This document shows, piece after piece, positions 1-49,944 of a stretch of DNA of 49,944 nucleotides. Source of the stretch: a virus; the IMG/VR virus record IMGVR_UViG_3300031705_000008, positions 1-49,944 of that record. The stretch is one strand, 5' to 3'. How positions within the stretch are numbered: position 1 is the stretch's first letter; each line of letters opens with the position of its first letter. A program made the position numbers and the translations under genes. The notes below the pieces were generated by a model. That model saw nothing but the letters and a program-made list of their open reading frames with translations, ran no database searches and was not told the origin of the DNA.

Positions 1-37
1 TACACACATAGCTTCCTTCTTTTTTTGGTTGTTCCAT
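1..37 (-). CDS. Partial small protein running off the left edge
   Basis: A leftward reading frame opens at an ATG at 37 and is cut by the window edge after about 12 codons (MEQPKKEGSYVC). Only the start is visible, so no function can be given. It is called because it follows the same spacing and A-rich leader pattern as the other leftward genes (leader rich in AAAACAAGACTAAG) and because it lies directly downstream of a structured leader. It could be a chance frame; sequence to the left would decide. Confidence 0.4.
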   Translation of the reverse strand, partial: MEQPKKEGSYVC

Positions 38-278
38 CTTAGTCTTGTTTTAGTTTATATTCCGTATTCCGATATGCGATATTGTCTCTATTATCTCCTA
101 TATTTGAGACAAGAATTTATCTCTATCTTAGTGATACCTAGTCCATGGAAGAGTGGTAATCCCGTACCACCCTTCGCTGACTTTTAAATCCCTATGATTT
201 AAATTTGCCTACACCCAATCACTCAAGCAAGTTTAGGGTATAGGGCTTTGTTTTGCAGCGTTCAAGTAGCTTGCTCTC
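38..278. ncRNA. Gap with four consecutive hairpins; candidate structured RNA
   Basis: No gene is seen in these 241 bases. Four stems can be read: 82-88 with 106-112 (TTGTCTC/GAGACAA), 148-158 with 165-175 (11 bp, one G.T), 183-190 with 196-203 (TTTAAATC/GATTTAAA), and 207-216 with 236-246 (10 bp with one bulge). On the plus strand a TATATTTG box lies at 99-106, and the last stem is followed by TTTGTTTT, like an intrinsic terminator, giving a possible plus-strand transcript of about 140 nt. Alternatively the stems belong to the 5' leader of the leftward gene at the edge. Strand is undecided. Confidence 0.45.
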
Positions 279-428
279 TTAGTTTCTAATTCTAGTGGGT
301 ACATAACCCATTATCATTTCGAATGCACTCCTGTATACGTATCCAGATTCTTTAAGTGCTAACTTTTTCTTAGCCTTAATTTTCTTACGCATATCATTGT
401 ACGGTATATCGTCCGATGGTCTCTTCAT
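279..428 (-). CDS. Small basic hypothetical protein (49 aa)
   Basis: ATG at 428, TAA at 279-281. The product begins MKRPSDDIPYNDMRKKIKAK and is rich in lysine and arginine in its middle (KKIKAKKKLALK), ending YVPTRIRN. It is not recognised. It lies two bases downstream of the 50-residue gene at 431-583, so the two are almost certainly cotranscribed and may be translationally coupled. The positive charge would suit nucleic acid binding, but that is only inference from composition. Confidence 0.65.
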   Translation of the reverse strand: MKRPSDDIPYNDMRKKIKAKKKLALKESGYVYRSAFEMIMGYVPTRIRN

Positions 429-430
429 AA

Positions 431-583
431 TTAGTCTTGTAAGGTGTTATAGAATATTACTATCCAACCTGTGCCGTAGGCCATTCGGTACTCAGCTAGT
501 AAGGTTCTAGCGTGAGATAGTGTTTCGGCAGAGTCTATTTCGTTGAAGTCTCCGCTCTCGTAACTTGCTACTATCTTGTACAT
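431..583 (-). CDS. Small hypothetical protein (50 aa)
   Basis: ATG at 583, TAA at 431-433. The product reads MYKIVASYESGDFNEIDSAE at its start and contains a helix-like stretch (ETLSHARTLLAEYRMAYG) followed by a hydrophobic strand (GWIVIFYNTL). This beta-alpha-beta look resembles small phage proteins of unknown role. It sits between the UUCG hairpin at 598-619 and the 49-residue gene at 279-428, with only two bases separating it from the latter. Function is not known. Confidence 0.7.
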   Translation of the reverse strand: MYKIVASYESGDFNEIDSAETLSHARTLLAEYRMAYGTGWIVIFYNTLQD

Positions 584-597
584 ATATTGGTTGTTAT

Positions 598-619
598 AGG
601 GAGAACCGAAGTCCTCCCT
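598..619 (-). promoter_or_regulatory. Intercistronic C(UUCG)G hairpin
   Basis: Read on the transcribed (minus) strand this is a 9-bp stem, AGGGAGGAC pairing with GTTCTCCCT (one G.U), closed by the very stable TTCG tetraloop. It lies directly after the stop codon of the DUF932 gene and 14 bases before the next ATG. There is no T-run behind it, so it is more likely an mRNA stabiliser or processing boundary than a terminator. Confidence 0.55.
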
Positions 620-626
620 GTTAGTA

Positions 627-1553
627 TTATAGTGTTGCTACAAATGCGTCTATCTTAGCGAATGCTTTGTTAGACATCTTTGCGCCACCACCTATCATAA
701 GTGATTCGTCTCTACCGAACGCTCGGTTAGGTACTGATTTCTTGTGGTTTACGAAGTGTGTTACTCCGTTGAATAATCCCCACATGGTCTGTCCGTGAAC
801 TCCCATCTCCGTTACAATAGATGACTGAAGATCCATTGCTGCGTTGATTTTTCTAGAAGAGTAGTGTTCTGCATACTCACTATGACTCATAGCTCTGTCA
901 ATACCTGAAAGGTCTTTCCACATATTATCCTTAAAGTCCATTAGTTTTCTGTCAGTGAATATCTCGATGTTACTCCATTCTTCGAATTTCGTATACATCT
1001 CCTCTTCTGCTGCCTGATTGGCTGCAATACTTTGAGGTATGTTGCGTAACTGCTCTTCGATGGTACTGTTGTGACGCATTTTAAATTGAGCTTGGTTGTG
1101 GAATTGGTAGAACTGATTAGCACAGCTTACCACTTTGTTGCCAAAGCCTATTCTTACACCATGCTTTCCGTCATGCCCCCAGGTTGCTATTACAAACTTC
1201 ACTAAGGTGTCGTCTGCAATTTTAACCTCGTCGTTTAACCTAAGCTGGATGAAGCATTGCTTACCTCCGTTGATAGGTCCTGAATGACTGACTGTATAGT
1301 TGTTTTCTGTCGCAACTTCCTCTATCGTTTTGATGATAGACTCGTTTTGAGTTACGTGGTACGATGAACCTACCACTCCGAGCGACTCTTCTGTTGAGTC
1401 GTTTACCGTTGCGAACCAGGGTGTTTCAACAAACTCTGAGTGTGTTGCTATTTGCCCTTCTTCGTTTACACTAACTCTTTCGTCAGCTCTGTATAACTCT
1501 CTTTTTGATACGGTGAAGTCTAATCCGATTGCAATTAAATCTTGGTTTTTCAT
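627..1553 (-). CDS. DUF932-type phage/plasmid-like protein
   Basis: A 308-residue protein with the look of the DUF932 (phage/plasmid-like TIGR03299) family. The family signature is visible in the middle: WGHDGKHGVRIGFGNKVVSC followed by AN and, some 15 residues later, a QFKMRHNSTIEEQL segment, matching the family pattern of a conserved Cys-(S/A)-N segment followed by a basic-His-(T/S) segment. The N-terminal third (VGSSYHVTQNESIIKTIEEV) also fits. Members are common on phages and plasmids of many bacteria, but their biochemical role is not established. It is the largest gene of the leftward block and is followed by a UUCG hairpin. The family call is from motif memory, not a search. Confidence 0.75.
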   Translation of the reverse strand: MKNQDLIAIGLDFTVSKRELYRADERVSVNEEGQIATHSEFVETPWFATVNDSTEESLGVVGSSYHVTQNESIIKTIEEVATENNYTVSHSGPINGGKQCFIQLRLNDEVKIADDTLVKFVIATWGHDGKHGVRIGFGNKVVSCANQFYQFHNQAQFKMRHNSTIEEQLRNIPQSIAANQAAEEEMYTKFEEWSNIEIFTDRKLMDFKDNMWKDLSGIDRAMSHSEYAEHYSSRKINAAMDLQSSIVTEMGVHGQTMWGLFNGVTHFVNHKKSVPNRAFGRDESLMIGGGAKMSNKAFAKIDAFVATL

Positions 1554-1607
1554 AATCGTGTTGTTTATTTAGTTGATTTGGTTACTTGTTTTGGATGATT
1601 GTTAATA

Positions 1608-2066
1608 CTACCAGGAAGCCTGGTACATATAGCTAGGATATTCATCTTTATTATCCTTAAGTTCTTCTCTTATTACTCTCGCAGTTTCTTCTATGTCTCC
1701 GTAGTAATACTCGTCATGAGCCGTTGATCCAAAGAAAAAGCCAGACGATGCAGGTAGCAAGTCAGGATTCTTTTCTTTGACAACTTTCTCGCATAAACTT
1801 GCAAGGTCTTCTAGGTCGTCTAAGCTTACGTCAGATTCTTGACACGCATCTACTCCGTCTTGACATTTATTCACAAACCATTGGTGGATTGCGTTTGACT
1901 TACGCCAATACATAATCTGCTCTACTACATGCGTTATCCTTTCGGATTTGATGTGAGGTTGTGGTTCGTTGTTTTTAGTTACAACAACTAAATGTCTTTG
2001 ACTAGGTTCGTGGTGACTCCAGTTCTGAACATAAGTTCTTTTACTTAAATACATGTCTAATCCCAT
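1608..2066 (-). CDS. Conserved phage protein of the MGLDMYL type (152 aa)
   Basis: The protein starts MGLDMYLSKRTYVQNWSHHE, and carries a YWRKSNAIHQWFVNKCQDGV segment and a C-terminal GFFFGSTAHDEYYYGDIEET segment. These three blocks are typical of a small protein found across many unrelated phages. No function is established for that family. The conserved aromatic, Asp and Cys/His residues could mean an enzyme or metal-binding fold, which is inference only. It sits between the DUF932 gene and a 94-residue gene, all leftward, and its ATG at 2066 is preceded by an A/C-rich leader (AACCAACCAAACCAAC) without a Shine-Dalgarno site. Confidence 0.75.
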   Translation of the reverse strand: MGLDMYLSKRTYVQNWSHHEPSQRHLVVVTKNNEPQPHIKSERITHVVEQIMYWRKSNAIHQWFVNKCQDGVDACQESDVSLDDLEDLASLCEKVVKEKNPDLLPASSGFFFGSTAHDEYYYGDIEETARVIREELKDNKDEYPSYMYQASW

Positions 2067-2084
2067 AATAGTTGGTTTGGTTGG

Positions 2085-2369
2085 TTATATCTCATAATTT
2101 GTACGGCCATGAGACGAAAGCCGTTCTATATCTCCGACAAGCTCCAGCTTAGCTGAATACTTACCAGAGAATTCTGTTATAAGGTTGTCATAAGCATACT
2201 TATTTATCTCACGATCCTTTAAGTCGTTAAGGCAATTACCTTTAAGTAATCCTTGAACGGCATAGTCCGTGTGTAAATGTGATAGCTTAGTTCCTTTTGA
2301 TTTATTGTGGTAAACCTCTTTCCACACTCTGACTTTGTATCTACATAGCCAGATCTTCTTCTTCTCCAA
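2085..2369 (-). CDS. Hypothetical protein (94 aa)
   Basis: Not recognised. The product starts MEKKKIWLCRYKVRVWKEVY, rich in basic and aromatic residues, and ends in a more acidic half (LVGDIERLSSHGRTNYEI). No membrane segment or cysteine cluster is visible. It begins two bases after the stop of the 80-residue gene upstream, so the pair is tightly coupled. Confidence 0.65.
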   Translation of the reverse strand: MEKKKIWLCRYKVRVWKEVYHNKSKGTKLSHLHTDYAVQGLLKGNCLNDLKDREINKYAYDNLITEFSGKYSAKLELVGDIERLSSHGRTNYEI

Positions 2370-2371
2370 GG

Positions 2372-2614
2372 TTAAAACCTTTTAGGAATAGCGTGGGTTT
2401 TGATTTCTGAGGTCTCACCGCTTACTCCGAATTTCGGAGCGAGCTTACCATACACTAGAATAAAGTTATTAACATTTATATTACCCTGATTATCAGTTGT
2501 TTGAATTATCTCTCCAGAGTTTCTGTTGACGAGATAACCGATAGGTTTATTGGGTATTTCTGTTAACACTTTTAGTGTTTTGTTTTTCTCTTTAACCTGT
2601 TGATTCTTCTTCAT
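2372..2614 (-). CDS. Hypothetical protein (80 aa)
   Basis: Not recognised. The N-terminal 15 residues are very lysine-rich (MKKNQQVKEKNKTLK) and the middle contains a strand-rich stretch (GYLVNRNSGEIIQTTDNQGN). The gene overlaps the end of the upstream 60-residue gene by 23 bases, which is typical of this compact block and supports cotranslation. Confidence 0.6.
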   Translation of the reverse strand: MKKNQQVKEKNKTLKVLTEIPNKPIGYLVNRNSGEIIQTTDNQGNINVNNFILVYGKLAPKFGVSGETSEIKTHAIPKRF

Positions 2615-2774
2615 GCGTTAGAATTTGTTTGTACTGATCAGGTGTTATGTTTACTTGAACGTAATCCATACTTCCTGGCTCTCTTGTGCAAACGTTAAAC
2701 ATTTCGTCTAAATGGCTCTTATAATAGTGCCAATCTACGACATATCTGTTCTTAATCCAAATGGTTACTGTCAT
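2592..2774 (-). CDS. Hypothetical protein (60 aa)
   Basis: The product reads MTVTIWIKNRYVVDWHYYKS at the start and DYVQVNITPDQYKQIL near the end. It looks like a small alpha-beta fold with alternating hydrophobic residues. Not recognised. It overlaps the following gene by 23 bases in another frame. Confidence 0.6.
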   Translation of the reverse strand: MTVTIWIKNRYVVDWHYYKSHLDEMFNVCTREPGSMDYVQVNITPDQYKQILTHEEESTG

Positions 2775-2796
2775 TTTTGATGGGTTTTAGTGGTTA

Positions 2797-3030
2797 CTAC
2801 TCGAAGATTGTACCTATAGCTGCGCCTATAATAGTACCTAAAGTTCCGACTATGACAGCCGTAGTCTTGACAGACTTTCTGCCTATGTCTAGTGCGTTGT
2901 TTATAGCACTCTCTACGGAGTGACTATTTTTATCTACTGCTTTCCAGTAGTCTTTTGCGAACATAAAGTTGCGCAAGTTTTTTAGGTCTCCCGTGTTATG
3001 GTTGACTAGGTTTTTGATTGATTTTTTCAT
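2797..3030 (-). CDS. Small protein with C-terminal membrane segment (77 aa)
   Basis: The start is placed at the ATG at 3030 (MKKSIKNLVNHNTGDLKNLR), because the longer frame from 3108 would overlap the neighbouring gene that ends at 3042, and the 3030 ATG has an A-rich leader. The last 25 residues, TTAVIVGTLGTIIGAAIGTI plus FE, form one glycine-rich hydrophobic helix, so the protein is probably membrane-anchored by its C terminus. Function unknown. It is one of four small single-helix proteins in the leftward block, which might act at the host inner membrane (inference). Confidence 0.65.
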   Translation of the reverse strand: MKKSIKNLVNHNTGDLKNLRNFMFAKDYWKAVDKNSHSVESAINNALDIGRKSVKTTAVIVGTLGTIIGAAIGTIFE

Positions 3031-3041
3031 GTTGTTTTCTT

Positions 3042-3299
3042 TTATGCTTCTAGGGTTAGTGTTATTTCTACATGAACTCCGTCTTCTACAGTTGATGCAC
3101 TCATCCACTTGGATTCGTTGTCGTAGGTTACTTTTTCTCCTTTGCTTTTTAGGTATTTATCTACAATACTTAAAGTCTTATCGTTTATATGACCTTGAAG
3201 TCTTATTTCTCCATCCCAGCAAGTTATACAGTAGAATAATCCGTGACTTGTTAAGTCTCTCATTGCTTCGTTTTCTTGGGCTACTTTAAATCCTTTCAT
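3042..3299 (-). CDS. Hypothetical protein (85 aa)
   Basis: Not recognised. Contains FYCITCWDGEIRLQGHINDK, with a CxxC pair, but no second cysteine pair, so a zinc ribbon is not supported. The C-terminal part (DGVHVEITLTLEA) looks like a beta strand, and the middle (IVDKYLKSKGEKV) like a helix. It is followed after 11 bases by the membrane-segment gene. Confidence 0.65.
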   Translation of the reverse strand: MKGFKVAQENEAMRDLTSHGLFYCITCWDGEIRLQGHINDKTLSIVDKYLKSKGEKVTYDNESKWMSASTVEDGVHVEITLTLEA

Positions 3300-3302
3300 G
3301 AT

Positions 3303-3467
3303 TTATTTATTTAAGTTGTTTGTATATTCTACACATAACCGAGTGTGTTCTTGACATAAGTCTTCGTCTGTATCGTCATTGCTTGCGCTATTCCATACGT
3401 CTTGCCATATCTTGTCGTAAACTTCTTCTGGTAATGGTTGTAGGTTTAATGTTTCTTTATAGCTCAT
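3303..3467 (-). CDS. Small acidic hypothetical protein (54 aa)
   Basis: ATG at 3467, TAA at 3303-3305. The product begins MSYKETLNLQPLPEEVYDKI and is markedly acidic in the middle (NDDTDEDLCQEH). It overlaps the 3' end of the upstream gene by 11 bases and ends just before the ATG of the downstream 85-residue gene, filling what would otherwise be an unexplained gap. Function unknown. An acidic mini-protein of this kind in an early phage region could be an inhibitor of a host DNA-binding protein, but nothing in the sequence proves it. Confidence 0.65.
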   Translation of the reverse strand: MSYKETLNLQPLPEEVYDKIWQDVWNSASNDDTDEDLCQEHTRLCVEYTNNLNK

Positions 3468-3639
3468 TGATTCTATCTTTTAAGAGTTTAATAGTTACCA
3501 ACAAATCGTTGTCTTCGATCTCTACATTCTCACCTGATAGGTCGATGTAGGTTGCAGTTAGATCCCTAGCAAGGCGTTGTATTACTACAACACGCTGCAT
3601 AAGATCTTTCCTGTCTTTCTTTGAAAGGATTGTTTCCAT
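3457..3639 (-). CDS. Small helical hypothetical protein (60 aa)
   Basis: Mostly helical by composition: METILSKKDRKDLMQRVVVI continues into QRLARDLTATYIDLSGENVE and ends with a leucine/isoleucine heptad-like tail (LLVTIKLLKDRINEL). A coiled-coil or helical dimer is plausible. Not recognised. It overlaps the following 54-residue gene by 11 bases. Confidence 0.6.
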   Translation of the reverse strand: METILSKKDRKDLMQRVVVIQRLARDLTATYIDLSGENVEIEDNDLLVTIKLLKDRINEL

Positions 3640-3648
3640 TGTTTTAGT

Positions 3649-3882
3649 TTATCCGAATAGCTCTTTCCATCCTTCAGGAGATATTCCTGAGATGAGAAAT
3701 TCTCTATCTTCGTTGTTTAAATTTGGCAGACACTCTTGTATGGTGGCAGATCTTGATCTCCATTTATAGTATCCTGCTGAATTAAACGAAGAGGTTGTAT
3801 ACTCCTCGTTCGTTCCTTTGCACATGCCTACGGCTACTGAATCATATTCACCTGAAGGTAATATTTCGTGTGTGTTTATCAT
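3649..3882 (-). CDS. Hypothetical protein (77 aa)
   Basis: The start is placed at the ATG at 3882 rather than at 3918, because that ATG overlaps the stop of the upstream zinc-ribbon gene as an ATGA, a classical coupled start. The product begins MINTHEILPSGEYDSVAVGM and contains SSFNSAGYYKWRSRSATIQE. Not recognised. A C-terminal WKELFG ends the protein. Confidence 0.6.
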   Translation of the reverse strand: MINTHEILPSGEYDSVAVGMCKGTNEEYTTSSFNSAGYYKWRSRSATIQECLPNLNNEDREFLISGISPEGWKELFG

Positions 3883-4022
3883 GATTTGTCTTCTTTTTTT
3901 AGTCTTGACTCTGCGCAAGTTTCGCAGATACCCCAGTCGTGATCTGCTTCGTGCAGCTCATCTTCGGGTACCATTCTTCCGCACCTTGTGCAGTTAACGT
4001 CTTTTATTTCTTCTGGATTCAT
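3879..4022 (-). CDS. Zinc-ribbon mini-protein (47 aa)
   Basis: A 47-residue frame with ATG at 4022 and TGA at 3879-3881. It contains two CxxC pairs: CTRC near residue 11 and CETC near residue 33, separated by an acidic, His-containing stretch (EDELHEADHDWGIC). Four cysteines in this layout are typical of a small zinc ribbon that could bind nucleic acid or a host protein. Both its start and its stop are ATGA overlaps with the neighbouring genes, so three genes are translationally chained. Specific function unknown. Confidence 0.75.
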   Translation of the reverse strand: MNPEEIKDVNCTRCGRMVPEDELHEADHDWGICETCAESRLKKEDKS

Positions 4023-4258
4023 AGTTTTGAATTTAATGAATGTATAATGTTTTCAAGTTCGTTTTGCTCGTCGCTTCCGATTCGATCTGACCAGTTGATC
4101 ATATCTTTTAATCTATCGGATGTTTGTTTTATAGCTTCAACTAGAATTTTGTTATTTCCAAAGAAAGCATTGATTATTATATCTTGCTGTGCAACCTTTG
4201 CCATTAATGCTTCGTTTGCTACCGTTAGGTATTCTTTTTGTTCTTCTTCGTGTGACAT
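4019..4258 (-). CDS. Helical hypothetical protein (79 aa)
   Basis: The product (MSHEEEQKEYLTVANEALMA at its start) is highly charged and predicted helical throughout, ending ELENIIHSLNSKL; a coiled coil is plausible. No catalytic motif is visible. Its TGA overlaps the ATG of the zinc-ribbon gene, so the two are coupled. Confidence 0.65.
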   Translation of the reverse strand: MSHEEEQKEYLTVANEALMAKVAQQDIIINAFFGNNKILVEAIKQTSDRLKDMINWSDRIGSDEQNELENIIHSLNSKL

Positions 4259-4261
4259 AGT

Positions 4262-4534
4262 TTATATCTTTTTGTTTTTAAATAATTCTTCGCTTTGTGC
4301 TTCCATATCAGCTTGATGACTTAGCATTTCGTCATCTAAATAGTCTGAGTACTTTAACGCTTGCGCTATATCTTCAGGAATATCTCCACAGACATCTATC
4401 AGATCTTCAATCTTCCAGACGCTTGTTCCGCTTTCTATTAACTCTTCTTTCATTAAGTCAATAGTGTTTTGGTTTGCATCGTGGATATTAAAATACCAAT
4501 CGATGAACATTGTTCTTGCTTGTAGGTTTGCCAT
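4262..4534 (-). CDS. Acidic hypothetical protein (90 aa)
   Basis: Not recognised. The sequence is acidic and helix-rich (EELIESGTSVWKIEDLIDVC, then DIAQALKYSDYLDDEMLSHQ). No membrane segment. Three bases separate its stop from the start of the next leftward gene. Confidence 0.65.
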   Translation of the reverse strand: MANLQARTMFIDWYFNIHDANQNTIDLMKEELIESGTSVWKIEDLIDVCGDIPEDIAQALKYSDYLDDEMLSHQADMEAQSEELFKNKKI

Positions 4535-4548
4535 AGTTTTTAGTTTAG

Positions 4549-4860
4549 TTAGTTATCTTCGTCTTCTATTATCGCGCTAAAGCAGTTGTTTCTTAATTGC
4601 TCAAAGTTTTCCCAAGGCATTTGTATTTCAACAACAGTTGATACATGAAACCTTACGCTATCCTTTGATGATTCAGTCCAAGGTCGGACATATTTTTTCC
4701 TAACCCAATCTCTTAGTTCTTGACTAGGCGGCTCTAAGAAAATGAATCTATAGTCTATATTACATCTTTCTGTGAAAGTTTCTTGTCCGTAATCCATTAA
4801 GTCTCTCATGTATCCAAATGGAATCCATACTGATACTGTAGGTTTGAATTTATTTTCCAT
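4549..4860 (-). CDS. Hypothetical protein (103 aa)
   Basis: Not recognised. The protein begins MENKFKPTVSVWIPFGYMRD and contains FIFLEPPSQELRDWVRKKYV, with many aromatic residues suggesting a compact globular fold. It has no cysteine cluster or membrane segment. It lies between the pseudoknot-led gene at 4864-5121 and the acidic gene at 4262-4534, with very short gaps. Confidence 0.65.
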   Translation of the reverse strand: MENKFKPTVSVWIPFGYMRDLMDYGQETFTERCNIDYRFIFLEPPSQELRDWVRKKYVRPWTESSKDSVRFHVSTVVEIQMPWENFEQLRNNCFSAIIEDEDN

Positions 4861-4863
4861 AGC

Positions 4864-5121
4864 TTATAGTTTATTATAGTTATTAACATATTCCTTTGAT
4901 ACTAACGAGTAGTTTATGATTAGCGGATTCTCTCGAACCTTTACTAATTGTATTCCTACTTGTTTCTTTAACCAACCTTTGAACGCATCCGTTCCTAAGT
5001 TGATTATGTTTTGAGGTACGACAGCGTACTTGTTCGTGAAGATTATCACGTTCTTACCTGTCTTTGAGGTTGTATTTAATACGTTCCTCTTGTTCCATTG
5101 CATTACTTTGATTTTTGCCAT
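4864..5121 (-). CDS. Hypothetical basic protein behind pseudoknot A (85 aa)
   Basis: The protein starts MAKIKVMQWNKRNVLNTTSK and continues through NVIIFTNKYAVVPQNIINLG. It is basic and strand-rich and is not recognised. What stands out is its leader: a pseudoknot-capable element (5131-5163) ends nine bases upstream of the ATG, in the same position as in front of two other genes of the block. Translation of this gene is therefore probably controlled through that RNA fold (inference). Confidence 0.65.
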   Translation of the reverse strand: MAKIKVMQWNKRNVLNTTSKTGKNVIIFTNKYAVVPQNIINLGTDAFKGWLKKQVGIQLVKVRENPLIINYSLVSKEYVNNYNKL

Positions 5122-5130
5122 AAGCTAGTT

Positions 5131-5163
5131 CTGGGAAGTTTAACGTCTTTTAACCAGTAAGAC
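5131..5163 (-). promoter_or_regulatory. Leader pseudoknot, copy A
   Basis: On the minus strand, GTCTT (5159-5163) pairs with AAGAC (5145-5149). The loop word CTGG (5154-5157) pairs with CCAG (5131-5134) downstream, giving an H-type pseudoknot. Between the stems lies GTTAAACTTC. The fold ends nine bases before the ATG at 5121. Compared with copies B and C the second stem changes on both sides (CTGG/CCAG against CAGG/CCTG), which is covariation. Confidence 0.6.
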
Positions 5164-5172
5164 AGTTTATTG

Positions 5173-5427
5173 TTAATAGTATATTTCTCCTGAAAGAACA
5201 CTTTGCATCCAGTGATACAAAGGGCTAGATGTGTTGTCGCTAGGCTCGTCAGAGTACCTGATTATAACAGGAGATCTTTCGAGGTTTTTCTCGTGTTGAC
5301 AGATATAAACATCAACATCAGAGTATTTTATACCCTTTTTTGTTTGTTTATCACCGTTCTCACTTTGCTCTTTATATGTACCTATAAACGTACATTTATC
5401 GCAGTCGTGTGTATATTTTGGTTTCAT
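5173..5427 (-). CDS. Small phage protein with DCDKC motif (84 aa)
   Basis: The N terminus, MKPKYTHDCDKCTFIGTYKE, followed later by DVDVYICQHEKNLERSPVII and a RYSDEPSDNTSS tail, matches a small phage protein type that recurs in many phages, with a His-x-Cys-x-x-Cys knuckle and a later Tyr-x-Cys. A single zinc site is plausible (three cysteines plus histidine). Biochemical function is unknown. It lies downstream of the hairpin at 5457-5477 and upstream of pseudoknot A. Confidence 0.7.
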   Translation of the reverse strand: MKPKYTHDCDKCTFIGTYKEQSENGDKQTKKGIKYSDVDVYICQHEKNLERSPVIIRYSDEPSDNTSSPLYHWMQSVLSGEIYY

Positions 5428-5456
5428 AATAGTTTCTTTTAATAGATTAGTTGCCG

Positions 5457-5477
5457 TAGGCTATAGTGAATAGCCTA
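5457..5477 (-). promoter_or_regulatory. Intercistronic 8-bp perfect hairpin
   Basis: TAGGCTAT (5457-5464) pairs perfectly with ATAGCCTA (5470-5477) around a five-base loop. It lies between the stop of the gene at 5491 and the ATG at 5427. No T-run follows on the transcribed strand, so a processing or stability role is more likely than termination. Confidence 0.5.
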
Positions 5478-5490
5478 ACGAACTCAAGTT

Positions 5491-5667
5491 CTACAGCTTT
5501 GCAACGTCTGCTAGGATCTTATCCCAGACAGACATATTTCTTTGATGTGTTTTTAATTCTTTTTTCATGCGTTCTACCTTTAGTTGAGTAAAGGTTTTAA
5601 TGAACGTCTTCTTGTAAGGGTTACTCGATCTAATCGGTAACATCTTAATTCTTTTTCTTTTTTCCAT
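5491..5667 (-). CDS. Small very basic protein (58 aa)
   Basis: ATG at 5667, TAG at 5491-5493. The product starts MEKRKRIKMLPIRSSNPYKK and stays lysine-rich (KVERMKKELKTHQR) before ending MSVWDKILADVAKL. Net charge is strongly positive, so nucleic acid or ribosome binding is conceivable but unproven. It starts two bases after the stop of the upstream gene at 5670, which supports cotranslation. Confidence 0.65.
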   Translation of the reverse strand: MEKRKRIKMLPIRSSNPYKKTFIKTFTQLKVERMKKELKTHQRNMSVWDKILADVAKL

Positions 5668-5669
5668 AT

Positions 5670-5942
5670 CTAGTTTACTACCATTGAGGCGTTAGTACTT
5701 AGGCATAACGGATACCCTACAGCTAAGAAGGACTGTAACTCTTCTATAGTGTTTGTAAGTCCTTGTATGTCATCGTCGATTTTGTGTATATCTTCAATGA
5801 GATCACTTAATTGCTGTTCGTTAACGGCAAGAGCACATTCATTTTCAATATCTGACTTGTCGTCTTTTAATACTTGAATTAGCATAGTGAAAGCGTTAAG
5901 CTTTCCTTCTGCATCGCTGAATCGTTCTGGTGTTTTTGTCAT
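5670..5942 (-). CDS. Helical hypothetical protein behind pseudoknot B (90 aa)
   Basis: Two in-frame ATGs exist, at 5948 and 5942. I choose 5942 (MTKTPERFSDAEGKLNAFTM) because it puts the start nine bases after the leader pseudoknot, the same spacing as in copy A and close to copy C. The protein is rich in Asp, Glu and Leu (IEDIHKIDDDIQGLTNTIEE) and is probably a coiled coil. Not recognised. Its leader carries both a pseudoknot (5952-5988) and a three-way junction (5997-6040), the only place where the two element types stand side by side. Confidence 0.6.
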   Translation of the reverse strand: MTKTPERFSDAEGKLNAFTMLIQVLKDDKSDIENECALAVNEQQLSDLIEDIHKIDDDIQGLTNTIEELQSFLAVGYPLCLSTNASMVVN

Positions 5943-5951
5943 AGGCATTCT

Positions 5952-5988
5952 CAGGGAAGTTTATTGTCTTTTGTGTAACCTGTAAGAC
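5952..5988 (-). promoter_or_regulatory. Leader pseudoknot, copy B
   Basis: On the minus strand GTCTT (5984-5988) pairs with AAGAC (5966-5970), and the loop word CAGG (5979-5982) pairs with CCTG (5952-5955). The connecting segment AATAAACTTC resembles those of copies A and C. The fold ends nine bases before the ATG at 5942. Confidence 0.6.
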
Positions 5989-5996
5989 TGTTAGTT

Positions 5997-6040
5997 CCTC
6001 TGCATTCAGCGATGAATGTTACGAGCACATGCTCCAGAGG
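5997..6040 (-). promoter_or_regulatory. Three-way junction element, copy 3
   Basis: Outer stem CCTCTG (5997-6002) with CAGAGG (6035-6040); inner hairpins CATTC/GAATG (6003-6007 with 6014-6018) and GAGC/GCTC (6023-6026 with 6031-6034). It lies five bases after the stop of the gene at 6046. Flanks TTAGTT and T..TTGTTATT are shared with the other copies, while all three stems differ in sequence but keep pairing. Confidence 0.55.
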
Positions 6041-6045
6041 TATTG

Positions 6046-6210
6046 TTATTTTGTTAGTTTGTTTAGAAAGTACTCTACTTTCTTATAGTGGAATGCTATA
6101 AGTACCTCGTACTTAATCTCTTCCATTTTGGTTGTTGCGAATTGATGCTTTACAGCATACTTGACAACCTTGTAACCGCTTACGATTACATTGTTTATTA
6201 TTCGTCTCAT
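6046..6210 (-). CDS. Small basic hypothetical protein (54 aa)
   Basis: TAA at 6046-6048. The start is placed at the ATG at 6210 because it overlaps the TGA of the upstream gene as ATGA; an ATG six bases earlier (6216) is also possible. The product begins MRRIINNVIVSGYKVVKYAV and ends YFLNKLTK; it is basic and moderately hydrophobic, with no clear membrane helix. Not recognised. A three-way junction RNA element follows right behind its stop codon. Confidence 0.6.
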   Translation of the reverse strand: MRRIINNVIVSGYKVVKYAVKHQFATTKMEEIKYEVLIAFHYKKVEYFLNKLTK

Positions 6211-6377
6211 AGGCATTCTTTTATTTTTAATTCGTTAGACAGAAACTTAACCATTGTGTCTGCTTCGTCTTTAGTGAAGTCGTCACCTGGAGATGACTGA
6301 ATCATCTTCCATACGTTTAATGCTCCTTTAATTGTTTCTACTGATTGACCTTCTAGTAATTCGCTTGTTAGTGCCAT
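6207..6377 (-). CDS. Short paralog of the 126-aa protein at 7850 (56 aa)
   Basis: ATG at 6377, TGA at 6207-6209. The 56-residue product begins MALTSELLEGQSVETIKGAL and continues with WKMIQSSPGDDFTKDEADTM. It aligns with the N-terminal half of the protein encoded at 7850-8230 (GQSVETLEDALQTWKMIQVS; MVKFLTNEL against MVKFLSNEL), so the two are paralogs, this one lacking the C-terminal half. Function unknown. Three-way junction copy 1 stands 23 bases upstream of its ATG, and its stop overlaps the next start. Confidence 0.7.
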   Translation of the reverse strand: MALTSELLEGQSVETIKGALNVWKMIQSSPGDDFTKDEADTMVKFLSNELKIKECL

Positions 6378-6400
6378 TGTTGGTTGTTGTTTAGTTAGTT

Positions 6401-6445
6401 CCTCCTACGTATATCGCTTACGATAAGACCTACGTCTTTAGGAGG
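6401..6445 (-). promoter_or_regulatory. Three-way junction element, copy 1
   Basis: Outer stem CCTCCTA (6401-6407) with TAGGAGG (6439-6445); inner hairpins TATCG/CGATA (6412-6416 with 6421-6425) and AGAC/GTCT (6426-6429 with 6434-6437, loop CTAC). It sits five bases after the stop of the gene at 6451 and in the leader of the 56-residue paralog. Confidence 0.55.
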
Positions 6446-6450
6446 TGGTG

Positions 6451-6729
6451 TTAGTTGCTACTTTTTAATATGTACTCCATTTCTTTTTCTATTAAGTTAA
6501 CTGTTTCCATATCTGTATGAGTGTAAGTTCTCTCTATAGATGTGTCGTCCATTTCTCCGTATTCAGAGAATGCACTAATTCTTACTCCTCCAATCACGAC
6601 TTTTACTACGTAGTAGTCAGTTTGAAGTAATACATGAGCCATCCCTGAGATAAATCCTCTTTGAGTATTATACACAGAGTATCCAGTGAAGTCTCCGTTA
6701 AGTAATGTGTTGATTCTATATGTAATCAT
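6451..6729 (-). CDS. Hypothetical protein behind pseudoknot C (92 aa)
   Basis: The protein reads MITYRINTLLNGDFTGYSVY at its start and HVLLQTDYYVVKVVIGGVRI in the middle. It is strand-rich with many aromatic residues and ends with a helix (ETVNLIEKEMEYILKSSN). Not recognised. Its ATG lies eight bases behind a leader pseudoknot, and its stop is followed by three-way junction copy 1, so this gene is bracketed by both RNA element types. Confidence 0.65.
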   Translation of the reverse strand: MITYRINTLLNGDFTGYSVYNTQRGFISGMAHVLLQTDYYVVKVVIGGVRISAFSEYGEMDDTSIERTYTHTDMETVNLIEKEMEYILKSSN

Positions 6730-6737
6730 AACGAATG

Positions 6738-6775
6738 CAGGTAAGTTTAACGTCTTTTAGTAAAACCTGTAAGAC
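6738..6775 (-). promoter_or_regulatory. Leader pseudoknot, copy C
   Basis: On the minus strand GTCTT (6771-6775) pairs with AAGAC (6752-6756), and CAGGT (6765-6769) pairs with ACCTG (6738-6742), one base pair longer than in the other copies. Connector GTTAAACTT is shared with copy A. It ends eight bases before the ATG at 6729. Confidence 0.6.
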
Positions 6776-6787
6776 TTTTGGTTGTTA

Positions 6788-7093
6788 TTATTGTTGAATC
6801 ATAGCGTTCTCCATGAATATCACGGATAACTGATGAGCGCTGAGGTCTCCCTCGTAGCGAATACTCATCGTGTTTATGTTGGTAAGCCCTTTTGCGTTGG
6901 TGAACTCTACGGTGTAGCAAACGTCGACGAGTCCGTCGCTTATTGTCATTCCGTTGAGCTTTACCTCTGCTGTGGATATATCATTGTCTCCGAATAAAAT
7001 ATCGCAGCCAGATTGAATTCTAGGTGTTAACGTCTTAGCCGTTACATCTAAATTGATTGATTGTCCTGAATAGGTGATAGATAGTTTGTTCAT
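6788..7093 (-). CDS. Hypothetical protein (101 aa)
   Basis: Begins MNKLSITYSGQSINLDVTAK and is rich in Thr, Ser, Asn and alternating hydrophobics (AEVKLNGMTISDGLVDVCYT), so probably an all-beta fold. Not recognised. It is placed between the 62-residue membrane protein gene and pseudoknot C, all leftward. Confidence 0.65.
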   Translation of the reverse strand: MNKLSITYSGQSINLDVTAKTLTPRIQSGCDILFGDNDISTAEVKLNGMTISDGLVDVCYTVEFTNAKGLTNINTMSIRYEGDLSAHQLSVIFMENAMIQQ

Positions 7094-7103
7094 AATGGTT
7101 GTT

Positions 7104-7292
7104 TTAATTGTTTTGTTTTTTGTTTCTTTTGTTTTGTTTTACAACCTCTTCGATGGTTGAGTTAAGAGGTGTCTTAATAATCTCCTCGTTAAGCCTCTTA
7201 TGTCGTCTGTAATCACTGATTGTAATTACCACTACTAAGAATAGTACTGATACTAGAGCTATTATAAAGAATCCGATGATTTCTATTAACAT
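7104..7292 (-). CDS. Small membrane protein (62 aa)
   Basis: One N-terminal membrane helix (MLIEIIGFFIIALVSVLFLV continuing VVITI) is followed by a basic cytoplasmic-type tail (SDYRRHKRLNEEIIKTPLNS and a Lys/Asn-rich end). The basic residues right after the helix predict N-out, C-in topology. Function unknown; such proteins in early phage regions can act in superinfection exclusion or membrane takeover, which is inference. It lies directly downstream of a 266-base structured gap. Confidence 0.65.
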   Translation of the reverse strand: MLIEIIGFFIIALVSVLFLVVVITISDYRRHKRLNEEIIKTPLNSTIEEVVKQNKRNKKQNN

Positions 7293-7558
7293 AATGATTT
7301 ACTTTAATTGTTTGTAACGTTTTGACGAGCCGCAAATTCTTTGCGATACTTTTACTATATTTGTCATCCTACGATTTGTAGACGACTTGCATAGGAATGT
7401 GCTTGGATCAGATACTCTGCTCCATACGACATAGCGCCGTTGCACTTTACAACTTTCTGGCTGCCCAACTGCATACTAATCGTAGTGACTAGTACACAGT
7501 GAGCACTCAGAATTTAAAGTTGTTGATGGCAGCCCTACTTGTCTGCCAGCATAATTGA
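7293..7558. ncRNA. Gap with structured, possibly switching RNA
   Basis: No gene is seen in 266 bases. Visible pairings: a hairpin CGCAAA/TTTGCG near 7331-7345, an 8-bp stem 7449-7456 with 7516-7523 (ACAACTTT/AAAGTTGT), and a hairpin 7527-7532 with 7543-7548 (TGGCAG/CTGCCA). GGCAGCC at 7528-7534 can instead pair with GGCTGCC at 7459-7465, which excludes the 7527-7548 hairpin. A plus-strand TATATTTG box lies at 7356-7363. This is either a plus-strand small RNA or the long leader of the leftward membrane protein gene. Confidence 0.4.
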
Positions 7559-7753
7559 TTACGCTTCTGTCTCTACAAGACACAGTATAAGGATAGTCAT
7601 CACACTACTTGTGTAGACTGCTGCTTTACGAGCGTCTCGCCAAGCCTCGGACATAGAGTATCCGAATTCCATTTCTGGATCGGTAGCTACAACTCCTTTG
7701 TTTAACGCTTTTTCTGCCATTCTTTTCATTTGTTCTTCGGTAGGATTTACCAT
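7559..7753 (-). CDS. Small protein with C-terminal hydrophobic segment (64 aa)
   Basis: Start placed at the ATG at 7753 (MVNPTEEQMKRMAEKALNKG); a longer start at 7780 is possible but would add nine residues right behind the junction element. The C-terminal part (AVYTSSVMTILILCLV) is hydrophobic and may anchor the protein in the membrane, with ETEA at the very end. Function unknown. Three-way junction copy 2 lies in its leader. Confidence 0.55.
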   Translation of the reverse strand: MVNPTEEQMKRMAEKALNKGVVATDPEMEFGYSMSEAWRDARKAAVYTSSVMTILILCLVETEA

Positions 7754-7797
7754 AATAGTTAGAACACTGAGGTAGTTCAAGCTCCATTTAGTTAGTT

Positions 7798-7842
7798 CCT
7801 CTTTAGTGTAGTGAACACGGTAAGACCTACGTCTTCAAGAGG
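7798..7842 (-). promoter_or_regulatory. Three-way junction element, copy 2
   Basis: Outer stem CCTCTT (7798-7803) with AAGAGG (7837-7842); inner hairpins GTGT/ACAC (7806-7809 with 7815-7818) and AAGAC/GTCTT (7822-7826 with 7831-7835, loop CTAC). It follows seven bases after the stop of the gene at 7850. Flanks TTAGTTAGTT and GTTGTTATT are shared with the other copies. Confidence 0.55.
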
Positions 7843-7849
7843 TGTGTTG

Positions 7850-8230
7850 TTATTCTTTTTCTATTAACGCTTTTAACGTATTGATCGCAGAGGCTAAGCC
7901 ATCTACTCTTCCGTTAATGTACTCCTGAGAGTATCCGTCTTCCGTAGTGGTCACAGACCAGTCAGACAGTTGACACTCGATTGATGCTAACACTAATACT
8001 ATTGATGAGTTGTTCATAACGTTTTTTGTTTCGTTAGTTATTGCTAATTCCATTTCTTCTTGCGATTCCATAATCGCTAACTCGTTAGTTAAGAACTTAA
8101 CCATATCGTTGGCTTCTTCTTGATTGAACGAATCGTTATCCGTTGAGACTTGGATCATTTTCCACGTTTGTAGAGCGTCCTCTAATGTCTCTACTGATTG
8201 TCCTTGAAATACTTGGTTTGGCTGTGCCAT
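7850..8230 (-). CDS. Hypothetical protein, long paralog (126 aa)
   Basis: The N-terminal half (GQSVETLEDALQTWKMIQVS, then MVKFLTNEL) matches the 56-residue protein at 6207-6377, showing a gene duplication. The C-terminal half (SIVLVLASIECQLSDWSVTT, then GRVDGLASAINTLKALIEKE) has no counterpart there. The protein looks mainly helical. Not recognised. A structured gap precedes its start and junction copy 2 follows its stop. Confidence 0.65.
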   Translation of the reverse strand: MAQPNQVFQGQSVETLEDALQTWKMIQVSTDNDSFNQEEANDMVKFLTNELAIMESQEEMELAITNETKNVMNNSSIVLVLASIECQLSDWSVTTTEDGYSQEYINGRVDGLASAINTLKALIEKE

Positions 8231-8407
8231 AATGAATGATGTGTTGTTATACTAAATGATTGTACTGCTTTGACGGGTAGATTCGAACGTTGTTCTCAAC
8301 CGCACCGTTTTCTTAACAGTACTATAGTATAGGTTATGTGACGTTAGTAGCCACTTTTGAATGAATGAGAGACAGATTAGAGTGCATCGCTCCCTTGCAC
8401 TTGGGTA
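8231..8407. ncRNA. Gap with nested stems, candidate leader RNA
   Basis: No gene is visible. Nested complementary words build one long rod: TATACTA/TAGTATA (8248-8254 with 8325-8331), GTACTG/CAGTAC (8262-8267 with 8317-8322), ACGG/CCGT (8273-8276 with 8305-8308) and GTTG/CAAC (8289-8292 with 8297-8300). A second hairpin AGTGCA/TGCACT lies at 8381-8401. It separates the first two leftward genes, so it may be an attenuator, a processing site or a small RNA. Confidence 0.4.
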
Positions 8408-8704
8408 TTAATCTTTAGCTATTGCTACTACTATGGTAGCTATTACACCAAGAGAGACCATTAATGATCCTCCTTTGATTACTTTTATAGCGTTATCGGT
8501 ACGGACTTGCGTCATACCTCTTTCTTCGCATTTAGTTTCGTGCTCTTGTGCACGCTTGATAGTCTTGTTATTTTTCTCCGTTAGCTTGGTACCCTCGGCT
8601 ACCTTCTTGGCGATAGAGTTTAGTTGCATAGAGATACAGATCCCTGATGCTGTTGTTGGTACGTCTTTGGTTGCGGTAAGTAATGTTGAGAAGAATGTAT
8701 TCAT
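8408..8704 (-). CDS. First leftward gene, membrane-anchored hypothetical (98 aa)
   Basis: Starts MNTFFSTLLTATKDVPTTAS, followed by a long charged helical stretch (AEGTKLTEKNNKTIKRAQEH) and a C-terminal hydrophobic helix (GSLMVSLGVIATIVVAIAKD). A weak N-terminal hydrophobic patch is also present. A C-terminally anchored, coiled-coil type protein is likely; function unknown. As the gene closest to the divergent control region it is probably expressed earliest. A small hairpin (CCCAC/GTGGG, 8711-8729) lies right before its ATG. Confidence 0.65.
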   Translation of the reverse strand: MNTFFSTLLTATKDVPTTASGICISMQLNSIAKKVAEGTKLTEKNNKTIKRAQEHETKCEERGMTQVRTDNAIKVIKGGSLMVSLGVIATIVVAIAKD

Positions 8705-8747
8705 AATGCTCCCACACTTTGGTAGTGGGAATCTCCGTATTAGTTAT

Positions 8748-8767
8748 GCACGTTGAAATCAACTTGC
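8748..8767. promoter_or_regulatory. Imperfect palindrome in the divergent control region
   Basis: GCACGTTGAAATCAACTTGC is a 20-bp inverted repeat with one mismatched pair (GCA.GTTG around AAAT). It stands between the leftward and rightward gene blocks, where a repressor or activator dimer could bind. The rest of the 190-base gap (8705-8894) holds a small hairpin at 8711-8729 and the promoter-like box at 8861. No clear leftward -7 box was found. Confidence 0.4.
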
Positions 8768-8860
8768 TTTTGATAGAACAGGTGGCGTAGCCTAAAAGAT
8801 TGGGTTGCACACGGGGTGTACAGGAGAGGGCATCACACATTCACATTTAAAAAAAAAGTT

Positions 8861-8868
8861 TATATTTG
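8861..8868 (+). promoter_or_regulatory. Bacteroidota-type -7 box (TATATTTG), rightward block
   Basis: TATATTTG matches the Bacteroidota -7 consensus TAnnTTTG exactly, and lies 26 bases before the ATG at 8895, behind an A-tract. No matching -33 TTG could be placed at the usual distance, so either it is a weak host promoter or it is used by the phage polymerase. Confidence 0.45.
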
Positions 8869-8894
8869 CCTAGGAACAATTCAAAAATAAAGAT

Positions 8895-9161
8895 ATGCCT
8901 AATAATAAGTACGGAGGAAAAGGAAGTGTAAATGTATACTCCAAGACGACGAGTAAGACTAAGTCTAAGACAAAAAACGGTAAAGAGAAGGTAAAGAACA
9001 AGTACAAGAACATTACTACTACGACGGACTCTACTGGAACTACTACATATAAAACAAAGTCTAAGACTAAGAACGGTAAAGAAACAGTGAAGACTAAATT
9101 CAAGTTTAAGCCTAAAGGAAAGGGCAAGACTTTAAGGGAAAGAACTAGATCGAGAGGTTAA
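8895..9161 (+). CDS. Small Lys/Thr-rich repeat protein (88 aa)
   Basis: Extremely basic. A 16-residue unit occurs twice: KTKSKTKNGKEKVKNKYK and KTKSKTKNGKETVKTKFK, separated by a Thr-rich linker (NITTTTDSTGTTTY). The C terminus is PKGKGKTLRERTRSRG. The composition suits DNA condensation or an internal head protein, but this is inference. It is the first rightward gene, right behind a TATATTTG box and ahead of the terminase region. Not recognised as a known family. Confidence 0.65.
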   Translation: MPNNKYGGKGSVNVYSKTTSKTKSKTKNGKEKVKNKYKNITTTTDSTGTTTYKTKSKTKNGKETVKTKFKFKPKGKGKTLRERTRSRG

Positions 9162-9174
9162 TAAATACAAAGGG

Positions 9175-9498
9175 ATGAAGAGATATATTGAGACTCCATA
9201 CGGGGAGATATTCCGTGACGAGATGGGTAACTTAACTTTAGAGTATGAGACAGCGGACTTTTCCGAGTTCTCACCTATGGATCCTATAGACGGAGAGATA
9301 GACCTGTGGTTGATAGATAATGATTACATAATACTGGATAGGGATATATACTTTAACGATCCCGTTGTTGAATCTTTGAATTACATATACTTTGATCAGG
9401 AGACTCAGGACTACGAAGAGATTGATGTTCCAGTTAGTTACTCTGACGACATGGATGTTGGTAACTTTATGCTTAAGTATAAATTAGAAAGAGCCTAA
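9175..9498 (+). CDS. Acidic hypothetical protein (107 aa)
   Basis: Starts MKRYIETPYGEIFRDEMGNL. It is highly acidic and aromatic (GEIDLWLIDNDYIILDRDIY), probably beta-rich. Not recognised. Its TAA overlaps the ATG of the next gene (TAATG), a coupling used repeatedly in the rightward block. Confidence 0.65.
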   Translation: MKRYIETPYGEIFRDEMGNLTLEYETADFSEFSPMDPIDGEIDLWLIDNDYIILDRDIYFNDPVVESLNYIYFDQETQDYEEIDVPVSYSDDMDVGNFMLKYKLERA

Positions 9499-10034
9499 TG
9501 TATCTACTCAAACTAAAGAAAAAAGGGGATAGTGTGATAGCTGAAGACAATGGTCTATTGGCTGTACCAGAATTCCATAAGTTATTAAAGGAAAAGAAGT
9601 TGGGCGAGAAGGCTATGCGTTATGTAGCATTGAGTCAGGACTACGATTCTCCATATAGGTACTTGAATGAGCGAGATCGGAATAGGCAAATCTGCACGGA
9701 CTTAACAGGGAAGCCTGAATGGGCTGACACTAAACATCCTTTAATGGTGGCGGCAATTAAGAAGTATGGAGAACTACAAAGGGATCCTTTAGATGACCAG
9801 CTCGGAGCGTTCAACAGGAAGATCGATCAATACACTACACTTATAGATAACTGGTTTTTGGATCAGGAAACTGCTGAAGACTTACAGAAGGTAATGATCG
9901 GTATTGAAAAACTATTAGGTACTCGTACTGTTTTGCTGGAGGCTATTGAGCGTCGTGGTGAACGGAAGGTAATTAGTGGTGAACAGAAACTAAGCTTCCT
10001 TGAGAATAGAGCTGCTAGACTAAAAGATTCATAA
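9498..10034 (+). CDS. Protein preceding the large terminase, candidate small terminase
   Basis: A 178-residue protein joined to the large terminase gene by a TAATG overlap. It contains RYVALSQDYDSPYRYLNERD, resembling a segment (aromatic, Asp, SPY, then a charged Arg-rich run) that I associate with proteins encoded just before the terminase in Bacteroidota phages. The C-terminal half is helical (ETAEDLQKVMIGIEKLLGTR). Its position suggests a small terminase subunit or packaging accessory, but no DNA-binding motif is obvious, so the role is inferred from context. Confidence 0.5.
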   Translation: MYLLKLKKKGDSVIAEDNGLLAVPEFHKLLKEKKLGEKAMRYVALSQDYDSPYRYLNERDRNRQICTDLTGKPEWADTKHPLMVAAIKKYGELQRDPLDDQLGAFNRKIDQYTTLIDNWFLDQETAEDLQKVMIGIEKLLGTRTVLLEAIERRGERKVISGEQKLSFLENRAARLKDS

Positions 10035-11863
10035 TGGCTGGTAGATTCGACGTACAACAATACAGACCTATACCTAATCACGGACACCCCAAACTCGACA
10101 CCGATAGTTTAATCTATCAAGACTATTGGGAGGAGGAGATGAACCGCTGCATTAATGGCTATAAACCTATTGGCGGTGCGTGGATACCTGGGAACTACTA
10201 CTGGTATCTTAACTACTATATGATATTAGGTAACGACGGTACAGACGGGAATCGAAAGACTCTTATCTATCCGTGGTATAGAGATATGGATCTTGAATAC
10301 TTTATGCTATTCGACACCTGCCGTAGAGAAGGTAAAGGAATGATCGTAATTAAAGCCCGTGATAAAGGTTTTAGTTATATGAACTCTGGATTAGTTGCTC
10401 ATGAATTCACATTCTTTCCGCATTCCGAGGTCGGAATTGCGGCTGGACTAGGGGTTACTGCGAATTCATTTTTTGATAAGGTTAAGAAGGGGCTGATGAA
10501 CCAACATCCTAATTTCAGGCATGGTTGGTTAAAGGATACTAAGGATACATTAAGGGCAGGTTATAAGGAGAAGAACTCTGAAGGTCGGTGGGATATAAGT
10601 GGTTATCAATCTGTGATACACTGTAGAACCATGGATGATCCAGAAGTTTATAAAGGAGAGCGTTTATCTATAATGATTTTTGAGGAGGCTGGTGAATTCA
10701 AGAGATTGAAGAACGCCTACATGTCTTCCAAGGCTTGCTTCATGGATGGATCTAAGCAGTATGGAGTTCCTGTGGTCGGTGGAACAGGTGGGGATATAGA
10801 TTCTGCCTCTGCCGATTTTATGGATATGTATTATAATGCTGATGCGTTTAATCTTATTCCTATGTTTATTCCTGCGTCTGTTGCATTACACGGATTCTTT
10901 AGTCCTGTTACTGGAGTAGACGACGAACCAGCGGCTCGTAAATTCATTGAAGACGCTAGAGAAGATATACTAAATGGTGGTGGTGATAGTAAGGCGTATA
11001 ATTTACATATACAAAATTACCCACTAACCATACAGGAGGCGTTCTTAAAGACTAAAGGATCGAGGTTTGACATTGCGTTGCTTAATCAACAAAGAGGCCG
11101 TGTGCAAGACCTGAAGGATCCTGAGCAGCACTTAACGACTGGTCATCTTGATTGGGTAATAGGAGATAAAGGATTAACTCAAGAAGTTAAGTTCACTCCT
11201 CATCCTCACGGGCCATATAAAATACTACACCACCCTAAACCTCATTTAACTGGATTAGACATAGGTGGTATTGATAGTTATGATCAGGATCAGGCTGGTG
11301 CGGCACCATCTTTGGGTTGTGCTATGATATTCCGTAGAATAGAGAATACAAACGTACCATATAGGCTTCCTGTTGCAGAATATACAGATAGACCTGAAAC
11401 TGCTGACATGTTTTTCGAAGGATGTCTGAAATTAGCTGTATATTACAACGCACAAATGCTGGTGGAGTATACTAAGATTGGTATACTAGATTACTTCCTT
11501 AGAAATAAGGCTCAGAGGTACTTGAAGACCAAACCTCGTAGTGCACACTCGCCTGGAACTAAGACGAGAAACAACTACGGTGTTCACATGAATAAGCAAA
11601 TTAAGTCATATATGGAGTCATTGATGTACGATTACATAAAGGAAAAGGCAGACGATATATGGTTTATAGACCTGCTAGACGAGTTATGTGACTGGGGTTC
11701 AAGGAATACGGATAGGGCGATTGCATTCGGTTTGTGTCTTATACATGAAAATGATAACTTTGCGATTGAAGTGAAGAATAGAGAAACTGAGTCCATCAAA
11801 GAAAGTGGATTCTCTTATTACAAAAACGATAGTAATGGTACGCCAGTAAAACATAATAGATAA
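10034..11863 (+). CDS. terL: Terminase large subunit
   Basis: A 609-residue packaging ATPase/nuclease that would pump DNA into the prohead and cut it. An atypical Walker A-like loop is at about residues 106-115 (IKARDKGFSY). Walker B is at about 212-219 (SIMIFEEA). The RNase H-like nuclease domain starts near residue 405 with LTGLDIGGIDSYDQDQ (Asp409, Asp414), continues with MLVEYTKIGILDYF, and ends with DELCDWGSRNTDRAIAFGLC, giving the usual acidic residues. The gene overlaps the portal gene by one base (TAATG). Length and order fit terminases of crAss-like and related Bacteroidota phages. Confidence 0.88.
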   Translation: MAGRFDVQQYRPIPNHGHPKLDTDSLIYQDYWEEEMNRCINGYKPIGGAWIPGNYYWYLNYYMILGNDGTDGNRKTLIYPWYRDMDLEYFMLFDTCRREGKGMIVIKARDKGFSYMNSGLVAHEFTFFPHSEVGIAAGLGVTANSFFDKVKKGLMNQHPNFRHGWLKDTKDTLRAGYKEKNSEGRWDISGYQSVIHCRTMDDPEVYKGERLSIMIFEEAGEFKRLKNAYMSSKACFMDGSKQYGVPVVGGTGGDIDSASADFMDMYYNADAFNLIPMFIPASVALHGFFSPVTGVDDEPAARKFIEDAREDILNGGGDSKAYNLHIQNYPLTIQEAFLKTKGSRFDIALLNQQRGRVQDLKDPEQHLTTGHLDWVIGDKGLTQEVKFTPHPHGPYKILHHPKPHLTGLDIGGIDSYDQDQAGAAPSLGCAMIFRRIENTNVPYRLPVAEYTDRPETADMFFEGCLKLAVYYNAQMLVEYTKIGILDYFLRNKAQRYLKTKPRSAHSPGTKTRNNYGVHMNKQIKSYMESLMYDYIKEKADDIWFIDLLDELCDWGSRNTDRAIAFGLCLIHENDNFAIEVKNRETESIKESGFSYYKNDSNGTPVKHNR

Positions 11864-14031
11864 TGAAGAATTTCCCTAGTCAATTAATAGCTGATTCCAA
11901 GAAGGACGAGAAGTGGTGCGAGCAGATGCTTGACGCTATGATTTATAATTCTGAACAGTCAGGTGACACGATTACTAAAGACGTAAGGAATTACGAAATC
12001 TATAATGGGCAGTTTAACCGAGAAGATTATAAATATCTAACAGAGCAATATGGTGCAAGTTACCCAGCTAGGTTAGTTAATTATCCTATCGTTCAGCCTA
12101 AGATAGATTTACTATTAGGTGAGGATCTTCACAGACCTCTTGATACTAAGGTAGTTACGATTAATCAGGAAGCTATTAACAGAAAGGAAGACCATAAAGT
12201 TACTATGGTTATGAATAAGTTAATGGAAGAGGTTCGTGCTCAAATGAAAGAGCAGGGAATGGAGGTTAATGCTGAAGGGCAGGATATTCCAGTACCAGAA
12301 GATATAGATACTTTCATGCGTTATAATTACAGAGAATCCATTGAGGAAGCTGTACAGGACGGGCTAGAGTTTCTAACTAATCGTTATAAAATAAAAAACA
12401 AATTCAAAGAAGGATTCAGGGATTTACTTATCACAGGTAAGGAAGCTTATAGAATAGAAATTAAAGATGGTGATCCTCAAGCACGACGTGTAGATCCTAG
12501 GTCTTTAGGTTATGACTTGTCTGGTGAAACAGATGACTTAGGTGAGGCTAACTGGATTACAGAAGAGCGTTGGTTATCTCCTAGTGATGTAGTCGATGAA
12601 TTCGGAGATCAACTTACCGATAAAGATATTAAACTAATAGAATCCCTATCCCAGCAAGCTGGTGGTGGAGATGTTGATGGTGCTAATAAATCTTGGCTAA
12701 GTAAAGGTGCTTCAGGAGATTTAAGGGTTAAGGTTGTTCACGGAGAATGGAGATCACTTAGAAAGATACAATACAAGTTAAGTAATAATAAGCACGATAG
12801 TGATAAGCCATTTAGAAAGATGGTTTCTGATAAATACAAGAAACGCAAAGGCGAGAAGGTTCGTAAGGTAGTGGTAGACGATATATGGCAGGCAACTAAG
12901 ATTGCAGGAACCATGATTGTTAACGCTCAGAGAGTTCCTAATCAAATACGAGCACTGGATGATCCTAGTGCTGCGAACTTAAGTTATGTTGGGGTTGTAA
13001 GAAACCACACGACGGGGGTATCTATCTCTATGGTAGACTTACTTAAGAATGTACAGATGCTTTACAATATTGTAATGTATCATATAGAATTATCTATGGC
13101 TCGTGCTGGTGGTAAGGCTGTAGTCTACGATGTAGCTCAGATGCCTGCCAATTTAGGTATGAACATGCAGGATGTAATGTATCACATCAAGAATGATGGT
13201 ATAATCCCTATAAATTCTAAGGATGAGGGTATGCAAGCGCAAACCTTTAATCAATTCCAGCAAATTGACTTTACATTATCCAGCTCAGTGCAGCAACTAA
13301 TAAACCTAAAGGTTATGTTAGAGGATATGGCTGGTCAAGTATCTGGTGTTACTAAACAACGAGAAGGTCAGGTTGAGCAGTACGAACAAGTAGGTAACGC
13401 TAAGCGAGCTGTTGTACAGTCAGCTACAGTTACTAGATCTTGGTTCTGGTCTCACGATATGGTTAAGCAAGATGTATTAATGCGTTGCGCTAACCTAATG
13501 AAGATTGCTTGGAGTGAAGGAAAGAAGACGGCTACGGTATTCGGTGACGGAACGTACAAGTTTATCTCCATCCTGCCAGATGTATCCCTTAATGACTACG
13601 GCGTATTCTTAGGTGATGGTGGTAAAGACGAAGAAATGAAAGCAGCTGTTGCTCAGTTAGCTCAGTCAGCGTTGCAGTCTGGTCAAATAGATATGCTAGA
13701 TGTTATTAGAATATTTAAGTCAGATACCTTAACGGAATCAGAGCATATACTAGAAAGAGGATTAGAGGCTGCTAAAGAAATGCAAGCTCAACAACAAGAG
13801 GCTGCTGGTCAACAAGCTCAAGCAGAAGCAGAAGCTAAAGCTCAAGAACAACAGATTGAAGTTGAGATGAATAAGCTAGATAATGATACTAGAATTAAGG
13901 TAGCAGAAATCCAGTACCAATCCAAGCTCGATACAGCTGAAATACTATCCGATGATTCCTACGGAAACAAGCGAGCAGACGCAGCGCTTAATCAGCTGGA
14001 AGGACAACTGAAAGGACAGATTAGAAATTAA
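11863..14031 (+). CDS. Portal protein
   Basis: A 722-residue protein directly after the large terminase. The N terminus has the portal-like NGQFNREDYKYLTEQYGASY and VNYPIVQPKIDLLLGEDLHR segments, and the middle has a long helical clip/stem-like region (VDLLKNVQMLYNIVMYHIEL). The C terminus is a Gln/Ala/Glu-rich coiled coil (EMQAQQQEAAGQQAQAEAEA). The protein would form the dodecameric ring through which DNA passes. The identification rests on gene order plus these segments. Its length is typical for podovirus portals with an extended barrel. Confidence 0.82.
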   Translation: MKNFPSQLIADSKKDEKWCEQMLDAMIYNSEQSGDTITKDVRNYEIYNGQFNREDYKYLTEQYGASYPARLVNYPIVQPKIDLLLGEDLHRPLDTKVVTINQEAINRKEDHKVTMVMNKLMEEVRAQMKEQGMEVNAEGQDIPVPEDIDTFMRYNYRESIEEAVQDGLEFLTNRYKIKNKFKEGFRDLLITGKEAYRIEIKDGDPQARRVDPRSLGYDLSGETDDLGEANWITEERWLSPSDVVDEFGDQLTDKDIKLIESLSQQAGGGDVDGANKSWLSKGASGDLRVKVVHGEWRSLRKIQYKLSNNKHDSDKPFRKMVSDKYKKRKGEKVRKVVVDDIWQATKIAGTMIVNAQRVPNQIRALDDPSAANLSYVGVVRNHTTGVSISMVDLLKNVQMLYNIVMYHIELSMARAGGKAVVYDVAQMPANLGMNMQDVMYHIKNDGIIPINSKDEGMQAQTFNQFQQIDFTLSSSVQQLINLKVMLEDMAGQVSGVTKQREGQVEQYEQVGNAKRAVVQSATVTRSWFWSHDMVKQDVLMRCANLMKIAWSEGKKTATVFGDGTYKFISILPDVSLNDYGVFLGDGGKDEEMKAAVAQLAQSALQSGQIDMLDVIRIFKSDTLTESEHILERGLEAAKEMQAQQQEAAGQQAQAEAEAKAQEQQIEVEMNKLDNDTRIKVAEIQYQSKLDTAEILSDDSYGNKRADAALNQLEGQLKGQIRN

Positions 14032-14069
14032 ACAAGGCATTGTAAGTAAAAAATGCTTAATATTGCAAA

Positions 14070-15068
14070 ATGGAAGAGACGATGGAACAAAAAGAGACAT
14101 TAAGCGAGGAGGTTAGAGAATTTAATCCCGACGCTTTCGCAGGACTTGATAAACTGGTGGATTCGGTAGGACAATCAGAGGAGGCTTCTCCGTTGGTTGA
14201 AAACGAAGAGCCTGAAGTTTTAACAAATGAAACTGAAGAGGAAGATAATTCTGATTTTGATTGGGGAGCTGATGATACTCAAGACGAAGAGGAAGAGCCT
14301 GCAAGTGAAGAACCCGAAGACACTGACGATTGGGATGCTAAGGAAACTGTAACAGAAGATGAAGGCGAAGAGCCTAAGCCTGAAGGAGTTGACTGGGATT
14401 CGGTGGCAAGTGAGCTAGGACTGGAAGGGTCTTCTAAGGATGATATAATAAAAGCCTTAAACTCTAAACGAGAGCCAGAGGTGAAGAATGACACTACGGG
14501 TAAGTACGAGGGATTCCTTAAACTTTCAGATCGTGAGCTATTAGCTGCCGACATGAAGGCTACTGGAATGGATGAGTACGATGTAGATGACTCGTTAGAT
14601 AGAATGGAAGATTCTGGAATGCTCAAGCATGAAGCTCTTAAGATTAGAAAGCAATTAAAAAATGCTATCCGAACTGAGACTACAGCAGCTAGAGAAAAGA
14701 AAGAATCTGAAGCTAAAGGTAAGACAGAAAGCCAAGAGACTGCAAGGAAAGATTTGCAGAACGAACTTAAAGGCTTTAAGAATTACTTAGGTGGAAAAGT
14801 AACGGTAGAACAAAGAAAAGATCTGTATAAGTATATTACGACTGGCGATTTCAATGAGGACATATATAAGTCTCATGCCAATGTTGCGGAGGCAGCGTTC
14901 TTGTGGAAAAACAGAAGTCAAATACAGAATATGTTGAAGTCGCAAGGCTTTGAAGATGGTAAAGGTAGTGTCTTAGACAACCTTTCGAATCGAGGCGGTA
15001 GAGGAAACAGTAAGCCTAAATATAAGGCAGGATCTGGTTTTGATGCAGCAGCATTTATGGGAGATTAA
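14070..15068 (+). CDS. Acidic scaffold-like protein
   Basis: A 332-residue protein between portal and capsid genes. The N-terminal 120 residues are very acidic (NSDFDWGADDTQDEEEEPAS) and disordered-looking; the C-terminal half is helical and mixed-charge (RKQLKNAIRTETTAAREKKE), ending in a short Phe/Ala tail (GSGFDAAAFMGD). Composition and position are those of a capsid scaffolding protein that assembles with and then leaves the prohead. No protease signature is seen. A weak hairpin (TAACAT/ATGTTA, 15072-15088) follows the stop. Confidence 0.7.
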   Translation: MEETMEQKETLSEEVREFNPDAFAGLDKLVDSVGQSEEASPLVENEEPEVLTNETEEEDNSDFDWGADDTQDEEEEPASEEPEDTDDWDAKETVTEDEGEEPKPEGVDWDSVASELGLEGSSKDDIIKALNSKREPEVKNDTTGKYEGFLKLSDRELLAADMKATGMDEYDVDDSLDRMEDSGMLKHEALKIRKQLKNAIRTETTAAREKKESEAKGKTESQETARKDLQNELKGFKNYLGGKVTVEQRKDLYKYITTGDFNEDIYKSHANVAEAAFLWKNRSQIQNMLKSQGFEDGKGSVLDNLSNRGGRGNSKPKYKAGSGFDAAAFMGD

Positions 15069-15160
15069 TTTTAACATCGTCAATGTTACGTATTAAAATG
15101 AATAGAAACGTAAGTGCAATTTTTAAATTATTTTTTAATATTTCTAAATTGTAAAAAGAA

Positions 15161-16633
15161 ATGAAAACAAAAACTGGAACGTTTGGGGTCGATACCCAAA
15201 ACTCAAGCTCGTTGGTAGCTAATCTATTAAAGCACCCTGAAATTGGAGCTACTTTAATTGAACAATACCCTCGTTACGCATTAACGTACCTATTAGAAAA
15301 AACAGGTCGTCATGCTAACTTAAAAATTGCTGGTGACAATTCTTTCGAATGGAAAGTATTAGGTCGCTCAAATCAATCTGTAGCGTTAGCTTCTGGTCAG
15401 ACTACTATTACAGCCACAGATGCTGGTACTGCATTAGTGGTTGCTGTTGGTATGGCTGACACATTCCTTGCATTGAACGATGTAGTTATGGATGCTGGTG
15501 GATTTGTTGCTCAAGTAACGGCTGTAGCTGGAACTGTTCTTAACAACCGTCCTACTGCAACATCTACTGTAAATGGTAGTGCTACTGGTTACAGTTACAC
15601 TCTATCTTTTGCTGATGGTGCGTTTGGAACTGCTGCTGCTGGTGCTTTTGGTAAAATTGGTTCTGCATTTGGTGAGGGTTCTTTAGGTTCTGCTGTATCT
15701 GAATACAGTGCATACCCTGATACTCATAAAAACTGGTTAACAATCAATAGAAGTAAGTTATCTATCAATGGTGCTGCTTTAACTGATGTAACTTGGATTG
15801 AAAACAACGGATCTAAACTGTGGTACTTTACTGCTGAGAAATTGTTTACAGATGAGTTCATGTACCAATTAGAGCTACAAAGATGGTTTGGTAGAGCTAG
15901 TATCGTAGATCCTTTAACGGCTGATGGCTTTGTTGGTGAAACTGGTACTGTTGTAAATGGTAACTTAATGGGTGACGGAATCCTTGCTCAAATCGAAGAT
16001 GCAAACGGTGGAACTTATGATCCACAATTAGGTCTTACTGAAGACGTTCTTGCTCGATTTATTGCTGAACTTTCTCGTAACGCTAAATCTCCTGAAGGAA
16101 ACGAATGGGTTGTATTTACTGGTACTGAAGGTAGATACCAATTCCATAGAGCTATGAAGGATATTTCTGTAGGTGGAACTGACGCTACTGGCGGTTCTAT
16201 GCAATCTATGAAAACTGGATCTGACGTATCTTTAGGTGTTAATTACACTTCGTACAATGTTTTGGGTAACAAAATGACTGTTGCTTATTGCCCTGTATTT
16301 GATGATGCTAATGTTCATGGTAGTGCTGCTTCTTATGATGGAACGGTTAAATCTTCTGGTGCTTTAGATGGAACTATGTCTGGTAAAATGGTATTCTTAG
16401 ACTTCTCGTCTGTGGATGGCGTACCAAACGTACAACTAGTTGCTAAAGGTGCTGAAGGAGTTAATCGTAATTACATCAAGAAGTATATTCCTGGTATGGT
16501 TAATCCTTATGATCAAAAGTCAATGATGGCTGCTAACGGTGACGACTCATTCACATGTCAAATCATGTCTGAATCTGGAGTTATTGTTCGTAATCCTTTA
16601 TCGTGCGGTATTTTATCTGCTGTTCACGCATAA
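15161..16633 (+). CDS. Major capsid protein
   Basis: A 490-residue protein forming the head shell. The N terminus (LIEQYPRYALTYLLEKTGRH, then GDNSFEWKVLGRSN) matches the start of capsid proteins of Bacteroidota podoviruses. The protein is Gly/Ala/Thr-rich with long beta regions, as expected for an HK97-type fold; the last third carries MVNPYDQKSMMAANGDDSFT. Codon use is more uniform than in neighbouring genes, as in highly expressed genes. A 92-base AT-rich leader precedes it and a strong UUCG terminator follows, so it may be transcribed at a higher level than its neighbours. Confidence 0.85.
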   Translation: MKTKTGTFGVDTQNSSSLVANLLKHPEIGATLIEQYPRYALTYLLEKTGRHANLKIAGDNSFEWKVLGRSNQSVALASGQTTITATDAGTALVVAVGMADTFLALNDVVMDAGGFVAQVTAVAGTVLNNRPTATSTVNGSATGYSYTLSFADGAFGTAAAGAFGKIGSAFGEGSLGSAVSEYSAYPDTHKNWLTINRSKLSINGAALTDVTWIENNGSKLWYFTAEKLFTDEFMYQLELQRWFGRASIVDPLTADGFVGETGTVVNGNLMGDGILAQIEDANGGTYDPQLGLTEDVLARFIAELSRNAKSPEGNEWVVFTGTEGRYQFHRAMKDISVGGTDATGGSMQSMKTGSDVSLGVNYTSYNVLGNKMTVAYCPVFDDANVHGSAASYDGTVKSSGALDGTMSGKMVFLDFSSVDGVPNVQLVAKGAEGVNRNYIKKYIPGMVNPYDQKSMMAANGDDSFTCQIMSESGVIVRNPLSCGILSAVHA

Positions 16634-16651
16634 ACGATTCAATACTAAACT

Positions 16652-16678
16652 GAGTGAGGCTTCGGCCTCATTCTTTTA
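16652..16678 (+). terminator. Intrinsic terminator after the capsid gene
   Basis: GAGTGAGGC (16652-16660) pairs with GCCTCATTC (16665-16673) across nine base pairs (one G.T), with a C(TTCG)G tetraloop and a TTTT tail. This is the clearest terminator in the window and would end or dampen transcripts just after the capsid gene. Confidence 0.8.
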
Positions 16679-16710
16679 GAACGCAAACATCAATTTAAAA
16701 GAGAGAGAAA

Positions 16711-17370
16711 ATGAAACATCCAATTATTGTACGGGTAAGAAACCCTAAACGATTTGCCTACTTGAGCTTGGGGAGTTCTTATAAAGATCCAGCAGACAAG
16801 GGTAGAAGAAAAGTATTGAAAGATATTAACGGAGACGTTCAAGAGTTTACATTAAGAAGTAGTGCTATTGTATTTGACGTCTCTGATGACTACGATAAAG
16901 CTGTTCATGACTGGTTGAAAGGTTATCCAGGTATTCTGAATAAATTAATATTTGAAGATACTATAGCCAAAGAAGTTATCAGTACAGAGAATATGATTAA
17001 GTCAGCAGACGCTATTCAATTAGCTGTGCAAATGACCGACAAGGATGTCTTAGATTTTTGTAAACTTACAGGTATTAGAACTAAAGACAATTCTATTGAA
17101 TTCGTTAAGGCTCAGGTAATTAAAATGGCTAACGATAGTCCTTCTAAATTCTCTTCTATTATTAATGACAGAGATAAGGATTATAGAGTATTCATAGAGA
17201 CTGCTATTGAAGAAAAAAAGATTAACTTCGTCAATGGAACTTACAAGTATAATGCTGAGACTATTGGGCTTACTGAAGACCAAGTTATAGTATGGCTTAA
17301 AGATAATAAAGACATTCACGCTCTGTTGAGAAAGGAAATGTCTGGAACTAAAACGAAAGCTAAGAAGTAA
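16711..17370 (+). CDS. Head-associated hypothetical protein (219 aa)
   Basis: Starts MKHPIIVRVRNPKRFAYLSL and contains the FTLRSSAIVFDVSDDYDKAV segment. The C terminus is lysine-rich (MSGTKTKAKK). It lies immediately behind the capsid gene and overlaps the first connector gene by one base (TAATG). A capsid-decorating or head-completion role fits the position. No sequence feature proves it, and I do not recognise a named family with certainty. Confidence 0.6.
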   Translation: MKHPIIVRVRNPKRFAYLSLGSSYKDPADKGRRKVLKDINGDVQEFTLRSSAIVFDVSDDYDKAVHDWLKGYPGILNKLIFEDTIAKEVISTENMIKSADAIQLAVQMTDKDVLDFCKLTGIRTKDNSIEFVKAQVIKMANDSPSKFSSIINDRDKDYRVFIETAIEEKKINFVNGTYKYNAETIGLTEDQVIVWLKDNKDIHALLRKEMSGTKTKAKK

Positions 17371-18005
17371 TGACATACGCACAGGCGCAGATACACATAG
17401 ATAACTTGCTGGATAAAGCAGGTACAGCATACTTCACTTCGGCAGAGAAAAATCAATTTATTGATCTAGCCGTAATGGAGTACACTAAAGGGTTAGTAAA
17501 CACCTTAGAGTCTGATGCTCAGTCTATGGAAAAGATAGCTCCGCTAGTTGTTAAGTCACAAGCTTTAGTTCAGTCTTCTGGAGTAATCACATTACCTGTA
17601 GCCACTGCAGCTGCTACACCTGTACCAGAGTTATTTCCTGTATATCACATACTAAGAGCTTATACAGCTACTGGTGGTTACAGCATAAACATAATGGGTT
17701 ACGGAGAGTACGCATCGGCTAAGAATGATCCCTTCCATAAGGCGGACTCTAAAAATCCAATAGGACTACTAAGAGGTTCATACCTTGATGTAATCGGAAA
17801 CACAGAGAATGTGTATATAGAATACGTTAAGGTTCCTGTATTATCAGATGAAGGTACAATTACTGGTAGCACTCAATTCTTAGGTGGATACGAATTAAAC
17901 TCTTCAGAAGAGATAGTAAATATTGCAGTACGAAAGATGATGTTATCGTTGGAAGATCCAAGGTATCAGCTACAGATGAATGAGCTGAGCGCTGAAAAGC
18001 GTTGA
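17370..18005 (+). CDS. Connector/ring-type structural protein (211 aa)
   Basis: The N-terminal AYFTSAEKNQFIDLAVMEYT, the middle ELFPVYHILRAYTATGGYSI, the KNDPFHKADSKNPIGLLRGS segment and the C-terminal ELNSSEEIVNIAVRKMMLSL follow the pattern of small neck proteins found behind the capsid gene in crAss-like phages. Such proteins form rings between portal and tail. A hairpin terminator follows its stop. The family assignment is from pattern memory; a structure comparison would be decisive. Confidence 0.6.
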   Translation: MTYAQAQIHIDNLLDKAGTAYFTSAEKNQFIDLAVMEYTKGLVNTLESDAQSMEKIAPLVVKSQALVQSSGVITLPVATAAATPVPELFPVYHILRAYTATGGYSINIMGYGEYASAKNDPFHKADSKNPIGLLRGSYLDVIGNTENVYIEYVKVPVLSDEGTITGSTQFLGGYELNSSEEIVNIAVRKMMLSLEDPRYQLQMNELSAEKR

Positions 18006-18030
18006 TGACTCTCTTTTCCCTGCGTTAGAA

Positions 18031-18067
18031 TGGGTAGTAGAACATAGGTTTTGCTACCCACTCTTTT
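18031..18067 (+). terminator. Hairpin terminator in the connector region
   Basis: TGGGTAG (18031-18037) pairs with CTACCCA (18054-18060) around a 16-base loop, followed by CTCTTTT. The long loop makes it weaker than the capsid terminator; partial termination is likely. Confidence 0.55.
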
Positions 18068-18079
18068 AAAACATACGAT

Positions 18080-18709
18080 ATGACTTTAAATGAAATAGTT
18101 TATAACATTAAGAATCTTGCTGAGGGTGGTTATTCTACTGACGACAGTAAGTTAGACGTACGTCAAATAAAGGCGTGGGTTAATTATCATAGACTAAATA
18201 TACTTGAAGCATATACGAATAACGGAAAGAGCATTCCTCAAGGAGCTACTCAGAGTCTAGGTACGTTTTCAGTACCAGATGAAGGATCGTCTCTTAAACT
18301 ACCTAAAATAGCATCCTACGGGGATACTAGAGGTATTACAAGCATCACTTCTGTTGATGGTAACATGATTTTCGCTAGAACAACTCAAGATAAGATAGCA
18401 TTCCAAGAGGAGAGTAGATTCACTTCTGCCATGCCTAAGTTTTACTTAGAGGAAGGTATAAGGTTGTTTTTTACTGGACCTGGTGGTGGCGAGCAGGTCA
18501 AGATTATTGGAGTGCTAGAAGATCCAACTTCGGCTTCTGGCTGGGGAGGAGATGACTCAGAGTATCCATTACCATCACAATTAGTAGGTCCACTAATCGA
18601 GGCTGTAGCTAAGGTTGAGTTAAACTTAACAGTTAAGACTATTGGGGATGTAGTAAATAATGACATGGAGGGAGATAGAGAGGTTCAATCTCAACCACAA
18701 GGCAAGTAA
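18080..18709 (+). CDS. Second connector/ring-type structural protein (209 aa)
   Basis: Starts MTLNEIVYNIKNLAEGGYST and DVRQIKAWVNYHRLNILEAY, the pattern of a neck protein common to crAss-like phages (short N-terminal helices, then a beta domain with repeated Gly). The end (EAVAKVELNLTVKTIGDVVN) is helical. Its TAA overlaps the ATG of the IHF-like gene, so the two are coupled. It would contribute to the portal-tail connector; the exact ring is not determinable here. Confidence 0.6.
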   Translation: MTLNEIVYNIKNLAEGGYSTDDSKLDVRQIKAWVNYHRLNILEAYTNNGKSIPQGATQSLGTFSVPDEGSSLKLPKIASYGDTRGITSITSVDGNMIFARTTQDKIAFQEESRFTSAMPKFYLEEGIRLFFTGPGGGEQVKIIGVLEDPTSASGWGGDDSEYPLPSQLVGPLIEAVAKVELNLTVKTIGDVVNNDMEGDREVQSQPQGK

Positions 18710-19125
18710 TGTCGTACATAACATATAAAGATATTTACAAAAAAATATCGAGAAGAGTAAGGGTAGGTGCGTCTGGTAGAAAGAAGACGAAAGCTATACC
18801 TTACTCTTTGTACTTTAAAGTAGTTACTAAGTTTTTTGAAATCCTAGTTAGGGATTTGATAGTAAGAAAACAGAATATTTCCCTACCTTTGGGTTTAGGA
18901 ATTCTGTCGGTGGAGAAGAAAGAGCACAGGAGAGCCTTCCATATACGGAAGGACGTGAAGGAGTCTAAGCTACAGGGAAAACCTGTTAGGTATAAGGTTC
19001 CAATTCTTAATGATTATTACCACAAGATTAAGTGGACTAAACGAAATAAGGATCTGTTCAAAGCTAAACTTTACCCAGCTAAAAAGGTTAGAGAACTATT
19101 AAAAAATACATATAATGCAAGTTAG
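18709..19125 (+). CDS. IHF-like small basic structural-module protein (138 aa)
   Basis: A very basic protein (SRRVRVGASGRKKTKAIPYS near the start). The helix VVTKFFEILVRDLIVRKQNI followed by SLPLGLGILSVEKKEHRR resembles the HU/IHF-type arm region, and the end has a YHKIKWTKRNKDLFKAKLYP segment. In crAss-like phages a comparable protein beside the ring genes has been labelled an IHF-like subunit. Whether it binds DNA or is structural is unknown. It overlaps the next gene by 11 bases. Confidence 0.55.
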   Translation: MSYITYKDIYKKISRRVRVGASGRKKTKAIPYSLYFKVVTKFFEILVRDLIVRKQNISLPLGLGILSVEKKEHRRAFHIRKDVKESKLQGKPVRYKVPILNDYYHKIKWTKRNKDLFKAKLYPAKKVRELLKNTYNAS

Positions 19126-19714
19126 TGTTAAAAGAGTAATCGGAAATGTAGCCAGAAACCTAGGATTAAATAATCCATCTGAGCATATAGAATCATTTAT
19201 AGAATGGGCTTTTGAAGCTGAAGAGAAGATAGGTAGTTTTACCACGTTCGTGGATAAAGAAATTGATCTTGTTGTCTCGGCGAATAAAGCCTTACTGCCT
19301 TCAGATCTTATAACCTTAATTGACGTTAAGGGTAATACACTAATGGAGCCTACTCAAAAAACATTCAAGAGTGATGCTTCTGGTGATAAGTACTGGATAG
19401 TAGGTAGTTACATTCACTTCGCTAGTGTTGCTAATGGAAATGTTTCGATAGCATACAAAGGTCTTACTGTGGATTCGGACGGGTTTCCTACAATCAAACA
19501 AGGACACGAAGATGCTGTTGCTCAGTACATTATGTGGAGATTCAAATCAATAGAATACTATAACGGAAAAATAGCTAGATACATCGTTCAGGATTTAGAG
19601 AAGCGATGGTACTGGCTGTGCGGTCAAGCGAGAGGTAACGATAACTTACCTTCTGAGGCTGAGATGCGTAACATAGCAAAATACTGGAATACATTAATAT
19701 CTGAAAGAGAATAG
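19115..19714 (+). CDS. Third connector/tail-tube-type protein (199 aa)
   Basis: The order of segments fits short-tailed phage tube/adaptor proteins: an N-terminal helix with ESFIEWAFEAEEKIGSFTTF, a strand NKALLPSDLITLIDVKGNTL, then GNVSIAYKGLTVDSDGFPTI and AVAQYIMWRFKSIEYYNGKI. The DSDGFPTI segment is characteristic of the family in related phages, as I recall it. It starts inside the preceding gene and ends two bases before the muzzle-like gene. Confidence 0.6.
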   Translation: MQVSVKRVIGNVARNLGLNNPSEHIESFIEWAFEAEEKIGSFTTFVDKEIDLVVSANKALLPSDLITLIDVKGNTLMEPTQKTFKSDASGDKYWIVGSYIHFASVANGNVSIAYKGLTVDSDGFPTIKQGHEDAVAQYIMWRFKSIEYYNGKIARYIVQDLEKRWYWLCGQARGNDNLPSEAEMRNIAKYWNTLISERE

Positions 19715-19716
19715 TT

Positions 19717-22700
19717 ATGGCTGAAAATTCTAAACCAAACACATTTAGTGAAGGTATGGTAACGGATTTAGACCCAGGATACCAAACTAAGCAATCATAT
19801 TTTGAAGGGATTAACATTAGGGTTGTTACTAATGGAGATAAGTCCTTCTCTCTGGAGAACGTGCAAGGACCTAAACGTGTAACTGTATTGAATACGTTAA
19901 GGTTTGGAACGTTGGGAAGTACATATGAGTCGGGGGGGGATAGGTATGTAATTCACGGAGCTGTTATCGTTGATGATTATATGATAACCATTGAAGCTAC
20001 CTTAACTTCGACTAGTAAGGCGTGGAAAATAAATAAGTACCTATTATCTGCTCCAGAATTTGTGGCTTATAATTTATGGACAGGACTTGGGTTGTTTAGT
20101 GATGACGCAGGAGAGTTGGATATGGAGTCTATCGTTGAAACCGAAACTATACATCGTATATATGCCACAGATGGATTAACGTCATTAAAATCCGTGAACG
20201 TAAGAGATTCACTGATCGGTCTTTCAGTTGTTGACTTTGAAGTGTTCAAGCCTAATATAATGGCTTCAGCATCTATAGTTAGCTTCTCTGACGCTACAGG
20301 GGGGTTGCTTTGTGGGGCTTACAGTTATGTGTATAGATTCTACACTCAAGACCAATCCAATTACACGGAGTGGTCTCCAATGTCTAGAACTATAAATGTT
20401 CCTGTTAATTCGGTTATAGATAATGATAGTTTAACTATAAGGGGTGGTACTGGAGCTGATGTCTCTTCACATACTATAGGAGTTAAAATATCAGGCATAC
20501 CAGTTAATTACACAAACATCGAGATTGCTAGAATACACTTTACTTCCGAAAACGTTAGTAGTATAGCCATAATCGAGAAAGGCGAAGTTCTGAGTTCTGA
20601 ATATGAATTTATTCATAGTGGATTCGAGACGGAAACTATGGTTACTGGAGGTATCGCAAGTACACTCATAAAGAATGACGTATGGAATGTGTGTAAGTCC
20701 TTGGCTAAGGCGGATAATAGGCTTTACGCATCAAACCTAGACGTCCAACAGTTAAGCTCGACATACAAATCCATTGATGATGTGTCTGTTTTATTAGATA
20801 CATTCAAGGTTAAGGCATATAGAGCTCTATGGAATGGGAATGGAGAACATTCAGGCTGGTGGGGGCAAACCGTTCCAGGTCTTAATGAGCACAGACACAA
20901 GACTAGGTATAATTTAGGTAGCCCAGTGGATGATGCTACGACCTACTTTAAGTTTATAAAGTATAACTTCAATACAAGCGAGAATCCTAGATACGTATTG
21001 GGTACTGAAACTCAAGGGTTTACACTTGATGGTAATGACGGATTTAGAATAACATTCCAACACGAGAGCTACCCAGTAGATAGGACTTCCAGTCAAGCTT
21101 CTTCTAGTTTTGGTACAACGGAAAAGGTGGTTACCAACGGTCAGGATAGGCATTACAATGTTCCGTTTAAGGTTACAACTACGGATCCTGAATACTTAGA
21201 CTCCGTGAAGGGGCCTATAAACCCTAAATGGGATCACGAATTTAGGAGCTTCCGTCGTGGCGAATGTTATAGGTTTGGTATTATACTTATCGATCTACAT
21301 GGAGTTGAAAGTTTTGTTCACCATATTGGGGATGTAAAAATGCCTGATGGCAATGATCCTAATAATTATAAATTGGACGCTGACGGAACTGGAGCAATAC
21401 CTAACGGATCAGTCAATTGGGCTCCGTTTAGTATGACTCACGAAGGTAGTTGGGTTGCGCAAAAGACAATTACTGCTCATGCGTTAATTCCTAGGATAGA
21501 TGTTAGATTGCCTGAGTCAGTGAAGAGTATCATTTCTGGATATAGAATAGTAAGAGCTGAATTGAAGCCTGAAGATAAGGTTATGATAACTCAAGGCTTA
21601 GCTAGTGATGTATTGAAGTATGACACTACAAGCACGGATTCTTCGGTTAGTGGTAGACACGGGGTAGGCTGCCTACCTCACACTAGATTATTCATGGAAG
21701 ATGACGGTAATGGAAATATAACTAATATAGCTTCTGGTGCTGCCAGTCAAGTCGCTAATCACCTGTCTAGCGGTAATTCAGGTATGCTGATAGACACTCC
21801 AGATGTAACCATAGGCGGTATGGATTATGAGTTAACTAACGGGTATGAAATGCAGTTAGGCTACTTAATGATGGGTAGAGGTCTGAACGATTATGGTTGG
21901 CATGGGATTGTTATTTACGATGGGTTATCATCTACAGGAGGTGAGTGGGCTGACGGAGTACACTCTCAGCACCATAAATATTCCCCAATAAAACTATACT
22001 CGGATTTTAATGAATACACTCTAAGCGGTTACAACCAAGAATCTGTGTCGGCGCTTTCAGATATAGTGAATGCTTATAATTCTACTCAAGTACATCAAGA
22101 GAAAAATGACACCGCTTATATAAAAACAGTTGTTAGTGGTGAGGTTGTATCTGGATCTAAGACTGGATTTTCTGGTGACTTCGTTAATGCGGCAGCTATT
22201 GATGGAGATGGAACTCCAACACCTATTAGTAGTGTGCATAGCCTAGGATTTTTTGGTAAGGATAAATTAAGAGGTAATGATAAGATTGGCTCAGGAACAA
22301 AACTACTAGTATCAATGGTTGGTAATTGGGTGAATACTGGATCTTTAAAGAGTGCTAGTAGTGGTAACTGGTTAATACCAGGAGAGGATAAGTTCGATGA
22401 GGATTGGAACTTGGTTGGTACTTCTTCGGTTGCTAAGACTGGATATACCAGGGGTAAGTGGATTGTTGATTTAGTAAGGAAAACAAACGATGGAAGTGGG
22501 GGTACCAACTTCGAGCAATACGGAGGTTCAAACGCTGAAGCCCTACAAAATACTAGATACATAGATTGCTCTACATTCACTCCTGTAAGTACATTTGTCA
22601 ACCTCGTATCTACAACTAGTATAACTGGTGGTGATACGTTTTGTGATATATATACCACCCTATCTACATTCAAGGTGGATAGCACTCAGAACGTTCCTTC

Positions 22701-23997
22701 AATAGGTGTTTCGTTTCCAGTAGAAAGTCCTTATAATATAGGGTATAGGACAGGTAGTTATTATGGGAGTAACTGGACTGCTGTAACTACTCAAGAGGAT
22801 ACTTACGAATATAACACCGCTTACAATCAGGCCGCCAGCACAAAGAGTTATGTTCAGAAGCCTGCGACATTCAACCCAAACACGGTATTTAAAAATAAAA
22901 TAGCAGCCTCGCAATCTAAAATTTCTGGAGAACCACAAGACGCTTGGAGTTCATTTTTATCTAGAGACTTTATAGAGATGTCTCTTTCTGAAGGAGCCAT
23001 TACAGGGCTTGTTAATTACAAGAATAGATTGTATTGCCTACAAGAGACGGCTATTGGGTTGGTCTCCATAAACACAAGAGTTTTAATTGCAGGAGAAGGT
23101 GCGGCTGCCGATATTCAGATAGTGTCAGGTACAGGAACGGTAATTGAGAGGTATGATTACTTAAGCACCCAATATGGTAGTCAGCACTACAATAACTCTA
23201 TAGTAACCCCTACGGGATTCTACACATTAGACGTAAGTAAAGAGGAGTTACTGAAGGTTGACGGTAAGTCGATTATTCCAGTATCCCTGAAGAATTCATA
23301 CAAGAGTACCATAAAGTCGCTAGTTAGAGGAAAGAATATTCCTGTTTCTTTTAATAATAATCTAGGATCTATATCTCAAGGGTTAGCTTCTGGGTATGAT
23401 CCTGAATTTAGAGAATGTCACTACACTATAACAGACTCAGAAGGTGACTCCGCAAGCTTCGTTGTCTCTGATTTGGACGGGAAGCTAGTAACAAAACTTG
23501 AATTGAAGTCACTATTAACTCCAAACGCACTACCTTATAAGAGGTACATAAACTTCATGAATAAGTTTTACGGAGTATCTCATGAAGATATGCCTGGAGA
23601 TAATGATTCACTCCAAGTATTTAATTCTGGGGTTTACCAAGACTACTCTTTTGGTGTTGTAGTAAACGATAATCCTACTGTCAATAAAGTCTTTGATACG
23701 TCGATGGTTTTTGGTCAAGGAAGTTTAGGTTCTAGTTATTTTCCTTTAGATTTCAATAGTCACACGATGACAGACTCAAGCTCTGGTGTACCTAAAGTGG
23801 GTGTTATCGGAAACCAAACAGTAACTGAAGGAGTCCTTAGAATGCCACTGAGAAGTGAAGGTCCTAGGCTTAGGGGTAACTGGATGAAGTACTCATTGGC
23901 TTATAATCAATTTTTAGTTGATGGAATAATAAGCGATGATGATGATAAAAATTTTAATATATTTGCTGTAAACACTAAGTATAGAATTTCAAGATAA
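19717..23997 (+). CDS. Large tail muzzle/stabilization-like protein (1426 aa)
   Basis: The N terminus NTFSEGMVTDLDPGYQTKQS, followed by NIRVVTNGDKSFSLENVQG, has the form of the crAss-like 'stabilization' or muzzle protein: a short motif about setting up a gene-wide beta-propeller-like body. Throughout it is beta-rich with many Gly, Ser, Thr and Asn, with no transmembrane segment. In the crAss001 structure the muzzle forms the distal part of the short tail barrel. It lies where that gene is found, after the connector proteins and before cargo genes. A TATATTTG box occurs within its last codons. Confidence 0.7.
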   Translation: MAENSKPNTFSEGMVTDLDPGYQTKQSYFEGINIRVVTNGDKSFSLENVQGPKRVTVLNTLRFGTLGSTYESGGDRYVIHGAVIVDDYMITIEATLTSTSKAWKINKYLLSAPEFVAYNLWTGLGLFSDDAGELDMESIVETETIHRIYATDGLTSLKSVNVRDSLIGLSVVDFEVFKPNIMASASIVSFSDATGGLLCGAYSYVYRFYTQDQSNYTEWSPMSRTINVPVNSVIDNDSLTIRGGTGADVSSHTIGVKISGIPVNYTNIEIARIHFTSENVSSIAIIEKGEVLSSEYEFIHSGFETETMVTGGIASTLIKNDVWNVCKSLAKADNRLYASNLDVQQLSSTYKSIDDVSVLLDTFKVKAYRALWNGNGEHSGWWGQTVPGLNEHRHKTRYNLGSPVDDATTYFKFIKYNFNTSENPRYVLGTETQGFTLDGNDGFRITFQHESYPVDRTSSQASSSFGTTEKVVTNGQDRHYNVPFKVTTTDPEYLDSVKGPINPKWDHEFRSFRRGECYRFGIILIDLHGVESFVHHIGDVKMPDGNDPNNYKLDADGTGAIPNGSVNWAPFSMTHEGSWVAQKTITAHALIPRIDVRLPESVKSIISGYRIVRAELKPEDKVMITQGLASDVLKYDTTSTDSSVSGRHGVGCLPHTRLFMEDDGNGNITNIASGAASQVANHLSSGNSGMLIDTPDVTIGGMDYELTNGYEMQLGYLMMGRGLNDYGWHGIVIYDGLSSTGGEWADGVHSQHHKYSPIKLYSDFNEYTLSGYNQESVSALSDIVNAYNSTQVHQEKNDTAYIKTVVSGEVVSGSKTGFSGDFVNAAAIDGDGTPTPISSVHSLGFFGKDKLRGNDKIGSGTKLLVSMVGNWVNTGSLKSASSGNWLIPGEDKFDEDWNLVGTSSVAKTGYTRGKWIVDLVRKTNDGSGGTNFEQYGGSNAEALQNTRYIDCSTFTPVSTFVNLVSTTSITGGDTFCDIYTTLSTFKVDSTQNVPSIGVSFPVESPYNIGYRTGSYYGSNWTAVTTQEDTYEYNTAYNQAASTKSYVQKPATFNPNTVFKNKIAASQSKISGEPQDAWSSFLSRDFIEMSLSEGAITGLVNYKNRLYCLQETAIGLVSINTRVLIAGEGAAADIQIVSGTGTVIERYDYLSTQYGSQHYNNSIVTPTGFYTLDVSKEELLKVDGKSIIPVSLKNSYKSTIKSLVRGKNIPVSFNNNLGSISQGLASGYDPEFRECHYTITDSEGDSASFVVSDLDGKLVTKLELKSLLTPNALPYKRYINFMNKFYGVSHEDMPGDNDSLQVFNSGVYQDYSFGVVVNDNPTVNKVFDTSMVFGQGSLGSSYFPLDFNSHTMTDSSSGVPKVGVIGNQTVTEGVLRMPLRSEGPRLRGNWMKYSLAYNQFLVDGIISDDDDKNFNIFAVNTKYRISR
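23958..23965 (+). promoter_or_regulatory. -7 box-like TATATTTG before the cargo genes
   Basis: The octamer lies in the last codons of the muzzle-like gene, 37 bases before the ATG at 24003. Position and match suggest a promoter for the cargo gene block. It could be a chance match in AT-rich coding sequence. Confidence 0.3.
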
Positions 23998-24002
23998 TAA
24001 TT

Positions 24003-24560
24003 ATGGCTACAAAACCCGTAACTTTAAGTGACGTTGATCAAGAGAGATTCAACTCCATAAGCGCTAACAACCCAGGCCTTTCGTTTGAAGAGATAATGCA
24101 ATTCCTTCAGGTGGATGCCCCCGCTACAGCCGATGCTGGTGGTGGAGGGGCTAAGGCTGGTAATGTGGCTGCCATAGCTGGAACCGTCCTTTCTGTTGCT
24201 GAGAAATACGGAGGAGATGATAATCCTTTAAAAACCAACCGAGCCCTTAGTGGTGGGCTTAACGGTGCTGTTCAAGGTGCTGCAGCGGGAGCTAAGGTGG
24301 GTGGAGTACCTGGCGCTATCATTGGAGGTGTAGTCATGGGTGCTATCGGTGCGTCAGAAGGTAATAAAGAGCAAAAAGCTTTCGATAAGCAAGAAAAAAT
24401 AGACGATGCCGCAGAGGTTAACTATCAAGTAACGGAAAGAAATAGGGTATCAACATTGCAGTCTAATGCTGACTATTCAAAGAAAAGCCATGAGGCTACT
24501 AAGGATCTTTATGGATTTAAAGATGTGGATAATTTCGTAACAAAATACAGCAACTCATAA
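24003..24560 (+). CDS. Small internal virion-type protein with Gly/Ala hydrophobic region (185 aa)
   Basis: An N-terminal 35-residue segment (LSDVDQERFNSISANNPGLS) is followed by a Gly/Ala-rich hydrophobic region (residues about 45-120, including GAKVGGVPGAIIGGVVMGAI) and a charged helical C-terminal part (KEQKAFDKQEKIDDAAEVNY). Such a layout is typical of small ejected or membrane-inserting virion proteins. It overlaps the next gene (TAATG). A role in forming a channel during DNA ejection is inferred. Confidence 0.55.
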   Translation: MATKPVTLSDVDQERFNSISANNPGLSFEEIMQFLQVDAPATADAGGGGAKAGNVAAIAGTVLSVAEKYGGDDNPLKTNRALSGGLNGAVQGAAAGAKVGGVPGAIIGGVVMGAIGASEGNKEQKAFDKQEKIDDAAEVNYQVTERNRVSTLQSNADYSKKSHEATKDLYGFKDVDNFVTKYSNS

Positions 24561-27220
24561 TGGATAAGAAACAATTAGAAGCATATATGAATAACCCTAA
24601 TGTTAATTGGGTTTTATACAATATACTAGAAGGAGAGTCTGGGAAGATTAACGGAAATGTTAATACTGGAGGATACAATGAATCTGGAGCTAATAAGAAT
24701 GGACTGCATAGTTCCGCTTATGGATCTCAGCAGTTTATTGGAGATACCAGAAACACTATATTAAAAGACTATAAGATCGATGCTTGGGCTGATAACTTGA
24801 ATGAGCAACAGTTGGCCTCTATAGCTTTAATGCACTCCAATGGCGATCTAGACGACGTAGCGGCTGGTGATTATAGTGGATTAAACAGCACTAATTATTG
24901 GGAAGCGTTCACTAAAGACTTCACTAAGCTTACTGGAGCTAAACCAGCAGGATGGGAAAAGACATATAGCGACTTGCAATCTAATAGCGTACATGATCCT
25001 GAAGGTTCGTGGGCTAAGGTTCCTGACGCAGCTAAAGAAGGCAAGAAAGGTTTGTTTGATCGTAAATATGGCGGTAGACCTGGAGGTTTGGATGTAGAAG
25101 AAGACACCAACCCAAAAGCTGGACCTGAAGAGGAATCAACAGCTAAACCTTATAGCCCTATGGTAGGGGATGATTATGAAGTTCCGTTAACACCACAAGA
25201 GGAGAATCAGAATAAAGTAAACGAAGCAGCCTCACTTATAGGTAAGGCTAGAGAGTTTTATTTATCACAAAAGAATACTCCAATATCCAAAGAGGATGCC
25301 TTAATAGTTAAGAATGCTTTAGCGGAATATACTTTAGAGTTCAGTAAAACGCTACCTGATAGTGGGTGGGGTAGTAGAAATAGCAATCTAGGAGCTAAAA
25401 CTGAAGGATACCAAAAAGAGTATCACGAAGGAGTGTTAAGCCTTATGGACGAGCTAACTGAAGGGTTAGACGAAAACACGCCAGAAGGTTGGGGGCAGAT
25501 TGCCGCTATAAGACGTAAGGCTTTTGACTTCTCCTCCTCAGAGGCATTCGCTATTGAGGTTATGGGTGATGATGCTGGTGTTTATGGCTCTATGGATGGG
25601 TCCATGGAGTACATAATCAGCAATAGAAAGCAGTTTGATTGGGGTTTCGGTAGTTACCACGACGACGACAAAGCTCTTGACCACGCTAGGATACCTAAGA
25701 ATATCAGATTAGAATTAGAAAACAATGCTTACGTCAAGGAGGTTAGCGACAATGTAGATCACCCAAATGAAATTTTCGATGCAAGCGATAAAGCTGACAT
25801 CTTTAAGACTCCTGTATTTGCTTTAGACCCAAAGGATGTAGCTAAATACATGGCTAAAGGCTTGCAGCAGGGTTCTGTTTACAATAAGGATCAAGGTAAT
25901 GTTAGGCAGGGTATCGTAGATAAAATACGTAACCACAAATCCGAGAAGGTAGTTACTGAAACAGGGGTTGAAGACGCCCCAGAAACACCAATAACGCCAT
26001 TAAGTATAGATGTCGATGAGACTACTTCGCTTATTAAAGATAGCGTTGTAGGTTCAGACGCTATAACAACTGATGGGTTGTTAAGTCAAGGTCAAGGTGC
26101 TGAAATAGATTTAGACAACCAAAAGGTTGTGCCTCAAAAGTCTGGAGAGTCAACGACTAAAGATGTCGAGGATACTAGAGGCTCTGAGGATAAGGAATTC
26201 CAGAAGTGGATGATTGACAACCCTGATGGAAATTATGACGAATACACTAAGTACTTTGATTTAAGAGGTGATATGTCTGGCTTAGGCGAGGAATCTTTCT
26301 TAGATAAGATAGGTGGGCTATCCTCCCTTATCGGAATAGCTACTGGGGCTATGGGCTTAGGCGAGGCATTGAAAGATGTAGACATCCCTAAAGATCCCAA
26401 ATTAGGTCCTGCATTCCAGCAAAGACTAGCGGAATCTAAGCGTTTAGCTCAGCAAGGATTAACACCTTCTGAATTAGCTAAAGCTCACAATGATTTGGAT
26501 TCGTCTTACGCTACAGGTATAGAGAATATAGTTCGTGGTTCGGCAGGTAACAGAGCTCAGTTTATGGCTGGACTTGGTGGGCTTGACGTTGCTAGGCAAT
26601 CTGCTCTTATGGATATTGCTGTAGCAGACGCAGGAATGCAACGAGAGAACCAAGAGAAGTACGATAAGATGATGATGGTGAACGAGAAGTATGAAGCTGC
26701 TAGAACATCTAAATATGACCAAGCTAAATACGCAACGGAATTAGCTAACAAAGAAGCTGGAGCTGCTTTAGCTGGTAGTGCCTTGTCTATGGTTAATCAA
26801 AGTATTGGCGACAGACAAGTCAATAGATATAACAAACTAAAGACAGAACAATTAATGCGAACCATGGGTTATAAGCCCGACTCTAATGGTAACTCGATAG
26901 AAAAGCCTTTAGGTGTTGATGCTAAGACGGGAGAGAAAGTTCAAACATCTTTCAATTTCCTAGAAGGTAATGCGGATTTCGTAACCAAGGGAGGTTTACT
27001 TGATGATAACGCAAAACATAACGCTGCTCAAAGTAGTTTGCTTAACGCAGCCCCTGCAATAAATAGCATGTTCGCTCCTCCTGTCGCTCCAAAGACCCCA
27101 GAGGAATTAGCTGAAGAGGCTGATAAGATTAACGCAGTAACAACAACAAATAGCGCTATCCAAAACATGGGAAGTGCATTGACTGGATTCGGCCAATCAA
27201 CTGGTTTGATAAACTATTAA
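24560..27220 (+). CDS. Virion protein with N-terminal lysozyme-like domain (886 aa)
   Basis: The first 130 residues look like a lysozyme or transglycosylase fold: YNILEGESGKINGNVNTGG supplies candidate catalytic glutamates (Glu24, Glu26), then SAYGSQQFIGDTRNTILKDY matches the family's Gly-x-x-Gln-Phe block, and LNEQQLASIALMHSNGDL follows. The rest is a long, partly disordered cargo-like region with a short hydrophobic stretch (GGLSSLIGIATGAMGLGEAL, about residue 585) and helical repeats. The protein probably degrades peptidoglycan during DNA entry and travels in the head. Next to it lie other cargo genes. Confidence 0.6.
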   Translation: MDKKQLEAYMNNPNVNWVLYNILEGESGKINGNVNTGGYNESGANKNGLHSSAYGSQQFIGDTRNTILKDYKIDAWADNLNEQQLASIALMHSNGDLDDVAAGDYSGLNSTNYWEAFTKDFTKLTGAKPAGWEKTYSDLQSNSVHDPEGSWAKVPDAAKEGKKGLFDRKYGGRPGGLDVEEDTNPKAGPEEESTAKPYSPMVGDDYEVPLTPQEENQNKVNEAASLIGKAREFYLSQKNTPISKEDALIVKNALAEYTLEFSKTLPDSGWGSRNSNLGAKTEGYQKEYHEGVLSLMDELTEGLDENTPEGWGQIAAIRRKAFDFSSSEAFAIEVMGDDAGVYGSMDGSMEYIISNRKQFDWGFGSYHDDDKALDHARIPKNIRLELENNAYVKEVSDNVDHPNEIFDASDKADIFKTPVFALDPKDVAKYMAKGLQQGSVYNKDQGNVRQGIVDKIRNHKSEKVVTETGVEDAPETPITPLSIDVDETTSLIKDSVVGSDAITTDGLLSQGQGAEIDLDNQKVVPQKSGESTTKDVEDTRGSEDKEFQKWMIDNPDGNYDEYTKYFDLRGDMSGLGEESFLDKIGGLSSLIGIATGAMGLGEALKDVDIPKDPKLGPAFQQRLAESKRLAQQGLTPSELAKAHNDLDSSYATGIENIVRGSAGNRAQFMAGLGGLDVARQSALMDIAVADAGMQRENQEKYDKMMMVNEKYEAARTSKYDQAKYATELANKEAGAALAGSALSMVNQSIGDRQVNRYNKLKTEQLMRTMGYKPDSNGNSIEKPLGVDAKTGEKVQTSFNFLEGNADFVTKGGLLDDNAKHNAAQSSLLNAAPAINSMFAPPVAPKTPEELAEEADKINAVTTTNSAIQNMGSALTGFGQSTGLINY

Positions 27221-27230
27221 AAAAAATAAC

Positions 27231-29171
27231 ATGGCTATAGATTACGGAGGAATGATGGCGTTAACTGAGGTATTTAAAGGTACATCAGAAGCTAGGAGAA
27301 ATAGGAGAGTTGAAGAAGGTAATATGCGTCAGGAAATGTTACAGCAAGAAAAGCTGGATTTCCAGAACGCAGAAATGATAGGTGCAGAGCAGGCTTCAAT
27401 AGAGACTTCTCGTACAGCGTACTTAGAGCAGATTCAGAAGATACCTCACATGAGAGATTATGTGAATAACTACTTTGACGAAAAGTCAATAGAATTTAAG
27501 GGTGTAATTAAATCATTCAATGGTAGATACTCCACCGCTATGAGTAGTGGTAAAGTGTTAGACTTTAGGGATGGATTAATGAAGAACCTAAAGAAGAGCG
27601 ATAAGTATCAATCTGGCTTAGCTTCGGCTAATAATTTAGCTAATTTCGATGCACGATATAACTCTAAAGAAACACAAGATTTAATATCAGGTCTTGACGC
27701 AAAGAATAAGCGTAAGTTTTTGGCTGGAGAGATAGAATCATTTCAGTTAGGACCTTTAAGGGCTAAGTATAGCGAGGTTGACGCAGCCGACTATTACGAA
27801 GGAGAGCGTCCTAATTTCGATAAAATATTTAGTAGCGAGTACTCTTCTATTGTTCATAATTGGGCTGTAGAAAAAGGTGATCCAAATCAAGAAAAGTTAG
27901 CGGCTCTCGCCGAAGATACATTCCCTGGAGATCCAAACGCTAAAGATAAATACCTTAAGTCATGGGCTAGAGGTGATATGGGTATGAATGGTGGTTATGA
28001 TCAGAAAATGATTGGTACTAAAGAGGCTGATCCTGTTGCTTCTGCTTCTAGGTTCCGTGACGTATTCAACCAGAAAGCTAGAGGCGGTAACGCAAACGCT
28101 ATGGGAATGCTTGCTCATATAGCAGGTCAACCCGTACTAAATACTTTCGGTGTTAAGCTTGGAGGTCCTGCTCAAAAAGGTAGGGTTAAGATTGGTGGTT
28201 ATCAAGTCTTTACTGACGCCCCTACAGCTGTACTTAAGGTTGTTCAAAAACAATTCGGAGGTTCAATGAAGGATAACAGTGATGGTACTTTTGATTTCGA
28301 ACATGTCAAGGGTGCGTTTGATGCTGATGGAGTTTACATGGACGATAGTGACGGACAAGACTTTCATAGTAACATGACTTACGCTGGAGCTCACATGGTT
28401 TCTAAGGCTACGTTTAGATTCCCTGACGGTAAGGGTGGATACGGCTTGAAAGAGCAAATAATGGGAGTTTCTGATGATAGAGATTTAGCCGCTTCAATCG
28501 CAAAAGAATGGGGAATCAAGCAGGAAGATATTACTTACGTTCCTACAATGGTTGCTACATTTGATCATGATGGTAAATTCGGTTTAGGATTTGACGATAT
28601 GAGATTTTGGGATAAGCAAGTTATGGTTGAGATGGATCCTACGGGAATCAACTTAGAGAGTATGGTAAACAATACTGGAATGGAAGAGGATATTCAGGAG
28701 TCTGCGAAGGGATCTCAGCAGTTAGCTAAGCAAGCTCAAGCTTCAGAACAAGACCTTACGGAGAACTTAAACGCTATTAGAGCACAACAACAAAAGACTG
28801 GTAATGCGTTCTATAAAGGAACTGGTGGTGGAGTCGCTAAAGATTCTACAATGGATTCGGTAGATAGAGCGTTCTCTACTGTATTCGATATTGAGATGGA
28901 AGATGCGAAGGATTCTAAAGGGATAATATACTCTATAGCTTCTGTTGCAGCTAAAAACCATAAAGGTGAATTCGTTGATACGTCGAAGAAGTACATAGTA
29001 GCGATGAATAAATTACTTAACGGTACCGATCCTAATTCGGCTAAATTTCAGGACGCTGTCGAGAGTAAGAATCCAGAGAGTATTTATGATGTCATGAATA
29101 GTATGTTCGGAGATATTGGAGATAAGGATGAAATCCTTAAGTTAGCAGAGATTTGGAGTAACTACAATTAA
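27231..29171 (+). CDS. Cargo-type internal virion protein (646 aa)
   Basis: Not recognised at family level. The N-terminal 100 residues are helical and Gln/Glu-rich (RRVEEGNMRQEMLQQEKLDF), the central region is mixed (AHIAGQPVLNTFGVKLGGPA), and the C terminus ends IGDKDEILKLAEIWSNYN. It lies between the lysozyme-bearing protein and the giant polymerase-like protein, so ejection with them is the natural guess. No membrane segment or catalytic motif was found. Confidence 0.5.
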   Translation: MAIDYGGMMALTEVFKGTSEARRNRRVEEGNMRQEMLQQEKLDFQNAEMIGAEQASIETSRTAYLEQIQKIPHMRDYVNNYFDEKSIEFKGVIKSFNGRYSTAMSSGKVLDFRDGLMKNLKKSDKYQSGLASANNLANFDARYNSKETQDLISGLDAKNKRKFLAGEIESFQLGPLRAKYSEVDAADYYEGERPNFDKIFSSEYSSIVHNWAVEKGDPNQEKLAALAEDTFPGDPNAKDKYLKSWARGDMGMNGGYDQKMIGTKEADPVASASRFRDVFNQKARGGNANAMGMLAHIAGQPVLNTFGVKLGGPAQKGRVKIGGYQVFTDAPTAVLKVVQKQFGGSMKDNSDGTFDFEHVKGAFDADGVYMDDSDGQDFHSNMTYAGAHMVSKATFRFPDGKGGYGLKEQIMGVSDDRDLAASIAKEWGIKQEDITYVPTMVATFDHDGKFGLGFDDMRFWDKQVMVEMDPTGINLESMVNNTGMEEDIQESAKGSQQLAKQAQASEQDLTENLNAIRAQQQKTGNAFYKGTGGGVAKDSTMDSVDRAFSTVFDIEMEDAKDSKGIIYSIASVAAKNHKGEFVDTSKKYIVAMNKLLNGTDPNSAKFQDAVESKNPESIYDVMNSMFGDIGDKDEILKLAEIWSNYN

Positions 29172-29181
29172 AAGAAAATAG

Positions 29182-32100
29182 ATGTCAGAATTAAACGATA
29201 TTGCAGGCGAATACAGTGGTAATCAAGCAGGTATGGGTGGAAAGCCCAGCCTATTGGATTATTATGAGGAACCCTTAGAGGAAGAAGTTCCAGAGGGCGG
29301 AGGTCAAAATCCGATGTTATCTCATGAAGATGTTTCCCGTATAGCAAGAAAGGGCTCTATTTCTGCCGTCGAAAGTCAGCAAGATCCAGGAGTTTCTGGG
29401 TTGGTTGAAAGAGATAAACAAGCTATTTCAGATGTAGGCATTGATCCTGAATTAATCTTTGAAGGTAACGCTGAGAAGTTTGGTAAGAGTTTAGTCTACG
29501 GTACTGGTATTGTTGTAAATGATATTGGTAACATGATGGATTATGCGTCTATGACTTTACTTCCAGATGAGGTTAGAAAGTCTGATACATTCCTGTCTAT
29601 TACAGAGCGTCTACCTAACTTTCATCAATACGGAGACGCATTGCAAAAATGGGGTGAAGTTCATCAATCCCCTGGTTTAGATGAGTTCACTTTAGATGAT
29701 ATGTTTAAGGCTGAGTTTTGGGCTACAAGTGTAGCTCAAACATTACCTTACATAGCTACTATGGTTATACCTGGTAAGCTTGGTATAGGTGCTGCTACTA
29801 AAGCAATGACTTGGGCTGCAAGAGGTGCAGCTAAGAAAGGGTTGTTTGGCTCAGCTAAGAGATTACTAAAGACTAGATCGACTGCTGCTACAGGAAGACT
29901 TGCAGCGGCAGGCGGTAGTGAAGCTGCTGCTGGTGCGGCGGCTAACATGTCAGGTAAAGGCATAATGGGAGCTTTAGCTACAAGTGCTGTAGGTTCTGGA
30001 GAGGTGGCTTTATCTAGTTTCGGTACTGGTGTGGCTACATTCTTAGGTACGGGTACTGCGACTACCGCAGTTATTGGTGCTGGATTATCAGGGGATGTAT
30101 ATACTAGGGCGTTAGAAATGGGAATGACCGAGGAGGAAGCTCAGTCGGCTGCTCATGGAACATTCATTGATAACTCTAAATGGTTTGCGTTAAACGGATT
30201 GTCTTGGATGATTAACTTCGGGGGATTGTCTGGTAAGGCTTTTAAGTACTTTAACATGAGTAAAGGTGGAGCTGCAAATGCTGCGGTAATATCTAAAACA
30301 TTTAGTCAGAGAGTGTCTCAACACATGATGAAAGGTGTTGTAACTGGTACATTAGAGGGTACTGAGGAAATGTTCCAAGAAACCTACGAAGAATGGATTC
30401 AGGAAACGAACCTAGCAGAAGCTAGAGGTGAAGAGTTCTCGTCTTACTCGGATTTTTTCCAATCTAAAAACAATAGAAAAACATTAGGAGTTTCATTCGC
30501 TGCTGGTTTCCTTATGGGTGGTCGAGCAGGATTAATGAATAGTATTGCCGATAATGGTAGGGCTATCATTCAGAAGCGTGTATCTTTAGATGACGACATC
30601 AACATGATGGAGGGAATGAGCGATTCTCAGAGGCGTACTAGATTAAATGAGGTAGTAGAGGCTGCTGTTAGAGAAGACCAGTTAGACGGTCTAAACGGCT
30701 TCCTTGATAAGATGGCTAGTATAGGTAAAATAACTACAGAAGAACGAGCTGAGTATGATAAAGTTGTAGTTGAATACGCAGAAATCGCTTCTACTCTTCC
30801 GTTCCAAAACGAATTAACTGAAGTAGGGCAGCAGGCTGTATTTAATATTAAGATACGTCAAAATACATTAACTAAAGCATCAGCTAACTTAGAGTCTTTA
30901 AAGGGTAAAAGTATAGCAGAGGCTAAGGAAAACCTAGAAGGCGACGCATTAACTAGTAAGTTAGCTTCAATTGATGCTGAGCATAAAATAAACATGATCA
31001 ATGTTGAGAGAGAGATGTCTGAAAGTAAGACGGCTTTATCTAAAATTGTTTCAGGTAAAAAATATTCGTCTAGCAATAAGACCGCTGATCAGAATAGGCT
31101 GAAAGACATAAGTCAATACACGTCTACTGAAGAGTACCAAAAGGCAAGCGAGACTGAGCAGACGGAAATAATGCAAGAGAAGGTTAACTTGGAGGCTAGA
31201 ATAAAAGAAGACTCTTATGTTATCGAGGATGCAGCTATGTCTCAAGGAGAATTCGAGCAGTTCACTAATAAGGGTGTTGCTGAGAAGACTGAGAGAGCTA
31301 AAGTTAAGGCTGAGGCGGTTGTGGATAAAGTAGAGGGTGCTGTCAAGGGTGCGGCGGTAGCTGGAGAAAAAGGATTTAAAGGTCTTTGGTCTAAAGCTAA
31401 AACTGTAGCAGGTAAGACTGCTGACTTCTTGAAGACTAAGATTAAGGATTCTAAAGAGTCTAGGGCTATTAATAAAATAACTAGACCTCTAGAGGGTGAG
31501 CTGAAGGAAATGATAGACAAAGGAGCTACAGCTTCTGAGGTATCAAACTTCATAATGAAGAAGGTTACTCCTGAGCAATTAAAAGAAACAGGGCTAACGC
31601 AAGACGAACTTGAACTTAAAGTGTCTGGCCTTTCCGATACACTAACTAAAGCTAAGAAAGAAGATGGAGACAGTGAAAGTAAGGAAGACGAGAAAGATGA
31701 TAGCGATAAAGAGGCTACTAAAGAAGGGGAGTCTGAAAGCGAGAAGGATACATCGGAAAGCGCTGAAGCGGCTAACTCAAAAGCTGAAGTAGACGAAGAC
31801 GTTTCTACTCAAGCCAACGCTTTACAGGCGGTTATGGATAAGCTTACTGGTAAATCTAAAGAGGTTGCCGACAAGTTTATGACTACAATTAATGAAGTAG
31901 GATCAAAACTAAGCAAGGCGGATCTAGCTAGTGTGCTGAAAAAAGCAGTAAAGGGTTTGTCTTTGAGTACAGAGAAAGGTCAAGAGGCTTATATAGATAA
32001 ACTAAAAGGATTCATAAACGATAAGGTTGGAAGTATTAAAGAGAGCGTTAAAGCGCCGACAGAAGATTCAGATGGTTCACCTAAATTAGACATTGAAGGT

Positions 32101-35100
32101 AAAATCAAAGAAGCTAAAACTATTCTAGAATCTTTAATGGACGAACATAAAGGTGGGTTCTTTAAGGTTACTAAAAAAGTATCTGGATTTGTTAGTAAAG
32201 CAAACGCTAAGCTTTCTAAGATATGGAAGTCGGAAGCTGGCAACGTAAACATCCGTAAGAAGAAGTCGGAAGGTGCTACGGAAAATAAAAAGGACGATAC
32301 AATATCTCTTTTATCTTATTACGCTACAGCTAATCCTGGAGTTGAGGCTGCAATCATGGAGGCTGCGTCGAATAAATTCCCTAGCCAGCAGTTATTAATC
32401 TTACGTGAGGTAATTGATAATCACGGACAGAATGTTGTTGGATACGCTATGGGAGCTGCGGTTCTAGCAAAGAATGATGCAAACCTTGCTGACACTATAA
32501 TGCACGAATATGGTCACGTATACTTTGACATAATGAAGGATAACCCTTCGTTTATGAGGGGAGCGTCTAAGATTGTTGGATCTGATGTTTATAAAGATGT
32601 TAAGAAGTTATATGCTGAAGAGGTTCTTTACGTCTACAACGGTAACATAGTTAAGGGTGGAGAAATCTTTGACATAGTAGCATCGAATGTAGATATAACT
32701 ACTGAGTTCGGTAAGCAAGTAAAAGAAACAGTTGAAGCTATGGCTACGGCTATCATGGCTGGTGATTTAGAAACTTACGGTTCTCTAAATGCAGGATTCA
32801 TGTTGGACTTACAGAAGACTGGCGTGATAGAAATACTTCCTGATGCAGATCAGAAGCATATAATAGAAGAGGCATTCGTGTCTTCGTTGGCACCTAGGAT
32901 TTCTACAAAACTAGATGTACTGTTTGAGAAGCCAGCAGAAGTAAGAGAATATAAGTCATTCCTTAAAAGAATTACAGGTAAGGTTGTAGATTTTGTAACC
33001 CCTGAAAGTGCTAAGAAGATTTTATCTGAAGTAGATAGGAGCTTTGAGGAGTTGTCTATGGATGAGATGTACAGCCGTATAGCTGATGATTTCGCTACTG
33101 GTAGTAATGGAGCTAATCTTAATGGTATTAAGAAAAGTAAATTACATCCAACAATAGCGTCATCTATATCTATTGCTTTAAATAAAATCCCTGAAGCGGA
33201 CTTTAATAATATGTCAGCCAAAGAGGTTGCAAATCATATCATAGAGTTCGCTAAGAAGGATCAATTCTTTAATAAGAAAGGTGATAAACTTGATGTGTCA
33301 GCGGACGTTAGAGCTGAGGTTGAATTAAGAGTAGCTAAAGAAAAAGAGCGTAGAGCTGGTTTTAGTTTAGATATTACCTATAATGACAACGGTGTTGGTA
33401 GTATATATAAGGCTGCTAAAATGCAGAAGTCTAAATTAACTAAAGAAGAGCAGAACAAAGAAGCTCAAGATAGACTTGCCGAGTTAGATCAAATGGAGGG
33501 TGATGTAAATATCCTTTCCGATGATGTAGCTAGAATGAAGTCTATGGATAATTCTACAACTAAATTCCTTAGAGCTATACTGAAAATTGCAAACCCTAAA
33601 GGTAAGCGAGATGTTAAGTATGACAGAACTAACACTCAAGACTCAGCGGAAGCTAAGTTATGGGCAATGGCTAGGTCTGAAAGAAATGATACAGCAGGAT
33701 TCATAAAGAGATTCAATAACTCTACAGATAAGAATATAGTTAAGATTAGAGAGATCATGAATGAGCACATGTCTAATACGGAAGTATTGGCAGCGCTTAG
33801 TGACATGCACAACAATTATAGAAATAAAAGTTTTGAACGCATAAGGCTTAATACTATTGGTAGTAATGGTCAGCTAATAGAGAGTATGGCTGTATCTAGT
33901 AGTGAATCTAAAGTTCAGGAGTCTATAACTAGAAGAGCTAACGAAGTATTCTACGAAAAGAAAAGCGATAACCCTGCTAGGAGAGATTTAGTTCGTCAAA
34001 TACAGGCAGCTAAGAAATCCTTAGATGCAGGAAAGAAGCTATCTATGAGGGATGCTTTATCTATGGCAGTTCCTATTATGCACTTATCGGATCAAGGTTC
34101 GTACTTGGATTTATCTAAACTTACTGGAGCGAAAGTTAAGGTTGGTAATAAGATTTTAAATATTCAAGACTTCATGACTAAATTCGTTATGGATGCGAGT
34201 AGTTCTAAGAATGAAGTTTATCTTAAGAAAGGTCAGGTTCCTATAATGTTCATTCAGCCTTTAGTTAAGTCTATGGTTCCTGCCTCTAGAGGTAAGAACG
34301 CTATAAAGTCTGTTAGAGATGTTAGCGGTAAAAACTACTTAGCATTCAACATGAATAACAGCTTACTTAATAGTGTTGATTACTTGGTTGATTTAGCTAA
34401 AACACCTGAAGGTAGAGATAAGCTTAGACGTGATTATATAACAGAAAAGGAAGGAGAGAATCCTTCTGGAAATGTGTTCGTTAGAATGCTTATCGGTATG
34501 GGAGAGAATGGTCAAGCAGATCAAGCTCTTGATGTAGCTTTTGATGGTGGGATTATATCTCACAAGCCAGGCGGTAGATCTAAAGCTTCTAGATATACAG
34601 AGAAGACTAAAGATGATATTGTACAGTTTGACTTAGAGTCTTTTGCTGCTAACTGGGATTCAAGAAGTCCAGACGGAAGTATGTCTTATTACACGCAACC
34701 TATTGCAGTATTTGCAGATGGTAAGCGTAGATATTCTATATCAGCTCCAATGGCAACTACGGAGTCTAAAAAGCAAGACACAATTAACGCCTTACTTAAC
34801 GACGGACTTCATGCTGGAGGAAAGACTTACGCTGACGGTAAAGAAATTGTTGATTGGTTAGCTAAAGATGGTACGGTAGATTTAAGTAAGCACAACGAGG
34901 CTATGAAGGCTTGGTTGGAGGCTAATCCAGATCTAGTTGAAAACAATCCTAGACTGGCTAAATTTGCTGTAGTTAAGGGTGGTATGGTAGAGGTGACTGC
35001 TGAAGGTATGAAGATGATTGAAGATTACAACTTCAACTACCTATCTAACTCGTTAATGGCTCAGTCATTACTTGTTGGTAAGCATGAGCAGGCTAAATCT

Positions 35101-38100
35101 AATTCTGATTACGTTAAGAGAGCTAAAGGTGCAATCGCAAGACATGATGGATCTCTTAGAGGTACTTCTATTGAGCCTTTAATAATTAAAGATATATACA
35201 GTAAGACTGGAAACGAAGAGACTGATGCTGGTTCGTTTATACTACCCGAAGATGTTAAATACATTGAGAGTCGTGTAGGCAAAAGAATGGGTAGAGGCTG
35301 GAAGTTCGTGTACTACGGAAGCGACAAGAGAGGTGTCGGAGCAAATAATAGTGCTGCTGGTAAAGCTGATTATTACTTAAAGACTAGCGTTCAGGTTCTT
35401 ACTAAAGAATTCATAGGTGAATCTAAAGAACTTCAAGGTATAGCTGACAAGCTTAAAGCTAGAAGACAACATACTGCTGGTGGTGAAACACTTAATATGG
35501 CATTCTTTGAGTCGGCTGCTAAAAAAGCTCCATCAATCCACGGTGGCGGTAAGGGTATAGCTTGGGATGCTGATTTCGGTAAAGATTCTGAGGCTTGGAC
35601 TGAGTTGGATAACAACTTCATGATGGGTAAAAAGATGATTGGTATTGATGGTGCTAACATGGGGATTCAACTTCCTATGGATCACTTCTATGAAGAGATT
35701 GGAACGCCAGTACAGCATCACGGTTCTATAAACAATGACCTGACAGAGGCGGATAAAATCGCAGTAGATGAGATTATTGTATTAGAGGCTGACATAATGG
35801 ACGCAGCTCTTGAAGAGGCGACTAAGGATGTTACATCTAACGGTCTTAGTACACCTTCAGGAAGATTGAAGAGTAAGTCTTCTATAGTAAAGACTATGAG
35901 TAAGTCAGCTGTTACGGCTATAACGAATGGTCTAGCTAAGTTCAGACACTTATCCAATCCTAATATAAGCCAAAACCTTCCTTCAGTAGTGAAGATATAC
36001 GCTAACCAGGTTAAGAGTTTGATCAAGAAGTCCGCTAAAGTAATAACTAGTGGTACTATAGCTATACAAGGTGTCTCCGTAGGTAAAGGTCTTAACGGAT
36101 TTAAAACCAAAGACGGAGCAGATTATATAGGAGATAGATATATTGTTCAGGCTGACGGTACTATGATTAAGAGACCTCAGATACTTCCTGCTGAGGCTAT
36201 TGTTCCTGCTGGTCTTGCTGGCAAGTACATGGCTAGAGTTGATCAGGAGTTCGGAACTATTGGCGAGGCTAAAGCTCACGCTGATTCTATGGTAACTAAA
36301 AATGCAGGATCTTCTAATATAGATAATGCTGGTATTAAGATTAAAGGCTTAGATAGAAAGTTCCCAAGCGAAAGAGCAGCTAAAGAGTTCTTATACGGAA
36401 GAATAGCTGTAATGCCTGGAGGTAAACTGGTTATACTAGGTGAGGAGTTTACAGGTTCTCGTGTACCGTCTCACGGTAATCAAGCTAGGGTTGTAATGGA
36501 GATTAAAGGTTTCCAAACTAAAGTTCTAGATGAGAATGGAAATAACAGAAATAACATTATACAAGTATCTTCTGAGGTAAACAACGTATTAGGTTCCGAT
36601 CATGATGGGGATGTATTACACATGAACTTCAGATACGATAATCCTAAAAACCCTAGAGAGGTTAAGGTTAATCAATACATGGATAAGGTTATAACTCACT
36701 TCCAAAATGTTAATAAGTTTAAGCAATTGACTGCCGATTTAGGTGGGTTCGTTGCTGAAGTTGATGCTAGAATCGCTGCTGTTTCAGACGGTAAAACTGA
36801 AAGGTTTGATCAGAACTCGCCAATGGGTGCTGCTGAATTCTTCGAGGAGAATGTACAGGGTAGTTCTATGATTGGTTCTGTTGCTGCATTAAACAACGGT
36901 ATGGCTTATCTTTCTAGGTATAACGTCGGTATAGGAATGACTACTGGTATAACTATAGATGGTGATACTATACATGAGTTCAATAACGACTTAACTAAAG
37001 AGGGTAAAGAAGCTTTATCTTTCCAGAACGCAATGTTACTGAATGTCGTATTGGATAATGCAAACAACCAACAAGCAACTGCTTTAGGTATAAACCCTTC
37101 TACCGTAGCTTCGATAGCTGTACTTACTAGAATGGGATTCAAAGCTAAAGCTTTAGATAAGATATTCACTTCTGATGCTGCAAAAGCTTACGCTAAGTTT
37201 AAAGGTAAAAAGTCTATTGGAAGTAATTCTAAATGGAGCTCTTTATCTGCTTCCGAGGCTGCTATTATAGATATGAGGCTTGCTCCTGACGCAAAAGGTG
37301 CTAGACTGTTGTTATCAAAAGCGAAGGTTGGGTTAAGAGTTACTACAGATCAAATAGGAAGTATTGAAGAATCTATAAACATACTAGCATTACTAGAGTC
37401 TACGGAAGGAATTTCTAAAGATGTATATGCTATAAATAAATTAGTAGGTCAACACAAGTCTTCTGGTATAGGATCTAATAATTCCGAAGTCCAGCTTGCA
37501 ATGGAAGAGTCCGACAAGGTTCTTTCAGGAAGGTCTATACTTAGAGGTGAAGGATTAAATGAATTAGCTAAGAATCCGCTAATAAAATCATTCAAAGCTA
37601 GATCGAACAAGCTTGCATCTATATACCAATCTAATGACTTGACTGCTACACCTCACGCTGAAGCTACTCTAGATTTAATTATGAGTCTTACGGGTAATAA
37701 AAATATAGCACGTAGAGACGGTGATGAGCAATCTAAAGTAATTAAAGAATATTACTTAGGTATATTGACTAGTCACGTTCCTGCGTTTGCGAAAGCAAGC
37801 AAGTACATAGGAATGACGAACGAAAGAGTTCCTAAGTTGGCTGTATCTATTCTACACAAAAAGGTTGTGGCTCAAATGGAAGAGGTGATGCGTAAAGGTC
37901 ACAATGACTTTATTGCTGCCGTTCAATTGGATGTTAGAGAAACATTCAAAGGAGTAGACCAATATTCAATATCTCCGAATAGAGAGTATATAAATGAGTA
38001 TACTACAGATCAAGAATTGGATGCTATAAGTGAAGGGTTCGCTAACTTAAGTGAAGAGCTTAGGTCGGATATATTGAATTTAGACTTCCTGCTTAATGAA

Positions 38101-41100
38101 GGTGGAATGCACTCTAGTTCTATTCAGCCATTAATGGATTCAGATACTTTAGTTTCTATTAGTAAATCAATAGATTCTGTTCATCAAAACTTGATCAACG
38201 AAAACAGCGGAATGACTTCTGCGGTTGAGGTTGCAGACCACTTGATTTTATCTAATCCAGACATTGTGACTACAGGAATGTACATACACAAGAATGGATC
38301 TGTAGACGCTAGTAATGGTTCATTATCTAAAGCGCTTAAAGCTAAAAGAGTTGTTAGCTCTATTCAGCGTGACGGTATAATATCCAATAAACCTCACTTC
38401 ATTAAGGTTATAAAAAATCTACCTAAAGGAGGTAAAGAGGTGCGTATGTTTAAGTACAAACCAATCCCTACTAAGCTGTACAAAGAACTTAGAGCGAAGC
38501 ACAAGAACGATAATAGTTTCCTTGCTGCATTACAACTTGAAGGTGTGTATAGAGATATGGGTGAAACCACATCTCCTGACGGAGGAAAGAAAGAGAGCGC
38601 TGCTCTTCTTAATTACAAGAAAATGAAGAGAGCTGCTGAAGCTAATAACTCCTCTCCTTTAATTAATATGAAAAAACTGAAGTTCTCTAACACTAAAACT
38701 GGAGGAGAATCTGGTTTCAGTAATAGAGCTGAGGCTTTTAACTTTGATGAGTACATACAGGACAAAGGGCATCGAGCCCAATCAGTCGAAGACAGCCCCA
38801 AACTCAAGGAGGCTTTAGAAGAACTCTATAACAAGTATATTGCAAATTTTAATTTAGCCCAGGAGTTTGATAAGACTATCATTCAAACTGGGAAGATTAA
38901 AACTCTTTCTAAAGAACGCTTGATAGATTACGCTAGGTTATTCCAGAGACTGGATCCTAGTGCGGTTTCGTCTTCTCACAGAGCTGTTGTTCTTGAGATG
39001 GCACACAGAGCTGCCGACGAACAGAAAGCCTCTAGGAATGGAAAAGAATGGAAGGATACGGGAGACATCTCTTGGCTTCATTCATGGTTTGGTTCTAATA
39101 ACATCCCTGGTCATAGACCTGAAATCCAAAGACTAGTTAGGTTAATGGAACAAGAGTATGATATTTTTATGGCGGAGAATGTTTCGTTCCAGAAAAAACT
39201 AGACAACCTTACTAAGGATTTAATCAGAGAGAGAATGCCTGTAGTTATGGGTATTGAAGGTACTGGTGAAGCTTTTGTTCAGGAAAAACATTGGACTGGT
39301 AGTCTTTCTGAAGAGAAAAATCAAGCCCTGTACGCTAACATGTACTCTAAAAAGGATGGAGAGTTAGTTCTAAAGAATAGAGCTGAGTTCTTGAAGTCTA
39401 AACCAGGGAAAGCAGAGAGAGCGTTCTACGAGTTCTTTGTTGAGACCACAAACAAGTACGGTAAGATTAGTGCTGAAAGCTTGGGCGAGCGATGGAAGAC
39501 AGGATATATTCCTCACCTTCAGGTAGGACTTAAAGAGTCTATTCGTCAGAGAGGATTATTTGGATTGTACGACTATATGCTTCAAGGAACTGGAGATATA
39601 GATATGGTTAAGGTTAAAGGTATAAACCCAATGACTGGGAAGACGCAAACTAAATCTTTCCATGATTGGAAGTATTTGTATTACGAAGCTAAAGGCGTAA
39701 AGAATAAGAAATGGTATAAAGCCTTAACTGTAAAGCAATTTAAAGCAACAGCAGATCTTGACGTTATAAGACGAAGAGCAGAAGGGTTGGCTAAGACAGG
39801 GAAGCACGAGGATGGTTCTACAATATCTAGAAGTGAACAAGAGGTTCATGGAATGATGGGGACTAGCATGATGTCTAGGTTTGCTAAATCTAGAGGAGTT
39901 AAGTCTGCTATGTTCGGTTCTGCCGATCTTGGTAGGGCTTTATCTCAATACGTTAATACAACAATGTTCGTGTACGGTAATGAGAACTTTAAAGGGTTCA
40001 GAGAAATGCAACCTTTACTTGATGGAGTTATAAAACTAAATGAAACTAAAGGTAACACCAACGCTGTCAGGTACTTAGAGAATGTTTGGAAGAAAGGGTT
40101 CTACAATTTAGGAGAGTCTCAGACTGGATTAGGTAGACTTACAGATGGAGCTATACATAAGTTGGTTAAACTTACAAGGATTAGATTCTTATCGTTAAGT
40201 CTCTCTGGAGGTCTTGGTAATTTGGTTGTAGGTAAATACAATGAATACAGATCTAAGGGTGGAAGGCAAGTTATCGTCGGAGAGAAGAGGTACTGGACTG
40301 AGAGAAAGAAGTCTTGGGCTTTAATTAAAGGTAACTTAAATCCAGAATCTTTTGCTTATGACTTAATACAGGGTAATGACAGTAATGGTATAAACCAATT
40401 ACTAATGTCTCCTTATATAATGTCAGAACACTACATTCAAGGAGCTGGTCTTGTAGGTCAATTCACTAAAGAAGAATGGGCAAGAATAGGTGCTGACGGC
40501 TCCGTTCCAGCAGACCTAAAAGAGCGAGTTGATTTGTACGTTGAAAACGTAGTAAGACAACAAGGTTACGGTTACTCTAGGGTTGATCAGATTGGTATTG
40601 CTACTTACTCTTGGGGTAAGGCTATAATGCAATTCAAGAAGTGGATGCCTACCGCTTTAGCTGAAAGATTCCAACAAGAAACTATAGATAGGTTCGGTGA
40701 AATGAGAACTGGTAGTAATATGGAAGCATTCAAACTTGGAGCTGAGTTAACTAGAGATGTTATGGCTGGAGATATTAGCATGGAGAAATTCATGGAAAAA
40801 TACAGGGTATTGCCTGAACATAAAAAAGAAGCAATCAAAACCTTCTATAGAGGTATGAGCGTCGTTAGTGGTTTGACTATGTTATCAATGTTATTCGGTG
40901 AATCGGATGATGATGAGGCTATTGCATTCTGTAAGTGGGCTGACTCTTCTGTTGATGATATAATGTTTATGACTGATCCTAGAAGGATGAAACACATGTT
41001 AGAGCCTGCGTCTTGGCAGATAGTTGAGTCTGGTACAACAATGATTGCTGGAGCTGCGACACTTGATAAAGATCAATTCAAAGGTGGATTGGCGGGTATT

Positions 41101-41163
41101 AGCTGGACTGCTTCTCAAGTATTAAATACTAGCGAGACAGCCGTTAAGAGTATAGAAAATTAA
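29182..41163 (+). CDS. Giant virion RNA polymerase-like protein with metallopeptidase motif (3993 aa)
   Basis: Segments in order. Residues 180-360 contain Gly/Ala-rich hydrophobic stretches (AQTLPYIATMVIPGKLGIGA; ALNGLSWMINFGGLSGK), likely membrane-active. About 826-880 is a Lys/Glu/Ser low-complexity stretch. Residues 1108-1112 are HEYGH, a zincin motif, with Glu1229/1230 (HIIEEAFVSSL) as possible third ligand. Residues 2014-2069 (TDAGSFILPEDVKYIESRVG, then ADYYLKTSVQVLT) look like the first double-psi barrel. Arg2427-x-Pro-x-x-His2431 and DHDGD at 2473-2477 match the catalytic second barrel of two-barrel RNA polymerases, known in virions of crAss-like phages. The C terminus has a hydrophobic helix near 3893. 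It probably enters the host and transcribes early genes. Alternatives are unlikely for the DHDGD part. Confidence 0.8.
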   Translation: MSELNDIAGEYSGNQAGMGGKPSLLDYYEEPLEEEVPEGGGQNPMLSHEDVSRIARKGSISAVESQQDPGVSGLVERDKQAISDVGIDPELIFEGNAEKFGKSLVYGTGIVVNDIGNMMDYASMTLLPDEVRKSDTFLSITERLPNFHQYGDALQKWGEVHQSPGLDEFTLDDMFKAEFWATSVAQTLPYIATMVIPGKLGIGAATKAMTWAARGAAKKGLFGSAKRLLKTRSTAATGRLAAAGGSEAAAGAAANMSGKGIMGALATSAVGSGEVALSSFGTGVATFLGTGTATTAVIGAGLSGDVYTRALEMGMTEEEAQSAAHGTFIDNSKWFALNGLSWMINFGGLSGKAFKYFNMSKGGAANAAVISKTFSQRVSQHMMKGVVTGTLEGTEEMFQETYEEWIQETNLAEARGEEFSSYSDFFQSKNNRKTLGVSFAAGFLMGGRAGLMNSIADNGRAIIQKRVSLDDDINMMEGMSDSQRRTRLNEVVEAAVREDQLDGLNGFLDKMASIGKITTEERAEYDKVVVEYAEIASTLPFQNELTEVGQQAVFNIKIRQNTLTKASANLESLKGKSIAEAKENLEGDALTSKLASIDAEHKINMINVEREMSESKTALSKIVSGKKYSSSNKTADQNRLKDISQYTSTEEYQKASETEQTEIMQEKVNLEARIKEDSYVIEDAAMSQGEFEQFTNKGVAEKTERAKVKAEAVVDKVEGAVKGAAVAGEKGFKGLWSKAKTVAGKTADFLKTKIKDSKESRAINKITRPLEGELKEMIDKGATASEVSNFIMKKVTPEQLKETGLTQDELELKVSGLSDTLTKAKKEDGDSESKEDEKDDSDKEATKEGESESEKDTSESAEAANSKAEVDEDVSTQANALQAVMDKLTGKSKEVADKFMTTINEVGSKLSKADLASVLKKAVKGLSLSTEKGQEAYIDKLKGFINDKVGSIKESVKAPTEDSDGSPKLDIEGKIKEAKTILESLMDEHKGGFFKVTKKVSGFVSKANAKLSKIWKSEAGNVNIRKKKSEGATENKKDDTISLLSYYATANPGVEAAIMEAASNKFPSQQLLILREVIDNHGQNVVGYAMGAAVLAKNDANLADTIMHEYGHVYFDIMKDNPSFMRGASKIVGSDVYKDVKKLYAEEVLYVYNGNIVKGGEIFDIVASNVDITTEFGKQVKETVEAMATAIMAGDLETYGSLNAGFMLDLQKTGVIEILPDADQKHIIEEAFVSSLAPRISTKLDVLFEKPAEVREYKSFLKRITGKVVDFVTPESAKKILSEVDRSFEELSMDEMYSRIADDFATGSNGANLNGIKKSKLHPTIASSISIALNKIPEADFNNMSAKEVANHIIEFAKKDQFFNKKGDKLDVSADVRAEVELRVAKEKERRAGFSLDITYNDNGVGSIYKAAKMQKSKLTKEEQNKEAQDRLAELDQMEGDVNILSDDVARMKSMDNSTTKFLRAILKIANPKGKRDVKYDRTNTQDSAEAKLWAMARSERNDTAGFIKRFNNSTDKNIVKIREIMNEHMSNTEVLAALSDMHNNYRNKSFERIRLNTIGSNGQLIESMAVSSSESKVQESITRRANEVFYEKKSDNPARRDLVRQIQAAKKSLDAGKKLSMRDALSMAVPIMHLSDQGSYLDLSKLTGAKVKVGNKILNIQDFMTKFVMDASSSKNEVYLKKGQVPIMFIQPLVKSMVPASRGKNAIKSVRDVSGKNYLAFNMNNSLLNSVDYLVDLAKTPEGRDKLRRDYITEKEGENPSGNVFVRMLIGMGENGQADQALDVAFDGGIISHKPGGRSKASRYTEKTKDDIVQFDLESFAANWDSRSPDGSMSYYTQPIAVFADGKRRYSISAPMATTESKKQDTINALLNDGLHAGGKTYADGKEIVDWLAKDGTVDLSKHNEAMKAWLEANPDLVENNPRLAKFAVVKGGMVEVTAEGMKMIEDYNFNYLSNSLMAQSLLVGKHEQAKSNSDYVKRAKGAIARHDGSLRGTSIEPLIIKDIYSKTGNEETDAGSFILPEDVKYIESRVGKRMGRGWKFVYYGSDKRGVGANNSAAGKADYYLKTSVQVLTKEFIGESKELQGIADKLKARRQHTAGGETLNMAFFESAAKKAPSIHGGGKGIAWDADFGKDSEAWTELDNNFMMGKKMIGIDGANMGIQLPMDHFYEEIGTPVQHHGSINNDLTEADKIAVDEIIVLEADIMDAALEEATKDVTSNGLSTPSGRLKSKSSIVKTMSKSAVTAITNGLAKFRHLSNPNISQNLPSVVKIYANQVKSLIKKSAKVITSGTIAIQGVSVGKGLNGFKTKDGADYIGDRYIVQADGTMIKRPQILPAEAIVPAGLAGKYMARVDQEFGTIGEAKAHADSMVTKNAGSSNIDNAGIKIKGLDRKFPSERAAKEFLYGRIAVMPGGKLVILGEEFTGSRVPSHGNQARVVMEIKGFQTKVLDENGNNRNNIIQVSSEVNNVLGSDHDGDVLHMNFRYDNPKNPREVKVNQYMDKVITHFQNVNKFKQLTADLGGFVAEVDARIAAVSDGKTERFDQNSPMGAAEFFEENVQGSSMIGSVAALNNGMAYLSRYNVGIGMTTGITIDGDTIHEFNNDLTKEGKEALSFQNAMLLNVVLDNANNQQATALGINPSTVASIAVLTRMGFKAKALDKIFTSDAAKAYAKFKGKKSIGSNSKWSSLSASEAAIIDMRLAPDAKGARLLLSKAKVGLRVTTDQIGSIEESINILALLESTEGISKDVYAINKLVGQHKSSGIGSNNSEVQLAMEESDKVLSGRSILRGEGLNELAKNPLIKSFKARSNKLASIYQSNDLTATPHAEATLDLIMSLTGNKNIARRDGDEQSKVIKEYYLGILTSHVPAFAKASKYIGMTNERVPKLAVSILHKKVVAQMEEVMRKGHNDFIAAVQLDVRETFKGVDQYSISPNREYINEYTTDQELDAISEGFANLSEELRSDILNLDFLLNEGGMHSSSIQPLMDSDTLVSISKSIDSVHQNLINENSGMTSAVEVADHLILSNPDIVTTGMYIHKNGSVDASNGSLSKALKAKRVVSSIQRDGIISNKPHFIKVIKNLPKGGKEVRMFKYKPIPTKLYKELRAKHKNDNSFLAALQLEGVYRDMGETTSPDGGKKESAALLNYKKMKRAAEANNSSPLINMKKLKFSNTKTGGESGFSNRAEAFNFDEYIQDKGHRAQSVEDSPKLKEALEELYNKYIANFNLAQEFDKTIIQTGKIKTLSKERLIDYARLFQRLDPSAVSSSHRAVVLEMAHRAADEQKASRNGKEWKDTGDISWLHSWFGSNNIPGHRPEIQRLVRLMEQEYDIFMAENVSFQKKLDNLTKDLIRERMPVVMGIEGTGEAFVQEKHWTGSLSEEKNQALYANMYSKKDGELVLKNRAEFLKSKPGKAERAFYEFFVETTNKYGKISAESLGERWKTGYIPHLQVGLKESIRQRGLFGLYDYMLQGTGDIDMVKVKGINPMTGKTQTKSFHDWKYLYYEAKGVKNKKWYKALTVKQFKATADLDVIRRRAEGLAKTGKHEDGSTISRSEQEVHGMMGTSMMSRFAKSRGVKSAMFGSADLGRALSQYVNTTMFVYGNENFKGFREMQPLLDGVIKLNETKGNTNAVRYLENVWKKGFYNLGESQTGLGRLTDGAIHKLVKLTRIRFLSLSLSGGLGNLVVGKYNEYRSKGGRQVIVGEKRYWTERKKSWALIKGNLNPESFAYDLIQGNDSNGINQLLMSPYIMSEHYIQGAGLVGQFTKEEWARIGADGSVPADLKERVDLYVENVVRQQGYGYSRVDQIGIATYSWGKAIMQFKKWMPTALAERFQQETIDRFGEMRTGSNMEAFKLGAELTRDVMAGDISMEKFMEKYRVLPEHKKEAIKTFYRGMSVVSGLTMLSMLFGESDDDEAIAFCKWADSSVDDIMFMTDPRRMKHMLEPASWQIVESGTTMIAGAATLDKDQFKGGLAGISWTASQVLNTSETAVKSIEN

Positions 41164-41166
41164 ATG

Positions 41167-41174
41167 TATATTTG
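41167..41174 (+). promoter_or_regulatory. -7 box-like TATATTTG before the tail-fibre block
   Basis: The octamer is intergenic, right after the stop of the giant gene and 16 bases before the ATG at 41191. It is the best placed of the later copies and probably starts the adaptor/fibre transcripts. Confidence 0.45.
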
Positions 41175-41190
41175 TGTAAATTAAACTAAG

Positions 41191-41733
41191 ATGGCGAACA
41201 CCCTAAATACTGACATTGCAAAAGAACTTAACATAACAGCTAGGAGGAATGACACCTTCCAGATGCTATTGGAGGTTAGGGATTCTAACGATACTTTAAT
41301 AAACTTCTCAGACGTAAACGATTTAAGTTTACCTGTCTACCAATCTAAGATGACTATATCGAATACTGGTGGTGATAGAATATTAAGTATCTATAGCGAT
41401 AAATGGAGAAACTCTAGCGAAGGTGTTGTTGCTTCAAACCCTGACGGTGATGGATCAAACTATACCCTACCTTCTGACGTACCACCCTCACCAACAACTG
41501 AAGGTCATTACACTGGAGGAACTGGAGTAGGTTCGGCTATTCACTTAGCGGCACAAACGACAAGTGGGAAGGTGACTATAAACGTACCTTATACTTACGT
41601 AGACTTTCAGGCAGGAACATATAATTACGACTTTCAAATAAGAAAGCAAACCTCTGCTGCTGGAGCTGTGGAATACACTACATGGCTTTACGGAACATTC
41701 ACTCTTAGGTCTGACATCACTAAAGTAGGATAA
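41191..41733 (+). CDS. Tail adaptor protein, BppU-N-like fold (180 aa)
   Basis: Begins MANTLNTDIAKELNITARRN, followed by DTFQMLLEVRDSNDTLINFS. The same block (DIAK..(N/D).TARR.D.F) opens the product of the gene at 48121. Both end in a strand pair with Gly-Thr-Tyr-x-Tyr (AGTYNYDFQIRKQ). The layout resembles the N-terminal domain of phage upper-baseplate proteins that join fibres to the tail. This copy has an insertion of about 45 residues rich in Gly, Ser, Pro. It overlaps the next gene as TAATG. Confidence 0.6.
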   Translation: MANTLNTDIAKELNITARRNDTFQMLLEVRDSNDTLINFSDVNDLSLPVYQSKMTISNTGGDRILSIYSDKWRNSSEGVVASNPDGDGSNYTLPSDVPPSPTTEGHYTGGTGVGSAIHLAAQTTSGKVTINVPYTYVDFQAGTYNYDFQIRKQTSAAGAVEYTTWLYGTFTLRSDITKVG

Positions 41734-42431
41734 TGGCGCACGAGGTAACCATACAAGTATCTGAAGCTACAGAAACCTTAAAGATTGGGTACTACCCAGA
41801 AGGTCTTGCGGTTATACCTGAGATTGGGGCTACTATAAATGTTGAGACAGAGCCAAATACTAAGTCTATAAACATAGATAACGCCACTATATACAACATA
41901 AATAATGCTATAGGTAATCAAAACCTTAGCTTTGATACTTCCAACGCTTTAAGCGTAACGTTAGGTACTATACTGTCTACGCCCCTACTTCAGGAATTAG
42001 ATGCTTTTAAGTATAATTTCAGTAACTTTACGCTAAATAATGCTGAAGGTTATTTTAATGTAGGTGATATTGTTTATTTTACTGTAGATAATTCTGAGTC
42101 TGCCAATGATTACGGAACAAAATTACTTAAGGCTAGTACATTATCCACGTCTCTAGGTGCTTACAATAACTTGATGATATTTTTAAGTTACGACAATGGC
42201 TCTCTGACTTTAATACATAAAGGTTACTTTGATTACGAGCCTGACGATGCAAATATTAGTGGATGGAGTCCAGGAAGAACATTGTACTTGGATGGTAACA
42301 ATAGATTAAGCACAATACCTACAACCACACCCTCATCGTGGGTTAGGTCTTTAGGTTTTTGCGTACCAAACACATTAGGAAAGTATAGAGTCTGGTTTGA
42401 GGCAGACAGTACATATTTAAAATTAGCATAA
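41733..42431 (+). CDS. Tail/fibre protein partner of the adaptor (232 aa)
   Basis: Starts MAHEVTIQVSEATETLKIGY. The C-terminal 60 residues (GWSPGRTLYLDGNNRLSTIP, then SWVRSLGFCVPNTLGKYRVW) look like a small beta-rich tip found in phage fibres. It lies directly behind the adaptor by a TAATG overlap, just as the long fibre at 48513 lies behind the second adaptor copy, which suggests a fibre or receptor-binding role. Confidence 0.5.
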   Translation: MAHEVTIQVSEATETLKIGYYPEGLAVIPEIGATINVETEPNTKSINIDNATIYNINNAIGNQNLSFDTSNALSVTLGTILSTPLLQELDAFKYNFSNFTLNNAEGYFNVGDIVYFTVDNSESANDYGTKLLKASTLSTSLGAYNNLMIFLSYDNGSLTLIHKGYFDYEPDDANISGWSPGRTLYLDGNNRLSTIPTTTPSSWVRSLGFCVPNTLGKYRVWFEADSTYLKLA

Positions 42432-42447
42432 TTAAAAAAGAAATAAA

Positions 42448-45400
42448 ATGGCAAAGTATCCTTTAATAAGTGGTCACACAAACATAAGTGGAGACGCTGC
42501 GACTAGCTTAAATTTAAGAACAGAAGTAGGAGATAGTTGGTTTGATGTCTACAAGTACATGAATCCAGGAGCTAACGACAACGCTCAGAGAGCTAGTATT
42601 GTTGTTATAATAAAAAATGCTGCAATAGCGGGTTCTGGAACTGAGTTAGGTATAAGAAGGATTGCCGTACGTAGGAATGGTAGTGAAGTGTCGTACCCTG
42701 TATTCGCAACTATGACTTCGAGTTTGGTTCCTACTGGCGCTAACATAAACACACCTGTTGAAGGATGGAATCTAGGTCCGAGGACTGCAATATCAAACCT
42801 TCCCTTTATAGGGGCTCCTAATGATTTTGTTACTGGAGACAACAATAAGGTAGTAAGTGCTATTAGTAATTTAGACACCGACACGCATGCTTCTGGTGCG
42901 ACTGGTTTCATACAGGTTCCAACTGAAGGTAATATACTGTCGAGCACTTTAACGAGTAGTTTAAGTTCTGGTACTAGTGGTAAGGTTATCCCAGTATACA
43001 ACCCTACGTATTTAACGTCTCAAGCGGCTCCGTTTGATGGAACTGTATTTGATAACGGTATACCTGACAACTCTTACGCTGCGTTTATATTAGCCTACCA
43101 ACCCACGGAAGCTCTTCCTCTTGATAGTAGTTATGATCTTATATTTGAAACTACCGCAGGTAACATAAAGCTAGACTTAAACGTTCAAGCGTTTAACGAG
43201 ATAATCATGTCTGGAACTGTAGGATCTATAAGTGGTGATACATTTACGCCTTCAGGGACTATTGTTAATGACAGGACTAATTGGCTTCTTGGAGCAAATA
43301 ATAATGGGTGTTACCCCTCAACAAAGACTGCTGCGCAACTTCAAACTCAAGTAGGTGATAATGTCGTTCTTAGAGTCGAAGATGGATCATCACTTCTTGG
43401 TGGTGCATGGAAGTGGACGAATAGCTACAATGAGACTGGAACGTACAGTCCAGAACCAGATAATGGACCTATGTCTCCAACGTCTGATTCTTGGAACGCC
43501 GACAGTGGCGCTCTTTCTGGGCTTTTAGCTAGTGAGGTTACTTGGGCGAAAGTTACTGGAGCAGAGAATATGGATGGAGAGATTCTTTCGGGAGCTTCAG
43601 GTGGTGCGTTATCTAGTCAAGCATACAATACATTGGCTATATATAAAAACTTTACATTCGAAGGTTCGGTAGGATACCATACGGGAACAAAAGACATTTC
43701 AGGTTTAACTCAGAATAATGCAAACTACCTTAAAAACACTTTTTTCCTTTTCAGGTCTTTACACGTCCAGTATGACGCAGAAGATTACGATGCTAACGCT
43801 TACGGGAATGAATGGTATTCTTTCGGTTTCTCTTATGGGGTATATGCTAGAGTTACCACTACGACTTCAATGCCTAGTATTGGTGCTGCATTAAATATAA
43901 CTACGCCTGGTTCGGGAACTATATCCCCAAGAACTCACGCATCGACGACTACTGGATCTAACTACTTCCTTCAGAACGGAGGAGAGATTCCTGTAATTAA
44001 AGATATTAGGTGGAACAATTGGAGTAACCAAAATAGTACGGCATACAACGGTAAAATAAGTTCATTCAACTGGCAAGACAATATCGCCAATGCGGGCGGG
44101 AATGCTGGATCTACATACTTCCGATTAAAGTCTGACTTTGGTCCGAGTAGAGTTCCAAAATACACTGGAACAGTATCTAACAGTGTAACTACAGAGCCTG
44201 CGTCGTTTTCAGACTTCGATACAATAGCTGATACTACCGACAGATACTTTAAGTGGTCTTTAAAAGCTGTGCTTAATGCTCAAGCTTTATATGGAGATAT
44301 AGAGACTTCTCGGTTTTTCGATAAAGATCCAGCGTTTGAACTCCCTTATGGATTCCATCCTATATCTTACTATTCTGACTCTTCAGATAAGATATGGAAT
44401 AACGCAGAAGACGCTGACTACCCAGGACTTTTAGGTGGTAATTTATATTTCAACCTTATAGTAGGCCCTAGGTTATCATACTTATCGTTTATACCAAAAG
44501 ACAACGCTACCACTACTGATTCTGGTGGAGGATCTGTATTAGCTGGCAACAACGCAGCGTTTGGAGAAGATTTTGATTGCGACATAACAGCTCAATCAGT
44601 TACTCAGTGGAGGAATTTAGACGGATCTGCATTCAACAACACACCTATAGCAACCACTACTGTAATAGGTGGGGATGCTTCTCAGTCTCCAGCCAATTCA
44701 GCAACACCAAAAGTTAAGTTTTCTGGTATGGATGGTGCGGTAATCAAGAAAGGTACGACATCAACAGATGTAGATTTTGATCACTTCACAAATACTATAA
44801 GTAGCTCTTGGAGTTCAGGAGGTACTACTACTCAGGTTAATTCAAACCATAGAGGTTTAATTGATAGTGCTGGTAACGCAATCCCTAAATTCAAACCTTC
44901 AATGGAGATAATGGATTTAGGTATAGCTCAATTAAGTGTTGTCGATGGTAATTACTATGCTTACGGATCATTTAGGTTATGGAATAATGGAGATGATGTT
45001 GTATATATTCATAGTTTAAATACCTACAACGCTGATATAATTGAAATTCAAACCACTCTTGGTAGTAATGATGTAAATGGGTTAGCTAACGCTGGATACA
45101 AACCAAACGCCAGCACATCTCAAGACGCTCAAATGTTTATTTCGAGTGGTCGTGATGCGAGTAATGCTTGGAACTTTAGTGGGGCTACAGCTACGTATGG
45201 AGGTTTATACACATCGAAGAAGTATCACCACGGATCTGAACACTCAGACTTTACTAGTGGAGGTCTTCATAAAATGAAAGAATTTTACAGAGGTGGAGGT
45301 AACGCTTCAAGGTATGTAAGTCCGCAAAGGAAGTACACAGATTTAGCTGACGGATCTCCTTCGTACACTCAATTTACAGGAGATGACGCTGGAGGATTCA

Positions 45401-45822
45401 CGGTTCCTGATTGGGCTAAAATTGGTGGCGGAGATTCTGGTGGAGTCTCTATATTTAAGGGAACTCAAGAATATGAAGGATCAGCTGGTACCAGTCAAGC
45501 GAATGGTAACAACCCTTGGGGAGATTCTTTATTCCATGTGTGCATTAAAGTAGATCCAGCAGGAGACTTAAATGACTTTGGAGTGTACAGAAAGAAGCTT
45601 GAAATTATATCATACACAGATGATTGGTCTAACAGGAAGGAAACTGCTAGTGGATCTGCTTCGACAGGAATACTAGATTCTTCTCAGGTAGAATTAAATG
45701 TAAGTAACATTATATTTAAAGCCACTATAGCCGCTTCGCCTATACTTAAAATAGAAGATCCTGATGGATATGAATTCCCTGGAAATACAACAGTAAACTT
45801 AGGTTCACTTAATGTAGGATAG
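42448..45822 (+). CDS. Large beta-rich tail protein (1124 aa)
   Basis: Not recognised. It is rich in Gly, Ser, Thr, Asn with many short strands and no hydrophobic helix, for example SGALSGLLASEVTWAKVTGA and RGLIDSAGNAIPKFKPSMEI. The last 40 residues (PILKIEDPDGYEFPGNTTVN) form a small Ig-like or strand-rich end. The length, composition and neighbours suggest a baseplate-like or appendage protein, but no enzymatic motif is visible. It ends one base before the next start. Confidence 0.5.
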   Translation: MAKYPLISGHTNISGDAATSLNLRTEVGDSWFDVYKYMNPGANDNAQRASIVVIIKNAAIAGSGTELGIRRIAVRRNGSEVSYPVFATMTSSLVPTGANINTPVEGWNLGPRTAISNLPFIGAPNDFVTGDNNKVVSAISNLDTDTHASGATGFIQVPTEGNILSSTLTSSLSSGTSGKVIPVYNPTYLTSQAAPFDGTVFDNGIPDNSYAAFILAYQPTEALPLDSSYDLIFETTAGNIKLDLNVQAFNEIIMSGTVGSISGDTFTPSGTIVNDRTNWLLGANNNGCYPSTKTAAQLQTQVGDNVVLRVEDGSSLLGGAWKWTNSYNETGTYSPEPDNGPMSPTSDSWNADSGALSGLLASEVTWAKVTGAENMDGEILSGASGGALSSQAYNTLAIYKNFTFEGSVGYHTGTKDISGLTQNNANYLKNTFFLFRSLHVQYDAEDYDANAYGNEWYSFGFSYGVYARVTTTTSMPSIGAALNITTPGSGTISPRTHASTTTGSNYFLQNGGEIPVIKDIRWNNWSNQNSTAYNGKISSFNWQDNIANAGGNAGSTYFRLKSDFGPSRVPKYTGTVSNSVTTEPASFSDFDTIADTTDRYFKWSLKAVLNAQALYGDIETSRFFDKDPAFELPYGFHPISYYSDSSDKIWNNAEDADYPGLLGGNLYFNLIVGPRLSYLSFIPKDNATTTDSGGGSVLAGNNAAFGEDFDCDITAQSVTQWRNLDGSAFNNTPIATTTVIGGDASQSPANSATPKVKFSGMDGAVIKKGTTSTDVDFDHFTNTISSSWSSGGTTTQVNSNHRGLIDSAGNAIPKFKPSMEIMDLGIAQLSVVDGNYYAYGSFRLWNNGDDVVYIHSLNTYNADIIEIQTTLGSNDVNGLANAGYKPNASTSQDAQMFISSGRDASNAWNFSGATATYGGLYTSKKYHHGSEHSDFTSGGLHKMKEFYRGGGNASRYVSPQRKYTDLADGSPSYTQFTGDDAGGFTVPDWAKIGGGDSGGVSIFKGTQEYEGSAGTSQANGNNPWGDSLFHVCIKVDPAGDLNDFGVYRKKLEIISYTDDWSNRKETASGSASTGILDSSQVELNVSNIIFKATIAASPILKIEDPDGYEFPGNTTVNLGSLNVG

Positions 45823-45823
45823 T

Positions 45824-46423
45824 ATGCCTGGTATTATATATGACGTAAATGGACTTGATTGGGGTTTAGGCATGGATGTTTCTGGAAAGAAGATGCAGCT
45901 TATTGTAAAAAATATAAACCCATTGTTAGAGGCTAGAATAGTTAAAGGTTACATTTTAAATAATGTTCCTTTTAACTCTAGCGTTGTGCAAGCTCCTTTT
46001 ACTGGGGTTGAATTAGCTATTATGTGTCTTCCTGCTAGTCAGGATTACTCTAATACTCACAACCATTATTCTTTCACGTACAATATACCATACCCAAATA
46101 CTAGTGTAAACGGAATCTTATTAAATTCTTTTAATCAGTACAACCTTAACCATAGGTTTTTAAGAAACTTCACCCTCAGACCTTTCAGTTCGTCTGGGGA
46201 TAGTTTTGTTTTCGATGTGTTTTTCTTTCCTATGGTAAGTAGAGCCTACGAAGCAACCCTTGTAATTGAATACGAGGTAAATGGTGCTGCATATAACTTT
46301 AAGCATAAATTAATGTTTGAAGGTCTTAGGTATGGTAATATATCAGAAATGGATCACACGGATTATAGCCTTGTTTTTGAGGTAGATTTTGCTGGATCTG
46401 ATGGTATACTAATGATGAACTAA
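45824..46423 (+). CDS. Hypothetical tail-region protein (199 aa)
   Basis: Not recognised. Aromatic and Asn-rich (SQDYSNTHNHYSFTYNIPYP, then NQYNLNHRFLRNFTLRPFSS), consistent with a beta-sandwich surface protein. Its ATG is preceded by the stop of the large beta-rich gene with one base between. It is likely an appendage component. Confidence 0.55.
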   Translation: MPGIIYDVNGLDWGLGMDVSGKKMQLIVKNINPLLEARIVKGYILNNVPFNSSVVQAPFTGVELAIMCLPASQDYSNTHNHYSFTYNIPYPNTSVNGILLNSFNQYNLNHRFLRNFTLRPFSSSGDSFVFDVFFFPMVSRAYEATLVIEYEVNGAAYNFKHKLMFEGLRYGNISEMDHTDYSLVFEVDFAGSDGILMMN

Positions 46424-46432
46424 AAACAAACT

Positions 46433-47173
46433 ATGTCTGCTATATTTCAAATACAAGATCTAGATGGTAGTCTCATTACGGATAATGCTCCAGGTGATGG
46501 TTACGACGGATCAATACTATTCCCTGAGATTAACCTATCCCAGGACGAGTCTAGTCTTGTTGATACTCAAGTAATCAATCTTGTTGGTGGGTGGAATATG
46601 ATTTCCACTTATCTAGATGTAGACGCTCAGATAGGTAGCTTTGCTTCTGGAAAAGATATAGCTGACATTATAACTGCTGGTCTTTCTGAGGGGTGTAGTG
46701 CTATTATAGTTAAAGACTATCTAGGTTCTGCTTGGTTGCCTGAGTGGGATTTTAATGGTATAGGAGGAATGGTTAATGGTCAAGGCTACCAAATGAAGGT
46801 TAGTGGATCTTACAACGACTCACATACACTAACGCTCACGGGAAACCCTATTGAAACGGTAGGAATTTCTAATGGAGGAATGGAGCTTGTTCAATTCGGA
46901 ACCATGGCTAACTATGTTCAAGGTTGGAGCGTAATTGGAGTGCCTATAAATACAGGACCTCAAGGCTTGGCTGTTGATGTTGTCTTTAGTGATTTAGTGA
47001 GTCAGGGAAAGGTTATTATCATAAAGGATAATCTCGGATCCGCATTCCTTCCTAATTGGAATTTTAATGGGATCGGTCAGTTGTATTCAGGTCAGGCTTA
47101 TCAGATGAAAACAACAGAAGCTTGCTCTTTAATGTTCTCTGGATCTTACGGAGTTGATATTGGAGGACACTAA
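46433..47173 (+). CDS. Protein with two copies of a WNMIST/GQGYQMK domain (246 aa)
   Basis: Two related units: residues 52-123 (GGWNMISTYL ... IIVKDYLGSAWLPEWDFNGI ... GQGYQMK) and 164-226 (GWSVIGVPIN ... IIIKDNLGSAFLPNWNFNGI ... GQAYQMK). A domain of this pattern recurs in secreted and surface proteins of Bacteroidota, as I recall it. Here it is probably part of an appendage, perhaps contacting the host surface. The N-terminal 45 residues are separate and acidic. It overlaps the next gene by TAATG. Confidence 0.6.
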   Translation: MSAIFQIQDLDGSLITDNAPGDGYDGSILFPEINLSQDESSLVDTQVINLVGGWNMISTYLDVDAQIGSFASGKDIADIITAGLSEGCSAIIVKDYLGSAWLPEWDFNGIGGMVNGQGYQMKVSGSYNDSHTLTLTGNPIETVGISNGGMELVQFGTMANYVQGWSVIGVPINTGPQGLAVDVVFSDLVSQGKVIIIKDNLGSAFLPNWNFNGIGQLYSGQAYQMKTTEACSLMFSGSYGVDIGGH

Positions 47174-48015
47174 TGTCTAGGCGTGTAAGAATTAAGGGTA
47201 GGTTTGGTATTGGTGGATTAAGTTCTAACCAAGTAAAGGCTAGTAGGGTTAAGTCAAAAGTAAAGGTGTTAGATGAGTCTGATGTTGTTGGGGGAACAAT
47301 TCAAAACACCAGCAATAGCTTCAACTTAAACGTTAACTTAGAGATAATAAATAACTTCATACAAGCCTTGGAGGAGCCTAAAATATTGACTCACTACACT
47401 CAGTCATTAATTAGCGAAGTAATTTCAGGTAAGTATGGTGTCGAATTCTCTTCTTTTGTTAAGTCCTTTATATCAACACATAATGGCTATCAATTATTTG
47501 TATCATTTATAAACTCAACGAGCAGTATTCCTGGAGGATTTTCTAATGAGACAGAGAAGCCTATCCCCGATGCGCATGACCTTCTTTTATCCTCTTCTGT
47601 TTTCACTCTAGACTCAACTGAATTAACTCTACATTCAGGTGATATTATTATACCTAAAAATGAAGGGCTAGAGCTTGCAAGGAGGGAGTATGAGGAATCA
47701 TTAATATCTGCCACCAGTAAATACCTTTACCATTTAAGAATTAAAGATTCTCTTAAGAATACTTGGGGTTTCAGCGTGAAATTTAGAGCCTTAGAGGTTC
47801 TATATAAGCCTTTTGTTATTGACAGCTCTATAAACGATACTCTCACAGCGAATAAAGATGGATTCTCTATAAATGAAACTTTTTTTATATGGCTAGTAGA
47901 TGAGTCAACGTCTGAAGAGTACTTATGCGACTATACGGCTGACCAAACTACTGTACTAGATAAAGGAATTGTAAATTTACAATCTCTAACATTGAAGATA
48001 TTAAAGACAATATGA
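47173..48015 (+). CDS. Hypothetical tail-region protein (280 aa)
   Basis: Starts with a basic segment (MSRRVRIKGRFGIGGLSSNQ), then a helical/strand body (NVNLEIINNFIQALEEPKIL) and ends LDKGIVNLQSLTLKILKTI. Not recognised. It overlaps a 34-codon frame at its 3' end (ATGA). Probably a structural component by position. Confidence 0.5.
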   Translation: MSRRVRIKGRFGIGGLSSNQVKASRVKSKVKVLDESDVVGGTIQNTSNSFNLNVNLEIINNFIQALEEPKILTHYTQSLISEVISGKYGVEFSSFVKSFISTHNGYQLFVSFINSTSSIPGGFSNETEKPIPDAHDLLLSSSVFTLDSTELTLHSGDIIIPKNEGLELARREYEESLISATSKYLYHLRIKDSLKNTWGFSVKFRALEVLYKPFVIDSSINDTLTANKDGFSINETFFIWLVDESTSEEYLCDYTADQTTVLDKGIVNLQSLTLKILKTI

Positions 48016-48116
48016 AACTAATAACTAAAATTATTAAACTAACTTTGTATCGTAAGAGCATAAAGGCTACCATTATAAGTAAGAAGCCTGTGGTTGTTAC
48101 CATACATAAAACATAA
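48012..48116 (+). CDS. Possible 34-aa basic peptide
   Basis: ATG at 48012 overlaps the TGA of the preceding gene (ATGA), and the frame stops at 48114-48116, four bases before the next ATG. The peptide MKLITKIIKLTLYRKSIKAT ends in VVVTIHKT. The overlap and tight fit favour a real small gene; the short length keeps confidence low. It could also merely allow ribosomes to move on to the adaptor gene. Confidence 0.35.
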   Translation: MKLITKIIKLTLYRKSIKATIISKKPVVVTIHKT

Positions 48117-48120
48117 AGAG

Positions 48121-48513
48121 ATGACTAAATTATCTGTTGATATAGCAAAGAAGTACGACTTAACAGCCAGAAGAAAGGATTCTTTTTACTTAAAGATAGC
48201 CTTATCTAACGACGATGGAACTGTATATAATATAACCAACTCTGCTAATTCAGCTTATAGAGCTGATTTTAATATATACAACAGCAACGATGAGTTAATT
48301 CTAGCATTCACTTCTGAGACAAGTGCTCAACTACCCTTAATAGTAAATTCTATTGCAGTAACAAAAGAGACTGCCACGCTAGTTATAAGCACAACAGCTA
48401 ATAATATGGGTATATACACGGGGACTTATAAGTATAAACTTGTAGTAAGTGATGCTACCGACAATGAAACAAATACTGTAATGATTGGTAAGTTTAAAGT
48501 TGTAGACATATAA
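48121..48513 (+). CDS. Second tail adaptor protein, BppU-N-like fold (130 aa)
   Basis: The start at 48121 (MTKLSVDIAKKYDLTARRKD) is chosen over an upstream ATG at 48094 because it aligns with the start of the paralog at 41191 and has an AAAGAG leader. The fold is an Ig-like strand set (FYLKIALSNDDGTVYNITNS; GIYTGTYKYKLVVS). It lacks the Gly/Ser-rich insertion of its paralog. Its TAA overlaps the ATG of the long fibre (TAATG), so adaptor and fibre are coupled. Confidence 0.65.
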   Translation: MTKLSVDIAKKYDLTARRKDSFYLKIALSNDDGTVYNITNSANSAYRADFNIYNSNDELILAFTSETSAQLPLIVNSIAVTKETATLVISTTANNMGIYTGTYKYKLVVSDATDNETNTVMIGKFKVVDI

Positions 48514-49944
48514 TGGCTAACACTACGGTAGACATAACACTTGCATCGAAATCAGATCCAACCATAAACATAACAACCATAGATGGTGGTGTTGTTTCTG
48601 GATCAGCACCTCTTGCTTCGTTAATATCCTACATAGCTACAGGACCTGTAGGCCCTACGGGTTCTAATGGAATACAAGGAGCCCCAGGAACGTCTATTAT
48701 AGGAAACAACTCTATTGGTTTTCAGCACATAATTAACGATTCCATTACTGGAGCTAAGATAGCTCACTACACTATAACGGACATAAATATAGCTTCAGGA
48801 GCTATTACTGCTGATAAATTAGAAGGCGGAACTATAACTTCCGATAAAATTAAAGATGGTGCTATAACGGCATCAAAGATTGCAGAGGGAGCTATAACAG
48901 AACAACTTATTGGTGTGTTTGCTGATGATGCTATTACTGAGGCTAAAATAAAATACTTAAGCTTAGGTCCTTCTGTTATAAGTTCTCAAGCTATCTTAAC
49001 TTCTAAGATTAAAGATAGGAATGTAACTGGAGCTAAGATAGAATCTAACGCAGACTTAGATGGAGAGGTTAAGGTTAATAACTTAAAACTTAAAGGTTCT
49101 TCTCCTGCTGTTATTACGGGGCCTGATGCCTTTCCTTTACAGTTAAAAACAAACGCCACACTAGATATTCTAGATACTTCAGGGGTAACTAAAGTTTCCA
49201 TAGATCAAAGTGGTAATTTAACTATTGAAGGTACTGTTGACGGAAGAGATATTGCTGTTGACGGAGCTAAGCTTGACACTATATCAGCTAATGATGCTAT
49301 AGATTGGACTGCAGACCAGGGATCTACAAACATACATTCAGGTAATTACACTGATACAGACACTGTATACACGCACCCTACCAACCACGCTATCTCAGTT
49401 ACGACTGGACTACAAACTGCGCTCGACTCTAAAGTAGATGACGGTCAAGTACTTACGGATGTACCTTCAGGTGCATTATTTACAGACACAGACACTGTAT
49501 ATACCCACCCTGCAAATCATGCAATTTCTGTTACGACAGGACTTCAGACAGCATTGGATGGGAAAGTAGACGATAGCCAAGTCCTTACCGATGTTCCTAG
49601 TGGAGCTCTCTTTACGGACACAGATACAGTGTATACTCATCCCGCTAATCACGCTATATCTGTAACCACTGGATTACAAACTGCATTAGATGGTAAGGTT
49701 GACGACAGTCAGGTTCTTACAGACGTGCCTAGTGGTGCTTTATTCACCGATACAGACACTATATACTCTCACCCAGCTAATCATGCCATTTCTGTAACTA
49801 CAGGACTACAATCAGCTCTAGACGGAAAGGTGGATGATGGACAAGTATTAACAGATGTGCCTTCGGGAGCTTTGTTTACTGATACGAATACCGTATATAA
49901 CGATACAACTATACAAGCAGAGGTTGATTTAAATACAGCCAAAA
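48513..49944 (+). CDS. Tail fibre protein, cut by the right edge (first 477 aa)
   Basis: Open from ATG 48513 to the end of the window without a stop. Order: short N-terminal domain (MANTTVDITLASKSDPTINI), a collagen-like patch (GPVGPTGSNGIQGAPG), a run of GAIT..KI..G-type repeats (DINIASGAITADKLEGGTIT), a KVSIDQSGNLTIEGTVDG segment usual in phage fibres, then four full and one partial 44-residue repeats. Such proteins trimerise and carry the receptor-binding tip at the C terminus, which lies outside the window. The N terminus probably docks on the adaptor encoded just upstream. Confidence 0.75.
   Translation, partial: MANTTVDITLASKSDPTINITTIDGGVVSGSAPLASLISYIATGPVGPTGSNGIQGAPGTSIIGNNSIGFQHIINDSITGAKIAHYTITDINIASGAITADKLEGGTITSDKIKDGAITASKIAEGAITEQLIGVFADDAITEAKIKYLSLGPSVISSQAILTSKIKDRNVTGAKIESNADLDGEVKVNNLKLKGSSPAVITGPDAFPLQLKTNATLDILDTSGVTKVSIDQSGNLTIEGTVDGRDIAVDGAKLDTISANDAIDWTADQGSTNIHSGNYTDTDTVYTHPTNHAISVTTGLQTALDSKVDDGQVLTDVPSGALFTDTDTVYTHPANHAISVTTGLQTALDGKVDDSQVLTDVPSGALFTDTDTVYTHPANHAISVTTGLQTALDGKVDDSQVLTDVPSGALFTDTDTIYSHPANHAISVTTGLQSALDGKVDDGQVLTDVPSGALFTDTNTVYNDTTIQAEVDLNTAK
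49350..49944 (+). repeat. 132-bp tandem coding repeats in the fibre gene
   Basis: Units begin at 49350, 49482, 49614, 49746 and 49878, each 132 bp (44 codons); the fifth diverges after about ten codons. Units two and three give identical 44-residue peptides (YTHPANHAISVTTGLQTALD is part of it) although 31 of 44 codons differ. Related KVDD.QVLTDVPSGALFTDT repeats occur in other marine phage fibres, as I recall. Confidence 0.85.

Follow-up and report, generated by a model that had tools for sequence, protein, structure and literature searches.

RNA polymerases (RNAPs) of giant size, reaching ~6000 amino acids, are a hallmark of the Crassvirales (PMC10136315). In the Cellulophaga phage phi14:2, an N-terminal part, the polymerase, and a C-terminal part are encoded in this order by three adjacent genes (gp67, gp66, and gp65; 1797, 2180, and 1421 amino acids, respectively), whose records are annotated from MS/MS proteomics. 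The Bacteroides phage crAss001 also uses three proteins, two of which are encoded on the opposite strand, and these proteins (gp47, gp49, and the polymerase homolog gp50) have been detected in virions by mass spectrometry (PMC10172136). The giant RNAPs of the Suoliviridae (cr10_1 gp32, 4460 amino acids; cr118_1, 4946 amino acids; cr53_1 gp57; cr6_1 gp36) carry both an HExxH and a DxDxD motif in single chains of 4400 to 4946 amino acids, wherein HExxH lies about 1470 to 1540 residues before DxDxD. Among the Suoliviridae genomes examined, a second large gene follows this gene in cr6_1, cr53_1, and cr118_1. The polymerase genes of cr6_1 and cr53_1 contain 57 and 40 in-frame stops, respectively, under translation table 11, which is consistent with the TAG reassignment reported for some Crassvirales.

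Two further systems are relevant. The virion polymerase of phage N4 is of the single-subunit, T7-like type and not of the two-barrel type. N4-like virion RNAPs are giant, injected enzymes, all of which were described by Iyer and colleagues as fused to an HExxH metallopeptidase (PMC5512222). In the Thermus phage P23-45, gp96 (5002 amino acids) combines a two-barrel RNAP, a metallopeptidase, and transmembrane domains in one virion chain (PMC10770324).

The window analyzed here, meaning the whole IMG/VR virus record of 49,944 bases, encodes a 3993-residue chain that we place among the crAss-like giant virion RNAPs as a new, divergent, and fully fused member; it does not represent a novel type of system. 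The chain is predicted to have the two-barrel fold of phi14:2 gp66 and matches it in colinear segments, including the TDA and YLK segments and the DxDxD loop, and its modules follow the order of the three phi14:2 genes. However, a single gene encodes what phi14:2 and crAss001 distribute over three. With the Suoliviridae RNAPs it shares the presence of HExxH ahead of the catalytic loop in one chain, as well as a gene position after the muzzle and cargo genes. Those RNAPs are 400 to 950 amino acids longer, have DFDID or DFDVD as the loop sequence, and have the C-terminal counterpart in a separate adjacent gene (assigned by homology for cr118_1). The polymerase genes of the window family need no recoding, unlike cr6_1 gp36 and cr53_1 gp57. 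N4-like virion RNAPs work in a similar way but do not belong to the same family as the window chain, and P23-45 differs from the window phage in being long-tailed, with gp96 serving as the tape measure protein and its RNAP occupying the N-terminal portion.

The earlier note on this DNA had regarded the size of the chain and its union of protease and polymerase as unusual. The size is not new because giant Crassvirales RNAPs have already been described (PMC10136315), and the union already occurs in cr10_1, cr118_1, cr53_1, and cr6_1. For a giant chain that joins an RNAP to metallopeptidase and membrane parts, P23-45 gp96, N4, and the Suoliviridae provide precedents, and we dropped the proposal of exceptional size or fusion in light of the Suoliviridae chains and of published examples (PMC10136315, PMC5512222, PMC10770324). 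As judged from sequence profiles, the distinctive point is that the C-terminal part matches a protein encoded separately in phi14:2, crAss001, and cr118_1. We assign a probability of roughly 0.88 to the explanation as a whole, namely that this is an injected crAss-like virion RNAP whose modules have been fused in one chain.

Gene neighborhood and relatives of the chain

The chain is encoded by a single ORF at positions 29,182 to 41,163 that is open throughout, with no internal stop. This ORF and all other features located below are on the plus strand of the window, a 49.9-kb contig that is probably a genome fragment. Upstream and on the same strand lie crAss-like genes for the terminase large subunit (TerL; 10,034–11,863; phrog_6681, and by comparison with references), the portal protein (11,863–14,031; Pfam P22_portal, phrog_6547), the major capsid protein (MCP; 15,161–16,633; Pfam Crass_capsid, 2.2e-32), a tail ring protein resembling crAss001 gp43 and cr10_1 gp36 (19,115–19,714), and a muzzle protein resembling crAss001 gp44 and phi14:2 gp71 (19,717–23,997), the last two identified by sequence comparison. 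These are followed by a gene for a 185-amino-acid protein (24,003–24,560) that resembles part of the crAss001 cargo protein C1, gp45 (phmmer E 9e-7 among 22 targets). The crAss001 C1 protein, at 842 amino acids, is far longer. Two proteins of 886 and 646 amino acids (24,560–27,220 and 27,231–29,171) precede the polymerase gene; neither recognizably resembles any of the crAss-like proteins used for comparison, and the two may be the other ejection proteins. At the far end of the window, a tail fiber gene (48,513–49,943; phrog_24456, 3e-29) runs past the end of the contig.

Among the references compared, TerL, portal, and MCP are closest to those of the Suoliviridae phage cr10_1, at 24 to 29% identity. 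Relatives of the terminase number in the hundreds in IMG/VR, and distant matches (<60% identity) occur in 207 annotated phages, many of which are Crassvirales. Because the window carries TerL, portal, capsid, ring, and muzzle genes of crAss-like type, we read the chain as a virion RNAP belonging to a divergent, Crassvirales-like phage. The order of ring, muzzle, cargo (C1), and polymerase genes is the same as in crAss001, and thus the giant chain sits where crAss001 and phi14:2 encode virion proteins.

An alignment scan of viral contigs recovered 31 loci, and polymerase relatives were present in nine of the 22 full records that underlay the terminase matches. After removal of duplicates, 22 distinct full-length chains of 3806 to 4100 amino acids remained among the IMG/VR relatives. 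Overall identity to the window chain is about 50% for a near group and about 25% for a far group. Neither Pfam nor PHROGs yielded a useful family for the whole chain or its parts. Sequence searches of the PDB, whether with one sequence or with profiles, brought up nothing relevant, and a scan of bacterial and archaeal genomes found no relatives of the chain and hence pointed to no host. When the polymerase, N-terminal, and C-terminal parts were compared by tblastn with 50,697 annotated phage records, none of them had a match. The crAss-like virion polymerases are thus extended by a family that has no tblastn relative in that collection.

The polymerase core and its relation to phi14:2 gp66

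The earlier note had drawn attention to several short motifs, and a motif search of the chain places HEYGH at residues 1108 to 1112, TDAGSF from residue 2014, YYLKTSV at residues 2064 to 2070, and DHDGD at residues 2473 to 2477, all as it had claimed. A further motif that had been given as RxPxxH does occupy residues 2427 to 2431 (36,460–36,474), but its letters are RVPSH, and the pattern is RxPxH; the R and P are common to phi14:2 and crAss001. By themselves, HExxH and DxDGD are suggestive only, because composition-preserving shuffles of the chain also yield them (6% and 6.5% of shuffles, respectively, and 0.4% for both together). We accept the motifs as real because they are conserved across relatives. 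Both are kept in all 22 full-length relatives, with HExxH in the form HEYGGH in one of them (L134), at a distance of 1275 to 1394 residues from each other, and DxDGD is present in 27 of 28 aligned relatives, the remaining one being truncated.

An AlphaFold2 model of residues 1690 to 2850 (34,249–37,731), built on a 28-sequence alignment, reached a pLDDT of 80.6 and a pTM of 0.80. Its top PDB match by Foldseek is 6VR4, the phi14:2 virion RNAP (E 4.8e-22), followed by QDE-1 (E about 1e-5), and VIA-align to 6VR4 gives a Z score of 18.0 with 945 of the 1161 model residues aligned. In BFVD, too, crAss-like RNAPs and other giant proteins of crAss-like phages, those of cr10_1 and phi14:2 included, account for many of the best fold matches. 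P23-45 gp96 is not the closest fold match to this core.

The earlier note had proposed two double-psi barrels (DPBBs) in one chain, and the model matches 6VR4 over 945 residues. For the second, beta′-like barrel (DPBB-A; residues 2286–2515; 36,037–36,726), VIA-align overlays the large subunits of numerous Pol I and Pol II enzymes on the corresponding model residues 597 to 826, with the tightest rows superposing on Rpb1 residues 357 to 526 or similar at 2.5 to 2.8 Å over about 100 residues. This Rpb1 stretch is the beta′-type barrel. The DHDGD sequence (36,598–36,612), whose aspartates are predicted to bind the catalytic metal, falls within the Rpb1-matching DPBB stretch and aligns with DFDID at position 1361 of the phi14:2 protein and DFDVD at position 1483 of the crAss001 protein. 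The loop thus reads DFDID in phi14:2 versus D[HL]DGD in the window family, and identity is very low.

The first, beta-like barrel (DPBB-B), part of which spans residues 2014 to 2070 (35,221–35,391), is assigned by alignment to phi14:2, wherein TDAGSFILP aligns to TDAQAWITP and YYLKTSVQVL to TYLKYSQAVL. This segment includes D2015, K2041, and K2067, which are invariant in all 28 aligned relatives, and, by analogy with known two-barrel polymerases, the two lysines are candidates for the catalytic lysines of the barrel.

Sequence profiles lead to the same family. A profile of the polymerase region (A5) matches crAss001 gp50 (E 1e-9) and phi14:2 gp66 (E 1e-7), both in colinear pieces, and a gp50-like protein of cr85_1 (E 2.7e-16); the best of 300 shuffled controls scored E 8e-3. 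The core thus groups with phi14:2 gp66 both by its predicted structure and by sequence profiles, the motifs correspond, and DHDGD lies within the beta′ barrel, in line with the polymerase reading of the earlier note. On this evidence, the polymerase part is a real but distant relative of the phi14:2-type virion RNAPs.

Giant virion proteins are common, and a tape-measure or other structural protein in which HExxH and DxDGD arose by coincidence would be in keeping with the frequency at which each motif appears in shuffled chains. The predicted two-barrel fold that matches 6VR4, the homology to two known RNAP subunits, and the retention of both motifs in the full-length relatives make this reading exceedingly improbable.

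The HExxH domain and its candidate roles

A metallopeptidase-like domain is placed at residues 1041 to 1290 (32,302–33,051). Invariant in an alignment of 29 sequences are H1108, E1109, and H1112 of HEYGH (32,503–32,517), which is predicted to form the zinc-binding helix, together with Y1144, Q1224, E1229, and E1230. The last three belong to QKHIIEE (residues 1224–1230; 32,851–32,871), which sits in a helix of the structural model with a pLDDT of about 80 to 90, and either E1229 or E1230 may provide the third zinc ligand. One divergent relative (L134) has HEYGGH, an HExxxH sequence, in place of HExxH, and this variant is known among the peptidases of polyvalent proteins (PMC5512222).

The zincin label of the earlier note agrees with the invariant H, E, H, E, and E residues, but the structural model is of low quality and resembles none of the known folds. 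The model of the peptidase segment has a pLDDT of 57.6, which stays under 50 up to segment residue 103; in a zincin, a three-stranded sheet would precede the HExxH helix. In a fold search this low-confidence model had no significant PDB match; the low-scoring matches were mostly helical, with no zincin among the matches listed. Because the model is poor, this outcome proves nothing.

Other crAss-like phages also have HExxH domains in their polymerase blocks, where invariant H, E, and H residues are followed by an EE..AE.FR motif. In a profile alignment, the window-family domain matches these weakly (E 9e-4, probability 23%). In crAss001, HExxH is located near the end of gp47; in phi14:2, gp66 and gp67 have none, and gp65 has one at position 245. 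We consider the domain probably to be a zinc peptidase of the type fused to N4-like virion RNAPs, and its conserved residues suggest that it may be active.

What such an activity would serve is a question on which two proposals differ. The first, which would add to the injected-polymerase reading and is no alternative to it, is that an active HExxH zinc peptidase cuts the linkers to release ejection, polymerase, and C-terminal pieces. In accord with this, HExxH and the downstream Q and EE residues do not vary in the 29 sequences, the domain recurs with its H, E, H, and EE residues alongside the RNAP in further crAss-like phages, fast-changing linkers separate the modules, and HExxH domains in the polyvalent proteins of phages have been proposed to act by autoproteolysis (PMC5512222). 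However, the N4 virion RNAP enters the particle uncut although it carries an HExxH metallopeptidase (PMC5512222), a conserved cleavage site was not detected, and the peptidase model has low confidence and no PDB match. We therefore regard self-processing as unlikely. Slightly more doubtful still is the specific version in which a one-gene polyprotein is stored intact and cut by its own peptidase, during or after injection, into pieces like those of phi14:2 and crAss001.

The second proposal is that the domain is not a processing enzyme, and instead either acts on a host protein as an injected, protein-cutting effector or has a structural part in packaging. An effector role has been raised for such domains, and the N4 region that holds HExxH is needed for encapsidation (PMC5512222). 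In one crAss-like relative, most likely the gp47-like protein of cr85_1, an ART-PolyVal domain (Pfam, 2.4e-13) follows the HExxH domain. This ADP-ribosyltransferase domain would make the crAss-like virion protein a typical polyvalent protein. That H, E, H, and EE are so strictly conserved speaks against a dead domain, and nothing ties the HExxH domain to a particular substrate. We hold this second proposal as a tentative possibility, somewhat short of even odds. The invariant HExxH near the polymerase makes the role of metallopeptidases in injected phage polymerases open to mutation and mass spectrometry.

Modules, linkers, and proposed working of the fused chain

Under the injected-polymerase reading, the chain would be stored in the phage head as a cargo protein, pushed through the tail in a partly unfolded state, and refolded in the host cell, where it would transcribe early phage genes until the host enzyme takes over. 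Packaging into the particle, ejection, and early transcription are suggested by the gene position and by the relatives. Catalysis would take place between the two double-psi barrels, with DHDGD of the beta′-like barrel holding Mg2+ and the beta-like barrel supplying D2015, K2041, and K2067.

Conserved modules (residues 1–470, 1041–1290, about 1690–2850, and 3181–3993) are connected by variable linkers at about residues 701 to 1040, 1291 to 1690, and 2851 to 3180, the first of which is charged (31,282–32,301) and has 29 to 33% identity to near relatives. The modules would correspond in order to phi14:2 gp67, gp66, and gp65 and to crAss001 gp47, gp50, and gp49. Profile matches show this colinearity with the phi14:2 and crAss001 proteins for the polymerase and C-terminal parts. 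Modules that occupy two or three genes elsewhere in crAss-like phages are thus fused into one conserved chain in the window family, and a fusion in this order indicates the parts that work as a unit.

The C-terminal conserved block (residues 3181–3993; 38,722–41,160) is the counterpart of the C-terminal regions of phi14:2 gp65 and crAss001 gp49. Its profile (A4) matches phi14:2 gp65 at residues 987 to 1319 (E 6e-7), and also crAss001 gp49, the cr85_1 counterpart of gp49, and the product of the gene after the cr118_1 polymerase. Gly, Ala, Ser, and Thr abound in the N-terminal conserved block (residues 80–470; 29,419–30,591), where they make up 105 of residues 201 to 400; this block is probably the delivery or packaging end. 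A profile of this block matches phi14:2 gp67 at residues 155 to 215 weakly (i-E 5e-4 to 7e-3), and its equivalence to gp67 and gp47 is tentative.

The earlier note had also described the ends as hydrophobic and membrane-active, but their hydrophobicity is weaker than it had claimed. In the window chain, no 19-residue Kyte–Doolittle window exceeds 1.6, the usual transmembrane threshold; the best mean is 1.34 (residues 284–302), with 1.11 near the C-terminus. However, a hydrophobic segment close to the C-terminus exceeds 1.6 in 15 of the 22 relatives, and membrane-active ends are possible.

In comparisons with three near relatives, the N-terminal (64–65%) and C-terminal (64–66%) blocks have the highest identity, which is intermediate in the polymerase (44–63%) and peptidase (47–57%) regions, and lowest in the three linkers (29–39%). 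The N-terminal block, for example, is 64% identical to that of one relative (L117) and is among the most conserved blocks. Such conservation suggests that the two terminal blocks are under strong constraint for a role in delivery or packaging. Among the near relatives, the noncatalytic ends (29,182–30,591 and 38,722–41,160) are conserved at least as well as the catalytic core.

Follow-up and report, generated by a model that had tools for sequence, protein, structure and literature searches.

Polyubiquitin genes consist of head-to-tail repeats that encode nearly one protein and carry many synonymous differences, a pattern explained by purifying selection on the protein combined with (presumably neutral) drift at silent sites (PMC10457151). 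Repeat arrays of phages can be unstable, as shown for Campylobacter phage CP220, where six of the seven tandem repeat regions examined were present in mixed lengths within one plaque-purified population (PMC2853527). Modular fibre repeats are reported to form homotrimers typically (PMC12220804). A search by title of one open-licence library revealed no study of codon use against recombination in the fibres of natural phages, and none of fibre duplications.

Here we analyze a fibre repeat array, of the same appearance as polyubiquitin, at the end of a stretch of viral DNA of 49,944 nucleotides (IMG/VR record IMGVR_UViG_3300031705_000008), the whole of which we call the window. The original prediction for this array left two options: either the repeats are old and under very strong protein constraint, or selection promoted silent change, given that recombination between identical units would shorten the fibre. 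The second option, an evolved anti-recombination design, was the one presented as interesting.

The fibre gene and its repeat units

The features relevant to the array are the following.

48513..49944, + strand: 5' part of a tail fibre gene; 477 codons fall within the window, 3' end open at the contig end
48770..49040, + strand: 10-residue GAIT..KI-type repeats, located proximally in the fibre gene (families D2-D4, 30-nt spacing, 61-79% identity)
49350..49481, + strand: 44-residue repeat unit 1; 93% DNA identity with unit 1 of the sister fibre L002
49482..49613, + strand: 44-residue repeat unit 2, identical in protein to unit 3; 92% DNA identity with L002 unit 2
49614..49745, + strand: 44-residue repeat unit 3, identical in protein to unit 2 but with 31 different codons; 91% DNA identity with L002 unit 3
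49746..49877, + strand: 44-residue repeat unit 4; 93% DNA identity with L002 unit 4 and with the last unit of L003
49878..49944, + strand: exit from the array, TDTNTVY (start of a partial fifth unit) followed by unique sequence; the contig stops 67 bases past the array

The four-unit repeat is real beyond doubt. The encoded protein matches phrog_24456 (E 3.1e-29; residues 330-415, in three stretches) and phrog_892 (E 6e-18); by its significant profile match it belongs to phrog_24456, a PHROG family of tail fibre proteins, and this family match shows the gene that starts at 48513 to be a tail fibre gene. The sister gene in L002 has a 729-codon frame that ends in a stop. AlphaFold2 monomer prediction for residues 165-477 of the window protein together with 11 relatives (12 sequences) gave a mean pLDDT of 36.7, too low for a usable model, and a PDB sequence search with the window protein yielded no match up to E 1.

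Several other features of the window were recorded in passing. The terminase (10034-11863) has 207 matches, those listed being 28-30% identical and including uncultured phages with names in 'cr', which we take to be crAss-like phages, as well as Flavobacterium, Bacteroides and Cellulophaga phages; these matches suggest a phage that infects Bacteroidota and is a distant relative of the crAss-like phages. Two small proteins, at 41191-41733 and 48094-48513, are apparent paralogues at their starts (DIAKELNITARRNDTF / DIAKKYDLTARRKDSF), and each immediately precedes genes of the virion or fibre type. The protein at 46433-47173 contains two internal repeats (..IIVKDYLGSAWLPEWDFNGIGGMVNGQGYQMK / ..IIIKDNLGSAFLPNWNFNGIGQLYSGQAYQMK) and has no match in Pfam or PHROG. 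Between the virion genes, 29182-41163 is a single open frame of 3993 codons, which is very long given the size of this phage record. A tRNA scan found none.

Silent divergence in the window and in its family

The original prediction that units 2 and 3 encode one protein with 31 different codons is confirmed, with 44/44 residues equal and 31/44 codons different; the two units share 99 of 132 bases (75%), with a longest exact run of 8. The leucine changes that it singled out, CTT/TTA and CTC/TTA, are correct as well, the full set of Leu pairs being CTT/TTA, TTG/TTA, CTT/CTT and CTC/TTA. Unit 4, said to differ at most wobble positions with few residue changes, indeed has 39-40 of 44 residues in common with units 1-3 and differs from them by 23, 23 and 28 synonymous codons. 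The window pairs other than 2-3 show 23-29 synonymous differences and 3-5 residue changes; across all six pairs, DNA identity is 71-75%, and the longest exact match between units in register is 8-14 bases. Because units 2 and 3 of L002 are equal at only 40/44 residues (with 28 synonymous differences), the exact protein identity is peculiar to the window: the underlying property is strong similarity, which in this sequence happens to be perfect. Between the window units, dN estimated by NG86 is 0.02-0.10, and dS is saturated, beyond correction. The low dN, compared to the saturated silent sites, shows that every unit is subject to strong purifying selection.

The amount of silent divergence was compared with two kinds of expectation. 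If each unit chose its codons independently according to the codon usage of the phage, units 2 and 3 would be expected to differ at 26.0 of 44 codons, compared to the 31 observed (P(>=31)=0.08), and for all six window pairs, 159 synonymous differences were observed against 143 expected (one-sided P 0.033). This slight excess, like the shortness of the in-register exact matches (8-14 bases at most), is in the direction that selection against recombination would produce, and it counts against the explanation that we prefer, namely, neutral saturation of silent sites. However, when synonymous codons were permuted among the positions of each unit, with the codon composition of the unit fixed, there was no excess in the window (159 observed versus 157.5 expected, P 0.45), and the counts were similarly close in L002 (148 versus 147.0) and L003 (64 versus 67.4). 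An excess over genome usage that is absent from the within-unit shuffle points to slight differences in codon composition between units rather than position-by-position avoidance of identity. Neither were the longest exact runs in the window significantly shorter than in the shuffled units (mean 10.17 versus 10.85, P 0.35). Silent divergence among the window units has reached its ceiling, at about the level of random synonymous rewritings of one protein.

Relatives of the array were collected in two viral scans (the best 80 of 81 and the best 80 of 198 confirmed loci) and one scan of genome contigs, which contributed 3 weak relatives. A unit profile search detected at least 148 ORFs with a unit, and these were reduced to 75 clusters by merging genes that share a unit at >=88% DNA identity, a rule that also removes repeat views of one contig; L003 and L004, which are identical over 6465 bases (two contigs), were counted once. 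There were 53 cluster representatives with at least two units, and 33 genes provided 100 within-gene pairs (>=25 shared columns, >=15 comparable codons); the shuffle set consisted of the 26 arrays that passed a stricter filter (units >=30 columns).

Weak selection in one array of 44 codons could escape these tests, whose power is limited. None of the 26 representative arrays showed a significant excess of synonymous differences in the within-unit shuffle (P(>=obs)<0.05), so that the excess seen in the window relative to genome usage was not repeated. The 10 saturated arrays (mean synonymous difference >=0.5) had 559 differences against 563.2 expected (Stouffer z 0.02), and 14 of the 26 fell below z -2, that is, their units are still traceably similar. 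Comparison with neutral expectation, a check proposed along with the original prediction, accordingly places the synonymous divergence of the window no higher than that of the shuffles or of the other saturated arrays. Codon design against recombination implies more synonymous differences than independent choice would give, and such an excess was found neither in the 26 arrays nor in the window under the shuffle, against P 0.033 for the window under genome codon usage.

The family also includes arrays with similar DNA units. Over the 100 within-gene pairs, synonymous difference spans 7% to 94%, and the total of 1263 synonymous differences compares to 1492.9 expected under independence. In 12 of the 33 genes, some pair of units differs at less than 30% of synonymous codons, the best pair reaching 95% DNA identity (L092), and in 6 genes some pair is at least 88% identical in DNA; in 12 genes, every pair shows at least 50% synonymous difference. 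Six of the 33 genes, including L002, the sister of the window, have a pair that combines >=88% equal residues with >=55% synonymous difference. For the 73 between-gene unit pairs in the 0.9 bin of residue identity, the median synonymous difference is 0.55, which indicates that the module is constrained across phages. By these comparisons, the window array is at the old end of an age continuum and does not represent a special coding style. Phage isolates are represented as well: in INPHARED, 12 records match the array and 11 match the family consensus; the four isolate records examined have units shorter or more diverged than those of the window, and in one of these phages, Vibrio phage K469, with six units of ~25 residues each, synonymous differences range from 2/15 to 10/16, again a continuum.

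Metagenome contigs make up most of the relatives, and if these were assembled from short reads, an array of identical 132-base units would often end up collapsed or broken, so that recently duplicated arrays are probably under-counted; among contig ends less than 2100 bases from an array, 9/28 lie within the nearest 300 bases, a somewhat crowded distribution. Such loss would exaggerate the apparent scrambling of the family and therefore lends no help to the anti-recombination reading. That similar units are found in spite of this bias, in 12 of 33 genes, is an observation of the kind that the original prediction had named as contrary to selection for scrambled repeats.

The sister array, recombination and exchange

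The sister fibre L002 has all four units, each in its corresponding position. Units in the same position in the window and L002 are 91-93% identical in DNA and differ at 10-24% of synonymous codons (NG86 dN 0.01-0.03, dS 0.20-0.41), whereas units in different positions are 69-77% identical, with 51-72% synonymous codon differences. Consequently, the units had fully diverged before the array came to be shared with the L002 lineage. No gene conversion or homogenization among units since that time was detected in this comparison, and the window and L002 lack the signature of a concertedly evolving array, in which paralogous units are more alike than orthologous ones (here 69-77% versus 91-93%). 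Together with the low dN (0.02-0.10) and saturated dS within the window, these figures, which include the comparison of dN and dS across units and relatives that the original prediction called for, support its first option, old repeats under very strong protein constraint. Saturated silent sites, however, tell the age of the units only as 'old', and silent saturation alone does not separate duplication in situ from the import of units.

Import, in which four units from the fibres of different phages were joined and so were saturated from the outset, is a reading that has in its favour that the units do move between phages. Just upstream of the array (48094-49014), the window and L002 are 47-68% identical, compared to 88-97% over the array itself; the block 49000-49944, which includes the array, has about 90% DNA identity with L002:2675-3628. 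L002 and L003, in turn, are 90-97% identical over the last units, with a drop to 57-64% downstream. The terminases of these relatives are only 58-59% protein-identical to that of the window (58% for L002). For phages that are otherwise so distant, this sharp rise in identity at the array suggests a recent exchange of the fibre segment that contains it. Furthermore, unit 1 of L003, at 68-70%, is no nearer to unit 1 of the window and L002 than to other units. Nevertheless, all four window units contain residues that are rare elsewhere: VLTDVPSGALF and SVTTGL are each present in 4 of 4 window units but in just 1 of the 81 units taken from other genes (a count of 0 of 81 for TDTDT was disregarded, since the extracted units begin past this motif). 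The best units outside the sister array show only 72-78% DNA identity. The shared rare residues point to duplication within the window lineage, and we consider assembly of the array from imported units unlikely.

The arrays of L003 and L004 have three units, and the second of these (L003:3136-3267, also in L004) is a chimera. Its bases 1-93 match unit 2 of L002 (92/93), and bases 99-132 match unit 3 of the window and L002 (34/34); among the 22 sites that are diagnostic for unit 2 or unit 3, the first 16 are of the unit 2 type and the last 6 of the unit 3 type (permutation P 0.0002). At the junction, L002-type units 2 and 3 share just five bases, AGTCA. This chimera is the footprint of the loss of one unit, or of out-of-register rejoining, across diverged DNA. 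Divergence, then, did not prevent recombination between units: with a DNA identity of ~70-75% between units and a 5-base shared tract at the junction, the loss of one unit was not blocked. The protective role that the original prediction had offered as its second option finds no support here, scrambling having been ineffective in at least one lineage, and given also the lack of excess in the shuffle tests and the similar units in relatives, we regard selection of silent changes against recombination as highly improbable.

The loss of a unit in L003/L004 also bears on a reading without any codon selection, in which arrays of similar units are often trimmed, so that the four-unit arrays that persist are those that happened to diverge. 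The continuum from 7% to 94% synonymous difference is compatible with such survivorship, as is the loss itself. Yet the pair involved in this loss had reached saturation beforehand, pairs of similar units are hardly rare (12/33 genes), and assembly bias alone could deplete similar arrays; survivorship is therefore an unlikely account of the window. A combined scheme, under which weak selection at the level of codon composition (or survivorship via repeated trimming) holds long-lived arrays at the silent ceiling and turns the array into a tolerable recombination joint, seems to us rather less probable still; if true, it would mean that phages swap fibre ends in register while the array seldom shrinks. 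The low DNA identity of the units may, as a side effect, give the array some additional stability, with no sign of selection for that effect.

A model of the array and its relation to known systems

Taken together, these results are very probably accounted for by tandem duplication in the distant past, combined with strong purifying selection on the fibre-shaft module and neutral saturation of the silent sites. Under this model, one 44-residue module would have been duplicated in tandem long ago to give four units, as suggested by their order, length and shared array-specific residues, and each copy would then have been held to one protein sequence by strong purifying selection. The constraint probably arises because each unit packs as an equivalent step of a (trimeric) fibre shaft, as could be expected from the general biology of modular fibres. 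The silent sites would drift freely to saturation under the codon bias of the phage, in agreement with the shuffle tests, and the array still recombines internally, including between diverged units, and passes from phage to phage.

With respect to described domain families, the core of the window unit gives a weak match to PTR (phage tail repeat-like, Pfam PF12789), 20.6 bits compared to the gathering cut-off of 27, so that by the Pfam rule the window, as well as L002 (21.1) and L003 (16.5), stays outside this family; the cut-off is passed by the related fibres L147 (Vibrio phage K469) and L148 (Vibrio phage vB_VmeM-32). The window unit is distinguished from PF12789 by its length of 44 residues and an extra VDDSQVLTDVPSGALF stretch.

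The strong conservation of each copy between orthologues agrees with what Persi, Wolf and Koonin 2016 describe for protein repeats in general (PMC5120217). The same authors report relaxed or positive selection between the copies within a protein (PMC5120217), whereas the copies in the window are held nearly identical. The difference from polyubiquitin concerns homogenization: there, the repeats of one species usually resemble each other more than those of another species, a pattern ascribed to concerted evolution, which is disputed (Nei et al. 2000 as cited in PMC10457151), whereas in the window, orthologous units are far more alike than paralogous ones, and homogenization is lacking over this span of time.

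Scrambling the codons of synthetic repeat genes, by title the subject of PMC10094428 and PMC12365220, produces the same look, one protein repeat encoded by different DNA, but is designed, whereas codon choice in the window is indistinguishable from drift; the within-unit shuffle of synonymous codons is a simple control that is due before any claim of anti-recombination coding. Compared to all these systems, the window array is an ordinary, though pretty, case, with no sign of purposeful scrambling of the DNA, and illustrates cleanly the extent of silent drift that is possible in a fibre repeat whose protein stays fixed.
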